Assembly (NCBI RefSeq): GCF_004362395.1
Contig: NZ_SNWE01000028.1
Span: forward strand, 1 to 52,828
Direction of reading: 5' to 3'
Length of the DNA stretch: 52,828 bases
Origin: Salegentibacter sp. 24
Lineage (GTDB): Bacteria; Bacteroidota; Bacteroidia; Flavobacteriales; Flavobacteriaceae
The position numbers were made by a program, and so were the translations under genes. Below are positions 1 to 52,828 of the stretch, in pieces. How positions within the stretch are numbered: position 1 is the first letter of the stretch; each line of letters begins with the position of its first letter. The notes under the pieces are model-generated. The model saw only the letters and a program-made list of their open reading frames with translations, made no database searches and had not been told where the DNA came from.

Positions 1-89
1 TGGACACCCTTGCTCTTAGCTAATGATAGGTAGCTATAAACCCTCATAACGGACTTTCACCGTCGAGTTATACGCCATGCACGGCACAC
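1..89 (-). mobile_element. 5' end of a group II intron (partial, runs off the left edge)
   Basis: Read on the minus strand, the sequence opens at base 89 with GTGTGCCGTGCATGGCG, the GUGYG-type 5' splice boundary of group II introns. It then contains GTGAAAGTCC (60-51) and ends at the window edge with GGGTGTCCA (9-1); both blocks are typical of domain I of bacterial group II introns. The intron's ORF (reverse transcriptase/maturase), if present, would lie to the left of the window. The 5' exon is the terminator of the DUF4252 operon, with the boundary 7 bases past the stem. Insertion just after a terminator hairpin is the known habit of group IIC introns, but the class cannot be settled from 89 bases. 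It could also be a 5' fragment only. Confidence 0.75.
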
Positions 90-96
90 AATAAAT

Positions 97-132
97 AAGA
101 GGTTGTTTGACAACTATTTCAAACAACCTCTT
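97..132 (-). terminator. Rho-independent terminator of the sigma/DUF4252 operon
   Basis: A perfect 14-bp stem (97-110 paired with 119-132) encloses an 8-base loop. On the minus strand it is followed by ATTTATT. It lies 15 bases past the end of the last DUF4252 gene and forms the left exon of the group II intron. Confidence 0.85.
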
Positions 133-146
133 TCATCAACTAAAAA

Positions 147-692
147 CTACTGTTCTAATTCACCCTTAAAGATGCCTGCAACTTCTTTAAGGCCATTTAT
201 ATCTAAATCACCCTCATCTAGCGATTTGATGAATTCCATTAATTTCTGTGGATTCATATTCTCACCTAAAACCCGGGCCACTCCTACTCCTTTGGCGTCG
301 TCGTAACCATATACGATAATTTCATCTATAGCCTCCTCATCCCCGGTAAAATAAATTTCGGCTCTGCGATCATTTGAGCCATATTTCATTAAAAGCTGGT
401 ACTTTTCATCCCTGAGAATTTGAGTTAATTTTGCTTTTTCATCTTCATATGCTTCTATGCTTTCTTTAACCGGTAAAGCCAGTACATTTATCTTTTTTAC
501 ACTCTCCAGGGTAGCTTTTTGATTTTCATCCAGGTCTTCAGTATTTGCGAACATACTTGTAGGTATATCTAAGGCAATAAATTTATTATCCTGTTGATTT
601 TCTACATAATATTCCTGTAAACTTGGATCGCTGTTGCATGAAACAAAAGCAAAAGAGGCAAAGGCCAGAGTCAAAAGTTTTATCGATTTCAT
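147..692 (-). CDS. DUF4252-type lipoprotein, distal gene of the ECF sigma operon
   Basis: This 181-residue protein has a lipoprotein signal peptide with lipobox FVSC near residue 19, so it is probably anchored to the cell envelope. The rest is a soluble acidic domain. Its length, its position behind an ECF sigma factor, and its similarity in build to the preceding gene (both have a motif of the kind LMEF/LMRV..D..R.....G ahead of a beta-rich part ending in a G-E-I/G-D-L-D-type stretch) fit the DUF4252 family, which has no assigned biochemical function. It is last of four co-directional genes, 21 bases after its likely paralog. I infer a surface or periplasmic role controlled by the sigma factor. 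Confidence 0.75.
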   Translation of the reverse strand: MKSIKLLTLAFASFAFVSCNSDPSLQEYYVENQQDNKFIALDIPTSMFANTEDLDENQKATLESVKKINVLALPVKESIEAYEDEKAKLTQILRDEKYQLLMKYGSNDRRAEIYFTGDEEAIDEIIVYGYDDAKGVGVARVLGENMNPQKLMEFIKSLDEGDLDINGLKEVAGIFKGELEQ

Positions 693-713
693 TATTATTG
701 AATTAAAGTTAAT

Positions 714-1241
714 CTAGGATTTTTTTTCTACGTTTTTCAGCTCCTCTGCACCCGGAATTTTAAGGTCCGAAGTAAGACGTGATAATTGTGAAAGGTCTAT
801 TTCACCAGTAATACTAAGGATGACTGATATTGGCTCTCCTTCTTTTTCACCCTCCATAAACATAAACAATTCGCTAACGTAATTATCGTTTTTACCACTT
901 TTTGAATAAAATCTAATGTTTTTACCATCTTCTTTTACCCGCATTAACTGGTCCAGGGAATTTGAATTTAGATAAGCTTCCACGTCCTTTTGCATCTCAT
1001 TCCTCACTGAAGCAGTTGAACTTGTAAACATTTTGATCTCGTCCAGGTTTTCTATCAATTTTAGGTATTCCCTGGCTTCCGGGTTATCTTCACTTAAATC
1101 TACTTTTGCAAGCATTTTAAACATCTTACTAGTCATTACCATAGCATCAACATCCTTCATATTTTCATACTTGGCAAATGATTGTGCCTGCGTTATTATC
1201 GGTAAAAGGCCAATAATAATTATTACTACTATCTTTTTCAT
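714..1241 (-). CDS. DUF4252-type secreted protein
   Basis: This 175-residue protein begins with a hydrophobic signal peptide ending near ITQAQS (residue 20), which has no lipobox Cys, so it is exported but not lipidated. The mature part has alternating acidic helices and a C-terminal section with FMFMEGEKEGEP and ILSITGEIDLSQL, as in DUF4252 proteins. The gene follows the putative anti-sigma gene by 3 bases and precedes a second DUF4252-type gene by 21, so the four genes are almost surely one transcript. The two copies probably arose by tandem duplication and then took different anchoring. Function is unknown. Confidence 0.75.
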   Translation of the reverse strand: MKKIVVIIIIGLLPIITQAQSFAKYENMKDVDAMVMTSKMFKMLAKVDLSEDNPEAREYLKLIENLDEIKMFTSSTASVRNEMQKDVEAYLNSNSLDQLMRVKEDGKNIRFYSKSGKNDNYVSELFMFMEGEKEGEPISVILSITGEIDLSQLSRLTSDLKIPGAEELKNVEKKS

Positions 1242-1244
1242 AAG

Positions 1245-1697
1245 TTATTCAGTTATTAAAAATTTATTTTTGGTGTTATTAAACTCTTTTAAATAAATAA
1301 GGTCTTCTTTACCTTCGTTCATTAATTGGGAAACCATTCTTAAGGCTTCCATGCTTTTTTGTAATGCTTCTTCTTTATCCTGAACAGTACCGAGATCATT
1401 ATCGTATATTTCTATAGGTCTATTTTGAAAAAAGAAAAGTCCCATTACCAAAATCACGCTTGCTGCTATAGCCGTCCAAAAATATTTACGCTCCTTTTCC
1501 AATTCAGGAAGATGCATTTTGCGATCGATTTGCTGATCCCTGCTTTTTTGTGCAAAAGAAAATATCAAACGGTAACTCTGTAAATCATCCGGAACGTCAT
1601 TATTTTGAAAATATTCACGAAGTGCTTTTTCCTGGTCTAATGTACTCTCACCAGCATCATATTTCAACAGTAATTTTCTAACCTTTTTTGAGTCCAT
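1245..1697 (-). CDS. Putative anti-sigma factor, single-pass membrane protein
   Basis: This 150-residue protein has a cytosolic N-terminal half of about 85 residues, a single membrane segment near residues 92-110 (WTAIAASVILVMGLFFF) and a charged extracytoplasmic tail. The N-terminus (LLLKYDAGESTLDQEKALREYF) is the type of short helical start seen in Bacteroidota membrane proteins encoded just after ECF sigma factors. The start overlaps the end of the sigma gene by 20 bases, which points to translational coupling. I infer that it holds the sigma factor inactive at the membrane. I see no canonical zinc-binding HxxxCxxC motif, so the assignment rests on topology and context. Confidence 0.6.
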   Translation of the reverse strand: MDSKKVRKLLLKYDAGESTLDQEKALREYFQNNDVPDDLQSYRLIFSFAQKSRDQQIDRKMHLPELEKERKYFWTAIAASVILVMGLFFFQNRPIEIYDNDLGTVQDKEEALQKSMEALRMVSQLMNEGKEDLIYLKEFNNTKNKFLITE

Positions 1698-2193
1698 AAT
1701 TATGCTTGTTTGTTAGACTTTCCTTTATTTTTTTTCTTGCCCTGGATAATGCTACCCTAACGGCAGTGGGTTTCATCTTAGTAATTTCAATGATTTCATC
1801 AAACTCCAATTGCTCAATATCCCTTAGCTGAAATATAATCTTCTGCTGTTGCGGTAAGTCATTTACAATTTTATCTATCCAGTTAAGTTCATCTTTCACC
1901 TCAAGCTCTCTTTGCAGGGAAATTGAGTTGTTCTCAAAATTCTGATGAACAATTCTTAAATTATTGTTCTTTTTGGCTTTTAGCTCATCCAAACAGTAAT
2001 TTTTTGTAGTTGTCATTGCAAAAGCTTCAAAATTGGTATAGTCCTTGATTTTATCTCTACGATTCCACAGTTTAATAATTACTTCCTGTGTAGCATCTTC
2101 TGCTGCTTCTTTTGAAATAAGCAGCCGTAATGCAAGCCGGTACATCTTTTGTTTTACCGGATTAATTTTTACCAGGAAGGCTTGTTGTATCAT
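1678..2193 (-). CDS. RNA polymerase sigma factor, ECF type
   Basis: This 171-residue protein has the two-domain plan of ECF sigma factors. Region 2 lies near residues 10-80 (EAAEDATQEVIIKLW, then the acidic/aromatic region ending in TKNYCLDELK). Region 4 lies near residues 110-160 (LPQQQKIIFQLRDIEQLEFDEI, then helix-turn-helix KPTAVRVALSRARKKIKE). It directs RNA polymerase to a private promoter set, probably including its own operon of an anti-sigma-like protein and two DUF4252-type envelope proteins. The ATG at 2193 gives a normal N-terminus. The trigger is not visible in the sequence. Confidence 0.93.
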   Translation of the reverse strand: MIQQAFLVKINPVKQKMYRLALRLLISKEAAEDATQEVIIKLWNRRDKIKDYTNFEAFAMTTTKNYCLDELKAKKNNNLRIVHQNFENNSISLQRELEVKDELNWIDKIVNDLPQQQKIIFQLRDIEQLEFDEIIEITKMKPTAVRVALSRARKKIKESLTNKHNYGLKKG

Positions 2194-2314
2194 TTATAGT
2201 TGGTTTAATAACCTTCTTACCTTTTAAACGATTAACGGTAATATTTGTTACAATAGGATTTTCAATTTAATTAATTGTAGGTATTTTTAGCAATCCAAAA
2301 CAAACTTAAAATTT

Positions 2315-3796
2315 ATGAAGATTAACAAACTAATTTTAATTTTATTCCTGGCCACCGGGGTACTCACCTCTTGTTCTAAAGACAACAATGATGAAGTTAT
2401 CCCCGTGGTTGGTGGTGAAAATCCAGAAGAAACCCCTAATTTAGAAATCGAAAATTATCTATATGATGCCATGAGCATCTATTATGTTTATGAAGCTGAT
2501 GTACCCGAATTAGGAGTAAACTATTTTGCTACTTCAGAGGATAAAAACGAATGGTTGAGTGAATTTGAATCACCCGAAGATTTATTTAGAAACGGGCTAA
2601 AGGTACCGGCACCAAAAGATCGCTTTAGTTTTATAGTAGACGACTATACAGTCTTAGAAAACAGCCAAAGCGGAATTAGTACTACAACTGGTATGGATTA
2701 CGGTCTTGTTGCTTACGGTGAAACCGGGGTTTTTGGGTATGTTCGTTATATAATTCCCGGAAGTCCGGCAGATGAAGCCGGTGTTGAAAGAGGTATGCTT
2801 TTTACAGAAATTGATGGAGAATCTTTGAATCGTACTAACTATCAATCTCTTTTAGGTCGTGATGGTTTTGAAATTTCGCTTGCACAGGTAAACGATAATA
2901 TTATTAGCGAAACCGGAGAAACTATCGCTTTAACAAGGGAACAAATTACTGAAAACCCAGTTTTACATACTAAAACCCTAACCGTAGATGGTATAAAAGT
3001 TGGTTACATTATGTATAATAGTTTTACCGCTGATTTTGATGATGAATTAAATGCTGCTTTTGGTGAGCTAAAAACCCAAAATGTAGATGCGTTAGTTTTA
3101 GACCTTCGATATAACGGTGGTGGTTCTGTAGAAAGTGCGGTGGACCTTTCAAGTATGATTACTGGTCAATTTGAAGGAGAAATTTTTTCTAAGCAAACCT
3201 GGAATGAGCTTTTACAAAGTCAATTTACTCAGGAACAACTTGTAGATCGATTTAACGGCCAAATTAGAACTGAAGAAATGATTAATAGTCTTGGCCTTAG
3301 TAAAGTTTATATAATTGGAACCGGCTCTACAGCCTCCGCCAGTGAATTGGTAATGAACGGTCTTGCTCCATATATAAATGTTGTGCACGTAGGAACTTCT
3401 ACTGTTGGTAAATTCCAGGCGGCAGCACCATTATATGATTCTCCAAACTTTACAAGAGAGGAGCGTAATCCAAACCATAAATATGTAATTCAGCCACTTA
3501 TCTATGAATCCAAAAATGCCGATGAGGATGCCTATTACGAAGAAGGTTTAATTCCCGATATTTTGGTTGAAGAAGATATCTTTAATCTAAAAGCACTAGG
3601 TACTCCAGAAGAAACCTTACTTGCAGCGGCTTTGGCTGATATTACCGGAAACAGAATGGCTATTCCATCAGTTTCTTATGATTCCCGATTTTCTAAAATT
3701 GGAGAACGAGGCGAAAGTGATGTGGATTATCAGCGAATGTATGTTGACGAAATACCAGAAATTATAAGGCAAAAAGCTGCTGAATTGAAGAAATAA
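2315..3796 (+). CDS. S41 family C-terminal-processing-type peptidase, lipoprotein
   Basis: This 493-residue protein has a lipoprotein signal (LTSC, Cys near residue 20) followed by acidic residues, consistent with surface or periplasmic anchoring. A PDZ-like segment lies near residues 120-180 (IIPGSPADEAGVERG). The S41 core follows, with VDALVLDLRYNGGG and a serine/lysine dyad. Ser341 lies in STASASE and Lys366 in TVGKFQ; the 25-residue spacing matches the Ser-Lys spacing of CtpA-type enzymes. It should cleave proteins or peptides in the periplasm or at the surface, though its substrate is unknown. It is monocistronic and ends 17 bases before a strong bidirectional terminator. Confidence 0.9.
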   Translation: MKINKLILILFLATGVLTSCSKDNNDEVIPVVGGENPEETPNLEIENYLYDAMSIYYVYEADVPELGVNYFATSEDKNEWLSEFESPEDLFRNGLKVPAPKDRFSFIVDDYTVLENSQSGISTTTGMDYGLVAYGETGVFGYVRYIIPGSPADEAGVERGMLFTEIDGESLNRTNYQSLLGRDGFEISLAQVNDNIISETGETIALTREQITENPVLHTKTLTVDGIKVGYIMYNSFTADFDDELNAAFGELKTQNVDALVLDLRYNGGGSVESAVDLSSMITGQFEGEIFSKQTWNELLQSQFTQEQLVDRFNGQIRTEEMINSLGLSKVYIIGTGSTASASELVMNGLAPYINVVHVGTSTVGKFQAAAPLYDSPNFTREERNPNHKYVIQPLIYESKNADEDAYYEEGLIPDILVEEDIFNLKALGTPEETLLAAALADITGNRMAIPSVSYDSRFSKIGERGESDVDYQRMYVDEIPEIIRQKAAELKK

Positions 3797-3813
3797 TTTT
3801 AAACCTTGTATAT

Positions 3814-3849
3814 AAAAAGCCCCGTTCCTTAATTGGAACGGGGCTTTTT
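3814..3849. terminator. Bidirectional terminator between the S41 peptidase and the btuG-like gene
   Basis: A perfect 15-bp stem (3814-3828 with 3835-3849) encloses a 6-base loop. The GC-rich core GCCCCGTTCC is flanked by A5 and T5 runs, so it works for both converging genes. Confidence 0.92.
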
Positions 3850-3880
3850 AATCAAATTTAAATAAACAGAAAAACAGTTT

Positions 3881-4948
3881 TTAATCGTTAAAATAGAAAC
3901 CATTTGGACCAATTCCCCCTGAATCAAATTCAGTTGTTAGGTCTCCATTTAAATCGTAGATCCTAATAGTTCCATTTTCAGTAAAAGTAGGGGCTTCTGC
4001 GGTATAAATATAGTCCCCTTCTACTTCAAATCCATACATGCCACCATAAGTTGAATTTGAGCTATACTCCAAAACGGGGGCCTCGGGCGCAGTCTCATCG
4101 TTAAGTCCAAGCCTGTATACTTTCGTACCTATAGTATAATAAATCATTCCGTCTTCAATCTGCAGGTTGCTTGCACTTCCTTGTTCAATAACAATTTCAG
4201 AAATCACTTCACCTGTAATCAGATCAATTTTCTCAAGTATGGCAGAACTTAAGGCATACAGAACACCATCTTCAATTTCAAAAGAAATAAGGTTATCTTC
4301 TGTCTCAATAGTGTCTATAATTTCATCGATAGTAGAATCAATAACAGTAATTCCATTTCCACTACCAAAAGCAGCATTTTGAACATAGATCATTCCATTT
4401 TCTTCGTGAATATATTCAAGTAATGTATTTGTTTCTATGGTTTTCTCAACTTCCAAAGTTTCCAGGTTAATTACTGCTACGAAATCATCAAATGCAGTTG
4501 CTTCTGAATCTTCGTAAGACCCTTGATTTGTTACATACATTTTATCATTTTCCACAACCGCATATCTTGGAGATACAAGACCACTATCAATTTGGCCTAC
4601 TAATTCAAAAGTGTAGCGGTTTACCACGTTAATCAAATTAGAAGCATTGGCAATAATATAGGCATAATCATCATCAAAGGTGATACTTTGCCCAGTATCC
4701 CCTAAAGATTCATCATTTGCCTTAAGAAAAATTTCTATTTCATTTGTAGAAAAGTCATTACTCACATAGGTAACAGTGCTGTTATTATTACCAAAACTTC
4801 CTTCATTCAATACAAAAAAACCATTGGTATAATTTCCTTCCGGTTGTTCTTTTTCAGGTTCATTAATAGCATCATCGTCACTGCTACAGGAATTTAAAAA
4901 TAAGCCACTTAAAATGGCGATGGCTAAAAGTTTACTTCTTCTTTTCAT
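3881..4948 (-). CDS. btuG: BtuG-like surface beta-propeller lipoprotein (YncE/DUF5074 type)
   Basis: This 355-residue lipoprotein has lipobox LNSC, with Cys near residue 20 followed by SSDDD, the acidic patch that sends Bacteroidota lipoproteins to the cell surface. The body is a run of about 40-residue beta repeats (FVLNEGSFGNNNSTVTY, then repeated YV/VYV..G strands), typical of YncE/DUF5074 propellers. It follows btuB by 72 bases on the same strand and so falls under the cobalamin riboswitch. In Bacteroides, BtuG is a propeller lipoprotein that captures cobalamin and caps BtuB. The propeller fold plus this context makes the same role likely. The name BtuG is by analogy and has not been checked by alignment. 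Confidence 0.75.
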   Translation of the reverse strand: MKRRSKLLAIAILSGLFLNSCSSDDDAINEPEKEQPEGNYTNGFFVLNEGSFGNNNSTVTYVSNDFSTNEIEIFLKANDESLGDTGQSITFDDDYAYIIANASNLINVVNRYTFELVGQIDSGLVSPRYAVVENDKMYVTNQGSYEDSEATAFDDFVAVINLETLEVEKTIETNTLLEYIHEENGMIYVQNAAFGSGNGITVIDSTIDEIIDTIETEDNLISFEIEDGVLYALSSAILEKIDLITGEVISEIVIEQGSASNLQIEDGMIYYTIGTKVYRLGLNDETAPEAPVLEYSSNSTYGGMYGFEVEGDYIYTAEAPTFTENGTIRIYDLNGDLTTEFDSGGIGPNGFYFND

Positions 4949-5020
4949 TGGTTAGAATTTTAGCGAACAGCGGAGCAAATGATCTGATTTTAAGAATATT
5001 TGCTTCCCGCATCATGCTGA

Positions 5021-6862
5021 TTAAAAATTAAGGTTTAGGTATATATTAAAATTTCTACCGGGCATCCACCGGTTTTCTACACTTTGGTATTCTTCATTAA
5101 AAATATTGAGCACCCTGGTCCCAATCTTATAGGAATTTTTTCTACCGAAATCGTATGAAAATCCAAGGTTTGAGACCACATAAGCAGCCATATTGTATTG
5201 GGAATTATTATCTGACCTGGTAAAAACCTCGCCATTATATAGCAATTGATAATCTATGCTAAGGTTTTTAAAACCATATGTAAATGCTCCCGTAGCTTTG
5301 TGAAATGGCACATAAATAAGCTGGTAGCCGGTATTACTATTCTTTGAAACCGTATAGGCATATGTTCCAGATACGCCCATTTGATGGTTTGGGAAAATTT
5401 GTTTCCGCCAGTTGGCCAACACTTCAAGTCCGGAGGTTTCTACTTTTTCTTCGTTTCTGGGGCGCCAGAGCCCTCCTACTGATGGCAACCAGCGTATCAT
5501 ATCATCGATTTGAATATAATACCCGGTTAGGCTTAACTTGAAGTCTTTGTATTTAAAATGGTTTCCTATCTCAATCTGATTGGAAGTTTCAGGACGTAAA
5601 TCCAGGTTTCCGGCTCCTGCCCAGTAAAGATCGTTGTAAGTTGGAATTCTAAAATTCCTGGAAATATTCATTTTTAAACTATAGAATTCGGTAAAATCAT
5701 AATTTGTTCCTGCAGAAAATAACAAGGGACTCTTATAATTATCGGTTATTTCTTTCCTGATTCCCAATTCGTATTGAAATTTCTGAAATGGCCTGTGTTT
5801 CATTAATAATGCTGAAGAAAATATATTTCGAGTATTTTCTTCAATTCCAGACCCGCTACCATCGGTATATGTATTGGTTAATACGCCATTAAATTCCAGC
5901 GTTTTGGATGCCGCATACTTTAAATCATATTTTCCAATAATCGTTTTGGCTTTCCCAAAAGAATTATCCTCTGAGACAATACTGGCATAATACCTGTAAT
6001 TTTCATTCAAATGCGCAAACCTGGAAACAGAAATAAAATCACCAAATTCAATTACCCATTCCAGTAAATTCCGCGTATTTAAATTAGTGTATTTAGTTTT
6101 GGTTTCCGAAGATCGAATCAATGAAAAATGCCGTTCTCCATCGAAAAACTGACTGTAAAATTTTAAAGTGTTTTTCTTATTTAAGCGATAAGCCAGACCT
6201 AAATCCAAATTATTATTATAGAATTGGCCATTTTCATTTTCCCGGTTTCCAATCGGCCATTCATAATCATTATCAGAAGAATTCCTGGCTGCAGCTATAC
6301 TTAACCTCCATTTTTTTTCCGAAGTTTTTACTTTATATCGGGCATCTACAGTATTATAACTTCCGTATTGTAAAAAAATATCCTGCTTGGTTTTTCCGCT
6401 AAAATCAAGGTTGGTATTCAAATGGACAGTACCACCAATAGCACCTGTGCCGTATACCACGCTTCCACCACCACCTCGAACGCTAACATTATCGTAACCG
6501 CCAACATTTAAAGTATTAAAATCGGTTTGACCGTTAAACTGGGAATTGATATTTATCCCATTCCATAACACGGCAGTTTGGGAAGCTGTGGTTCCGCGGA
6601 AGGAAGGTGAGGAAACCATCCCAAGGCCATTTTCTTTAAAATAAATATTGGTATTAAAATTTAAGGCTGAGGTAAGCAGTGCCCCGTTTTTCTTTAAAAC
6701 TGAATCGTTTAAAACCGTAACCTGCTGGCCGGTAGAAAAATCTTTCAGTTTTGTATCGGTCAGGAAAACCTCGTCTAAAACCTTAACTGTATCGTTTTGA
6801 GCAAAGGCGGTCATGCTGCATAACAGACTAAGGAATAGGATATAAAATTGCGTTTTTTTCAT
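5021..6862 (-). CDS. btuB: TonB-dependent outer-membrane cobalamin receptor
   Basis: This 613-residue protein has a signal peptide ending at AFAQ (about residue 22), a plug domain near 30-150 (FRGTTASQTAVLWNGININ, then VSVRGGGGSVVYGTGAIGG) and a 22-strand-type barrel ending in an aromatic residue (NIYLNLNF). Its length is that of BtuB; SusC-type receptors are about 1000 residues and come with SusD, which is absent here. The cobalamin riboswitch directly upstream on the same strand and the adjacent BtuFCD genes fix the substrate as a corrinoid. It should pass cobalamin from BtuG across the outer membrane using TonB energy. Confidence 0.92.
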   Translation of the reverse strand: MKKTQFYILFLSLLCSMTAFAQNDTVKVLDEVFLTDTKLKDFSTGQQVTVLNDSVLKKNGALLTSALNFNTNIYFKENGLGMVSSPSFRGTTASQTAVLWNGININSQFNGQTDFNTLNVGGYDNVSVRGGGGSVVYGTGAIGGTVHLNTNLDFSGKTKQDIFLQYGSYNTVDARYKVKTSEKKWRLSIAAARNSSDNDYEWPIGNRENENGQFYNNNLDLGLAYRLNKKNTLKFYSQFFDGERHFSLIRSSETKTKYTNLNTRNLLEWVIEFGDFISVSRFAHLNENYRYYASIVSEDNSFGKAKTIIGKYDLKYAASKTLEFNGVLTNTYTDGSGSGIEENTRNIFSSALLMKHRPFQKFQYELGIRKEITDNYKSPLLFSAGTNYDFTEFYSLKMNISRNFRIPTYNDLYWAGAGNLDLRPETSNQIEIGNHFKYKDFKLSLTGYYIQIDDMIRWLPSVGGLWRPRNEEKVETSGLEVLANWRKQIFPNHQMGVSGTYAYTVSKNSNTGYQLIYVPFHKATGAFTYGFKNLSIDYQLLYNGEVFTRSDNNSQYNMAAYVVSNLGFSYDFGRKNSYKIGTRVLNIFNEEYQSVENRWMPGRNFNIYLNLNF

Positions 6863-6904
6863 CTGCCCTCTGACTTTTATCCCGAAAGTCTAAGAATTTA
6901 TTGG

Positions 6905-7108
6905 TTATATTCTGGCAGGTCTCCTGGCTCGCGTCTTGTTGTTTACCTTCCCATCCCCAAAAGGGAACAGTGGTTTTTGAAGTGATAACAACAAGCATCC
7001 CGTTGGGGACTAAGCTTACAGTTGCGGGAACAGCTCAGGCTTTGCAAAGTTTGAAATATATAATGAAAAACATTATTTCTTTCTTCTTCCTGATTCCCTT
7101 TTAATCGG
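6905..7108 (-). promoter_or_regulatory. Cobalamin riboswitch (AdoCbl-type) in the btuB leader
   Basis: On the minus strand the segment carries the conserved parts in order. AAAAGGGAATCAGG (7102-7089) comes first, then the core GCTGTTCCCGCAACTGTAAGC (7035 to about 7014, CTGTTCCCGCAACTGTAAGC), and last the B12 box GCCAGGAGACCTGCC (6928-6914). It lies 43 bases upstream of the btuB start and reads in the same direction. When cobalamin is plentiful it should shut off btuB and the BtuG-like gene. The exact P1 boundaries are estimates. Confidence 0.95.
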
Positions 7109-7194
7109 CGTGAAAAAAATCACATCCGAACCAAAAATTTCAATGCGAAATTAAACATTTATCTGAGTTGGCATCATAAAATTCTAAATAATCT

Positions 7195-7202
7195 TACTTT
7201 TG
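7195..7202 (+). promoter_or_regulatory. Bacteroidota -7 box (TAnnTTTG) for btuF
   Basis: TACTTTTG lies 57 bases upstream of the btuF ATG, on the strand opposite to the riboswitch. It suggests that btuFCD has its own promoter and does not depend on the btuB leader. A TTG at 7168-7170 is farther away than the usual -33 distance. Confidence 0.5.
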
Positions 7203-7259
7203 AAAATTATTATACCATATAATATCTCATTAATTCCATTTCATTTAACCTATTAAAAA

Positions 7260-8414
7260 ATGAAAAGAAACACTGCAAAGGCACTTACAGTTCTTCTGCT
7301 GTTTTTAGCATTTACCGCCTGTAAAACCGATCAGAAAAAACAAAAACCAGATTCTGTACAGACTGGAAATTCAGTTGAATTAAGCTATGCTAAAAGTTTT
7401 AGCATTAGTGATTTTGGAGATTATTATCTTCTTAAAACAACAACTCCATGGCCAAATGCTGAAAATTCCTTTACTTACCTACTTGCCAAAAAAAACGCTG
7501 AAATCCCTGAGCATTTAGATTATGATCAAAGAGTGCAGATTCCGGTAGAAAAAATGGTGGTAACCTCAACCACTCATATACCGGCATTAGAGATTTTAAA
7601 TGAAGAAACCAGCCTGATAGGTTTTCCAGGTCTGGATTATATTTCTTCAGAGCAAACAAGAAAATTAATTAATTCAGGAAAAATCAAAGAACTGGGAAGA
7701 AATGAAAGTATCAATACCGAAGTTCTTATAGATCTTAATCCGGATGTGGTGGTAGGTTTCGCGATAAATGGAAATAACAAAAGTTTCGAAACAATCCAGA
7801 AAACAGGAATTCCAGTAATGTACAATGGGGACTGGACTGAAAAAACACCGCTGGGAAAAGCAGAATGGATTAAATTTTTCGGCGTTTTTTATGATAAATT
7901 AAAAGATGCTGAGAGGATTTTTAATAATATTGAAACGGCCTATGTTGATGCCAAAAAATTGGCGAAATCGGCCGAAAAAAGTCCTAAAGTTCTAAGTGGT
8001 GCAATGTATAAAGATCAGTGGTATCTACCCTATGGGAATTCTTGGCAAGCGCAATTTTTAAAAGATGCCAATGCGAATTACATATACTCCGAAACCCAGG
8101 GAAACGGCAGTATGGCCTTATCTTTTGAAAGTGTACTCGCAAAAGCCAGGGATGTAGAATTTTGGATTAGCGCCGGTCAATTCACTTCCTATTCCAAACT
8201 TTTAGAAGAATCTCCACATTATCAGCAATTTGATGCAGTAAAGGATAAAAATGTCTATAGCGTAAGTTTAACAAAAGGTGAAACCGGCGGCGTTATTTAT
8301 TTTGAACTCGCCCCCCAACGACCAGATTTGGTATTAAAAGACCTGGTCTCCATTTTTCATCCCGAATTGCTTCCAAATCACAAGAGGATATTTTTTAAGG
8401 CCCTGGAAGACTAA
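7260..8414 (+). CDS. btuF: Cobalamin/iron-siderophore type ABC transporter substrate-binding lipoprotein
   Basis: This 384-residue protein has a lipoprotein signal (FTAC, Cys near residue 20). A class III binding-protein domain follows: VVTSTTHIPALEILNE, GFPGLDYISSEQ, LNPDVVVGFAING and, after the long linker helix, FWISAGQFTSYSKLLEESPHYQQFDAVKDKNVYS. This is the TroA/BtuF-FecB fold. It picks up cobalamin in the periplasm and delivers it to BtuCD. It opens a rightward operon with the permease (122 bases on) and the ATPase. Taken alone it could be siderophore-specific, but the riboswitch-linked btuB beside it argues for B12. Confidence 0.85.
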   Translation: MKRNTAKALTVLLLFLAFTACKTDQKKQKPDSVQTGNSVELSYAKSFSISDFGDYYLLKTTTPWPNAENSFTYLLAKKNAEIPEHLDYDQRVQIPVEKMVVTSTTHIPALEILNEETSLIGFPGLDYISSEQTRKLINSGKIKELGRNESINTEVLIDLNPDVVVGFAINGNNKSFETIQKTGIPVMYNGDWTEKTPLGKAEWIKFFGVFYDKLKDAERIFNNIETAYVDAKKLAKSAEKSPKVLSGAMYKDQWYLPYGNSWQAQFLKDANANYIYSETQGNGSMALSFESVLAKARDVEFWISAGQFTSYSKLLEESPHYQQFDAVKDKNVYSVSLTKGETGGVIYFELAPQRPDLVLKDLVSIFHPELLPNHKRIFFKALED

Positions 8415-8536
8415 TCTGAAGGAGAATAATAATGTACTTTATTTTCGTAATATCAGATGAAATTCCATTATAGATCTTCTTTAATTTTATCTCCTCAATT
8501 TATTTCAGATATTTACATCGAAATAAATAACCGGCC

Positions 8537-9568
8537 TTGTTGCAGTCCCAAAAATATGTTCTTCCGCTATTGCTCCTCTTTTTAGGAGTGATTTTTCTTG
8601 GTTTTTTGAATATCAGTCTGGGTTCGGTTGATATTCCACTTAAAGATGTTTTTGCTTCAATTCTTAATTTAGAAGTTACTAAAGAAACCTGGCGGTACAT
8701 AATCGTAGAATACCGTCTGCCAAAAGCAATAACAGCAATTATAACAGGCTCAGGCCTGGCTATAAGCGGACTTTTAATGCAAACCTTATTTCGAAATCCA
8801 CTAGCCGGCCCATATGTGCTAGGTTTAAGTAGCGGCGCAAGTTTGGGTGTGGCAATTGTAATCATGGGAGCTTCTGTATTTGGCCGAGGTTTTGCAGGAA
8901 TTTTACTTTCACAATGGAGTTTGGTAATTGCCTCCAGCTTTGGAAGTTTATTGGTGTTAATCGCTGTAATGTTAGCTTCCCTGAAGCTTAGAGATACCAT
9001 GGCAATTCTAATAATCGGCCTAATGTTTGCAAGCTTAACTGCAGCTGTAGTAAGCGTACTTTCTTATTTTAGCCCGGCGACACAGTTACAACAATATGTG
9101 TTTTGGTCTTTTGGAAGCCTGGGAGACCTTTCCTGGGATGAAGTAGGAATCCTGACCATGTTTTGGGTAGTTGGAATAATTTTAGCTATTTCCTGTATCA
9201 AAAACCTTAACACCCTTTTGCTCGGTGAGAAATACGCCAAAAGCCTGGGTGTTAGCATTCAAAAAAACAGATTTATAATTATAATTGCTACCAGTCTACT
9301 GGCAGGTAGTATTACCGCTTTTGCCGGGCCTATCGCTTTTGTAGGGTTAGCTGTTCCCCATTTAATACGACAAATAATACCAGTTAACAATCACAGTATC
9401 CTGGTGCCCGCCGTTATTTTAGGTGGTGCTGCCTTAATGCTTATTTGCGATATCGTGGCACAAATGCCGGGTCAGGAATATACATTACCTATAAATGCCA
9501 TAACTTCGCTAATTGGAGCTCCGGTGGTAATATGGCTGTTGGTGCGTAAACGTAAATTTTTATTCTAA
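8537..9568 (+). CDS. btuC: FecCD/BtuC family ABC transporter permease
   Basis: This 343-residue protein has about ten hydrophobic segments. FecCD-family signatures include VEYRLPKAITAIITGSGLAISG..MQTLFRNPLAGPYVLGLSSGA and, near the C-terminus, AGPIAFVGLAVPHLIR. It is the membrane half of the BtuCD importer. Only TTG codons are available as start: TTG at 8537 or the next codon at 8540. An in-frame stop lies 9 bases upstream, and the first in-frame ATG would remove the first membrane segment. The gap to btuD is 2 bases. Confidence 0.9.
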   Translation: MLQSQKYVLPLLLLFLGVIFLGFLNISLGSVDIPLKDVFASILNLEVTKETWRYIIVEYRLPKAITAIITGSGLAISGLLMQTLFRNPLAGPYVLGLSSGASLGVAIVIMGASVFGRGFAGILLSQWSLVIASSFGSLLVLIAVMLASLKLRDTMAILIIGLMFASLTAAVVSVLSYFSPATQLQQYVFWSFGSLGDLSWDEVGILTMFWVVGIILAISCIKNLNTLLLGEKYAKSLGVSIQKNRFIIIIATSLLAGSITAFAGPIAFVGLAVPHLIRQIIPVNNHSILVPAVILGGAALMLICDIVAQMPGQEYTLPINAITSLIGAPVVIWLLVRKRKFLF

Positions 9569-9570
9569 AA

Positions 9571-10365
9571 TTGAACCAGAACCAAAATCATAGCATTCTC
9601 AGAACCATCGATCTGGATATTGGTTACAGCAATAAAGCAAAAAAAACAATTATTGCTGAAGCAATAAATATTGAAGTAAATGAAGGGGAGCTTGTGGCCG
9701 TAATTGGTATAAACGGTGTTGGAAAATCTACTTTTTTACGAACATTAAGCGGGGTGCAGGATGCATTGAAGGGAAAAGTTTTGGTGAAAAATGAACAAAT
9801 TCAACAAATAGATTCCTTAGAACTTGCTTCTTTAGTGAGCCTGGTCCTTACTGAACAACCGATTTCTAAAAATTTAAGTGTGTTTGAACTTGTAGCATTA
9901 GGTAGACAACCTTATACCAATTGGATTGGAAGACTCGGGAAAAACGATTTGCGACAAATCAAGAAATCTTTACAAAATGTGGGGATTGAAGATTTACAAA
10001 ACAAAAAATGCTTTGAATTAAGCGATGGTCAGCTGCAAAAGGTCTTAATTGCTAGGGCTATTGCTCAAAATACGCCCCTGGTAATTTTAGATGAACCCAC
10101 TACACATTTAGATTTATATCATAAAGCTTACGTACTGAAGTTGCTAAAAAAACTGACTCGAAAAACCAATAAAGCCATTGTTTTTGCTTCGCACGAAATT
10201 AATCTTGCTATTCAGCTGTGTGATAAGATTATTTTGATGCAGGAGAGCAACGTAATTACAGGCTCCCCAACAGGCCTACTGGAATCCGGTGCATTCTCCA
10301 CGGTTTTCCCTGAAGGTTTAATCGTCTTTGATAAAGCTACAGCTTCGTTTAAAATTAATCCTTAA
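9571..10365 (+). CDS. btuD: ABC transporter ATP-binding protein for cobalamin import
   Basis: This 264-residue ATPase has Walker A GINGVGKST at 46-54, the signature at 150-154 reading LSDGQ in place of the usual LSGGQ, Walker B VILDEP at 171-176, the D-loop HLD and the switch ASHE near 210. It powers BtuC. The start is TTG, since no in-frame ATG precedes the Walker A region. The gene follows btuC by 2 bases and its TAA overlaps the stop of the opposing Pel-type gene by 4 bases (TTAA at 10362-10365). Confidence 0.9.
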   Translation: MNQNQNHSILRTIDLDIGYSNKAKKTIIAEAINIEVNEGELVAVIGINGVGKSTFLRTLSGVQDALKGKVLVKNEQIQQIDSLELASLVSLVLTEQPISKNLSVFELVALGRQPYTNWIGRLGKNDLRQIKKSLQNVGIEDLQNKKCFELSDGQLQKVLIARAIAQNTPLVILDEPTTHLDLYHKAYVLKLLKKLTRKTNKAIVFASHEINLAIQLCDKIILMQESNVITGSPTGLLESGAFSTVFPEGLIVFDKATASFKINP

Positions 10366-13300
10366 TCATTTTCTTTCAAAAAATATTTTAACCCGAAGCT
10401 AAAGTTATTTGAATAGAAGTTTTTAAGTGTGTAAAATTCTAATTGGGTATTAAAATGAAGGTATTTTGAAATTGGCCATAATAAACTGCCGCGGTAGCGC
10501 TGAAATTCCTCTGAAAAAGTATCGAGGAAATACCCCGCATCGAGATTTACCTTCCAGAAATTCTTTTGATTTAAATATTCATAAGCAATACCAAGGCCGC
10601 CGTATAATCTTTCATCCAAAGTCCAATACGGGTATCCTCCTGGCCTTTTAGTGTTTCCTAGCATACCAGATAATTCAGTATAAGACCTAAATTTCGATCT
10701 TTTATTCAGCTTAAAATCCATCGATAAACTGGTAAGTGCCTGAACATCTACAACGTTTTCATCGTCATAATGATTTCCTTCTACATAAAAAACGGCCTGG
10801 AATTTTTCTTTAAACTGAAGTTCCTCGTATATATTAACCTGGGTTTGATATATATTTAAATTATAGGCAGGGCCTGTCAAAGCTGGTTTTCTAAAAAAAG
10901 TAAACGAACTGTATAGACTGTCTTTTGCAATAGATGCGGAAGCCTGTAGATGAAGATAGGTTTTGCCGGCATTATTAAATTCTAACCTGGTCCCAAATCC
11001 ATAATTGAACTTTTCTAATCTTTCCCTGGTTTGAAACCTATAAATAAACCCACTTAAATTGGCTTCTCTATTGTTTTGCAGTTCTGGCTGAAAAGGAATC
11101 TCGTAGGCCGTATAACGGCTCACACCAAATTGATGCTGATTTTGTCCTTTGTCCCGAATTCCATAAATAGCTTCTGCACCAAAGGCAGTAGGATCTAACC
11201 TATCACTAATCACATTGCTGCCAATTTGAAGAAAATTACCTTTGGTTATTCTTAAGTTCTGTTTTATCTGCGAGGCTACCTCTGGATAAAAAAGAGAAGC
11301 GTGCTCTTTCAGCAAAAGTCTTTTTTGATCTGGTTTTAAATAAACAACATCTTTGTTTAACTGGGCCCTTAAACCTTCTTTTTTTGTTGAATTTGGAAGT
11401 TCTGCAACTATTTTCCAGGCATTAACAATATCACCTCGACCCATATAAAATTCAGCCATAAACTCTCGTACAGCCAATTTATCTTCGCCGTTATTTCCTG
11501 AATAATTGGCATATATACGCTCAATTTCACTGTAATTTCCTAAAGAATTTAGCCAAAACATACGTTCTACTAAAGAAAAATTCTGGGCGCATAACGACCA
11601 CTCCAAGGCTTTTCTATAGCTTCCCTGACCGGCGTAGGCATAGGCAATTGTCGTAGCTAAAGGTTGGAGTTCCTTCCTGCATGCTTTAACTTCAAGTAAT
11701 TCCTGCGTAGCTTTTTTAGCGTTATCGGCAAGGAGATACTCTATGTAGAGAGAAAAATTAGTTTCTTTTAGAAATTCATACTCCCCTGACTGTATGCGCC
11801 AGTCCCTTATTACATTTTCTGAAATATTTTCGCTGCATTCTGCCCATAAAATAGCTTGCTTATAGTTATTGGCATCGGCAAAAATCCATGCAATTGTGGA
11901 AGAAGCAAGTTTAAAGTCATCTCGACAAGCCTTTATGTTTTCAACCAGATTATATGCAGCCTCAGGATCCTTCTCATTAAGCAATAATAAATAGGTAAAG
12001 CGCTCTTGATTAATCTGTGTATTTTCAATAAGTTGCAGTAACTCTTCGCGACTTAGCTGCACCTGGGTATCGCTTCCAAAATAGGCTATAAAATCCTTTC
12101 TGAGTTTTATATTATCGGGATACATATCAATAAGCCTTAACATCCAACGTTTCCTGGTTTGCATATCAGGATAATCACTTTGTCTTGTGAACTCCGCAGC
12201 TAGTTTTACGTATTCAGAAGATCTATTCTGATTGTATTTCTTTTCCAGCAATGTCCATATCTCCTTCTGCCTACTTTTCCAGCCCAAATACTTAAATAAC
12301 TCTAACCAATCCTCGCTGACAAATTTATCACTTCTACCAATTTTAGATTTTAATTCAATTATTTCTGTATCAACACTCTCAAGAATTCCTGAAGGTTTCA
12401 TTAGGCGATAAGCTTCAAACTCTTCTATTGTTGAATTGAGGAGATTTTGTGCATTTTCTCCTTCGAACTTAGGTAGGCTCAGATGTTTTCTCGGGGTTTT
12501 TATATTAAATAGAAATCCTTCTAAAAAAGCAGTTTTAGTAAACTTAAGTTGTTTATCCATTAAAAAATCTTCTACCCTGGAAATATTTGGCTCACGAACA
12601 TATGCAAACCAAAAATTCTCACTCTTAGCAGTCTTTTTAATGCCGGACTTTACAATGATATTGTTTTCAGTTTGCTCGAACTCATAAGGTTCTTCACGCC
12701 AGTTTTGGGTGATTTTTGCAGCTTCAGAAACTTTTAAAAAACGAATAAACGGAAAGGTACTCTTCACCTTTTTAATATAATTCTCGAACCTTGGTAAAAG
12801 GCCAGGCGTACCATCTTCAGATATTATCCAACCATAGCTGTTTTTATTACGTAAGGTATAATCCCCTGTTCTTTTTAGGGGATCTTCGCCAGGAATTTCA
12901 TAAATATCATCCGGGTGTATAAAATGCGTCCAAATACCGGTATAGAGATACAGGGATTGCTGATTAAATTCACGAGAAGGAGTCATAACATATCCGCTAC
13001 TAATCCGTGGATAATTAAAAAAATGACTGTTATATGGTTCAGGATCAAACTCTCTATCCCCCCCTTCCTTAAAATCACCCAAATAAATACTTGCGTTATA
13101 AATAATACTAGGAATGTTTTCTTCTAAAGCGATAAAACCAGTGCTATCTATAATATTTGAAGGTGGTACATAAGAAATGGGAAGGGTTCCATAATTACGT
13201 GCAGCCCAACGCTTTTTAACAGCTTCAATACTTAAACCCATATAATCCTTATTAGGCCATTCTTCCAATGTAAGAGAAGCATGATTATACCCATGCAATG

Positions 13301-14366
13301 CCACTTCGTGTTCAGATTTTTTGATGTCAATCATAAGCATATCGGCTAAATTGCCAACATCCGAACTATTTAAAATGGAATTGTCCCATTCCCGAAAATT
13401 AAAGGGTGGGGTGGTTTGGTTAGAATAATCAAAACAAACATAAGCTGAATAATCTATATTATATTTCTGAGCTAATTTCAGCATATCCTCCCACCAAACC
13501 TCTGTGTAAAATCGGGCTTGAGTTATATCCATTTCTGAATCTACAGGTTCCAATTTTACATTATAAAGCGGCGCTGGAAAATCGTCTAGCATTATACTGG
13601 AAGCATTTGCTACGGGATAGGGAACACCCTCTAAACCGGATAAAATCGCAGAAAAGAACAGGCCTCTTTCTCGTTTTTCAGTAAATTGTTCCGTATTGAA
13701 GGAGATTACAGCACCCCTTCCTATTTTATTTTTAATTATTAAAGGATAATTTTCTTCAGAGAGCGAGCTTGCTAGAATCTCGATATCTTTCCTGAAATTG
13801 TTAGCCTTAAGTCCATAGTGTTTCGTTTGATTTTGATAAAACTTTCCTTTAAAATTTGGGAGAAAATTTGTGCGAAACAAAAAACCCTGCGCCGCGGTAT
13901 CAATTTCATAATTAGCATCTGCTGTAACCCCTGCCAAAAACCCATAATTTTTATTAGTTCCTACTGTTGGAATAACTATATGCCCCCCATTAGAAACAAA
14001 TTTTATAAGCAAAGACATAGCAGATTTATTCAAGGCAGCTAAATCATAAATCACTATGACTTTTACAGTATTGTTTAACTGTGGTTCTTTATTAAAACCA
14101 TCGAGATCAATTTCTGCGAATGGAATTTTTGCGTAATTTAAAGCCTTTTTAATATGGTTTTTATTCCTAAGACTTAAATCATCATCAGGCTCCAGGATAT
14201 AAGTTACCCACGGATTGCTACTATTGGCATCGTATATTACTCGTGGACTATTTTCTTGGATTCTTTCTGATTTCTTATCAGTTTCACAACTAATTATTGC
14301 AAAAGAGCACAAGAGTAAAATAATAGAGTTTAGGAATTTTTCTGGTAACTGGATCATACTCTTCAT
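10362..14366 (-). CDS. Fusion of PelA-like polysaccharide deacetylase with PelB-like TPR and outer-membrane beta-barrel
   Basis: The protein is 1334 residues. Residues 1-27 are a lipoprotein signal (IISC, Cys27). About 95-250 form a Rossmann/glutamine-amidotransferase-like part (VIVIYDLAALNKS, FVSNGGHIVIP, GRGAVISFNTEQF). About 255-560 form a CE4-like deacetylase: DD at 261-262 in MLDDFPAP, HGYNH with His358 and His362, PPSN at 401-404 and HFIHPDD with His484, the expected metal and catalytic set. Residues about 640-1010 are helical TPR-type repeats (YAYAGQGSYRKALEW). About 1040-1334 are amphipathic beta strands of an outer-membrane barrel. In Pseudomonas these functions are split between PelA and PelB, which bind each other. 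It is the last gene of the operon; its ATG overlaps the upstream stop by one base (TGATG). The N-terminal deacetylase family may be DUF2194, from memory. Confidence 0.8.
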   Translation of the reverse strand: MKSMIQLPEKFLNSIILLLCSFAIISCETDKKSERIQENSPRVIYDANSSNPWVTYILEPDDDLSLRNKNHIKKALNYAKIPFAEIDLDGFNKEPQLNNTVKVIVIYDLAALNKSAMSLLIKFVSNGGHIVIPTVGTNKNYGFLAGVTADANYEIDTAAQGFLFRTNFLPNFKGKFYQNQTKHYGLKANNFRKDIEILASSLSEENYPLIIKNKIGRGAVISFNTEQFTEKRERGLFFSAILSGLEGVPYPVANASSIMLDDFPAPLYNVKLEPVDSEMDITQARFYTEVWWEDMLKLAQKYNIDYSAYVCFDYSNQTTPPFNFREWDNSILNSSDVGNLADMLMIDIKKSEHEVALHGYNHASLTLEEWPNKDYMGLSIEAVKKRWAARNYGTLPISYVPPSNIIDSTGFIALEENIPSIIYNASIYLGDFKEGGDREFDPEPYNSHFFNYPRISSGYVMTPSREFNQQSLYLYTGIWTHFIHPDDIYEIPGEDPLKRTGDYTLRNKNSYGWIISEDGTPGLLPRFENYIKKVKSTFPFIRFLKVSEAAKITQNWREEPYEFEQTENNIIVKSGIKKTAKSENFWFAYVREPNISRVEDFLMDKQLKFTKTAFLEGFLFNIKTPRKHLSLPKFEGENAQNLLNSTIEEFEAYRLMKPSGILESVDTEIIELKSKIGRSDKFVSEDWLELFKYLGWKSRQKEIWTLLEKKYNQNRSSEYVKLAAEFTRQSDYPDMQTRKRWMLRLIDMYPDNIKLRKDFIAYFGSDTQVQLSREELLQLIENTQINQERFTYLLLLNEKDPEAAYNLVENIKACRDDFKLASSTIAWIFADANNYKQAILWAECSENISENVIRDWRIQSGEYEFLKETNFSLYIEYLLADNAKKATQELLEVKACRKELQPLATTIAYAYAGQGSYRKALEWSLCAQNFSLVERMFWLNSLGNYSEIERIYANYSGNNGEDKLAVREFMAEFYMGRGDIVNAWKIVAELPNSTKKEGLRAQLNKDVVYLKPDQKRLLLKEHASLFYPEVASQIKQNLRITKGNFLQIGSNVISDRLDPTAFGAEAIYGIRDKGQNQHQFGVSRYTAYEIPFQPELQNNREANLSGFIYRFQTRERLEKFNYGFGTRLEFNNAGKTYLHLQASASIAKDSLYSSFTFFRKPALTGPAYNLNIYQTQVNIYEELQFKEKFQAVFYVEGNHYDDENVVDVQALTSLSMDFKLNKRSKFRSYTELSGMLGNTKRPGGYPYWTLDERLYGGLGIAYEYLNQKNFWKVNLDAGYFLDTFSEEFQRYRGSLLWPISKYLHFNTQLEFYTLKNFYSNNFSFGLKYFLKEND

Positions 14367-16357
14367 CAGTATAATAATTCATTAACATTACTGGAACCTG
14401 TCTTATTTACTATTTGGTAAACAGTTAAATCATTATTTTGGTAATACGTATCTATATTTCTCCCTTTAGCTTTTAAAAGATCTATTCTTTGCTGCGCGAT
14501 AACCTGTTGATCTTTAATCTTTTCATTCTTAGCAAACTTGCTATCTTCCATATTGTTATAAATAAACACAAACAGCGATTGAGGTAAAATTACATTTGGA
14601 TTATTATTAAGGTATTGGGTATCATCTTTATATTTATTGAATTCTCGGTCTCGTGTGATATACCTATTATTAAAATAATCGTAATCATAGTAATAATGAC
14701 TGTTTTTACTAAAGCTGGAATATGGTGTTGAATTTACAACAGCATAAGAATAAGGCAAATGCTTCGATTGTATTTTTGAATAGGCTTCGAAAATAAGGTT
14801 CTTTGTTTTATCCGTTTCAAAATTAAGGCTAGCTGCCCCCGGAAAGGTAAATAACACCAATGCCCCAATAGTTAATATCCCTCCACTTACTTCAATGGTT
14901 ATAGCCCGTCTGGGAGCCAAATTGAAAAAAGAAAGAAGATCGATTAAAATGTTAAGAATGATTCCGAAGAAAATTGGAATAAATATACAAAGGACCTGAC
15001 TCAAAATATCCAGGTCTACTAAAACTTCATCTAATTGGTAAATACCAAAAAAGATATTTATAAAAATTAGAAAAACGATGCTTGCTAACCATTTTTGGGG
15101 TTTTTTGATATAGTTGAAAATAGTAATGATTAAAAAAACTATCCCTGCAAATTGATAATAATAAATAAGTTCGTCAAAGGGAATAATTAAATGTGGATTA
15201 TAGGTATAGGTATCGAAGGAATAGAAGTTAGACATTAAAAAAGCTAGAAAATCTTCCCCCTTAATTAGGGCGGCAAGACCATATATACTTCCTATTAAAA
15301 TTACTGAAGCCAGGTAAGCAAAAATTAGTTGAGAAATTTGCTTAAGGTTATCCCTGAATTTAAATAAAAATAAAATAAGTAAAAATGGGAATAGGACAAA
15401 AATGCCGACAAAAATATCTATCATTAACACAGCGCTGAATAAAATCGGCATCCAACCAAAACTCATCCTTCTATTAAGACGAAAACTTTGAGGATAAATA
15501 CAAAAGAACATCGTTGGTAAAGCAATAACAAGCGCGGTAAAAACGGACTTATGCTGAGCTAACAATTCTATATTTATTGGAAGAAATGAATAAAGTAAGG
15601 CGAAACTCAGCCCCGCCATGATACCGGAAGAATGTTTTCTGGAAATCTTAAATACCACCCAATAGATTATTAAAGAAAGTAAGGCAGACTCCAGTACTCC
15701 GAAAGATTGTAATGCCTGGGCGTATGTAATATGGGTTATTTTAGAATAAAGGTTGATAAGCAAATAATCTCCCATCATTTCACCTGACTGAAAAAACCAT
15801 TTATCTAATGACAGCCCATTTATAAGCTCCAGATTATTAAACCAACTCGAAGAAAGCGTGTAAATATCTTGTTGAAAAAGGGAATTTCTAGAAATATATG
15901 TGATAACGGGTAATAGAAAACCAATGGCTAACTGCCAGTTTTTATGATACCGTGATAATCCCTGTTCCTTATTTTTATAGGTTGGCTTAATGATATTATC
16001 ACGATCTAAAAAACTCTTCCGTTTCTCAAGTTTTATAGTGGCATACAAAATAGTACGGGAATAAATTCGCTGCAATTGATCCTTTAAAGATTTGCTAAAA
16101 TCCAGTTTCATAAATGTAACCATAGTGAGCATTATCACTATGCTAATTAGGACGAATAGATCAAATGTCCTGGTCAAGACTAGGACAAAACTCCCCGTAA
16201 GTACTGCAGCAAGTACCAGGGTAATGGTAGGGATTAAAAAGTTCAAGGCAGTGAGTGCAGAAATCCTGGTTGAAATTAATCTATGCACTATTAGGATTAA
16301 TGCAAATAGAAATATTATCCGCAATGGACCAGATAGTAGGTAGGGCTCTAAAAACAT
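14366..16357 (-). CDS. Polytopic inner-membrane protein of the Pel-type locus, function unknown
   Basis: This 663-residue protein has roughly a dozen hydrophobic segments. Three come at the N-terminus, followed by a basic cytosolic stretch near 90-135 (SLKDQLQRIYSRTILYATIKLEKRKS). A longer membrane block spans about 145-510, and a hydrophilic C-terminal tail of about 130 residues is rich in Tyr, Asn and Asp. The membrane block, with a first outside loop WFNNLELINGLSLDKWFFQSGEMMGDYL, resembles GT-C-fold or lipid-linked-sugar membrane enzymes, but I do not recognise the family. It sits between the glycosidase (8 bases) and the deacetylase-barrel fusion (1-base overlap), so it should act in the same polymer pathway. 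It could stand in for PelE/PelD as an assembly scaffold, modify the chain, or supply substrate. Confidence 0.8.
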   Translation of the reverse strand: MFLEPYLLSGPLRIIFLFALILIVHRLISTRISALTALNFLIPTITLVLAAVLTGSFVLVLTRTFDLFVLISIVIMLTMVTFMKLDFSKSLKDQLQRIYSRTILYATIKLEKRKSFLDRDNIIKPTYKNKEQGLSRYHKNWQLAIGFLLPVITYISRNSLFQQDIYTLSSSWFNNLELINGLSLDKWFFQSGEMMGDYLLINLYSKITHITYAQALQSFGVLESALLSLIIYWVVFKISRKHSSGIMAGLSFALLYSFLPINIELLAQHKSVFTALVIALPTMFFCIYPQSFRLNRRMSFGWMPILFSAVLMIDIFVGIFVLFPFLLILFLFKFRDNLKQISQLIFAYLASVILIGSIYGLAALIKGEDFLAFLMSNFYSFDTYTYNPHLIIPFDELIYYYQFAGIVFLIITIFNYIKKPQKWLASIVFLIFINIFFGIYQLDEVLVDLDILSQVLCIFIPIFFGIILNILIDLLSFFNLAPRRAITIEVSGGILTIGALVLFTFPGAASLNFETDKTKNLIFEAYSKIQSKHLPYSYAVVNSTPYSSFSKNSHYYYDYDYFNNRYITRDREFNKYKDDTQYLNNNPNVILPQSLFVFIYNNMEDSKFAKNEKIKDQQVIAQQRIDLLKAKGRNIDTYYQNNDLTVYQIVNKTGSSNVNELLY

Positions 16358-16365
16358 ATTTAACT

Positions 16366-17178
16366 TTAGTTTTTACCAGGAATTTTTTGCAGTTCGATCT
16401 TTCCTATAAAATAGGGCCAGGAAGTTCTTTTTAATCTTTCTTCTACCTGTTCCTTTAGTTCTGCATTATCGGCATATTCAATCAATACTATCGGAACTTC
16501 AAAATCTTTATACATCTCTTTAAGTTCATTCAAGAGCCTTGTGAAAATTTTGTCATCTCGTAATTGGTATTTCTTATTCTTAAAATCATAATCTGTAGCA
16601 ATACTCTCTTTTGCTATTGCGTCTATAAATGGATTGGTGTCTTTTACAATAGAGATTCCGGCATTCTGAATCAAATAAATATCCGGATACGTATTATTTA
16701 AGTCTTTTAAGAAAGCTAGAAGTGCTTCTTTTTTTTCAGGAGTGGGCCCAAATTCGGTATAATTATCAATATTATCCAGAAACATTCCATCTAGACCTTT
16801 TTGCATATTATAATCAAAGATCTCCATAAGTGCTTTCTGGGTTCTCTTATTCTCCATATTCAGAATATAACTATTCCAAATCTCGTTTTTTCCCAGTGTA
16901 AATTTTTCTAGTTCTAGATAATGAGCGGCAGCTTCGTTAACTTCTCCCAGGCTTACATAACCTAAAACCTTGTCGTTTTGTTTTTTTAAAACCTCGATAT
17001 CTTCACTATCAAAATGTGCGCTCTCAATTACCAGTATTTCGTAACCGGAAACATCCTTAGGATAAAAATCGCCGTAGGTGAAAAGCACTTGTTTTTTCTC
17101 CACAGTTTTTTGGGCCACAATCTGGGGAACGGTGAAACAAATTGTTCCTATAATCATAAAATATTTAATAAGATGCAT
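16366..17178 (-). CDS. Secreted PelA-like glycoside hydrolase (endo-alpha-1,4-galactosaminidase type)
   Basis: This 270-residue protein has a signal peptide ending near IVAQ (residue 23) and a single TIM-barrel domain of the TM1410/GH114-GH166 type. Motifs run in the order YEILVIESAHF (46-56), VLGYVSLGE (71-79), GLDGMFLDNID (128-138), YPDIYLIQNAG (164-174), IDAIAKES (185-192) and VPIVLIEYAD (228-237). This matches the N-terminal hydrolase domain of PelA, which cuts alpha-1,4-linked GalNAc-rich polymer in the periplasm. Here it is a separate gene. Its start overlaps the end of pelG by 14 bases, a sign of translational coupling. Likely catalytic acids are Glu79 and Asp135. Confidence 0.85.
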   Translation of the reverse strand: MHLIKYFMIIGTICFTVPQIVAQKTVEKKQVLFTYGDFYPKDVSGYEILVIESAHFDSEDIEVLKKQNDKVLGYVSLGEVNEAAAHYLELEKFTLGKNEIWNSYILNMENKRTQKALMEIFDYNMQKGLDGMFLDNIDNYTEFGPTPEKKEALLAFLKDLNNTYPDIYLIQNAGISIVKDTNPFIDAIAKESIATDYDFKNKKYQLRDDKIFTRLLNELKEMYKDFEVPIVLIEYADNAELKEQVEERLKRTSWPYFIGKIELQKIPGKN

Positions 17179-18778
17179 AATAATAATAGTCCAGATTTTT
17201 AAAAAAGCGATAGGTTACACTCGTGGTTAATAACATAAAAATAAAAGAACCAATCAGCATTCCTATGACACTATACTCGTAACCAATCCACCTGCTTGCA
17301 AGAATGCCAATAAATAAGTTCACCAAAAAAGCAATAACTATTGCTACTAAAGGTTTTCTATGTTGGCCTAGGGTGTAAAGGTATAATACATTAAGCATCC
17401 CCAAGCTAAGGAATAAATAACCAATACTTCCCAAGATACAAACTTTGATACTCAAGGGGCTGAGAATTTCTTCGAAACCTGATTTATAACCCCAGGGTTG
17501 GGTAATTAAGAAATATATAAAGATAGCTATACCTATAGCACTAACCCCAAATAGACGCAAGTGTTTAAAGTACATCCTTTTCATTTTATTATTGAAGTTA
17601 TAATATTCAGAATACTTTATTTCCAACTGGTGAAAATCCATATGTCTTATATAGGAATGAATTGCATATTCCATGACCCCGCCCAGCAAGAAGAAAATTA
17701 AAATAGCAAGATCCATCCCTATCTCATAATCTTTTTCATAATAAATAACATAAGGAATATCTCTGTTTAGAGTGGAAGACCAGGCTACTATCCTGTCTAA
17801 AAAAACGAAAAGGAAAATAAATGTACCGTAAAGAAAGTAATTGAAATTTCTATATAATGAAAGCATTACTTTAGGTTTCTTTTTTACGGCAACATGCTTT
17901 TTCAGTTTATACCTAAAGAATAAATAAATATAACCTACAGATATTAACGAAGCCGTAAGAATACCAATCCAATGTATAAAGTAAGGATGCAATTCCGAAT
18001 TAAAATGAAGTAAAAGCGCTAATGCTGTACCTATGAAAACACTAACAGAAAGCATCCACCTTTGTTTTAAGGCATAGAGCGGTGCTAAGACCAGTAGTAA
18101 AAAACCAATAAGCAAGGCATATGAAAAGCTTATTAAAACAAAAAGGAAACTGTAGAGTGGAAAAATAAAATTTATGATAACAGAAACTATAAAAAAGCCG
18201 AAGATAGCGAGCGTACCATTTTTAATAATCCTTTTGGTAGAATAACTTGCCATATGATAATCTTTGTTATACCAATAGTAAGAAACCTGTTTACCAATAA
18301 CCTGTATAAAACCGCCGCTGATTACAAAGCCAAGAATTACTCCCAGTACCACAGCGGTAGACTGCAGATTGTTAAACCTTGAATAGGTCCAGAGAGAGAA
18401 ACCAAAAAGAATTATTGCAAATACCTGTAAAAAAATTGGAAACAAATGGATGAGTCCCGAGCTATAATCAGCGATAAATCGTTTAGTATTCTTAGTAGTT
18501 ATATAATCGGTTAACGCGAGCCTCTTGTAGGTTTTTGCCTCTGCAATACGTTGGTTATTGTTCTTGAGATTGGCCAGAGTTACCGCATCGTATGCTTTAT
18601 AGATATATTTGGATAGATGAAAAATGCTTTCAAAACCATAATCTTCTTTAACATCGTTCTCGCGAATACCAAAGGACTCTATAGTTGCGGCTACAACATA
18701 CACGTTTACCGGTTTGCCATTGCGTTCTTTAACCGCAACTACAAGTTTTGCAATAGCCTTGATTTGGTCTTTATTCAT
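17165..18778 (-). CDS. pelG: PelG-like polysaccharide transporter (flippase superfamily)
   Basis: This 537-residue protein has about twelve membrane segments and ends in FFKNLDYYYYASY, the aromatic C-terminus typical of PelG. It lies directly between pelF and a PelA-like hydrolase. PelG belongs to the MOP flippase superfamily and pairs with PelF to polymerise and move Pel across the inner membrane. The first 100 or so residues are a soluble, charged, helical region (KAIAKLVVAVKERNGKPVNVYVV, YGFESIFHLSKYIYKAYD) absent from the Pseudomonas protein, which begins straight in the membrane. The gap to pelF is 2 bases. Confidence 0.85.
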   Translation of the reverse strand: MNKDQIKAIAKLVVAVKERNGKPVNVYVVAATIESFGIRENDVKEDYGFESIFHLSKYIYKAYDAVTLANLKNNNQRIAEAKTYKRLALTDYITTKNTKRFIADYSSGLIHLFPIFLQVFAIILFGFSLWTYSRFNNLQSTAVVLGVILGFVISGGFIQVIGKQVSYYWYNKDYHMASYSTKRIIKNGTLAIFGFFIVSVIINFIFPLYSFLFVLISFSYALLIGFLLLVLAPLYALKQRWMLSVSVFIGTALALLLHFNSELHPYFIHWIGILTASLISVGYIYLFFRYKLKKHVAVKKKPKVMLSLYRNFNYFLYGTFIFLFVFLDRIVAWSSTLNRDIPYVIYYEKDYEIGMDLAILIFFLLGGVMEYAIHSYIRHMDFHQLEIKYSEYYNFNNKMKRMYFKHLRLFGVSAIGIAIFIYFLITQPWGYKSGFEEILSPLSIKVCILGSIGYLFLSLGMLNVLYLYTLGQHRKPLVAIVIAFLVNLFIGILASRWIGYEYSVIGMLIGSFIFMLLTTSVTYRFFKNLDYYYYASY

Positions 18779-18780
18779 TT

Positions 18781-20304
18781 CTATAATAAATCTCCGATCT
18801 TTGTGCGTTTAGGCTGAACTTTTTTACTTTTCATAATATCCTGATAAACATCTTCATATTCACTTACAAATTTATTTAAGGTAAAGTTTTTCAAAACTTT
18901 TTCCCGGGCATTTTTTCCCATCGTTTTTCGCAAATTTTCATCTAGAAGTAATTTGGTAACAGCCTCTCCAATTCCTTCAACATCTTTTGGTTTACAGGTA
19001 AAGCCACAGCTTTCATCGAGGGCTTCTTTAACACCTCCCACTTCAGTGGACACCACGGGAATTCCGCAACCCAAAGATTCAATAACCGTATATGGAAAAC
19101 CTTCAGAAATCGATGTTAGTATAGAAAGGTCTCCTTCAAGGAAAATATTTTGAGGATCACTCCTGGGCCCCATAAATTTGAAATTTTCCATTAAATCCAG
19201 TTCCTTTATAAGTTCCAGGCATTCCTTAGTATATTCCGGAACTGCCTGGTCATCTCCATACACTAAATACTGAACCTTCGGAAAAGTCCTTTTCACTACT
19301 GCGCAAGAGCCTATCATCGTTAAAATATCTTTTAATTCAAATACCCTGGCCACTGCTACTACGGTCGGAATATCTTTTAAATGTGAAGGTTTTGGACCAG
19401 GCCTGAAAATATCCGGATCAATACCATTGTAAATTATTTTAAATTTTTTAGGATCCGCACCATACCATTTTTCCCATTTTTGATTAAATGTAGTTACGGA
19501 TACAATCACATCAGCCTTGTAATAAGCCAAACGAGCAATAGCTTCAGAGAATCGGATTAACAGGCTTTTTAGAAAATATGGATATTCAGAATTGCTTATG
19601 GCTAACAACCTTTCCCTAATAAAGACGCCGTGTTCAGTAAGCATAATTTTGGTTCCATACTTGTAATTCGCTATTAAGGCAGGGATAACCGGGAAACCAC
19701 TAAGGGTTAAATGAGCTACATCAACTTTAGGAATGTTGACTATGGCAAGAGGTATTAAAAACCTATAGATCCAACGTAGTCCAATGGTAATATCTATTAA
19801 AGAGGCATCAGGGTTACGCTCCCCTATTATAAATTTAGCCAGGGTATCTCGGTAAGTAGTCCAAACATGCCTGCTTCTAATAGTCTCTTTATAATCATAA
19901 TCTTCAAAATAGAACCATAATTGGTGGAAAATTATATCCAGATCTTCCATATTCTGGTCATCGCTATAAATGAATTCCAGTAGGCCTTTAAAAAGGGGAA
20001 TAAACTTTTGTTCCACTATTTCGTCATTGGTCCATTCCTTTTTAGCAACAGTCTTATAATATTCTTCCCCATAACTAATATAATCATACGGCTCATCTGG
20101 CGTCCATAACGGAACCTGGATAACTTCGCTAATATTATCGCTGAGTTTATACTTGGGTTCTTTCTCAAAAGAAGCATTTATGGAGTACAATTTAAAATCT
20201 ACGTCACTCACTTTATTGCATAAATGATGTGCCCAAGTTGATACCCCTCCGCCATTAAATGGATAGGTACCTTCTAAAATAAGCATTACCGATGGTTTTG
20301 CCAT
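18781..20304 (-). CDS. pelF: PelF-like cytosolic glycosyltransferase, GT4 family
   Basis: This 507-residue GT-B enzyme has the PelF hallmarks: N-terminal MLILEGTYPFNGGGVSTWAHH, the mid-protein LTEHGVFIRER, then IIYNGIDPDIFRP, VVAVARVFELKD and the GT4 nucleotide-sugar motif SEGFPYTVIESLGCGIPVV, with the E-x7-E acids in the last. PelF uses UDP-GalNAc/UDP-GlcNAc to extend the Pel chain in the cytosol. It is the first gene of a five-gene leftward operon (pelF, pelG, hydrolase, membrane protein, deacetylase-barrel fusion). A -7 box ends 17 bases upstream of the ATG. Confidence 0.92.
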   Translation of the reverse strand: MAKPSVMLILEGTYPFNGGGVSTWAHHLCNKVSDVDFKLYSINASFEKEPKYKLSDNISEVIQVPLWTPDEPYDYISYGEEYYKTVAKKEWTNDEIVEQKFIPLFKGLLEFIYSDDQNMEDLDIIFHQLWFYFEDYDYKETIRSRHVWTTYRDTLAKFIIGERNPDASLIDITIGLRWIYRFLIPLAIVNIPKVDVAHLTLSGFPVIPALIANYKYGTKIMLTEHGVFIRERLLAISNSEYPYFLKSLLIRFSEAIARLAYYKADVIVSVTTFNQKWEKWYGADPKKFKIIYNGIDPDIFRPGPKPSHLKDIPTVVAVARVFELKDILTMIGSCAVVKRTFPKVQYLVYGDDQAVPEYTKECLELIKELDLMENFKFMGPRSDPQNIFLEGDLSILTSISEGFPYTVIESLGCGIPVVSTEVGGVKEALDESCGFTCKPKDVEGIGEAVTKLLLDENLRKTMGKNAREKVLKNFTLNKFVSEYEDVYQDIMKSKKVQPKRTKIGDLL

Positions 20305-20610
20305 TTACATCTATTTTTGTCAAAAATATGTGAAAAATAAAATAATATACAATTTATAGGTTACTAAATAAGTAGCTCATTTTCACCTTTTCACACCCTT
20401 GAATTATCAACCTCAAATTCTGAAGTTATGAGCTAAACCAAAAATCAGAAATTTTTTACCATAACTTTTAAAATATCCTCAAATTCGCCGCTGATATTTC
20501 TTGTATATTTGTTTAATCTTTACCATTTGATTCATCCAAGGCATCAAGGTAGAACAATTTGATTTATAAACTTCAATATAGGTTTGGTACGGCTATAAAA
20601 TTCTAAGCAT
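20305..20610. promoter_or_regulatory. Divergent control region of the Pel-type locus
   Basis: This 306-base gap separates pelF (left) from a divergent glycosidase gene (right). On the minus strand a -7 box TATTTTTG covers 20328-20321, with a TTG at 20352-20350 as a possible -33 element (21-base spacing). On the plus strand a -7 box TATATTTG covers 20514-20521. Next to pelF, TATTTTTG-T-CAAAAATA (20312-20328) is a perfect inverted repeat with a one-base centre that includes the pelF -7 box. I see no small gene or terminator here. Confidence 0.6.
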
Positions 20611-21582
20611 ATGAATGTAATTAAATTAAGTACTGCATTATTTTGTTGCTTATTTCTAACAAACCAAACTTTGATTGCCCAGGAAACTATAGATTATCGC
20701 AAAGAAATGCGTGATTTAGTTATTGAATTAAGTGAAAGCGCCAAAACTAAACATCCTAATTTTATAATTATCCCCCAAAACGGCGTGGAACTTTTAATTG
20801 AAGGATCTGAAAATCAAGAAAGCAGGGCCATAGATTATTTAAATGCAATTGACGCGGTGGCCCAGGAAGATCTTTTTTATGGTTACCCAAAAATCAACAA
20901 ACTCACCCCTCTATCGGAAAATTTATACTTAAAAACTTATCTTGATCTGGCAAAAAAAAATAAGAAAGAGGTTTTAACAATAGACTACGCTTCTACTCAA
21001 GAATTAATAACCGATTCTTACAAACGTAATAAAGAAAGCGGCTATATCTCATTTGCTGCGCCAAGACGGGAATTAGATCATATTCCAGCCTACCCGGTAT
21101 TCTGTGAGAACAGCAAAAATATAGACGACCTTTCAGAAGCTAAGAATTTTTTATACTTTCTCAATTATGCTAATTATTCAACAAAAAAAGAACTGATTAG
21201 CGAATTATCCTTTACAAATTATGATCTTATCGTATTAGATCTCTTCTTTCAGAATCAAGCTTTTACTAAAGAGAATATTGCACAGTTGAAAAAGAAAAAA
21301 AACGGGGGTGACCGACTTGTAATAGCCTACATGTCAGTTGGGGAAGCAGAAAATTACCGTTACTACTGGAAAAAAAATTGGAACTCAAAACCTCCAGAAT
21401 GGTTCGTCGAGGAAAATCCGAACTGGGAAGGTAACTTTAAGGTTAAATACTGGAAGGATACCTGGAAAGAACTTATTTATGGAAACGAAGAAGCCTACCT
21501 TAAAAAGATTATAAACGCCGGATTTGATGGTGTCTACCTGGATATTATTGACGGTTTTCAATACTTTGAAAACAAAGAATAA
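20611..21582 (+). CDS. Secreted TM1410/GH114-type glycosidase with permuted halves
   Basis: This 323-residue protein has a signal peptide ending near LIAQ (residue 24). It belongs to the same TIM-barrel glycosidase superfamily as the hydrolase inside the pel operon, but the motif blocks come in the opposite order. MRDLVIELSESAKTKHPNFIIIPQNG (33-58), IDAVAQEDLFYG (80-91) and VLTIDYAS (121-128) come first. NYDLIVLDLFF (203-213), RLVIAYMSVGEAE (235-247) and AGFDGVYLDIIDGF (303-316) come last. It should cut a galactosamine-containing polymer outside the inner membrane. It is divergent from pelF with its own -7 box, so it can be expressed separately as a remodelling or release enzyme. The substrate is inferred from context. 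Confidence 0.85.
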   Translation: MNVIKLSTALFCCLFLTNQTLIAQETIDYRKEMRDLVIELSESAKTKHPNFIIIPQNGVELLIEGSENQESRAIDYLNAIDAVAQEDLFYGYPKINKLTPLSENLYLKTYLDLAKKNKKEVLTIDYASTQELITDSYKRNKESGYISFAAPRRELDHIPAYPVFCENSKNIDDLSEAKNFLYFLNYANYSTKKELISELSFTNYDLIVLDLFFQNQAFTKENIAQLKKKKNGGDRLVIAYMSVGEAENYRYYWKKNWNSKPPEWFVEENPNWEGNFKVKYWKDTWKELIYGNEEAYLKKIINAGFDGVYLDIIDGFQYFENKE

Positions 21583-21627
21583 TAATTAATCTTATCGTAG
21601 GATTGTAGTACAATTCGGTCAAATAAT

Positions 21628-21635
21628 TAACTTTG
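21628..21635 (+). promoter_or_regulatory. -7 box TAACTTTG upstream of rmuC
   Basis: An exact TAnnTTTG lies 19 bases ahead of the rmuC ATG. A TTG at 21603-21605 could be the -33 element (22-base spacing). Confidence 0.6.
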
Positions 21636-21654
21636 AGAAAACTGCTATTTTTCT

Positions 21655-23037
21655 ATGAACGATTATATCCTCATCGCATTAATTTTCATTGCCCTTCTTC
21701 TCGGACTTTATTTTGGAAATCTTATTTCAAGCTTAAAAAACAAGAATAAAGAAACACTTCTTCAGGAAAAAAACAATCAACTTGGTCTCCAGTTAGAAGA
21801 GCTTAAAAAACAATCCGACAATAACTTATCTAATTACAGATCTGAAATAACAGAGATCAAGAGCACAGCCAAACTACAAACAGAAAAAATAGAAAAAGAG
21901 CGCGAAGAAATCCGAAGGGAAAAAGATTTCATAAGTAATGAACTCACTCGTAGAAACGCAGAATTTGAAAATTTAGAGCTACGAAATAAAGAGCAAAAAA
22001 ATGAAGTGGAACAGCTTCAAAAAAAGTTTGAAAAGGAATTTGAAAATCTCGCCAATAAAATTTTGGAACAAAAATCGGAAAAATTCACCTTACAGAATAA
22101 AGAAAATATTCAGAGCATTTTAAATCCGTTACAGGAAAAAATTCTTCATTTTGAAAAACGTATAGAAGAAGGAAATAAAGAAAGTATAGACAGGCACGCA
22201 ATGCTACGTCAGCAAATTATTGGTTTAAAAGAGCTTAACGAGCAAATGAGCAAAGAAGCCGTTAATCTAACTAAAGCGCTTAAAGGGGACACCAAAACCC
22301 AGGGTAACTGGGGTGAAATGATCCTGGAACGTGTTCTGGAACGCAGTGGTTTGCAAAAAGGAAGTGAATACACGGTTCAGCAAAGTTTCATGAATGCCGA
22401 TGGAAAAAGGATCTTGCCTGATGTAATCATCAACCTTCCCGGTGATAAAAAAATGATCGTAGATTCTAAAGTTTCGCTCAACGCTTACGAACGCTTCAGC
22501 AATGAAACTGAGGAGGAGGAAAAAAAACAACATTTAAAAAAGCATCTTACGGCAATCAGAAATCGCGTAAGCGAGCTCGGAGAGAAAAATTACCACCAAA
22601 TATACCAGATGGAAAGCCCGGACTTTGTTCTACTTTTTATTCCCATTGAACCTGCTTTTGCTGTAGCTTCAAACGAATATCCAGGATTATATTCCGAAGC
22701 CTTTGATAAAAATATCATTATCGTTACACCTACTACTCTACTCGCGGTGTTAAAAACCATAGACAGTATGTGGCAAAATGAGAAACAAAAACAAAATGCT
22801 CTTGCTATCGCCACACAGGCAGGAGCACTGTATGACTCTTTTACCACATTAACCGAAGAGCTTACAAAAATTGGCAGACAGTTGGCAACTGTTCAGAATT
22901 CCTACGAAGGAGCGATGAAAAAGCTTACGGGAAAAGGGAACTTACTTCGCCGAGTAGAAAAACTTAAAAAACTTGGAGCAAAAGCCAATAAGCAAATAGA
23001 CCCAAAAATGCTTGCCAGAATAGAGGAAGAAATTTAA
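21655..23037 (+). CDS. rmuC: DNA recombination protein RmuC family
   Basis: This 460-residue protein has one N-terminal membrane segment (residues 3-22), a long coiled coil to about residue 200, and the RmuC nuclease-like domain with KGDTKTQGNWGEMILERVLERSG and VDSKVSLNAYERF, both strongly conserved in the family (PD-(D/E)XK-like fold). It limits inversions at short repeats in E. coli. It appears monocistronic. A weak hairpin (23059-23075) without a T-run follows. Confidence 0.93.
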   Translation: MNDYILIALIFIALLLGLYFGNLISSLKNKNKETLLQEKNNQLGLQLEELKKQSDNNLSNYRSEITEIKSTAKLQTEKIEKEREEIRREKDFISNELTRRNAEFENLELRNKEQKNEVEQLQKKFEKEFENLANKILEQKSEKFTLQNKENIQSILNPLQEKILHFEKRIEEGNKESIDRHAMLRQQIIGLKELNEQMSKEAVNLTKALKGDTKTQGNWGEMILERVLERSGLQKGSEYTVQQSFMNADGKRILPDVIINLPGDKKMIVDSKVSLNAYERFSNETEEEEKKQHLKKHLTAIRNRVSELGEKNYHQIYQMESPDFVLLFIPIEPAFAVASNEYPGLYSEAFDKNIIIVTPTTLLAVLKTIDSMWQNEKQKQNALAIATQAGALYDSFTTLTEELTKIGRQLATVQNSYEGAMKKLTGKGNLLRRVEKLKKLGAKANKQIDPKMLARIEEEI

Positions 23038-23123
23038 GGAAAGTAAATATCCAGATAACAGCATATTTTATGCTGCTGGTTTGGGTAGAAATTTTATTAT
23101 TGTAGAATATTAAGAAATACTAT

Positions 23124-23492
23124 ATGAAAAAAACACTATTCGGTATTTTGGCAGTTATTATACTGCTTTTTATCGCCTGGTTTGCCTTTATCTATTATGT
23201 GCCTTATAGTGAGGGAACCCGCAGTGGTGAGCTCATTAAATTCAGTAAAAAGGGGGTTATTTCAAAAACCTGGGAAGGTGAAATAAGCCAGGGTATCAGT
23301 GGCGCACAGATTTTTCAGTTTTCAGTTTTAGATCAAAATAGAGATGTTATAGAAGCTCTTCAGGAAAACGAAGGTAATTACGTAAGGCTCAAATATCTCG
23401 AACGATATGCTACGTTTTTCTTTTGGGGCGATACCAAATATTTTATAACCGAAGTGGAAGAAGCACAATCACCTCACTTTAGAGACAGATAA
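23124..23492 (+). CDS. Small membrane-anchored protein of unknown function
   Basis: This 122-residue protein has one N-terminal hydrophobic segment (LFGILAVIILLFIAWFAFIYYV, anchor or uncleaved signal) and a compact beta-rich domain (GTRSGELIKFSKKGVISKTWEGEI, later YVRLKYLERYATFFFWGDTKYFI). Proteins of this build are common next to housekeeping genes in Flavobacteriia. Some databases give them unrelated enzyme names that I do not support. The thioesterase gene follows by 3 bases and the SBF transporter 8 bases after that, so the three form an operon. Confidence 0.8.
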   Translation: MKKTLFGILAVIILLFIAWFAFIYYVPYSEGTRSGELIKFSKKGVISKTWEGEISQGISGAQIFQFSVLDQNRDVIEALQENEGNYVRLKYLERYATFFFWGDTKYFITEVEEAQSPHFRDR

Positions 23493-23495
23493 ATT

Positions 23496-24038
23496 ATGAC
23501 AGAATTTAAACATGTAAAAGACTCCCAGGTAGACATATCAGAATTAATGCTACCCTCACATTCAAATTTCAATGGAAAAATTCACGGAGGCTACGTCCTT
23601 TCTCTTATGGATCGCATTGCTTTTGCTTGTGCCTCTAAGCACTCCGGGGCGTATTGTGTGACTGCAAGCGTAGATACCGTAGATTTTCTAAAACCCATTG
23701 AAATAGGTGAACTCGTTACCATGAAGGCCTCCGTCAATTATGTGGGAAACAGCTCTATGGTGATTGGAATTCGTGTAGAGGCCGAAAATATAAGAACTGG
23801 AGAAAAAAAGCATTGCAATTCTTCGTATTTCACCATGGTAGCAAAAAATGAAGATGGAAAATCACTTCAGGTTCCAGGTTTAATACTAACCAATGATCAC
23901 GATATACGTCGATTTGCCAAAAGCATAAAACGTAATAAAATGAAACTAAATCGTAAAAAGGAATTTCATGAGACAGATTTTTCTTCGGAAGAATATGTGC
24001 ATTTACTTGAAAAATACAAGGTGAAATTAGAAAGATAA
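23496..24038 (+). CDS. Acyl-CoA thioesterase, hotdog fold
   Basis: This 180-residue protein has the YciA/BACH-type hotdog motif NGKIHGGYVLSLMDRIAFACASKHSG (HGG at 30-32, Asp39), followed by ASVDTVDFLKPIEIGELV and a central beta strand NSSMVIGIRVEAEN. It hydrolyses acyl-CoA to free acid and CoA in the cytosol. The C-terminal basic tail (about residues 135-180) is usual for the group. It is the middle gene of an operon with a small membrane protein and an SBF transporter. Confidence 0.88.
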   Translation: MTEFKHVKDSQVDISELMLPSHSNFNGKIHGGYVLSLMDRIAFACASKHSGAYCVTASVDTVDFLKPIEIGELVTMKASVNYVGNSSMVIGIRVEAENIRTGEKKHCNSSYFTMVAKNEDGKSLQVPGLILTNDHDIRRFAKSIKRNKMKLNRKKEFHETDFSSEEYVHLLEKYKVKLER

Positions 24039-24046
24039 ATCAGCAT

Positions 24047-25024
24047 TTGAAATTTAACGGGTTTATAGCGGCGATTTTTATGGCGATTATCATCGCCTAT
24101 TTTGTCCCGGAAGGAGTTGTTCTTTTTCCCCTTAAAACCATCACCGACATTGGCGTTGGCTTCATTTTCTTTTTCTATGGGTTAAAGTTGTCTCCAGCTG
24201 AATTTAAATTAGGGCTTCTCAACTATAAAGTTCATATTGTAATTCAGCTTTCCACATTTGTTGTTTTTCCATTGTTGGTATTACTATTTTTGCCACTTTT
24301 TGAAACCGGCACCGGTTCAGATCTATGGATCGCATTGTTTTTCCTGGGAACCCTACCCTCTACCGTTTCCTCATCTATCGTAATGGTTTCACTAGCAAAA
24401 GGAAACCTTCCGACAGCTATTTTTAACGCAAGTCTTTCGGGGTTAATTGGAATTTTCGCCACACCCATCTGGCTCAGTTTTTTCCTGAGTAAAAGCGCTG
24501 ATTTTGAGTTCTTAGATGTGCTTGTAAAGTTATGCTGGCAGATAATTATCCCATTGATTCTTGGTCTGATACTCCAGAAATCCTTGGGAAATTTGGCAAG
24601 AAAACATAGTAAAAAATTAGGATTCTTAGACAAGACTACCATTATATTAATCGTTTACTCCAGTTTTAGTAACTCCTTCTCTTCCAGAATATTTACTAAT
24701 GTAGAAACCGAGGATTTACTTAAATTAACTGCACTGGTTGTTCTATTGTTCTTAGTAGTGTATTTCGGACTTGGATTGGTTTGTAATTTTTTAGGCTTCA
24801 AATTAAAAGACAAAATTACAGCTCAGTTTTGCGGAACTAAAAAATCATTGGTTCACGGTTCTGTAATGGTAAAGGTAATCTTTGGAAATTCAGCAAATAC
24901 CGGATTATTATTATTACCGATTATGATCTATCATTCCCTTCAGTTATTACTGATTGCTTATTTTGCTGAAAAATATAGAAAACGTGTGTTGCTCGCTGAA
25001 ACCCAGCAGAAATTTTATAGGTAA
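24047..25024 (+). CDS. Bile acid:sodium symporter (SBF/BASS) family transporter
   Basis: This 325-residue protein has nine to ten membrane segments and SBF-type stretches: FYGLKLSPAEFKLGLLNYKVHI, TLPSTVSSSIVMVSLAKGN and, late, CGTKKSLVHGSVMV. It resembles the YfeH-like putative sodium-dependent carriers; the substrate is unknown. The likely start is TTG at 24047, 8 bases after the thioesterase stop. The ATG at 24080 would clip the first membrane helix. Its 3' end overlaps the convergent DUF423 gene by 10 bases. Confidence 0.87.
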   Translation: MKFNGFIAAIFMAIIIAYFVPEGVVLFPLKTITDIGVGFIFFFYGLKLSPAEFKLGLLNYKVHIVIQLSTFVVFPLLVLLFLPLFETGTGSDLWIALFFLGTLPSTVSSSIVMVSLAKGNLPTAIFNASLSGLIGIFATPIWLSFFLSKSADFEFLDVLVKLCWQIIIPLILGLILQKSLGNLARKHSKKLGFLDKTTIILIVYSSFSNSFSSRIFTNVETEDLLKLTALVVLLFLVVYFGLGLVCNFLGFKLKDKITAQFCGTKKSLVHGSVMVKVIFGNSANTGLLLLPIMIYHSLQLLLIAYFAEKYRKRVLLAETQQKFYR

Positions 25025-25407
25025 GGAACAATTTCAGTAATACTTATGGTAAAAAAGATCCAAGCCAGAATAAGCAATAGTCCACCAAGAGGAGTAATTG
25101 GACCTAGAATCTTTATTTTCTTTCCAGCGGAAGCGCTTAAGGTCAACCCATAGATACTGAAAGAAAACAAAAAAATACCGAGTATAAAAAACCAGGCAAT
25201 AAGTTGCTGAAAAATTCCAATAAAAGGAAATACGATTCCGGAAATAATTAGCATAATCGCGTGGTACATTTGATATTTTACTCCGGTTTCAAAACTTTTT
25301 AACTGATCCTTAGAAAAACGCTTTTTTAAAGCGTGTGCCCCAAAGGCACCAAAAATTACAGCAAGTGTGCCATAAATCCCCCCAATAATAAAGACTAACT
25401 CTCGCAT
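25015..25407 (-). CDS. DUF423 family membrane protein
   Basis: From the ATG at 25407 this is a 130-residue protein with four membrane segments and the DUF423 N-terminus (FIIGGIYGTLAVIFGAFGAHALKKR, then F.TGVKYQMYHAIML). An in-frame ATG at 25446 would add 13 polar residues and sits right against the carB terminator, so 25407 is preferred. The family (YgdD type) has no known activity. It overlaps the opposing transporter gene by 10 bases. Confidence 0.88.
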   Translation of the reverse strand: MRELVFIIGGIYGTLAVIFGAFGAHALKKRFSKDQLKSFETGVKYQMYHAIMLIISGIVFPFIGIFQQLIAWFFILGIFLFSFSIYGLTLSASAGKKIKILGPITPLGGLLLILAWIFFTISITEIVPYL

Positions 25408-25451
25408 ACTATCTTTTTGAAACTGAGCTATTAAATCAAAGTGCAAAATAA

Positions 25452-25481
25452 AACCTCACAGATTTTGAAATCTGTGAGGTT
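25452..25481 (-). terminator. Rho-independent terminator of carB
   Basis: A 13-14-bp stem, AACCTCACAGATTT against AAATCTGTGAGGTT (25452-25465 and 25468-25481), is followed on the minus strand by TTTTATTTT. It lies 12 bases past the carB stop. Confidence 0.88.
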
Positions 25482-25493
25482 CGTTTTACCAAG

Positions 25494-28346
25494 CTATTTG
25501 CTCAAATACATTTTTCTTCTGCTATATAAATCGTAAAACTCATCATCTCGCAGACTATCAATAAACAAGATACTTTCACCGGTACTTTTCATCTCAGGGC
25601 CAAGTTGTTTGTTTACATTATGGAACTTATTGAAAGAGAAAACCGGTTGCTTTATGGCATAACCTTCCAATTGCGGATTAAAATTGAAATCTTTAATCTT
25701 CTTTTCACCCAGCATCACCTTGGTTGCATAATTCACATAAGGCTCTTTATAGGCTTTAGCAATAAATGGAACTGTTCTGGATGCTCGTGGATTAGCCTCA
25801 ATGATGTAAACCATATCATCCTTTATAGCGAACTGGATATTTATTAAACCAACGGTGTTAAGCGCTAAAGCGATCTTACGCGTATGGTCTTTAATTTGCT
25901 CCATCACAAGATCACCCAGGTTAAAAGGAGGCAGTAGCGCATTAGAATCTCCAGAGTGAATTCCGCAAGGCTCAATATGTTCCATTATTCCGATAATATG
26001 AACATCCTCTCCATCGCAGATAGCATCAGCCTCAGCTTCTATAGCCCCGTCCAGGTAATGATCAAGCAATAACTTATTGTTCGGAATTTTTCTTAACAGG
26101 TCCACTACGGTTTCTTCAAGCTCATCTTTATTGATTACGATTTTCATACCCTGGCCCCCCAATACATAAGAAGGTCGTACCAGAATTGGAAAATCAAGTT
26201 CATCAGCAAGCGCTAAAGCCTCATCCGCCGTTTCAGCAGTACCAAATTCCGGATAAGGAATATCGTTGGCCTGAAGTAACTTTGAGAAACTTCCGCGATC
26301 TTCGGCAAGATCTAAGGCTTTAAAACTCGTTCCCATAATTTTTATTCCATAACGATCTAGTTTTTCGGCTAGCTTTAAGGCGGTCTGTCCACCAAGTTGA
26401 ACGATTACTCCTTCTGGTTTCTCGTGTCGAATGATCTCGTAAATATGTTCCCAGAAAACCGGTTCAAAATAAAGTTTATCGGCAATATCGAAATCAGTGG
26501 AAACTGTTTCTGGATTACAGTTAATCATTATAGTCTCATATCCACATTCTGAAGCTGCAAGCACCCCGTGAACACAACTGTAATCGAACTCAATTCCCTG
26601 TCCTATTCGATTGGGACCGGAACCTAGCACTACAATTTTTTTCCTATCACTCACCTTACTCTCATTATCTACATAGCGTTTTCCGTCAGGAGTTTCTATA
26701 TCGGCTTCAAAGGTGGAATAGTAATAAGGAGTTTCAGCTTTAAATTCTGCTGCACAGGTATCGACAAGTTTATAAACCCGGTTTATTCCAAGATCCACAC
26801 GTTTGTTGTAAACCTCACTTTCCAAACAATCTAACATGTGGGCTATTTGTCTGTCGGCAAAACCTTTTTGTTTGGCTTCCAGTAACAGATCTTTGGGCAA
26901 TGATTCTTTATCGTATTTAGAAATCTCAACATCTAAGGCGTATAGCTCTTCATATTGCCTTAAAAACCACATATCTATTTTGGTAATCTCATGAATACGG
27001 CTCAGCGGAATTCCGGCCTGTATGGCATCATAGATCACAAAAACGCGGTCCCAGCTGGCGTAAGTTAATTTCTCTATGATTTCATCGTACTTCGTATAAC
27101 TTTTTCCGTCAGCTCCAAGTCCGTTTCTCTTAATTTCAAGGGACTGGGTAGCCTTATGAAGCGCCTCCTGGAACGATCGGCCAATACCCATCACTTCCCC
27201 AACAGATTTCATCTGAAGTCCCAAGGTACGGTCTGCACCTTCAAATTTATCAAAATTCCATCGTGGTATTTTAACAATCACGTAATCTAAGCTAGGTTCG
27301 AATAATGCTGAAGTTGATTTAGTGATTTGATTTTCCAGCTCATCTAAATTGTAACCAATGGCAAGTTTAGTAGCTATTTTTGCAATTGGATATCCAGTAG
27401 CTTTCGAAGCCAGGGCAGAAGACCTGGAAACTCTTGGATTGATCTCTATGGCAATAATATCTTCCTTTTCATCCGGACTCACTGCGAATTGGACATTACA
27501 ACCACCGGCGAAATCGCCAATGCTACGCATCATTTTTATAGCCATATCGCGCATTCGCTGATATGCAGTATCACTTAAAGTCATTGCCGGGGCTACTGTA
27601 ATAGAATCCCCGGTATGGATTCCCATAGGATCCATATTTTCTATAGAACAGATAATTACCACATTATCATTCTTATCCCTTAAAAGTTCTAATTCATATT
27701 CCTTCCACCCCAAAAGTGCTTTATCGATGAGCACTTCATGAATTGGCGAAGCTTCTAATCCGTAAGTAAGTTTTTCGTCAAATTCTTCCGGACCATGTAC
27801 AAACGAAGCACCGCTTCCACCTAATGTAAAAGAGGCACGAATAACAAGTGGAAAACCAAACTCCTGAGCAACTTCTTTCCCCTGAAGATATGAGGTTACC
27901 GTTTTTGCCGGTGCCACAGGAATTCCAATTCTACCCATAAGTTGTTTAAACTTTTCGCGATCTTCAGTAATATTGATGGCATCGATATCTACCCCAATCA
28001 ATTTAATTCCGAAATCTTCCCAAATTCCTTTTTCATCGGCTTCAATACAAAGGTTTAAAGCAGTTTGGCCTCCCATTGTTGGTAAAACCGCATCTATATT
28101 AGGATGGTTTTTAAGAATTTCCACAATAGATTTCGTGGTTAAAGGCTTAAGGTAAACATGATCCGCCATAGAAGGATCGGTCATTATGGTGGCAGGATTG
28201 GAATTGAGCAGAATAGTTTCTATTCCATCTTCGCGTAAAGATCGCAAAGACTGTGTTCCAGCATAATCAAATTCACAGGCCTGGCCTATAATGATAGGTC
28301 CAGAGCCAATAATCAAAATACTTTTAAGGTTGTTGTTTTTGGGCAT
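25494..28346 (-). CDS. carB: Carbamoyl-phosphate synthase large subunit
   Basis: This 950-residue protein holds the two duplicated ATP-grasp halves (the first with ILIIGSGPIIIGQACEFDYAG, the second with VVLGSGPNRIGQGIEFDYS). Each has the biotin-carboxylase-like ATP site (EINPRVSRSSALASKATG; EANPRASRTVPF). It makes carbamoyl phosphate for pyrimidine and arginine synthesis with the small subunit CarA, which is not in this window. It ends shortly after the second synthetase unit (SRRKMYLSK) and so lacks most of the C-terminal MGS-type allosteric domain of the 1073-residue E. coli enzyme. The short form is, as far as I recall, usual in this phylum. Confidence 0.95.
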   Translation of the reverse strand: MPKNNNLKSILIIGSGPIIIGQACEFDYAGTQSLRSLREDGIETILLNSNPATIMTDPSMADHVYLKPLTTKSIVEILKNHPNIDAVLPTMGGQTALNLCIEADEKGIWEDFGIKLIGVDIDAINITEDREKFKQLMGRIGIPVAPAKTVTSYLQGKEVAQEFGFPLVIRASFTLGGSGASFVHGPEEFDEKLTYGLEASPIHEVLIDKALLGWKEYELELLRDKNDNVVIICSIENMDPMGIHTGDSITVAPAMTLSDTAYQRMRDMAIKMMRSIGDFAGGCNVQFAVSPDEKEDIIAIEINPRVSRSSALASKATGYPIAKIATKLAIGYNLDELENQITKSTSALFEPSLDYVIVKIPRWNFDKFEGADRTLGLQMKSVGEVMGIGRSFQEALHKATQSLEIKRNGLGADGKSYTKYDEIIEKLTYASWDRVFVIYDAIQAGIPLSRIHEITKIDMWFLRQYEELYALDVEISKYDKESLPKDLLLEAKQKGFADRQIAHMLDCLESEVYNKRVDLGINRVYKLVDTCAAEFKAETPYYYSTFEADIETPDGKRYVDNESKVSDRKKIVVLGSGPNRIGQGIEFDYSCVHGVLAASECGYETIMINCNPETVSTDFDIADKLYFEPVFWEHIYEIIRHEKPEGVIVQLGGQTALKLAEKLDRYGIKIMGTSFKALDLAEDRGSFSKLLQANDIPYPEFGTAETADEALALADELDFPILVRPSYVLGGQGMKIVINKDELEETVVDLLRKIPNNKLLLDHYLDGAIEAEADAICDGEDVHIIGIMEHIEPCGIHSGDSNALLPPFNLGDLVMEQIKDHTRKIALALNTVGLINIQFAIKDDMVYIIEANPRASRTVPFIAKAYKEPYVNYATKVMLGEKKIKDFNFNPQLEGYAIKQPVFSFNKFHNVNKQLGPEMKSTGESILFIDSLRDDEFYDLYSRRKMYLSK

Positions 28347-28399
28347 TTTTATCAGGATTGTAGCATTGATATATAAAAGTAAGGAAGCAATTGGATATA

Positions 28400-28430
28400 A
28401 AAAAAGGCGTTACTAAAAAAGTAACACCTT
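28400..28430 (-). terminator. Rho-independent terminator of rpmH
   Basis: On the minus strand GGTGTTAC pairs with GTAACGCC (one wobble) around a 7-base loop and is followed by T7. It separates rpmH from carB, 54 bases further on. Confidence 0.85.
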
Positions 28431-28455
28431 TAAATATTTTAAAACCTAATTCTCA

Positions 28456-28614
28456 TTAGTGCTTATGTCTGTTTTCAGAAGATACCGATATTTTCTTTCT
28501 TCCCTTAGCCCTTCTTCTGGCGAGGACTTTTCTTCCGTTTGCACTAGCCATTCTTTCTCGAAAACCGTGCTTGTTCTTTCTTTTTCTCTTAGATGGTTGA
28601 AACGTTCTTTTCAT
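28456..28614 (-). CDS. rpmH: 50S ribosomal protein L34
   Basis: This short gene encodes 52 residues starting [18 protein letters not shown] and continuing with [23 protein letters not shown], the near-invariant L34 sequence, with a brief C-terminal tail ending HKH. L34 is one of the last proteins added to the large ribosomal subunit. The gene has its own promoter and terminator. It is not next to dnaA or rnpA here, unlike in many other bacteria. Confidence 0.97.
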
Positions 28615-28673
28615 TTTAAATATCTTTAAATCTTCTGAATAATCGTTTTTATAGCTCTCTGTAAAACTGCGTG

Positions 28674-28703
28674 CAAATATACAAAGCTTTTTAACTATTA
28701 CAA
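28674..28703 (-). promoter_or_regulatory. Promoter of rpmH (-33 TTG, -7 TATATTTG)
   Basis: On the minus strand a TTG at 28703-28701 lies 19 bases ahead of TATATTTG at 28681-28674, the classic Bacteroidota arrangement. The leader to the rpmH ATG is about 55 bases. It is the best-formed promoter in the window. Confidence 0.75.
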
Positions 28704-28736
28704 GGCCTAATTTAAATTATTTTTAATTGTTTTTCT

Positions 28737-28744
28737 TACCTTTG
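28737..28744 (+). promoter_or_regulatory. -7 box TACCTTTG upstream of the TPR membrane protein
   Basis: An exact TAnnTTTG lies 22 bases before the ATG at 28767. No clear -33 element is seen. Confidence 0.55.
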
Positions 28745-28766
28745 CCGCTTCAAAAGAAATGCATGT

Positions 28767-29282
28767 ATGTTTAATAAAAAAATCAAAATAGTTTTAGCAG
28801 CGGCTGTATTAGGCCTTGCTATTTGGCAATTTATAGAAGGTAATATAGGGAATGGAATTATGTTCTTTTTACTTTCTATAATATTCGTTTTCCTTTATTT
28901 TAAAAATGAAATGATTTTGCTTGCTTTTCTTCGCTTAAGAAAACAGGATTTTCCGGGTGCCAAAAAGTGGTTGGATAGAATAAAAAATCCCGAAGCCGCC
29001 CTTACCCAAAAACAACAGGGCTATTACTGGTATTTACATGGTTTAATGCTTTCTCAAACCAATATTACACAAGCTGAAAAACTTTTTAAGAGGGCTATTA
29101 AATTAGGTCTTGCAATGGATCAGGATCTGGCTATGGCTAAACTTAATCTTGCTGGAATTGCGATGACCAAACGCAGAAAAAGAGAAGCCACCAATTTACT
29201 TGCCGAAGCTAAAAAACTTGATAAACATGGAATGCTCAAAGACCAGATTAAAATGATGAAGCAACAAATGAAAAAGATTTAA
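28767..29282 (+). CDS. Membrane protein with C-terminal TPR-like helices
   Basis: This 171-residue protein has two adjacent membrane segments (residues about 7-22 and 28-45) and a soluble helical region with tetratricopeptide-like pairs (YYWYLHGLMLSQTNITQAEKLFKRAIKLGL, then DLAMAKLNLAGIAMTKRRKREATNLLAEA). It is likely a cytosolic interaction platform held at the inner membrane. The C-terminus is very rich in Lys and Met. It is divergent from rpmH. No function can be assigned. Confidence 0.85.
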   Translation: MFNKKIKIVLAAAVLGLAIWQFIEGNIGNGIMFFLLSIIFVFLYFKNEMILLAFLRLRKQDFPGAKKWLDRIKNPEAALTQKQQGYYWYLHGLMLSQTNITQAEKLFKRAIKLGLAMDQDLAMAKLNLAGIAMTKRRKREATNLLAEAKKLDKHGMLKDQIKMMKQQMKKI

Positions 29283-29389
29283 TTTTAATATAATTTTAGT
29301 TAATTTCTGTTTTCATTGATAATTCTAAAACTTTTAGCCGAAATATTGACCCTTTAGCGATAATATTTCAGTGCTAGTTTCTTCCAAAG

Positions 29390-29397
29390 TATCTTTG
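29390..29397 (+). promoter_or_regulatory. -7 box TATCTTTG upstream of the redoxin-like gene
   Basis: An exact TAnnTTTG lies 23 bases before the ATG at 29421. Confidence 0.6.
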
Positions 29398-29420
29398 TTT
29401 AAATAAATAGAACAAAGTGC

Positions 29421-30134
29421 ATGGAGAGATTTTTACTCCTCTTTTTTATAATTTTCGGAATAAATATTCAGGCTCAAACAGCAGATTGGGAAAAGCTTTA
29501 TTTCTCTGACGCACTAGCTATTTATTTACCTAAGTACAACAAAGAAGCCAAGGCAGCCTACAGACACCGGCAATTTAAACAAGCTGAACGTTTATTCGAC
29601 ACCCTGGTGGAAACCAAACTCAAAGGAACTCATATAGATAATTTCCATTTTTTAAACCTAAAGGGAAAAAAGCGTTCTTTATATAGCTTTAAAAAACCTA
29701 TTTACCTGTTAACCTATGCTTCCTGGTGTGTCCCAGGAAAAGGAGAAATTCCTGCTCTTAATGAACTTGCAGAACAATACAAGGATAGAATAGATTTTGT
29801 AATCGTATTCTGGGATAAAAAGAAAATTGCTAAGGACCTATCAAAGAAATTTAATTCTCATATTAATGTACTTTATATAGATGAAACTACAAACAACCAC
29901 TCTTTTGTGGTAGAGAATCTCAAACATTCCTTTGGGCTTCCCACCTGTTACTTAATTGCAACAAATCGGCAAATCACCAATATTAAAAGAAGTGTTTTTC
30001 ATCCTTATAATGTTTCGAAAGAAAAATCGTTTGAACTTAATTATAAAGCGATAAAATCCGCAATCACGAATAACCTGATAGCGAACTTCCAAAAACCAGA
30101 GACAACAAAAATAAGCGCTATTTCACCCCATTAA
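29421..30134 (+). CDS. Secreted TlpA/thioredoxin-like protein with an altered active site
   Basis: This 237-residue protein has a signal peptide ending near NIQAQ (residue 19), a short helical region with RHRQFKQAERLFD, and a thioredoxin-like domain from about residue 70 (F.FLNLKGKKRSLYSFKKPIYLLTYASWC, later GLPTCYLIATN with the expected cis-Pro region). The usual WCxPC becomes W102-C103-V104-P105-G106, so the second cysteine is missing. Such a protein cannot do ordinary dithiol-disulfide exchange. It could be a monothiol reductant, a peroxidase-like or binding protein, or an inactive relative. It is monocistronic. Confidence 0.82.
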   Translation: MERFLLLFFIIFGINIQAQTADWEKLYFSDALAIYLPKYNKEAKAAYRHRQFKQAERLFDTLVETKLKGTHIDNFHFLNLKGKKRSLYSFKKPIYLLTYASWCVPGKGEIPALNELAEQYKDRIDFVIVFWDKKKIAKDLSKKFNSHINVLYIDETTNNHSFVVENLKHSFGLPTCYLIATNRQITNIKRSVFHPYNVSKEKSFELNYKAIKSAITNNLIANFQKPETTKISAISPH

Positions 30135-30152
30135 TTCGATGCATCTTCAATA

Positions 30153-31616
30153 TTAAAGTAATGGTGCCCATAGTCTTGCCAGCGCTTCCCTTACTTTTTC
30201 CAAAGCCGGGCGTTGCATCCATTGATCAATTGTCAGTTCGGTGGTTTCTTTTAAATCTTTATGATAGACCTCGGTCATTTCCAAAGCAAGTTTTTTATCG
30301 TATATGAATGCGTTAATCTCAAAATTTATATCAAAACTACGGTTATCCAGGTTACAGGAACCAATACTGGTTAAAACACCATCTACAACCATCGTCTTGG
30401 CATGCACCATCCCTTTATGGTAATGAAAAACCTGCACTCCGGATTCCAGCAACTTTTCGATATAAGAATTGGTAGCATATCTTGCAATTACGGAATCTCC
30501 TTTTTCAGGAATAATAATTTTCACCTCAACGCCTATCCTACTTGCCATACAAAGGGCAGTAAGAATTTGATTATTAGGAATAAAATAAGGGGTGGTAATA
30601 TAAATATATTTATCGGCCGTATTGATTGCGGTCAAAATTGCTTCCATAATGTTCTGCCAATCGGTATCTGGACCACTTGCAGCAATTTGAACAGCCGTTT
30701 TATCAGTAAAATCGATTTTTGGAAAAAAATTGTCTTCAATAATCAACTCCTGGCCACTGATGAAATTAAAATTCAGTATAAATTGGGCCTGCAAAGATTT
30801 TACAGCATGCCCTTGAATTCTAAGATGCGTGTCACGCCAAAACAATTTTTCTTTAGGATTTTCTTCGAAATTTACATATTCATCGCAAATGTTAATTCCT
30901 CCAATAAAGCCAACATAACCATCTATGATTGCCATTTTTCGATGATTTCGATAGTTTAATTTTCGTGTCAGGTTTGGAAACCAAACAGGCATAAACGGAT
31001 AAATTTCAATTCCGCAGGATTTCATCTTTTTAACTGCCTTCCTAGAAAGATTGCTCGCTACATAATCGTAACTCACCCGAACTTTAACACCCTCTTTGGC
31101 CTTTTCACAAAGCAATAATATGAGTCGGTTTCCTATTCGCCCGCTATTAAAAATATAATATTCAATATGAATATGGTGCTGGGCACTTTTAATATCCTCA
31201 AATAGGGCTGTGAATTTATTTTCACCGTTTATAAGCACCCGAACTTTATTCAAAAATGTGACAGGTTTTTTCTGATTATTTTGCAGAAGCCGAACCAGTT
31301 TTATTTTTTGTGCTATACAATCCTGATTGATATCGATCAGCTGTTGCTCTTTGAGCAAGAGCTTATCTTCCCAGTGCTGAATAATTCTTTGATCGTAAAG
31401 TTTCTTTCTATTAAATAATTTGCTTTTGCGAAATTCCTGCGCAAAAAAGTAGTAGACCAAAAGGCCAATTACCGGTAGCATAAAAAGTGCAAATATTAGG
31501 GAAATACTTTTTACAGGCTCCCTAAAATGCATTACTTCATAACCTGCCGTTATAAAAACAATTAGAAAGTTGATGGATAGCAGAATCCACCAAAGATTAT
31601 CCAAAAGATCATTCAT
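30153..31616 (-). CDS. cls: Cardiolipin synthase, phospholipase D family
   Basis: This 487-residue protein has two N-terminal membrane segments (PLDN-type region, residues 7-60) and two HKD motifs: HRKMAIIDGYVGFIGG near residue 222 and HAKTMVVDGVLTSIGS near 404. It joins two phosphatidylglycerols to cardiolipin at the inner membrane. It starts right next to the stop of the lytic transglycosylase gene, the last of a three-gene leftward operon. The Cls name rests on the membrane region and length. Confidence 0.92.
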   Translation of the reverse strand: MNDLLDNLWWILLSINFLIVFITAGYEVMHFREPVKSISLIFALFMLPVIGLLVYYFFAQEFRKSKLFNRKKLYDQRIIQHWEDKLLLKEQQLIDINQDCIAQKIKLVRLLQNNQKKPVTFLNKVRVLINGENKFTALFEDIKSAQHHIHIEYYIFNSGRIGNRLILLLCEKAKEGVKVRVSYDYVASNLSRKAVKKMKSCGIEIYPFMPVWFPNLTRKLNYRNHRKMAIIDGYVGFIGGINICDEYVNFEENPKEKLFWRDTHLRIQGHAVKSLQAQFILNFNFISGQELIIEDNFFPKIDFTDKTAVQIAASGPDTDWQNIMEAILTAINTADKYIYITTPYFIPNNQILTALCMASRIGVEVKIIIPEKGDSVIARYATNSYIEKLLESGVQVFHYHKGMVHAKTMVVDGVLTSIGSCNLDNRSFDINFEINAFIYDKKLALEMTEVYHKDLKETTELTIDQWMQRPALEKVREALARLWAPLL

Positions 31617-32567
31617 TTAATCTACAGCTGTATAAATATCTTTTTCCGGAATTTTTATTTCGTATTCCTTCCTGGAAGCATTGTTTAAATGTGCTTCCCT
31701 AAGCCATGGATTATGTATTTTTAGGATCTTATAATTTATTTCAAAATGCTTAGCAAAATCTGCAAAGTCATTTACAACGGTATCTACTTTTACCGTTTTT
31801 GTAGGGATGTGTTTGTAGAGATGTTCCTTTTTAAAATTGAAACCGTATTTTTCAGGATTGCTTAAAATTTCTTTTACCGCCAGAATTCTAAACATATACC
31901 TCCCTGTTTCTTCACCAAGTAATAATTCGTAGTATTCATCTACCTTTTGGCGCTCCAATTGTCTTTCAACACCCCAGTTTCCTGCGTTGTACGCTGCTGC
32001 TGCCAGGGTCCAGCTTCCGAATTTCTCTTTAGATTCTTTTAAATAATCAGCTGCCACGCGGGTAGCTTTCTCAATATGATAACGTTCGTCCACGTTGTCA
32101 TTAATTTCTAGACCATAATCTTTTCCTGTACCTTCCATAATTTGCCAAAAACCCCTGGCACCAGCAGGAGAAACCGCCTGGGTTAATCCGCTTTCAATTA
32201 CAGCTAAATATTTAAAATCATCAGGTACACCTTCTTCTTTTAAAATGGGTTCAATAATAGGGAAATATTTATTGGCTCGTTTTATCAAAAGCAATGCATT
32301 AGATTGCCAATAAGTGTTTACCAATAATTCTCTATCCATTCTTTCATAAATATCCGGATCGTCTAAAGGAACTTCCTCCCCCGCAAAATCTATATTTTCG
32401 GGCATCGGCAAGGCGTAAATATTATAATCTTTTACTGGTCTATTATTTTTTGTAGTTTCCACGTATTGCTCCATATTAGCATCTGGTGCCTGCTGGGTGG
32501 CTTGAATACTTATTACTATTATAGCAAAAAAGCCAACTATTAATAAAGCAGATTTTAAAATTTTCAT
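31617..32567 (-). CDS. Lytic transglycosylase, MltD-like SLT domain
   Basis: This 316-residue protein has an N-terminal hydrophobic signal or anchor (residues 8-24) and an SLT domain with LAVIESGLTQAVSPAGARGFWQIM. Glu125 in IESG is the catalytic acid; AAAYNAGNWGVERQL follows. It cleaves peptidoglycan glycan strands to 1,6-anhydro ends in the periplasm. The C-terminal 60 residues form a LysM-like segment (INYKILKIHNPWLREAHLN, EIKIPE), though weak. It is cotranscribed with a hydrolase and cls. Confidence 0.9.
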   Translation of the reverse strand: MKILKSALLIVGFFAIIVISIQATQQAPDANMEQYVETTKNNRPVKDYNIYALPMPENIDFAGEEVPLDDPDIYERMDRELLVNTYWQSNALLLIKRANKYFPIIEPILKEEGVPDDFKYLAVIESGLTQAVSPAGARGFWQIMEGTGKDYGLEINDNVDERYHIEKATRVAADYLKESKEKFGSWTLAAAAYNAGNWGVERQLERQKVDEYYELLLGEETGRYMFRILAVKEILSNPEKYGFNFKKEHLYKHIPTKTVKVDTVVNDFADFAKHFEINYKILKIHNPWLREAHLNNASRKEYEIKIPEKDIYTAVD

Positions 32568-32584
32568 AGTTCTTAAATTTATTT

Positions 32585-33268
32585 TTATTTCTTAATCTTT
32601 CCAGTAAGGATTAATTCCGGAAGGTTTTTATTAAACCAACGGTAACGATTCAAAATCATTATATGAGTGCCACCCTTTACTATAAGACATTCTGGAATAT
32701 ACTTTATAGGAAAAATTTCATCTTTATCCCCGTGAATATGAATAATATCTTTACGAGCTTCGGCGCAATTCCACAAAACCATATTCTTAATAGCCCAGTT
32801 TAGGTATCGCTGATTTCTAACTGATAGATACTGCCTATAAAGTTTTGCTCTTTTTTTAATAAAATCGCCCACAGCAATTTTTTCAAAATGATCTACATAA
32901 TCTAATAAACTTGTAGGTATTAATTTAAATAAACCTGTGCTGGCAGCAAAACGCATTCGCTTTGGTAATTCACCTCTGCACTTCACACTAGAAATTATGA
33001 TTAACCTTCTCAATTTAAGGCTCTTTGCCATTTCCTGCACAATAATCCCGCCAAATGACACTCCAATCAACACTACATTTTTATGCTTTATATATTTATT
33101 CATACGTAGAGCATAACTCTCTAGGCTTTCGTCTGCTGTTGGAATTATCCATTCTAAAAAATGTGTTTTAAACCGCGACTCTGAAAGTTTTATAAACTCA
33201 AAAATAGAAGAATTAGCAGCCATTCCCGGCATAAAATAAACGTGAATCAACTGGTTTTCTTCCGTCAT
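32585..33268 (-). CDS. Alpha/beta hydrolase
   Basis: This 227-residue protein has the oxyanion region FMPGMAANSSIFE, the nucleophile elbow GVSFGG (Ser71), an acid in IHIHGDKDEIFPI and the C-terminal GGTHIMI histidine. It has no signal peptide, so it is cytosolic. The substrate is unknown. It is the first gene of an operon with a lytic transglycosylase (17 bases on) and cls, so a role in lipid or envelope metabolism is possible. Confidence 0.85.
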   Translation of the reverse strand: MTEENQLIHVYFMPGMAANSSIFEFIKLSESRFKTHFLEWIIPTADESLESYALRMNKYIKHKNVVLIGVSFGGIIVQEMAKSLKLRRLIIISSVKCRGELPKRMRFAASTGLFKLIPTSLLDYVDHFEKIAVGDFIKKRAKLYRQYLSVRNQRYLNWAIKNMVLWNCAEARKDIIHIHGDKDEIFPIKYIPECLIVKGGTHIMILNRYRWFNKNLPELILTGKIKK

Positions 33269-33626
33269 TTTAACAAGTATATAACACTAGAAATTTCATT
33301 ATTGCCGTAAATTTACTACTTAAGTAAGCAAACGCTTCTGTCCTGATACTAAAAATGTTTTTATTCCCCTTATGCCTTACGACTTAGTCCAAGGTAGTCT
33401 GCTAATCAAAATTACTGCTATTTATTTGGCTTTCACAATTGAAAGATTAAAAATAATGGAGATTTTTTTAAAGCTTTTAATTTCATTTCACGCTGTTAAT
33501 TGTTCAGCTACAAAAGCTTTATTTAACTACCTTTACAATATCGCCGAAAAAATTTTAATAGTTAATTTTTGTCGCTCTTTGCGATTTAATTTGCTAGCCT
33601 AAAGGTTTATAAAAGAAAAACGAGAA
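33269..33626. other. Gene-free AT-rich interval
   Basis: This 358-base stretch lies between divergent genes. A 76-codon reading frame (33372-33602) has no recognisable protein features or promoter and looks like chance. I see no tRNA, hairpin or exact TAnnTTTG box. Confidence 0.6.
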
Positions 33627-33932
33627 ATGATGAATGCTGAAGAAATTATAATTACCGACAACGAGTTCTTAAGACAATTTGAAACTACCCTAAACGAGCA
33701 ACTAGCCACTATAGAATACGCACAACAGGAACGAAAAATATTCTTAACTAAAGTATTTATGCCCGAGGCCCTGAAAGAAGAGGGTTATATGGACCTGTTT
33801 ATTGAAGCGGTTCTCGAGGAGATTAAAGAGCGAAATACACGCGTAATGCCTACCAGCCCAGATGTAGCAAAATTTATGCGGAAAAACAGACGCAAATATA
33901 AAGACTTACTTCCGGTTGGAATCAATATTTAG
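33627..33932 (+). CDS. Conserved-looking small acidic protein of unknown function
   Basis: This 101-residue cytosolic protein is mostly helical, with a Glu-rich N-terminal half (FLRQFETTLNEQLATIEYAQQERKIFLTK), a central FIEAVLEEIKERNTRV and a basic C-terminus (FMRKNRRKYKDLLPVGINI). It could start at either ATG of the tandem MM. The family is not recognised and no catalytic motif is visible. It converges on mtaB with a 4-base stop overlap (TTAG at 33929-33932). Confidence 0.7.
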   Translation: MMNAEEIIITDNEFLRQFETTLNEQLATIEYAQQERKIFLTKVFMPEALKEEGYMDLFIEAVLEEIKERNTRVMPTSPDVAKFMRKNRRKYKDLLPVGINI

Positions 33933-35260
33933 ACTGCAACCTGTTCCGAAACAAATTCAAATCTAATCATTCCATCGAGGTCTATTGAAGTTAATTCAAT
34001 TTGATGCAAAGTGTTTATCAGCCCAGGATCCCATGGCGCTTTAACTTTGACGTAGTTCTCTGTGAACCCGTGTATATAACCTTCTTTGTTTTCACCTTCA
34101 AATAACACAGTGCAAATATTTCCTAACTGACTTTCATAAAAAGCTCTTCTCTTTTTAGCTGAAAGTCCGCGTAGCATTTTGCTTCGTTTTTTTCTCACCT
34201 TAGGAGGAACAACGCCTTCCATCTTTGCAGCAGGAGTATTATCTCTTTCAGAGTACGTAAAGACGTGCAGGTAAGAGATGTTCAATTCATTCAAATAATT
34301 GTATGTTTCCAAAAAATGCTCTTCAGTTTCTCCAGGGAAGCCAACTATTACATCTACCCCGATACATGCATTTGGCATCACCTCCTTTATTTGCTCTACC
34401 CTATTGGTGTAAAGAGAGCTCATATAGCGACGTTTCATTCTTTTGAGCAGATCATCACTTCCACTTTGCAGGGGAATATGAAAATGAGGCACAAACTTAT
34501 TGCTTTGAGCAACAAAGTCTATTGTTTCATTTTTTAGTAAATTCGGCTCTATAGAAGAAATCCGTAAACGTTCAATACCACCTACCTCATCTAAAGCTTT
34601 TACCAGGTCAAGAAAGGTATGTTCATGTTTTTTATTGCCAAACTCTCCTTTTCCGTAGTCCCCAATATTTACACCAGTAAGAACGATTTCCTTGATTCCT
34701 TTTGCTGAAATTTCCGCGGCGTTATTTAATACATTATCAAGTTTATCACTTCGAGAAATCCCACGTGCCAGAGGAATGGTGCAGTAAGTGCATTTATAAT
34801 CACAACCATCCTGCACTTTTAAAAAGGCTCGTGTTCTATCTCCTATTGAATAAGCCCCCACGTAAAAATCGGCTTCATCGATTTCACAGGAGTGTACTTC
34901 ACCAAAATCATTTTTAGAAAGATCATTCAGATAATCGGTAATTTTAAATTTTTCCGTGGCACCAAGCACTAAATCTACCCCATTAACATCGGCTAATTCT
35001 TCCGGTTTTAACTGTGCATAACAGCCCACGGCAATTACATAAGCATCTTCATTAACTTTTTGTGCCTGCTTTACAATTGTTTTAAATCGCTTATCGGCAT
35101 TTTCGGTAACCGAACAAGTATTGATCACATAAATATCTGCATTTTCCGTAAATTCAACACGCTCAAAACCTTCCTCTTTAAAAGATCTTGCGATGGTAGA
35201 AGTTTCTGAAAAATTGAGCTTGCAACCTAAGGTATAAAATGCGACCTTCTTATTATTCAT
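33929..35260 (-). CDS. mtaB: tRNA t6A37 methylthiotransferase
   Basis: This 443-residue radical-SAM enzyme has an N-terminal UPF0004 domain with Cys13, Cys49 and Cys80 (one 4Fe-4S cluster), the radical-SAM motif CDYKCTYC (Cys153, 157, 160) and a C-terminal TRAM-like region. LGCKLNFSE and the overall length fit MtaB, which converts t6A to ms2t6A at position 37 of tRNAs. The other methylthiotransferase families (MiaB, RimO) differ in the N-terminal motif. A -7 box lies 44 bases upstream. Confidence 0.93.
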   Translation of the reverse strand: MNNKKVAFYTLGCKLNFSETSTIARSFKEEGFERVEFTENADIYVINTCSVTENADKRFKTIVKQAQKVNEDAYVIAVGCYAQLKPEELADVNGVDLVLGATEKFKITDYLNDLSKNDFGEVHSCEIDEADFYVGAYSIGDRTRAFLKVQDGCDYKCTYCTIPLARGISRSDKLDNVLNNAAEISAKGIKEIVLTGVNIGDYGKGEFGNKKHEHTFLDLVKALDEVGGIERLRISSIEPNLLKNETIDFVAQSNKFVPHFHIPLQSGSDDLLKRMKRRYMSSLYTNRVEQIKEVMPNACIGVDVIVGFPGETEEHFLETYNYLNELNISYLHVFTYSERDNTPAAKMEGVVPPKVRKKRSKMLRGLSAKKRRAFYESQLGNICTVLFEGENKEGYIHGFTENYVKVKAPWDPGLINTLHQIELTSIDLDGMIRFEFVSEQVAV

Positions 35261-35303
35261 ACACCTGCCTGTTTCTGTAGAAGTTAAACGATTTTTAGGG
35301 CTG

Positions 35304-35311
35304 CAAAGATA
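35304..35311 (-). promoter_or_regulatory. -7 box TATCTTTG upstream of mtaB
   Basis: An exact TAnnTTTG on the minus strand, giving a leader of roughly 40 bases. Confidence 0.55.
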
Positions 35312-35519
35312 CCAACAATAATTGTTTTAAGAAAACATTGTTTTTTCGAACTTTTTTCCGAATCGATTCCAGTAGGTATAAACCGATTCATCAATCTTTA
35401 AATGATTATTTCCTAATTAATCCTAAACCTCAAAAAGCTCACGCTTTGCTACCCTGGGTAAGCCCTAAAGAAGCTTACTGGCAGGAAATCTGAAAACGGT
35501 GAAAGAATATCTGTTTGAT

Positions 35520-35972
35520 TTATGCTTTTTCTATAGCATTAATTATAATCTCAGGCTGGAGTATGATCTTGCTCTTTATAGAATTTGAGATTAAACAGGC
35601 TTTTTCACTTTTTTCTAAAATGTGCTTTGCTCTATCGGCATTCACCCTGTCGGCGATTTCCAGTATAGGATTTAAAAGAATCTCTGTCATTTGCCATTTT
35701 CCATCAACCTTATCAAGTTTTCCTATCGCTTTAGATCGAAAACTAATAAAATCTAGTTTAGAATTTTCGGCAATTGCTAAAAAAGTAGTCATTAAACAAC
35801 TTTCTACCGCAGCAACTAAAAAATGCTCCGGCGACCATATTTTAGGCATTCCCTTGGGGAAATCCGGGGGAGTTGCTGTTTCAATAGTATCAGTTAATTC
35901 GGGAGAACTAACTTCTCCCTTTCGGTCTGCTTTCCAAATAAGATCTACCTGGTATTTGTGATGCTCAGCCAT
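35520..35972 (-). CDS. OsmC/Ohr-type peroxiredoxin-like protein
   Basis: This 150-residue protein has the OsmC plan: an N-terminal beta layer (KYQVDLIWKADRKGEV), a helix with AVESCLMTTFLAIAENS (Cys59) and a second cysteine, Cys126, in KSEKACLISNSI. The paired cysteines fit thiol-dependent reduction of organic hydroperoxides in the cytosol. The first 15 residues suggest a YhfA/SACOL-like OsmC subgroup, but I cannot choose. It stands alone, 258 bases from mtaB. Confidence 0.85.
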   Translation of the reverse strand: MAEHHKYQVDLIWKADRKGEVSSPELTDTIETATPPDFPKGMPKIWSPEHFLVAAVESCLMTTFLAIAENSKLDFISFRSKAIGKLDKVDGKWQMTEILLNPILEIADRVNADRAKHILEKSEKACLISNSIKSKIILQPEIIINAIEKA

Positions 35973-36081
35973 AGCTTTATATTTCTTTACTACCCAGAAG
36001 GGTAATTTTCATCTACAAAGTAACAACCATTGAACACAATAAAATATGATTCAAATCAGCATCAGGGTAAAGAGAATTGAT

Positions 36082-37230
36082 TTAAGACGAAATAAACTCT
36101 TTTAAGGTATTGATTACATAATCTATTTCATCCTTGGTATTATACCTGGAAAATGAAAAACGCACTGATGGTTTTTTAAGGTCTTCTTCATCTAAAAAAG
36201 CATTCAATACGTGAGAACCTTTATCACTCCCACTCTGACAGGCGCTTCCCTTGGAACAAGCAATTCCCTTTAAATCCAACTGAAATAAAAGCATAAGGGC
36301 TTTATCGGCTGGAACTGGCAAACATACATTGATCAATGTATAGGTACTTTTATCCAGATCGGCACAATTACCATTAAACTTCACCTCAGGAATTTCGGTC
36401 TTTATTTTTTCAATAAAGTGAGTTTTTAAACCGGTGATATGAGTTTTTTCTTCCTCCAAATTATCTAAGGAAAGTTTTAATGCCTCCTCCAGACCAACTA
36501 TATTATGAACCCCCTCGGTACCTGCTCGATGTCCCCGCTCCTGCTCTCCTCCAAAAATAAGTGGCTTTAGGCCGCTGTTTTTTCTTATAAAAGCAAACCC
36601 CACGCCCTTCGGGCCGTGAAATTTATGAGCACTAACCGCGGTAAAATCAACCGGAATTTCACTGAAATCAAGATCGTAATGCCCTACTGACTGCACGCAA
36701 TCGGAATGAAATAAAGCGCCATGTTCTTTACAAAGGCTGCCAACTTTTTTAATATCCAGCTTATTTCCAATTTCATTGTTTACGTGCATTAAACTGACCA
36801 ATGTTTTCTTATCGGAAATTTTTAGCAGTTCTTCTAAATGAGCTGTTTTTATATTTCCCAGAGAATCCAGTTCGAGGTAAACTACTTCAACATCAAAACA
36901 ATCCTGAAGCTGCTCTACGGTATATAAAACCGCATGATGTTCTATTTTTGATGTAATAATTCGCCTTACTCCCAGATCTCGGATCGCAGAATTTAACGCA
37001 AGATTATCCGCTTCAGTTCCCCCGGAGGTAAACACTATTTCTGAAGCTTTTACCTTTAAATAACAAGCAACAGTTTTACGGGCCTGCTCAATTAGCGACT
37101 TGGCCGATCTTCCAAAAGAATGGGTAGAAGAAGGGTTTCCGTAGACCTCCTGCATAACAGTAATCATTCGGTCTATAACTTCATCACGCATTTGCGTGGT
37201 AGCGGCTGAATCGAGATATACATTTTTCAT
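36082..37230 (-). CDS. Cysteine desulfurase, NifS/IscS-like
   Basis: This 382-residue PLP enzyme has Lys203 (AVSAHKFHGPKG) for the cofactor and Cys331 in GSACQSG as the sulfur-carrying residue, with SGGTEADNLAL and HHA near residue 100 binding PLP. It releases sulfur from cysteine, for Fe-S clusters or tRNA thiolation. No iscU, iscR or mnmA is adjacent, so its partner is not visible. The -7 box ends only 6 bases before the ATG, so the transcript is probably leaderless. Confidence 0.92.
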   Translation of the reverse strand: MKNVYLDSAATTQMRDEVIDRMITVMQEVYGNPSSTHSFGRSAKSLIEQARKTVACYLKVKASEIVFTSGGTEADNLALNSAIRDLGVRRIITSKIEHHAVLYTVEQLQDCFDVEVVYLELDSLGNIKTAHLEELLKISDKKTLVSLMHVNNEIGNKLDIKKVGSLCKEHGALFHSDCVQSVGHYDLDFSEIPVDFTAVSAHKFHGPKGVGFAFIRKNSGLKPLIFGGEQERGHRAGTEGVHNIVGLEEALKLSLDNLEEEKTHITGLKTHFIEKIKTEIPEVKFNGNCADLDKSTYTLINVCLPVPADKALMLLFQLDLKGIACSKGSACQSGSDKGSHVLNAFLDEEDLKKPSVRFSFSRYNTKDEIDYVINTLKEFISS

Positions 37231-37235
37231 GGCCG

Positions 37236-37243
37236 CAAAATTA
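37236..37243 (-). promoter_or_regulatory. -7 box TAATTTTG directly at the cysteine desulfurase start
   Basis: An exact TAnnTTTG on the minus strand, with 5 bases between its last G and the ATG. Transcription would begin at or next to the start codon. Confidence 0.6.
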
Positions 37244-37294
37244 AACGAAATAAAATTATTTGAAAGAACCTACCCAAAAAATCCTTAATTCCGC

Positions 37295-37302
37295 TATTTT
37301 TG
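37295..37302 (+). promoter_or_regulatory. -7 box TATTTTTG upstream of the Asp-rich lipoprotein
   Basis: An exact TAnnTTTG lies 26 bases before the ATG at 37329. Confidence 0.6.
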
Positions 37303-37328
37303 TTTCATAAGCATATTTAATTTCTCCT

Positions 37329-38348
37329 ATGAAAAAGATTCTTGTAATACTCTTATTTTCCATTGGCCTATACTCTTGTGACGACGGGGATATCAGTGTA
37401 ACCAATTTTGATTTTGAAGAAAGTAACCTTGAAATTTGCGAAATTGGTGATAAAAAGATTCTTTGGGTAGTCAATAATAGCGATGTAAATGAATCCATGT
37501 CCTTAGAACTTGCTGAAAGCAGTTTAATAGATGACCTGGAAGAAGACCTATTAACATTAAATGTAGAGGATACATTGGAATTCACTTTAGCAGGTAATAA
37601 CCGACTTGTGTACAGGATTTATGATGGAGAGATTAATGGGAATGAATATTTCTGCCAGGGGATTCCACCCGGTTCACCCAGGGTATTGGAAGAGTATATT
37701 TCACAAGGAGGAACAGTAAGAATCATAACAAATTATAATGATCTTTCCTTCAGTGCTGATTCCGATGGTGATGAGTTGGAAAATGGTGAAGAAGGTTTCG
37801 ATCCGGAAGGAGGGAATCATTTAGATACCGATAATGATGGAATTCCAGATTATCTCGATATTGATGACGATAACGACAATGCACCAACTGAAAGAGAATT
37901 AACTGCAGATCCTGGTGAACCTACCACGGAAGGTGGAGATCTGGATACAGATCAAGACGGGCTGCCAAATTATTTAGATCCTGATGATGATGACGATGGG
38001 GTTTTAACCCGCTACGAAGTACGGCAGTCTGATATAGAAGACGGAAATTTAGATCCGCTTTTACTGACTACTTCTGATGATGGTACTCCTAACTACCTGG
38101 TGGAGGAACTGGAAAACCCTTCTTTTATCCATGAGCTTCAAATAGATCATAGTATCCAAAGATCTTATCGGTCTTTTATTCGAATTATGGATTTAGATTT
38201 AGCTCCCGATGAAGGTGAAATAGAAAATATTCGGTTTGATTTTTATGACTTCGGGGTATTTGTTTCTGACCAGATAATTTTTATACAATTAACCGACCAG
38301 CAGTTAGAAAACCAGGAAGAAGAAGAAGAAGAAACTACCGCACCTTAA
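37329..38348 (+). CDS. Lipoprotein with thrombospondin type 3-like calcium-binding repeats
   Basis: This 339-residue protein has a lipobox LYSC (Cys near 17) followed by DDGD, an acidic patch fitting surface export. After about 130 residues comes an Asp-rich tract (about 140-220) with repeats of the kind DTDNDGIPDYLDIDDDND and DTDQDGLPNYLDPDDDDDG. These are TSP3-type loops that bind calcium and act as stiff spacers. A C-terminal beta-rich domain and a final EEEEEE run follow. It is probably a surface-exposed calcium-stabilised protein. Its stop overlaps that of the Smr gene by 4 bases (TTAA at 38345-38348). Confidence 0.82.
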   Translation: MKKILVILLFSIGLYSCDDGDISVTNFDFEESNLEICEIGDKKILWVVNNSDVNESMSLELAESSLIDDLEEDLLTLNVEDTLEFTLAGNNRLVYRIYDGEINGNEYFCQGIPPGSPRVLEEYISQGGTVRIITNYNDLSFSADSDGDELENGEEGFDPEGGNHLDTDNDGIPDYLDIDDDNDNAPTERELTADPGEPTTEGGDLDTDQDGLPNYLDPDDDDDGVLTRYEVRQSDIEDGNLDPLLLTTSDDGTPNYLVEELENPSFIHELQIDHSIQRSYRSFIRIMDLDLAPDEGEIENIRFDFYDFGVFVSDQIIFIQLTDQQLENQEEEEEETTAP

Positions 38349-38890
38349 GCATTCTGAAAAAAATATACTTCTGTAGCCCCGAGACCGTATTTTTGATAAT
38401 CGGCATCATAAAATTTCAGGTTATCGTAGCGCCCGAGTAAAAAGTCCAGTTCGGCTTTTAACACCCCCTCCCCTACACCGTGAATAAAGACAATTTTTTG
38501 GATTCGTTTCCTCATCGCAAAGTCCAGTTGCCTTTTTGCTGTTTCCATTTGAAGGTTTAACATATCATAATTACTCATTCCTCGAGAAGAATGGGTTAGC
38601 TTTTCTATATGCAGATCCACTTCCATTGGAGGAAGGTTTCTTTCTTTTGGTTTTACTCGTTGCGACTTTGGCTTTGGGGGCAGTTTTTTTTCTTTTATAA
38701 CTTCCTCAAAATCCACATCTTCAGGCAGAGCTTCAATTGGTGTTTCAATTTTCACCAGTTCTTCTATTGCAAATTCCATTTCAAAACCATCGGTAGTTTC
38801 AATATAAACAGAACCAGCTTGAACTTTTACAACCACACCTTCAAGCACATCATCTAAAACTGCAACTTTATCTCCTATTTTTAGCTCCAT
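38345..38890 (-). CDS. Smr-domain protein
   Basis: This 181-residue protein has an N-terminal beta-rich part (residues 1-50, KIGDKVAVLDDVLEGVVVKVQ, an SH3/KOW-like barrel), a Pro/Lys linker and an Smr domain from about 88 with VDLHIE (91-96) and FIHGVGEGVLKAEL (135-148), the DLHG-like and HGxG motifs. Smr domains nick or bind nucleic acids; those in MutS2 act on branched DNA or stalled ribosomes. Here there is no MutS2 ATPase part. Its ATG overlaps the stop of the upstream small membrane gene by one base. Confidence 0.87.
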   Translation of the reverse strand: MELKIGDKVAVLDDVLEGVVVKVQAGSVYIETTDGFEMEFAIEELVKIETPIEALPEDVDFEEVIKEKKLPPKPKSQRVKPKERNLPPMEVDLHIEKLTHSSRGMSNYDMLNLQMETAKRQLDFAMRKRIQKIVFIHGVGEGVLKAELDFLLGRYDNLKFYDADYQKYGLGATEVYFFQNA

Positions 38891-39087
38891 TATTCGTTAT
38901 TTTCGTCTTCCTTATGATCGTCTTTTGTTGCCACCCAAAAATTTGTCGCGCGGTAGAGACCTAGCATAATTATTATAAGTCCGACAATTTTAAAATAAGC
39001 ATGAGCATTTTCAGCAGCAATAGCGTAAATTAAAAGTCCACCTCCAACTGCTATTAAGATCGTATTTAATACTTGAGAATTATTCAT
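38890..39087 (-). CDS. Small two-helix membrane protein
   Basis: This 65-residue protein has two hydrophobic segments (VLNTILIAVGGGLLIYAIA and YFKIVGLIIIMLGLYRATN) and an acidic tail ending EDENNE. Its stop overlaps the Smr start by one base (translational coupling), and a -7 box lies 60 bases upstream, so it heads a two-gene operon. Function is unknown. Confidence 0.78.
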   Translation of the reverse strand: MNNSQVLNTILIAVGGGLLIYAIAAENAHAYFKIVGLIIIMLGLYRATNFWVATKDDHKEDENNE

Positions 39088-39147
39088 TTTTTTACCTGTT
39101 ATCCCTTATTTATAAATTAATAAAAATAACGGTTCTTGTATTTTCTG

Positions 39148-39155
39148 CAAAGTTA
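39148..39155 (-). promoter_or_regulatory. -7 box TAACTTTG for the small membrane protein/Smr operon
   Basis: An exact TAnnTTTG on the minus strand, about 60 bases before the ATG at 39087. Confidence 0.5.
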
Positions 39156-39163
39156 CAGGAATT

Positions 39164-39973
39164 ATGAGGCAAATGTACTTCTTAGTTTTTATTTTCTCTT
39201 TTTACGACACAAATGCCCAGTTGCATTCTTCTCCAAGGTCAATCATAGATACCGTGATTTTCTATAAAAATGCTTACAGATTTTGTGCCCTAAAAAGTAA
39301 TGATTCTTTTTCCTGCGGAGTATTCAAAGCATATATCGACCAAAAAAAAGAAATCGGAAGGCTTAAGGAAAACCTCCGGGTGGGATACAGCTGCGTACAT
39401 CATGGATTTTTACAAACCGGAAAAAAAGAAAGTCATATTGGCTTAAAAATTACTCCACATGGATTTAAAAAAGATAATGCACAGATCTTCGAGTTTAAAA
39501 ATCGACAAAGAAGGAAAATTCCATTAATAAAGCTCGACATAGATTTTAATAATCTATATTCACGAGCCTTGCTTTTAACTTTTAGGGAAGATTCATCCAG
39601 AGATGAAGATTGGGCTATGGATGCTAGGATAAGCAACGTATTGGAAAATGATGTTGGCTGGAATATTCAGCAAACTTTTTACAATATTCAGGTGAGGCCA
39701 TTTCGAAAAAACGATAAAATTCCATTAATTATTGAATTAATCCATGCTAGAAAACTTCGTTTCAGTTTACAGGATTTCGAATCTTTTGAGATTGATGAAA
39801 TATATCTTTTTGATGCCGAATTAAAAACCTATCATCAATTACATAAAGGTGATGTTTTTATAGACTTAAAAAAAGGCAGGTATAGTAATCGATTTTTTAT
39901 TAGTTTTATGCAGGAAAAGAGGAAAAACCTCAATTTGAAATATCTGAAAAGTACAAAAAGCTTTGATCTCTGA
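39164..39973 (+). CDS. Secreted protein of unknown function
   Basis: This 269-residue protein has a signal peptide ending near TNAQ (residue 18). The mature part is basic and beta-rich, with several Lys-Lys pairs and two cysteines close together (FCALKSNDSFSCG near 41-53) that could form a disulfide. I recognise no family or motif. It appears monocistronic, followed by about 200 bases without a clear feature. Confidence 0.75.
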   Translation: MRQMYFLVFIFSFYDTNAQLHSSPRSIIDTVIFYKNAYRFCALKSNDSFSCGVFKAYIDQKKEIGRLKENLRVGYSCVHHGFLQTGKKESHIGLKITPHGFKKDNAQIFEFKNRQRRKIPLIKLDIDFNNLYSRALLLTFREDSSRDEDWAMDARISNVLENDVGWNIQQTFYNIQVRPFRKNDKIPLIIELIHARKLRFSLQDFESFEIDEIYLFDAELKTYHQLHKGDVFIDLKKGRYSNRFFISFMQEKRKNLNLKYLKSTKSFDL

Positions 39974-40172
39974 TGTGCTTTCCTTGTGGAAACAAAAAGA
40001 AACAAGAATCTTTAGATATCTAAAGAGAAAAAATAGTCTATAATAAAATCATGCTATCGGGAAGTGATACATATGCTTTGCTGCTTTTAGATTTGCAGAA
40101 CGCGAATTATGTCCTAAAAACAACCTCTATTAAAAATTTTATATTCACCAGGAGTAGCGATAAAAATTAGTT

Positions 40173-40466
40173 ATGGAAGAATATATGTTGCCCTGTCTTA
40201 ACAAAAGTCTCTTTGGCGTAGACTGTTTTGGTTGTGGTGGACAACGAGCTTTATTAATGGTTTTCCGGGCAGAATTTCACCAGGCTTTTATTATGTTCCC
40301 GGCTATTTACCCCATTCTATTTTTATTCTGTTTCTTAATTCTGAACCTCTTTGTGAAATTCAGGTATGATTTTCAAATAAAAATCGCGCTAATTATTTTT
40401 AGTGGCGCGGTAATGCTAATTAGCTATTTAATAAAAATGAATAATTTTATACAACTAACCCAATAA
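40173..40466 (+). CDS. DUF2752 family membrane protein
   Basis: This 97-residue protein has the DUF2752 signature near the N-terminus (LPCLNKSLFGVDCFGCGGQRALL, Cys18 and Cys21 in CxxCG) and two or three membrane segments. The Cys pair could bind metal or form a disulfide. The function of the family is unknown. It is paired with the CCC-motif protein 10 bases downstream. Confidence 0.85.
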   Translation: MEEYMLPCLNKSLFGVDCFGCGGQRALLMVFRAEFHQAFIMFPAIYPILFLFCFLILNLFVKFRYDFQIKIALIIFSGAVMLISYLIKMNNFIQLTQ

Positions 40467-40476
40467 ACCAAACTTT

Positions 40477-40809
40477 ATGGAAAGACAACAATTACCCAAT
40501 TCAACTTTAATTTTAATTTTCGGAATCCTTTCAATAATAGGTTGCTGCTGCTACGGAGTACTAGGAATCATTTTCGGAATTATCGCCCTGGTGATGTCAA
40601 AACGTGCCACGGAAATCTACAATGCTCAACCCGACTTATACACCGGTTACCAAAATGTAAAAACCGGAAAAATCCTGGCAATTATAGGTCTTGCATTAAG
40701 CGCAATTAGTTTAATAAGTTCCATTGTAATGCTTATAATGTATGGTGGAGTAGAAGGAATCTATGAAATGCAAGAAGAAATTTTAAGAGGAATTGAACAA
40801 AATCAATAA
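40477..40809 (+). CDS. CCC-motif membrane protein (DUF4190-like)
   Basis: This 110-residue protein has two membrane segments. The first contains IIGCCCYGVLGIIFGIIALVMSKRA, with Cys23-25, and the second is KILAIIGLALSAISLISSIVMLIMYGG. The CCC tripeptide at the membrane face is the mark of this flavobacterial family. Its role is not known. It is cotranscribed with DUF2752 and ends ahead of a strong terminator. Confidence 0.87.
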   Translation: MERQQLPNSTLILIFGILSIIGCCCYGVLGIIFGIIALVMSKRATEIYNAQPDLYTGYQNVKTGKILAIIGLALSAISLISSIVMLIMYGGVEGIYEMQEEILRGIEQNQ

Positions 40810-40830
40810 TCAATATTTCTTTCTAGAATC

Positions 40831-40859
40831 AAAAAGCCAGCTAAAAAAGCTGGCTTTTT
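40831..40859. terminator. Bidirectional terminator between the CCC-motif gene and rocD
   Basis: A 12-bp stem, AAAAAGCCAGCT against AGCTGGCTTTTT, encloses a 5-base loop. A- and T-runs on either side serve both converging genes. Confidence 0.92.
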
Positions 40860-40888
40860 AATTTGATATTTCAGTTCAGAAATCTTAT

Positions 40889-42139
40889 TTATTTCTCAAA
40901 CTGTTTCAGGGTAGAAGTAATTATATCTACACAATCCCTGATCTGTTCTTCACTCATCACTAATGGTGGAGCGAATCGAATAATATTTCCATGGGTAGGT
41001 TTTGCTAAAAGTCCATTTTCTTTTAGCGCCATACAAATATCCCAGGCTGTTGAACTATCTTCCGAATCATTGATAACGATAGCATTAAGCAAACCTTTAC
41101 CCCTTACCAATTCTACGATATTTGAATTGCGAATAAAATCATTGAGTAGCTTTCTGAAAAGATTTCCTAATTTTTCAGCGTTTTCAGCTAAACTCTCATC
41201 CCGGATAACCTCAAGAGCCGCAGTTGCCACAGCACCGGCTAAAGGATTACCTCCAAAAGTAGATCCATGTTGACCGGGTTGGATAACATCCATCACCTCG
41301 TTATTGGCTAAAACGGCTGATACAGGATAAACACCTCCGGAAATAGCTTTTCCAAGAATAAGCATATCTGGCTTTACGTCTTCATGATCTACTGCCAGTA
41401 GCTTACCGGTACGGGCGATTCCTGTTTGCACTTCGTCAGCGATAAACAAAGCATTATTCTCCTTACAAAGTTCACGCGCTCTTTTCAGGTATCCTTCCGA
41501 AGGCACATAAACTCCGGCCTCTCCCTGGATTGGTTCTACCAAAAAACCTGCAATATTATCATTTTCCCTAAGCACTTTTTCCAGGGCATCAATATCATCA
41601 TAAGGTATTTTGATAAATCCTGGCGTATATGGTCCAAAATTCTTTCTGGCTCCTTCATCATTCGAGAATGAAATAATTGTGGTGGTTCTGCCATGAAAGT
41701 TATTTTCACATACAATAATTTGAGCTTCAGTTTCTTTTACTCCTTTTCTTTCGTAAGCCCATTTTCTTGCAATTTTAATTGCAGTCTCGACTGCTTCTGC
41801 CCCGGTATTCATAGGTAGCAATTTGTCGAATTTAAAGTAATCCGTAGCAAACTTTTCATAAGGTCCTAACACATCGTTATGAAATGCCCGGGAGGTGAGG
41901 GTTAAGGTAGAAGCCTGGTTACATAGTGCCTCTACAATTTTCGGATGGCAATGTCCCTGGTTTACCGCAGAATAAGCTGAAAGAAAATCGTAATATTTAT
42001 TTCCTTCTACATCCCATACGTGCACGCCCTCGCCACGACTAAGCACTACAGGCAAAGGATGATAATTATGAGCTCCGTGATGGTCTTCTAATTCAATAGC
42101 TTCTTTTGAAGATGTGATTTTTGGTAATGACATGTTCAA
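40889..42139 (-). CDS. rocD: Ornithine-oxoacid aminotransferase
   Basis: This 416-residue class III aminotransferase has PLP lysine Lys264 (LILGKAISGG), NTGAEAVETAIKIARKW, NNFHGRTTTIISFSND and IADEVQTGIARTGKL. These match ornithine delta-aminotransferase more closely than acetylornithine or GABA aminotransferases (YYDFLSAYSAVNQGHCHP). It converts ornithine and 2-oxoglutarate to glutamate semialdehyde and glutamate, linking arginine and proline metabolism. No arginine genes are adjacent. Confidence 0.92.
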   Translation of the reverse strand: MNMSLPKITSSKEAIELEDHHGAHNYHPLPVVLSRGEGVHVWDVEGNKYYDFLSAYSAVNQGHCHPKIVEALCNQASTLTLTSRAFHNDVLGPYEKFATDYFKFDKLLPMNTGAEAVETAIKIARKWAYERKGVKETEAQIIVCENNFHGRTTTIISFSNDEGARKNFGPYTPGFIKIPYDDIDALEKVLRENDNIAGFLVEPIQGEAGVYVPSEGYLKRARELCKENNALFIADEVQTGIARTGKLLAVDHEDVKPDMLILGKAISGGVYPVSAVLANNEVMDVIQPGQHGSTFGGNPLAGAVATAALEVIRDESLAENAEKLGNLFRKLLNDFIRNSNIVELVRGKGLLNAIVINDSEDSSTAWDICMALKENGLLAKPTHGNIIRFAPPLVMSEEQIRDCVDIITSTLKQFEK

Positions 42140-42301
42140 TTTTTTTTAAAAATCAATAATTCTATAATTCCTTCTTTTGTGCCTTTTCCTTTAAAAACCC
42201 GGTCACATGGGAGAGAAATCATCCATTATTCAATTTTCGCAAATTACTAAATGTTTGTCGAAATTTTGAAGAACACAGGGAATAAATCTTCACAATTATT
42301 C

Positions 42302-42309
42302 TATTTTTG
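42302..42309 (+). promoter_or_regulatory. -7 box TATTTTTG directly at the rlmD start
   Basis: An exact TAnnTTTG ends 4 bases before the ATG at 42314. The mRNA should be leaderless, and this decides against the in-frame ATG at 42251, which lies upstream of the promoter. Confidence 0.65.
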
Positions 42310-42313
42310 CGCT

Positions 42314-43723
42314 ATGGGAAGAAGGAATAAAAATAAGGTATTTGAGGCCGTAGAGGTTACCGGAGCCGGTGGAAAAGGAAAAGGAATTGGTAAATCATCA
42401 GATGGTCGTGTAATATTTATAGATAATGTAGTCCCTGGTGATATCGCCGATATAAAAACTACCAAAAAGCGTAAATCATACTACCAGGGAACAGCGATTA
42501 ATTTTCATCAATTTTCCGACAAACGTGTGGAACCGGTTTGCCAGCATTTTGGTACCTGTGGAGGTTGCAAATGGCAAAATATGGATTATAAATTTCAGCT
42601 TGAATATAAACAAGACGAGGTTCTAAATAACCTTATTCGTGTAGGGAAAGTTGAGCTACCAGAGATGTCTCCAATTCTAGGAAGTAAAGAAATCTATTTT
42701 TACCGTAATAAAATGGAGTTCTCTTTTAGTGATAGCCGCTGGCTTACTCCTGAAGAAATTAATAGTGGAAAAGATTTCGATGATAAAAATGCCCTTGGAT
42801 TTCACATCCCTGGAATGTGGGATAAAATCCTGGATATAAAAAAATGCCATTTACAAGAAGACCCCAGCAATGCGATAAGAAACTTTGTGAAAGAATTCGC
42901 AACAGCTAATGAAATGAGTTTTTTTAATGCTCGCAAACAGGAAGGATTATTAAGAACTTTGATGATTCGCACCTCATCTAATGGTGAAATTATGGTTCTA
43001 ATCCAGTTCTTTCATGAAAATGAGGAAAAACGTAAATTGTTACTTAATGCCATAGTAGAAATGTTTCCAGAAATAACATCCCTTCAGTATGTCATTAATG
43101 AAAAAGGAAATGATACCATCTATGATCAGGAAGTGATCTGCTTCAAAGGTAGGGACCATATATTTGAAGAAATGGAAGGATTACAGTTTAAAATAAACGC
43201 CAAGTCCTTTTATCAAACCAATTCTGCCCAGGCTTACGAATTATATAAAATAACCCGGGATTTTGCTGATCTAAAGGGAGACGAGATTGTTTATGATCTT
43301 TATACTGGCACAGGAACTATTGCTCAGTTTGTTGCTCAAAAAGCTAAAAAAATAATTGGGGTTGAAGTTGTTCCCGAAGCAATTTCTGATGCCAAAGAGA
43401 ATGCAGAACGCAACAAGATTGAAAATGCAGAGTTTTTTGTAGGCGATATGAAGAAGGTTTTTTCTGAAGAATTTATCAATAATCATGGTCAACCCGACGT
43501 TATAATAACCGATCCCCCAAGAGACGGTATGCACAAGGATGTGATTGCTCAAATAATTGGTATATTGCCAAAGCGTATTGTTTACGTCAGTTGTAACTCG
43601 GCTACACAGGCCCGGGATCTCTCTATGCTTGACCAGTATTATAAAGTCACCAAAGTGCAGCCTGTGGATATGTTCCCCCAAACACATCACGTAGAGAATG
43701 TTGTCTGTTTAGAAAGAAAATAA
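42314..43723 (+). CDS. rlmD: 23S rRNA (uracil-5-)-methyltransferase, RlmD/TrmA family
   Basis: From the ATG at 42314 the protein has 469 residues. It has an N-terminal TRAM domain, four cluster cysteines (Cys76, 82, 85 in CQHFGTCGGCKW and Cys178 in IKKCHL), a Rossmann SAM site (VYDLYTGTGTIAQFVAQKAKKIIGVEVVPEAI), ITDPPRDGMH and the catalytic Cys427 in YVSCNSAT. It methylates a uridine C5 in 23S rRNA (U1939 for RlmD). An upstream ATG at 42251 adds 21 residues unlike the family. Two small genes follow without a gap. Confidence 0.92.
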   Translation: MGRRNKNKVFEAVEVTGAGGKGKGIGKSSDGRVIFIDNVVPGDIADIKTTKKRKSYYQGTAINFHQFSDKRVEPVCQHFGTCGGCKWQNMDYKFQLEYKQDEVLNNLIRVGKVELPEMSPILGSKEIYFYRNKMEFSFSDSRWLTPEEINSGKDFDDKNALGFHIPGMWDKILDIKKCHLQEDPSNAIRNFVKEFATANEMSFFNARKQEGLLRTLMIRTSSNGEIMVLIQFFHENEEKRKLLLNAIVEMFPEITSLQYVINEKGNDTIYDQEVICFKGRDHIFEEMEGLQFKINAKSFYQTNSAQAYELYKITRDFADLKGDEIVYDLYTGTGTIAQFVAQKAKKIIGVEVVPEAISDAKENAERNKIENAEFFVGDMKKVFSEEFINNHGQPDVIITDPPRDGMHKDVIAQIIGILPKRIVYVSCNSATQARDLSMLDQYYKVTKVQPVDMFPQTHHVENVVCLERK

Positions 43724-44254
43724 ATGAATAAAAGCTATTTTAAGAAACTGGTACCAGTAGTATTTCTATTACTGGTTATTTTAGGATGCCAGAGGGACGA
43801 TATTTGTCCTCCAACCACCCCAACAACGCCTAACCTCATTATGCGGTTTTATGATATTGAAGAAAGAGAAAACCCGGCAACTCCTACCAATTTAAGTATA
43901 AGAGCTATAGTAAATGATTCTATTAAAACCTTATATCAAAGAATAAATGAGGATAGTATTCCTATTCCTTTGAGAACAGATCAAAATATTACAAGGTATA
44001 CCTTTACCATTTTTGATTCAGAAGAAGATGAGGAAGAAGAAGATCCAGAATTCCTGCCAAATACCGATACTTTAAGTTTTACCTATGGTACCGAAGAAGT
44101 ATATGTAAACCGAGCCTGCGCCTACAAAGTTATTTATAATAGTTTAAAGGTAACAATTGAAGGCGGGGAAGATGGCCAATGGATAGATTCTTATATTATT
44201 GAAGAACCCGATATTGAAGATGAAACACAAAAACATATCAGCGTATTTTTTTAG
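43724..44254 (+). CDS. DUF6452-type lipoprotein
   Basis: This 176-residue lipoprotein has lipobox ILGC (Cys near 22) followed by QRDDICPPTTPTTPNLIMRFYD, the characteristic N-terminus of DUF6452. The mature part is beta-rich, with an acidic EEDEEEEDPE run near 105 and two further cysteines (one in NRACAYKV). It starts immediately after the rlmD stop and ends inside the next gene (35-base overlap), so the three are cotranscribed. Function is unknown. Confidence 0.82.
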   Translation: MNKSYFKKLVPVVFLLLVILGCQRDDICPPTTPTTPNLIMRFYDIEERENPATPTNLSIRAIVNDSIKTLYQRINEDSIPIPLRTDQNITRYTFTIFDSEEDEEEEDPEFLPNTDTLSFTYGTEEVYVNRACAYKVIYNSLKVTIEGGEDGQWIDSYIIEEPDIEDETQKHISVFF

Positions 44255-44924
44255 TTTATTATTCCTGTTGCTAACCTGTCCTTTACTAGGCCAGGAAGAA
44301 GGGGTAAATGATAGTCTTGCCGATCGCGAGAAATTTGGACTTCGGGTGGGAACAGATATCAGCAAATTGCTAAGAACTGCTTTTCAGGATGAATATTCCG
44401 GATTTGAGATTCTGGGAGATTACAGGGTTTATAAGGATTATTATGCTGCAGCGGAACTGGGCAATGAAACTATTGGCTATGAGGAAGACAATATAAGTAT
44501 AACTTCACGGGGAAGTTATATAAAATTAGGGGGGGATTATAATGCCTATGAAAACTGGACAGGGATGCAAAACCTTATTTTTGTAGGTGCTCGATATGGA
44601 TTTTCTACCTTTTCTCAGGAAATCGAAGAATACCAAATCTACACTACAAATTCTTTTTTCGAACCTGATATTCGGACAGAAAATATTGAATATACAAGCC
44701 TAACGGCTAATTGGTTGGAACTTGTGGCAGGAATAAAAGTGGAATTATTCAATAACTTATACCTCTCTGCACACGTGCAGTTAAAGCGTATGCTATTTCA
44801 AAACGAACCAGATAATTTTGCCAATCTAGCTATTCCTGGTTTTAACCGAACATACGACGATAGCAATATTGGTGTAGGATATGGCTACACTATTAGTTAT
44901 CTGATTCCTTTTTATAAAAAATAG
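44220..44924 (+). CDS. DUF6048-type outer-membrane-like protein
   Basis: From the ATG at 44220 the product has 234 residues with a signal peptide (ISAYFFSLLFLLLTCPLLGQ). The mature part is a series of amphipathic beta strands (YKDYYAAAELGNETIGYE, NLIFVGARYGFSTFSQEI, NLYLSAHVQLKRMLF) ending in ISYLIPFYKK, like a small outer-membrane barrel. The order rlmD-DUF6452-DUF6048 is, as I recall, common in Flavobacteriaceae. The ATG at 44199 would add seven residues ahead of the signal peptide and is less likely. Confidence 0.8.
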   Translation: MKHKNISAYFFSLLFLLLTCPLLGQEEGVNDSLADREKFGLRVGTDISKLLRTAFQDEYSGFEILGDYRVYKDYYAAAELGNETIGYEEDNISITSRGSYIKLGGDYNAYENWTGMQNLIFVGARYGFSTFSQEIEEYQIYTTNSFFEPDIRTENIEYTSLTANWLELVAGIKVELFNNLYLSAHVQLKRMLFQNEPDNFANLAIPGFNRTYDDSNIGVGYGYTISYLIPFYKK

Positions 44925-44971
44925 AGCATTTAATTCAAGGTTAAATTTAAAATACCTAGGTATTGAACTTA

Positions 44972-46129
44972 CTATTCCTGGTACTTTGTCTTCTTTGATC
45001 CCTGATAAACCTGGTATTTCAGTAATTTAGACTCCAGGGCTCCGTTATACAACTTAATTTTTCGAGAAGGCCTTAAACCTACGTGTTTTATAGCTTCAAG
45101 ATTGGAAGTTATAAGCCAGGCATCGGTGCCAGGATAACCTTGTTTTAAGGTGTCTCCTATTGATTTATAGAATTTCGGCATATCAATTTCCAGACGCTCA
45201 CCATATGGAGGGTTAAACAATATATGCAAATGCCTTTCACCTTCTTTTACAGATTCAAAAAAATCCTCTCTTTTTACAGAAATGAATTCGGTAAGATTAG
45301 CATTTTCAATGTTATCTATAGCTTTATTTACTGCCGAGGGAGCCTTATCATAACCTTTAATGGTAAAATGAAATTCCCTTACTTTTTTTAACACCGAGGC
45401 TTCAATGGTCTCAAATAAATCTTCGTCCCAATCTTTCCAGCGTTCAAAAGCAAATTCTTTTCGGTTTAAATTCGGCGGAATATTACAAGCGATCATTGCA
45501 GCTTCAATTAAAATGGTACCACTACCGCACATTGGGTCTAGAAAGTCACATTGTCCGTCCCAACCAGAAAGCAGTAACATTCCAGCGGCCAAAACTTCAT
45601 TTATAGGCGCGATATTAGTCGCGGTCTTATACCCACGTTTATGTAAAGACTGCCCCGAAGAATCAAAAGAAACATTACAAAAATTCTTTTCAATATGAAT
45701 ATTAATTCTTAAAGTTGGAAAATCAAGGTCGACATTTGGTCTCTTATCAAATTTGTCCCGGAACCTGTCTACAATTGCATCCTTGGTTTTAAGGGAAATA
45801 TATTGAGAATGCGTAAAAGTTTCAGAATGTACCGTTGCATCAATAGCCAAGGTATCGTCAACATCCATAAAATTCTCCCAGGGTAATTCATAGATTTGCT
45901 TGTAAAGATCTTCTTCTGAATATATTTTAAAACTTTGATAAGGCTTGAGAATTTTAATGGCAGTTCTCAGGCAAAGGTTTGCCTTATACATAAAGCCGTT
46001 ATCTCCCACAAAACTGACATTTCTTGTTCCTTCTTTTACATCCATAGCGCCAAGTGCCATTAATTCTTTGGCCAAAATTGGCTCAAAACCATACATAGTC
46101 TTGGCGATCATTTTAAAATTATTTTCCAT
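44972..46129 (-). CDS. THUMP-domain RNA guanine-N2 methyltransferase, RlmL-like
   Basis: This 385-residue protein has an N-terminal ferredoxin-like/THUMP region (residues 1-160, AKTMYGFEPILAKELMALGA), the SAM site DPMCGSGTILIEAAMIA near 197 and the amino-methyltransferase motif NPPYGERL near 305. It corresponds to the N-terminal half of E. coli RlmL (m2G2445 of 23S rRNA), without the RlmK half. The -7 box TATTTTTG ends about 19 bases before the ATG. Confidence 0.9.
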   Translation of the reverse strand: MENNFKMIAKTMYGFEPILAKELMALGAMDVKEGTRNVSFVGDNGFMYKANLCLRTAIKILKPYQSFKIYSEEDLYKQIYELPWENFMDVDDTLAIDATVHSETFTHSQYISLKTKDAIVDRFRDKFDKRPNVDLDFPTLRINIHIEKNFCNVSFDSSGQSLHKRGYKTATNIAPINEVLAAGMLLLSGWDGQCDFLDPMCGSGTILIEAAMIACNIPPNLNRKEFAFERWKDWDEDLFETIEASVLKKVREFHFTIKGYDKAPSAVNKAIDNIENANLTEFISVKREDFFESVKEGERHLHILFNPPYGERLEIDMPKFYKSIGDTLKQGYPGTDAWLITSNLEAIKHVGLRPSRKIKLYNGALESKLLKYQVYQGSKKTKYQE

Positions 46130-46148
46130 ATCGGTTTTTTACAGTCCA

Positions 46149-46156
46149 CAAAAATA
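46149..46156 (-). promoter_or_regulatory. -7 box TATTTTTG for the RlmL-like gene
   Basis: An exact TAnnTTTG on the minus strand, leaving a leader of about 12-15 bases. Confidence 0.55.
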
Positions 46157-46322
46157 GGGTAATTTTGCTGAATAATAGTATTGCCGGCTGGGATGCTGAA
46201 ATATTACAGATGCTTTTACGACTTATATTTCCAACTAAATAAAGGAGCCTGGAAATTATCTTAACTAGTATTGCTTTTTTAAAGTTTAGACCTTGAGGTG
46301 TATTCCAGGGAAATTTGCTAAT

Positions 46323-46330
46323 TATTTTTG
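46323..46330 (+). promoter_or_regulatory. -7 box TATTTTTG directly at the ZIP transporter start
   Basis: An exact TAnnTTTG with 10 bases between its G and the ATG at 46341; the leader would be only a few bases. Confidence 0.55.
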
Positions 46331-46340
46331 ACACTAATTG

Positions 46341-47009
46341 ATGATCTATATTTTACCCCTAATTTCAGTATTTGCAGGTTATTTTGTCGCTATGTTCTTA
46401 AAACCAACTTCATCTATCGGTTTTAAATTGCTTTTAAGTTTTAGTGGCGCCTATTTACTGGCGATTACAATTTTTGAATTACTACCAGAGGTATATTCAA
46501 AACCATCTCAGGAAGTTGGGATTTTTATTATGCTCGGTTTACTGCTTCAAATCATCCTTGAATTTGTTTCAAAGGGAGTGGAACATGGACATTTGCACCA
46601 CCAGGAAGGATTGAATAAATTTCCAATCTTGTTATTGATAAGTTTAAGTATTCATGCATTTCTGGAAGGCTTTCCAATGGATGAAGGTGACCATATTTTG
46701 CACGGCGTAGTTATTCATAAAATCCCTGTGGCGACTATTCTTTCGGTATTTCTAATTCATTCTAATTTGAGCAAAATTAAAGTCGGATTATTTCTAGGCG
46801 TTTTTGCTTTAATGACCCCCCTTGGTAGTTTCTTTAAATCACAATTTAGCTTCCTACAGGATATCTCAATTTACATCAATGCGCTGGTAATTGGCATTTT
46901 TTTGCATGTTTCTACAACAATCTTATTTGAAGCTTCAAAAAATCATAAGTTCAATATTTCTAAACTGACAGTCATCATTGGAGGTATTTTATTGGCTTAC
47001 TTTATTTAA
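46341..47009 (+). CDS. ZIP family metal transporter
   Basis: This 222-residue protein has seven to eight membrane segments and ZIP metal-site stretches in helices IV and V: SIHAFLEGFPM and VVIHKIPVATILSVFLIHS. The loop between the third and fourth helices carries a His-rich metal-binding patch (EHGHLHHQEG). It probably imports zinc or another divalent metal. The ATG at 46341 is chosen over the TTG at 46338. No metal regulator or Fur/Zur-like gene is adjacent. Confidence 0.88.
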   Translation: MIYILPLISVFAGYFVAMFLKPTSSIGFKLLLSFSGAYLLAITIFELLPEVYSKPSQEVGIFIMLGLLLQIILEFVSKGVEHGHLHHQEGLNKFPILLLISLSIHAFLEGFPMDEGDHILHGVVIHKIPVATILSVFLIHSNLSKIKVGLFLGVFALMTPLGSFFKSQFSFLQDISIYINALVIGIFLHVSTTILFEASKNHKFNISKLTVIIGGILLAYFI

Positions 47010-47431
47010 AATTTTAAGTTAAAGTGAAAGCAATAAATTAAGCCGACACCTTTGAAATAATTTTCAACAGTAGAAATGTTCACCACCAAAATCAATGGTC
47101 TGAATAACAAACTAGCTGAATCAGGCCCAAGTTCAAATTATTTTTTCTTTAAGTATAAAATCTTTACCAGGAGATTTTTCATTTCCTCAAGTGGAAGTAA
47201 ATGAAATTAACAGGTTTAATTGAAGATAAAACCCCAAGGGTAATATGCTAAATTGAAATGTAATCCGAGGTTATTAATAACCATAAATGTTTTCAACCCA
47301 TTTTTATATTAAGTAAGCTTTAAGTATTGTTTAATCTTATTTAACACCTCATTTTCCATATTTCCTGTAATTTCATTATAAAACTTTTGCTACTTTTTTA
47401 CCGTCTTTGTCAAAAGTTGAAAGAAAAAATC
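47010..47431. other. Gene-free AT-rich interval
   Basis: This interval of about 420 bases lies between the ZIP gene and an orphan gene. I see no good reading frame, tRNA, terminator hairpin or exact TAnnTTTG box. The end of the ZIP gene therefore has no visible terminator. Confidence 0.55.
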
Positions 47432-47875
47432 ATGTTGAGAAGACCATCTGAAATAGATTATTTAGAAAGTTATTATATCGCTAACTATACTGCGGCGATA
47501 TACTATAAACATGGAGTCCTATCCACTAAAAAGCCTTTTTTAAAAAGGCTTTTTAAATCTTTATACAACCATAAAAAAACTCTTAAAGATGATTTAGATA
47601 AGCATATTTTGGAAGCAAAGGATCAGGAATATCTTGACATACTTATTAAAAAATGCAAGAAAGAAATACTTCAAATGCAGCGAAAATTGAGTGAAACTCC
47701 TAACCTAAAATCAGGCCGAATATGTATCGAGATGGAAAAGCAATTCATTAAACAGTTGCATCACACCCTTTCAAATTTGACGGATGGAAATTTGAGAAAC
47801 ACCTGTTTAGCTCATAAGCACACCTCAAAACCTTTACAAAAACAATTAATCCTGGTAAATAAATACCTGATTTAA
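47432..47875 (+). CDS. Small basic helical protein of unknown function
   Basis: From the ATG at 47432 the product has 147 residues starting MLRRPSEIDYLESYYIANYTAAIYYKHG; an in-frame ATG 45 bases upstream would add a cysteine-containing hydrophobic stretch. The protein is rich in Lys, Leu and His, largely helical, with no signal peptide in the preferred form. I recognise no family. The gene stands alone in an otherwise empty stretch and may be lineage-specific. It converges on ackA with a 23-base gap. Confidence 0.6.
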   Translation: MLRRPSEIDYLESYYIANYTAAIYYKHGVLSTKKPFLKRLFKSLYNHKKTLKDDLDKHILEAKDQEYLDILIKKCKKEILQMQRKLSETPNLKSGRICIEMEKQFIKQLHHTLSNLTDGNLRNTCLAHKHTSKPLQKQLILVNKYLI

Positions 47876-47898
47876 AAAAATAGCATTCTGTGCTAAGT

Positions 47899-49080
47899 TC
47901 ACATATTATAGGTTTGCTTTGCAATTTCCAATTCTTCATTAGTAGGAATAATAATGACCTGAACTTTAGCATCATCCGCATTAATAGTTCTCAATTCCTT
48001 TAAATGTTGTTTATTTTTTTCTTCATTTAGTTTAATTCCGAAAAATTCCATATCCTTACAAACCAAACTGCGAATGACATTACTATTTTCCCCAATTCCC
48101 GCGGTAAAAACAAGGGCATCGACACCATTCATTGCAGCCGCATATGATCCAATGTACTTTTTAATTCGGTAGGCGTTCATCTCAAGGGCTAACTGGCACT
48201 GTTTATCACCTTTTTCGGCCTGCGCTTCAATATCACGAAGGTCACTATAACCGGTAAGGCCATACATCCCGCTTTTATTATGGAGAATATCGCTAACATC
48301 CTGTGCTGAATATCCCAATTGATTAATAAGGTAAAAAATAACTGACTGATCAATATCACCACTTCTGGTTCCCATAATAAGGCCATTAACCGGGCCAAAA
48401 CCAAGGGAATGGTCAATACTTTTTCCATTCTTAACGGCTGTGATACTGCAACCATTTCCGAGGTGAATACTAATAATTTTTGAATTTTCCTTCTGTAAAA
48501 GTGCAATTGCCTTCTCGGTTACGTATTTATGGCTAGTTCCATGAAATCCGTAAAGTTGTATATGATGTTTATCAAAAAAATCAGTAGGAATGGCATATTG
48601 CGCTGCTTTCTCTGGAATACTTCGATGAAATGCCGTATCGAAAACTGCTACCTGTTGGGCCATCGGAAAAAGTTCTTCTGCAACCTCAATACCTTTTAAA
48701 TTCGGTGGATTATGCAAGGGCGCCAGGGAAAAATATTCTTTAATTTTTGCCTTTACTTTTTCATCTATCACTATTGTTTTAGAAAAACTATCTCCTCCGT
48801 GGACTACTCTGTGGCCAATAGAAGTTATTTCTTCAGCATTTTTTATAACACCTTTTTCAGAATCCATTAAAAGGTCTGTAATAGCCTTTAAGGCAATAGC
48901 ATGATCTAGTACCTCTCGTTCTTCATAAATCGAATCGATTTCGGTTTTATAATGTAATTTTGCACCTACTTGCCCTATTCTTTCTATCATACCAGAAGCC
49001 ATTACAGCTTCTGAAGGCATTTGTATTAATTGAAATTTTAAAGATGAACTCCCTGAATTTATAATTAAAATATTTTTCAT
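47899..49080 (-). CDS. ackA: Acetate kinase
   Basis: This 393-residue ASKHA kinase has the ATP-site start ILIINSGSSSLKFQLI, the family signatures HRVVHGG, VFDTAFHRSIP, YGFHGTSHKYV and HLGNGCSITAVKNG, and the late FTAGIGENS. It interconverts acetyl phosphate plus ADP with acetate plus ATP. It is the second gene of the pta-ackA operon, 8 bases after pta. Confidence 0.97.
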   Translation of the reverse strand: MKNILIINSGSSSLKFQLIQMPSEAVMASGMIERIGQVGAKLHYKTEIDSIYEEREVLDHAIALKAITDLLMDSEKGVIKNAEEITSIGHRVVHGGDSFSKTIVIDEKVKAKIKEYFSLAPLHNPPNLKGIEVAEELFPMAQQVAVFDTAFHRSIPEKAAQYAIPTDFFDKHHIQLYGFHGTSHKYVTEKAIALLQKENSKIISIHLGNGCSITAVKNGKSIDHSLGFGPVNGLIMGTRSGDIDQSVIFYLINQLGYSAQDVSDILHNKSGMYGLTGYSDLRDIEAQAEKGDKQCQLALEMNAYRIKKYIGSYAAAMNGVDALVFTAGIGENSNVIRSLVCKDMEFFGIKLNEEKNKQHLKELRTINADDAKVQVIIIPTNEELEIAKQTYNM

Positions 49081-49088
49081 GGTAAAAT

Positions 49089-51182
49089 TTAGATTCCTTG
49101 TGCCTGTATGGCGGTTAAAATTACGGTATTATATACATCGGCTACGGTACAACCCCGGCTTAGGTCATTTACTGGTTTATTTAAGCCTTGAAGCATTGGT
49201 CCTATGGCCAAAGCTCCGGTTTCACGCTGTACGGCCTTATAAGTATTATTACCCGTATTTAAATCTGGGAAAATTAAAACATTCGCCTGTCCTGCCACTT
49301 CAGATTCCGGTAATTTACTTTTACCCACGCTAATGTCAACGGCTGCATCATATTGAATTGGACCTTCAATTTTAAGATCCGGTCTTCGTCTTTTTACTAT
49401 TTCGGTAGCTTCTCTTACTCTATCTACATCTTCTCCTTTTCCTGAGGTTCCGGACGAGTAAGAAAGCATAGCTATCTTTGGTTCAATACCAAAAGCTAAA
49501 GCACTTTCTGCTGAAGAAATGGTGATTTCTGCTAATTCCTCCGCAGTAGGATTGGGATTAATCGCACAGTCTCCAAACACGGAAACCCTATCCTCTAAAC
49601 ACATAAAAAACACCGAAGAAACCACAGATACATTTGGTTTTGTTTTAATAAATTGTAAAGCCGGTAAAATAGTATGTTGTGTAGTATGCGCTGCACCAGA
49701 AACCATTCCATCTGCATGACCTTTATAGATCATCATTGTTCCATAGTAGGAAACATCGCTCATACGATCTTTAGCCATATCCATGTTCACACCCTTATGT
49801 TTTCTCAATTCATAAAAAGTTTCTGCGTAATCCTGGAAATTCGGTGAATTTACAGGTTCCACAATATGAACCTTTGACAAGTCAATATCCAAAGCAATTT
49901 TAGCTATAGTTTTCTGTATGGCATCAAAATTTCCCAACAGGGTAAGTTCTACCAGATCCATATCTATAAGACGTTTAGCTGCAGCAAGAATACGCTGGTC
50001 TGTTCCCTCTGGCAAAACGATATGTTTTTTACTCTGCCTGGCTCGTTTGACCAATCCATATTGAAACATTCTGGGCGTAATTCCTTGTGGATTATAATTG
50101 GTAAGTTTTTCAACCAGGGGATCAAAAGAAACATAACGCTCAAAAATACTGATAGTGGTTTGAATTTTCTGGATACTATCTGCATATATATTAGACTTTA
50201 TAGCACCCACTTTATTAGTAACTGCAAAGGTTCCTTCCTGAACCGATATTATAGGAACAATATCCGACAAGCCCTCAATCAATTTTAAAATCGATTCTTC
50301 CGGCCTAAGCCCACCGGTTAGAATAATCCCTGAAATCCTTGGGTAGTTACTGGAAATATTAGCCTGTAATGCGCCAAGGATAATATCGGCCCTATCTCCT
50401 GGAGTAATTACTAAACTTTCGTTTTTAAGGGTGGTTAGATAATTACGAAGCTGCATTGCACCCACTCCAAAATTACCGGTTTGATTATCAAGAAAATCGT
50501 GGCCGAATAAAACTTCACCATCAAGAACTTTGACTATTTCCTTTAAGGTAGGGTTATTAAGCGTATCGATTAATGGAATCGCAAATACACCCACTTCTTC
50601 AGGCAAAAAACCTCGCATATTTTTTATTGCAGGCTCCAGGTTTTCTTCCTGAATTTTATTACTTACCATAGCTATTACCTGGACCTCCTTGTCTTTAAAA
50701 GCGCGATAAGCCATTTGTTGATTCCCCAGTAATTCTTCCCAGCTTTTAAATTGACCACTAACGACAATTATAACCGGAATTCCAAGATTTTTTGCAATTA
50801 CCACATTCACATCGAACTCGAAAACACTGCCTTCACCAGAAAAATCACTGCCTTCTACAAGTATAAAATCAAATTCCTCTTCAAGCCTTTTATATTTGGT
50901 AATTATAGTGTCTATAATCTCCCCAGATCTACCTTCATTTCTTTTTTGGATTACTTCACTTCGAGTAAATGCGAAAGTATCTTCATAAGGGATGTTCAAA
51001 TTAAAATAACTTAAAACTGTGTCTATATGATTATCTTTTTCCCCATTAGAGGTATCATTTATAATTGGCCTAAAATAACCTACTTTAACCATTTTGCCCA
51101 AAAGGGTACGCATAAGTCCCAAGCTAATCATAGATTTACCGCTGTGAGATTCTAGAGTGGCGATATAAATTCCTTTGTTCAT
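49089..51182 (-). CDS. pta: Phosphate acetyltransferase
   Basis: From the ATG at 51182 the product has 697 residues. It has an N-terminal P-loop domain (YIATLESHSGKSMISLGL, Lys16), a DRTGG-type middle domain (about 215-330) and the C-terminal PTA domain with KHIVLPEGTDQRILAAAKRL, YGTMMIYKGHADGMVSGAAHTT and FPDLNTGNNTYKAVQR. It interconverts acetyl-CoA and acetyl phosphate, supplying AckA. An ATG at 51203 falls inside the -7 box, so it cannot be the start. Confidence 0.96.
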   Translation of the reverse strand: MNKGIYIATLESHSGKSMISLGLMRTLLGKMVKVGYFRPIINDTSNGEKDNHIDTVLSYFNLNIPYEDTFAFTRSEVIQKRNEGRSGEIIDTIITKYKRLEEEFDFILVEGSDFSGEGSVFEFDVNVVIAKNLGIPVIIVVSGQFKSWEELLGNQQMAYRAFKDKEVQVIAMVSNKIQEENLEPAIKNMRGFLPEEVGVFAIPLIDTLNNPTLKEIVKVLDGEVLFGHDFLDNQTGNFGVGAMQLRNYLTTLKNESLVITPGDRADIILGALQANISSNYPRISGIILTGGLRPEESILKLIEGLSDIVPIISVQEGTFAVTNKVGAIKSNIYADSIQKIQTTISIFERYVSFDPLVEKLTNYNPQGITPRMFQYGLVKRARQSKKHIVLPEGTDQRILAAAKRLIDMDLVELTLLGNFDAIQKTIAKIALDIDLSKVHIVEPVNSPNFQDYAETFYELRKHKGVNMDMAKDRMSDVSYYGTMMIYKGHADGMVSGAAHTTQHTILPALQFIKTKPNVSVVSSVFFMCLEDRVSVFGDCAINPNPTAEELAEITISSAESALAFGIEPKIAMLSYSSGTSGKGEDVDRVREATEIVKRRRPDLKIEGPIQYDAAVDISVGKSKLPESEVAGQANVLIFPDLNTGNNTYKAVQRETGALAIGPMLQGLNKPVNDLSRGCTVADVYNTVILTAIQAQGI

Positions 51183-51200
51183 AGTATATAAATTGTTGAA

Positions 51201-51208
51201 CAAAAATA
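51201..51208 (-). promoter_or_regulatory. -7 box TATTTTTG for pta-ackA
   Basis: An exact TAnnTTTG on the minus strand. The leader to the ATG at 51182 would be about 12-15 bases. Confidence 0.6.
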
Positions 51209-51365
51209 AACTTAATTAAAAGAAACAGCTTTTAAGTTTATCCTAAAAGAATGTAAAGCTGATATGAATCACATTTTTGAAATAGAGAAACTCCTTTGAT
51301 ATCGGAAATCTGAAATAAATAAATTTCTAGCAGGATGGAAAATTCGGGCTTACCAAAATAATAAC

Positions 51366-51390
51366 AAAAAACCACCCGAAGGTGGTTTTA
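51366..51390 (-). terminator. Rho-independent terminator of the DUF4382 gene
   Basis: On the minus strand AAAACCACC pairs with GGTGGTTTT around a TTCG-type loop, with a T-run following. It lies 24 bases past the stop. UUCG is an unusually stable tetraloop. Confidence 0.88.
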
Positions 51391-51413
51391 ATTAGTCGTA
51401 AATTTTTGATGGT

Positions 51414-52373
51414 TTATAAACCTAGTAATCCTAATAAAATAACTTCCAGATTTACTTCTGAATTTGCATCAACAGAAAACCCTAGAAGATCAATTTCCGA
51501 TTCGGAGGTTGCCTCTACCTCTCCCTTAAATTCAAGACTACCATCCTCGTCTTCATCTTTAAAAGAGGCGAAATGGAGTTCATAATCTCCTTCTTCAACA
51601 AAATAAATTCCAAAATCACCATTAGATTGGTCTACTTTGCTACTTCCCACCGCGTTCGCAAATAATACGCCTTCAGCATTTTTAGAAGTTTCTGCTTCAT
51701 CATAAGTGCCTTCTTCATAAGCAAAAACCAACATTGTTTCAGCATCGGTGGAACCAAAATCACTTACTGTACCGGTAATTGAACCGGCTTCTAGACTATT
51801 TACTGCTCTTATACTATGAGCAAGCTCACTATCACTTACAAAATGATATTCCCCTTCTGCATTAGTAACAATAGATTTTCTAAGATCAAAATCCAGGATT
51901 ATCTTGTTGTTATCATTTTCCTGAATGTCCACCTGATCTGCTATACTAATTTCTTGCGAAGTAGTAGCAAGTGCTTTTTTCTCACCATTTGTAGTTAACA
52001 CATAGTTACCTGGTGCTTCTCCTGAAGCATCTGTTTCATTATCCAGCATTAAACTAATTTCAGAGGTACTGCCACTTTCAAGTTTCAGGTCTCCTAATAG
52101 CTGGGTTTCTCCGTTTTGTAAACTACTAATATTCAAAGTAGTTTTTTCAAAATTTTCAATAGCCTTCCCATTCACCTTCACACCGCTAACAGTGATAAAT
52201 ACAGCATCAACTTCTGCATTGTCAATAGGTGCATCGGTTAGATAAATTTCAGAATTGTAGGTCTGCGCACCAGGTTCGTCAGTATCTAAATCATTGTCTT
52301 CTTCTGAACAAGAGACTACAAGCCCCATGCATAAAATTAAAACTCCCGTTTTGAACAAATACTTCAAATTCAT
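51414..52373 (-). CDS. DUF4382 domain lipoprotein
   Basis: This 319-residue lipoprotein has lipobox VVSC (Cys near 22) followed by SEEDNDLDTDE, an acidic patch fitting surface export. The DUF4382 domain begins near residue 40 with YLTDAPIDNAEVDAVFITVSGVKVN, the family signature, and runs to about 190. A C-terminal beta-sandwich (about 195-319, SITGTVSDFGSTDAETMLVFAYEE) resembles carboxypeptidase-regulatory-like domains. Its function is unknown, perhaps surface adhesion or sensing. Confidence 0.87.
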   Translation of the reverse strand: MNLKYLFKTGVLILCMGLVVSCSEEDNDLDTDEPGAQTYNSEIYLTDAPIDNAEVDAVFITVSGVKVNGKAIENFEKTTLNISSLQNGETQLLGDLKLESGSTSEISLMLDNETDASGEAPGNYVLTTNGEKKALATTSQEISIADQVDIQENDNNKIILDFDLRKSIVTNAEGEYHFVSDSELAHSIRAVNSLEAGSITGTVSDFGSTDAETMLVFAYEEGTYDEAETSKNAEGVLFANAVGSSKVDQSNGDFGIYFVEEGDYELHFASFKDEDEDGSLEFKGEVEATSESEIDLLGFSVDANSEVNLEVILLGLLGL

Positions 52374-52718
52374 AAGTGTTTAGTTTTTTGTTGTTTCACA
52401 CAACAGTTAGTAATTTATAGATTTGGTTTAGCGCATCCTGCGCAAGTAATTTTTCCCTATAAGACTCAGCTTTGTTATGATATGATATACTAACGGAGTT
52501 GAAGTAAGCCTATTATTCAAAAAATATGATTTACAATAGGTTTAACAATTCTTAAGGAATTTTTAAAAAATGGAAGTTCAGGTTTAGCAAGGACTTTGAA
52601 GTGTAGACCTTAAGTGTAAGGATATAATAAAAACGCCATGGTCCTATTGGGGATGGCCATCCTTAACTTTTTAAGCTACTTCTATAACATTTTACAGCCC
52701 CTCACTTTAGGGCAAAAA
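52374..52718. other. Gene-free interval before the rRNA operon end
   Basis: This interval of about 345 bases contains no credible gene. It holds a 12-base palindrome GGATGGCCATCC (near 52653-52664) and a short inverted repeat TTGT/ACAA near the lipoprotein start. No exact -7 box for the lipoprotein was found. Confidence 0.5.
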
Positions 52719-52750
52719 AAAGACCCTTACAGTTAACTGTAAGGGTCTTT
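52719..52750 (-). terminator. rRNA operon terminator
   Basis: A perfect 32-base palindrome (AAAGACCCTTACAGTT and its complement) is followed on the minus strand by a T-run. It lies 8 bases past the 5S gene and ends the rRNA operon that enters from the right. Confidence 0.93.
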
Positions 52751-52758
52751 AAAAAAAA

Positions 52759-52828
<70 letters not shown>

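Follow-up and report, generated by a model that had tools for sequence, protein, structure and literature searches.

A Pel-type operon of Salegentibacter encodes a CE26-type deacetylase fused to a predicted outer-membrane exporter

Gene content of the locus

The window, i.e., the whole analysed stretch of 52,828 nucleotides from Salegentibacter sp. 24 (contig NZ_SNWE01000028.1), contains five genes on the minus strand that extend from position 20304 to position 10362 and overlap or are separated by no more than 14 bases, as well as a plus-strand gene for a second hydrolase (Table 1). The identification of a Pel-type operon, proposed in the first-pass annotation of this DNA, is borne out by the pelF product, which matches the NF038011 model with an E-value of 2.9e-51 and a score of 175 bits against a curated cut-off of 100. 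The PelG-like exporter scores 28.2 bits with PF16933, for which the Pfam cut-off is 29; among the six relatives scanned, two exceed the cut-off (L091 with 32.5 bits and L063 with 29.9 bits) and four have no match, the L091 protein being 91% identical to the PelG-like protein of the window. No candidates for PelC, PelD or PelE were found among the five operon genes. Upstream of pelF, a match to the Bacteroidota-type promoter (TTG / TAnnTTTG-like) lies within AT-rich sequence; we do not claim it as a promoter.

Table 1. Coordinates of genes and protein domains at the pel-type locus
Feature	Position	Strand	Evidence
PelF-type glycosyltransferase, 507 aa	18781..20304	-	NF038011; DUF3492 and GT4 domains
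PelG-like inner-membrane polysaccharide exporter, 537 aa	17165..18778	-	PF16933, E 1.2e-6
Stand-alone PelA-type hydrolase, 270 aa	16366..17178	-	PF03537, E 8.6e-18; PDB 9cgy, 5tcb
Polytopic membrane protein, 663 aa, GT-C-like fold and C-terminal soluble domain (predicted)	14366..16357	-	AlphaFold2, Foldseek
Fusion of PelADA-type deacetylase, TPR-like arm and outer-membrane barrel (predicted), 1334 aa	10362..14366	-	
Fusion: signal peptide with lipobox-like IISC (residues 24-27), Cys27 (putative)	14286..14366	-	Sequence motif only
Fusion: CBM114-like domain, about residues 50-245 (approximate boundaries)	13632..14219	-	Alignment to PelADA 9ZAU
Fusion: CE26-type deacetylase domain, about residues 250-555 (approximate boundaries)	12702..13619	-	
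Fusion: TPR-like helical scaffold, residues 665-1042 (predicted)	11241..12374	-	AlphaFold2; TPR/PPR profile matches
Fusion: 16-strand outer-membrane barrel, residues 1045-1329 (predicted)	10380..11234	-	AlphaFold2, Foldseek
Divergent second hydrolase, 323 aa	20611..21582	+	TIGR01370, E 9e-55

Frame integrity and N-terminus of the fusion protein

The last of the five genes had been read as a deacetylase continuous with TPR repeats and a C-terminal barrel within 1334 residues, and this reading stands: the frame of 1334 codons is uninterrupted, its N-terminal part matches DUF2194, and its C-terminal part is modelled as TPR-like repeats followed by a barrel. A frameshift or an assembly artefact joining two genes is ruled out by 96 distinct intact frames of 1240-1372 residues, the one from the window included. 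This set was obtained from 100 intact fusions by dropping four duplicates; residue counts given below exclude two fetched copies with broken frames (L129 and L162) and the copies cut by contig ends, and the lipobox count uses all 100 intact fusions.

A strict lipobox is present in 75 of these 100 proteins and a relaxed one in 16, while nine have none; seven of the nine have a sequence that, by eye, resembles a plain signal peptide. Given the lipobox-like motif at Cys27, both ends of the fusion would sit in the outer membrane, and the CBM, CE and TPR-like domains would lie in between, in the periplasm. The first-pass annotation called it topologically unusual for one protein to carry both a lipid anchor at its N-terminus and a barrel at its C-terminus, which is overstated, since the Bacteroidota protein TamL provides a precedent (PMC12045153) and nine of the 100 fusions carry no lipobox-like motif. 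TamL shares the lipid anchor and the barrel with the fusion, but it is an assembly protein of the TamA-like kind that has POTRA domains and lacks an enzyme domain (PMC12045153).

The deacetylase half

The DUF2194 match covers residues 59-588 of the fusion (E-value 7e-73), and the best solved structure, PelADA of Bacillus cereus (PDB 9ZAU), matches residues 51-490 with an E-value of 1.5e-40. PelADA founds the families CE26 and CBM114, and the residues named for it are D262, D263, the HxxxH motif, P405, R458, H488 and D491 (PMC13254593). In the alignment to 9ZAU, all of them have counterparts in the same order in the fusion, namely D261, D262, H358, H362, P401, R454, H484 and D487, so that the two aspartates and three histidines picked out in the first-pass annotation (D261, D262, H358, H362 and H484) are where it placed them. 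D261, D262 and R454 are present in all 96 distinct intact fusions, and H358, H362, P401 and H484 in 89 of them.

A phmmer search of PDB sequences with the full-length fusion returned, up to an E-value of 1, only 9zau and one unrelated weak match. PelA of Pseudomonas (CE21; 9cgy) was not matched up to this threshold, which leaves a CE21-type deacetylase unsupported. The N-terminal half had been described as a PelA-like deacetylase; given the absence of a PelA match and the PelADA match with aligned residues, the deacetylase part of this description holds and "PelA-like" should read "PelADA-like" (DUF2194, CE26). The family found is that of PelADA rather than one unrelated to polysaccharide deacetylases. 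Judged by its sequence, the N-terminal half of the fusion is a deacetylase of the CE26 (PelADA) type, which is known from Gram-positive Pel operons.

The TPR-like arm and the barrel

For residues 636-1334, AlphaFold2 with an alignment of 84 sequences gave a model with a mean pLDDT of 92.9 and a pTM of 0.66, in which TPR-like helices extend to residue 1042 and are followed by 16 strands between residues 1045 and 1329. A short stretch just N-terminal of the TPR-like region, residues 656-662, has a pLDDT below 50. The model rules out the absence of a barrel and places it close to the range of 1040-1334 proposed beforehand.

In a Foldseek comparison of the model with the PDB, the top five structures were, in order, BcsC, BcsC, 4y25, BcsC and chain M of PelBC. 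Chain M was taken as PelB; 4y25, described in its entry as a polysaccharide outer membrane secretin, is presumably PgaA. The TM-scores normalized by query length are modest for all five exporters (0.32-0.37); normalized by the length of 4y25 itself, the score of that structure is 0.72. At the sequence level, Pfam recognizes neither TPR nor the PgaA barrel in the fusion of the window. In the divergent relative from L063, the TPR matches are strong and the match to the PgaA barrel is weak. A profile built from the TPR-barrel alignment and run against PDB sequences has TPR and PPR proteins, and no exporter, among the 60 matches listed of 69; the barrel therefore rests on structure prediction and Foldseek. 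PelB, BcsC and PgaA share a 16-strand barrel (PMC12141448). The C-terminal half of the fusion is predicted to consist of TPR-like helices and a PelB-type barrel of 16 strands.

Two hydrolases and a GT-C-like membrane protein

The hydrolase had been described as a gene of its own, in agreement with the 270-residue frame, which matches the hydrolase domain of PelA (9cgy and 5tcb) with E-values of about 1e-14. Its residues D135 and E191 align with D160 and E218 of PelA, after a chain-to-protein numbering offset of 25 that was worked out by hand, and both are kept in all 66 aligned hydrolase sequences, the one from the window included. PelA that carries both D160A and E218A is termed hydrolase-inactivated (PMC12022489).

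The plus-strand gene encodes another hydrolase, which is absent from the first-pass annotation. The two halves of this 323-residue protein align to TM1410 in swapped order (residues 197-320 to positions 21-139, and residues 31-156 to positions 151-274), so that it is circularly permuted. Of the 62 complete loci, 30 have a relative in the vicinity.

The 663-residue protein encoded directly upstream of the fusion, whose GT-C-like fold is also absent from the first-pass annotation, has no match in Pfam or NCBIfam, and a sequence profile run against PDB sequences added nothing useful. Its AlphaFold2 model (pLDDT 83.2, pTM 0.86) has GT-C enzymes as the closest Foldseek matches, namely bacterial PglB, yeast oligosaccharyltransferase, Dpy19, ArnT, ALG and AftA, with a probability of 1.00 and TM-scores by query length of 0.30-0.40. 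GT-C glycosyltransferases have a catalytic aspartate in the first periplasmic loop. The candidate for this residue, Asp164 in the presumed first loop, is present in 65 of 81 alignment rows and replaced by N, H or S in 16. On the basis of the model, the 663-residue protein may be an inner-membrane glycosyltransferase of GT-C type, or a derived scaffold that replaces PelD/PelE.

Distribution of the operon in Bacteroidota

We examined the best 80 of the 148 loci found. The five genes occur in one order in 62 of these 80; the rest comprise eight orphan fusions without the operon nearby, nine loci cut by contig ends, and L162, which has the complete gene order and a broken fusion frame. Among the 72 non-orphan loci of this set, the gene for the 663-residue protein is located directly upstream of the fusion in 70, and the contigs of the remaining two start too near the fusion to contain it. 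In a further 25 loci, PelF, PelG, the 663-residue protein and the fusion are encoded on one strand in 24, and the 270-residue hydrolase is also present in 23, being split in two pieces in L081. Carrier genera among the loci listed include Gillisia, Salegentibacter, Christiangramia, Mesonia, Maribacter, Flavobacterium and Cellulophaga. A search for viral carriage gave 19 pattern matches in viral_contigs, none of which encodes a relative.

Among 296 genomes of the phylum, the same 23 have PelF over the cut-off and DUF2194 with an E-value below 1e-50, in frames of 1268-1349 residues; G338, with a partial DUF2194 match of 30.8 bits, was left out of the 23. Among 397 genomes of the family, DUF2194 is present in 15 of 15 genomes with PelF over the cut-off, three genomes with sub-cut-off PelF scores of 77-81 bits having been left out. 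Two further family genomes, both of genus g75, have DUF2194 without PelF over the cut-off: G075, from which the orphan L062 comes, and G577. That the PelF and DUF2194 searches covered the same genomes was deduced from equal numbers and shared identifiers, the match-free genomes being listed in part.

No version with the deacetylase split from the exporter was found in the PelF genomes of the two samples. Their DUF2194 frames are unbroken and 1268-1364 residues long, with the exception of an 843-residue frame in G494, where the match lies 837 bases from a contig end and the frame is cut there. The presence of the fusion in every PelF genome of both samples had been missed in the first-pass annotation.

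Orphan fusions in Maribacter

Seven of the 96 distinct intact fusions have R, D, A and N in place of H358, H362, P401 and H484, respectively. These are exactly the seven distinct intact orphans, and all of them come from Maribacter records (L062 is identical to L130 from Maribacter sedimenticola); other Maribacter records have the complete operon and an intact active site. PelF over the cut-off was found in none of the eight orphan genomes (those of the seven, plus the genome with the broken copy L129) versus five of five operon genomes, and the glycosyltransferases of the orphan genomes match the PelF profile with at most 43.4 bits. Likewise, the 663-residue protein was detected in none of nine genomes (the eight orphan genomes and G577) versus three of three operon genomes. 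The loss of the metal-binding histidines is confined to orphans, whose genomes have no PelF over the cut-off, and the active site thus goes with the synthase.

The dN/dS ratios of the orphans are about 0.01-0.12 per domain (15 pairs from six orphans; many dS values are saturated, and for one domain no ratio could be computed), and those of operon fusions are about 0.02-0.25 (nine pairs). The genes around three orphan loci, one short ORF excepted, have matches in all eight orphan loci. These low ratios indicate that the orphan fusions are kept under constraint and are not decaying.

GGDEF domains and c-di-GMP

In both Pseudomonas and B. cereus, Pel is activated by c-di-GMP-bound PelD (PMC13254593; PMC7112168). 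The GGDEF domain was not detected in the genome of the window at an E-value of 0.001, with eight of 14 control genomes positive, and it was found in three of 24 other genomes with the operon. The absence of GGDEF proteins had not been noticed in the first-pass annotation. A search for PelD with PF16963 gave no match, but the controls were likewise silent. Since no GGDEF domain was detected in the genome, control by c-di-GMP through PelD appears unlikely in this host. In two loci from other families, L064 and L079, a gene encoding an HD_5 domain separates PelG from the hydrolase, and L064 also has a response-regulator/kinase pair upstream.

Discussion

The locus is, with good probability, a Bacteroidota form of the Pel machine, in which deacetylation would be covalently coupled to export within a single outer-membrane protein. 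From the domain content, catalytic residues, predicted barrel, operon structure and co-occurrence we infer the substrate, the order of steps, the coupling and the sub-cellular location as follows. PelF would polymerise the chain, judging by its family from UDP-GalNAc, and PelG would carry it over the inner membrane. The CBM and CE26 domains of the fusion would bind the chain and partly de-N-acetylate it, the TPR-like arm would guide it, and the 16-strand barrel of the same protein would release it. In Pseudomonas, binding of PelB raises deacetylation by PelA (PMC12022489). By analogy, the fusion would represent the PelA-PelB binding made covalent and permanent, with one deacetylase per pore in a fixed one-to-one ratio, and each polymer chain would be deacetylated at the mouth of its own exporter, as the first-pass annotation had predicted. 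With the PelA-type hydrolase split off as a gene of its own, cutting would no longer be tied to deacetylation.

The components of the fusion can be compared with several known systems. B. cereus PelADA belongs to the same DUF2194 family and has its catalytic residues in the same order, but it comes from a Gram-positive organism, has an N-terminal membrane helix and stops near residue 610 (PMC13254593), whereas the fusion has a TPR-like arm and an outer-membrane barrel joined to its C-terminus. Like the predicted C-terminal half, PelB of Pseudomonas aeruginosa (PelBC, PDB 9h80) has a TPR arm followed by a 16-strand barrel (PMC12141448); it differs in being separate from the deacetylase and in having an inner-membrane helix, 19 TPRs and a PelC ring (PMC12141448, PMC12022489), while the TPR-like arm of the fusion is shorter and its operon has no PelC candidate. 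Pseudomonas PelA combines a GH166 hydrolase with a CE21 deacetylase; the 270-residue protein matches its hydrolase domain including D160 and E218, but here the hydrolase is a separate gene and the deacetylase is of the CE26 type. The joining of a periplasmic polymer-processing enzyme to an outer-membrane export pore has a parallel in the BcsZ-BcsC fusion of Zymomonas cellulose operons, where the enzyme is a hydrolase, the polymer is cellulose and the host is an alpha-proteobacterium (PMC7112194). Among the open-access papers listed in the literature searches, none reported a Pel operon with a deacetylase-exporter fusion, which is not proof of absence. The parts themselves are of known kinds; what we did not find in the literature searched is that they are covalently joined, that this joining is constant in the samples, and that the c-di-GMP module is missing.

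Alternatively, the operon may make a related but different polymer rather than plain alpha-1,4-GalNAc, for example a decorated or differently linked amino sugar, to which the GT-C-like protein adds side sugars or which it anchors. This would account for a protein resembling GT-C glycosyltransferases that so regularly adjoins the fusion, and for the divergence of PelG, and no GT-C-like subunit is named in the Pel literature cited here. However, PelF is conserved, as are the active sites of the hydrolase and of the PelADA-type domain, the GT-C assignment is made at the level of fold with low TM-scores, and the candidate Asp164 is replaced in about a fifth of the rows, so that we regard a different polymer as rather unlikely.

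It would be more surprising still if the fusion, made as one chain, were processed in the cell so that the deacetylase became soluble and separate from an exporter resembling PelB, with no covalent coupling left. In favour of this, PelA and PelB are separate proteins in Pseudomonas (PMC12022489), and a low-confidence stretch precedes the TPR-like region, but a processed pair would not need the fusion to persist, and in the PelF genomes of both samples no split version occurs and the frames are unbroken apart from the contig-cut copy in G494. An even more improbable reading is that the fusion has given up polysaccharide export and serves the envelope in some other way, which may also be true of the orphans: histidine-less orphans are under constraint in genomes without PelF over the cut-off or the 663-residue protein, but only orphans have lost the active site, and intact copies with PelF visible alongside keep it.

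Extending the preferred reading of a covalently coupled Pel machine, one may speculate, with considerable doubt, that the phylum has a distinct Pel class with a deacetylate-and-export chain that is mostly free of PelD and c-di-GMP, and with a GT-C protein that decorates or anchors the polymer; in Maribacter, the exporter would have been repurposed free of PelF, with its deacetylase switched off. The Maribacter orphans provide a natural experiment in which the loss of the active site coincides with the absence of the synthase.

The fusion bears on how Pel deacetylation is connected with export in Pseudomonas. There, PelA and PelB must find each other, whereas here they are joined, so that a single protein is enough for studying the linker, the ratio and the order. 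The PelADA (CE26) type, known from Gram-positive cells, would now include a protein that has an outer-membrane barrel, and DUF2194 and the family of the 663-residue protein gain testable roles. Finally, the locus suggests that Pel may be possible in cells without GGDEF enzymes.

Genes associated with the Pel-type operon

The 663-residue membrane protein encoded in the window has no match in Pfam or NCBIfam, and its family appears GT-C-like by predicted structure. Its gene is located upstream of the fusion gene in 70 out of 72 non-orphan named loci, among the best 80 of 148. The TM1410/GH114-type hydrolase has its two halves in swapped order, a circular permutation shown by its alignment to TM1410. 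An alignment of 31 sequences, including that from the window, has conserved residues along its length.

The HD_5 genes found inside operons retain the HDIG motif, and GYP is replaced by GTP, GSP or GMP (four sequences read from such loci). A GGDEF domain was present in only three of the 24 operon genomes examined. A divergent Pel locus from the same phylum (L063) contains a pair of neighbouring PelF-type genes (567-3309), as well as SpoIIE-phosphatase and GAF/HD_5 genes; nothing there matched the 270-residue hydrolase. In Thermotoga maritima, a control genome in the profile searches, the DUF2194 and PelF families both scored over the cut-off.

Elsewhere in the window, a cobalamin riboswitch precedes a TonB-type receptor gene; on visual inspection, the adjoining genes at 7260-10365 resemble a set for vitamin B12 uptake.

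Features in the window and in related loci
Feature	Location	Strand	Basis
TonB-type receptor gene	5021-6862		
Cobalamin riboswitch	6897-7150	-	RF00174, E 5.8e-19
663-residue protein family, GT-C-like	14366-16357	-	predicted structure
TM1410/GH114-type hydrolase, halves swapped	20611-21582	+	sequence alignment
HD_5-domain gene, within operon, between PelG and hydrolase	L064:6403-8025		
HD_5-domain gene, within operon, between PelG and hydrolase	L079:9062-10693		
Orphan fusions, Maribacter	L062, L120, L122, L124, L125, L136, L151		

Orphan fusions in Maribacter

Neither a PelF over the cut-off (NF038011, 100 bits) nor the 663-residue membrane protein was found in the genomes of seven Maribacter orphan fusions, which have no Pel operon nearby. 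Their metal-binding histidines are substituted, with RxxxD in place of HxxxH together with H484N, and purifying selection acts on these fusions.
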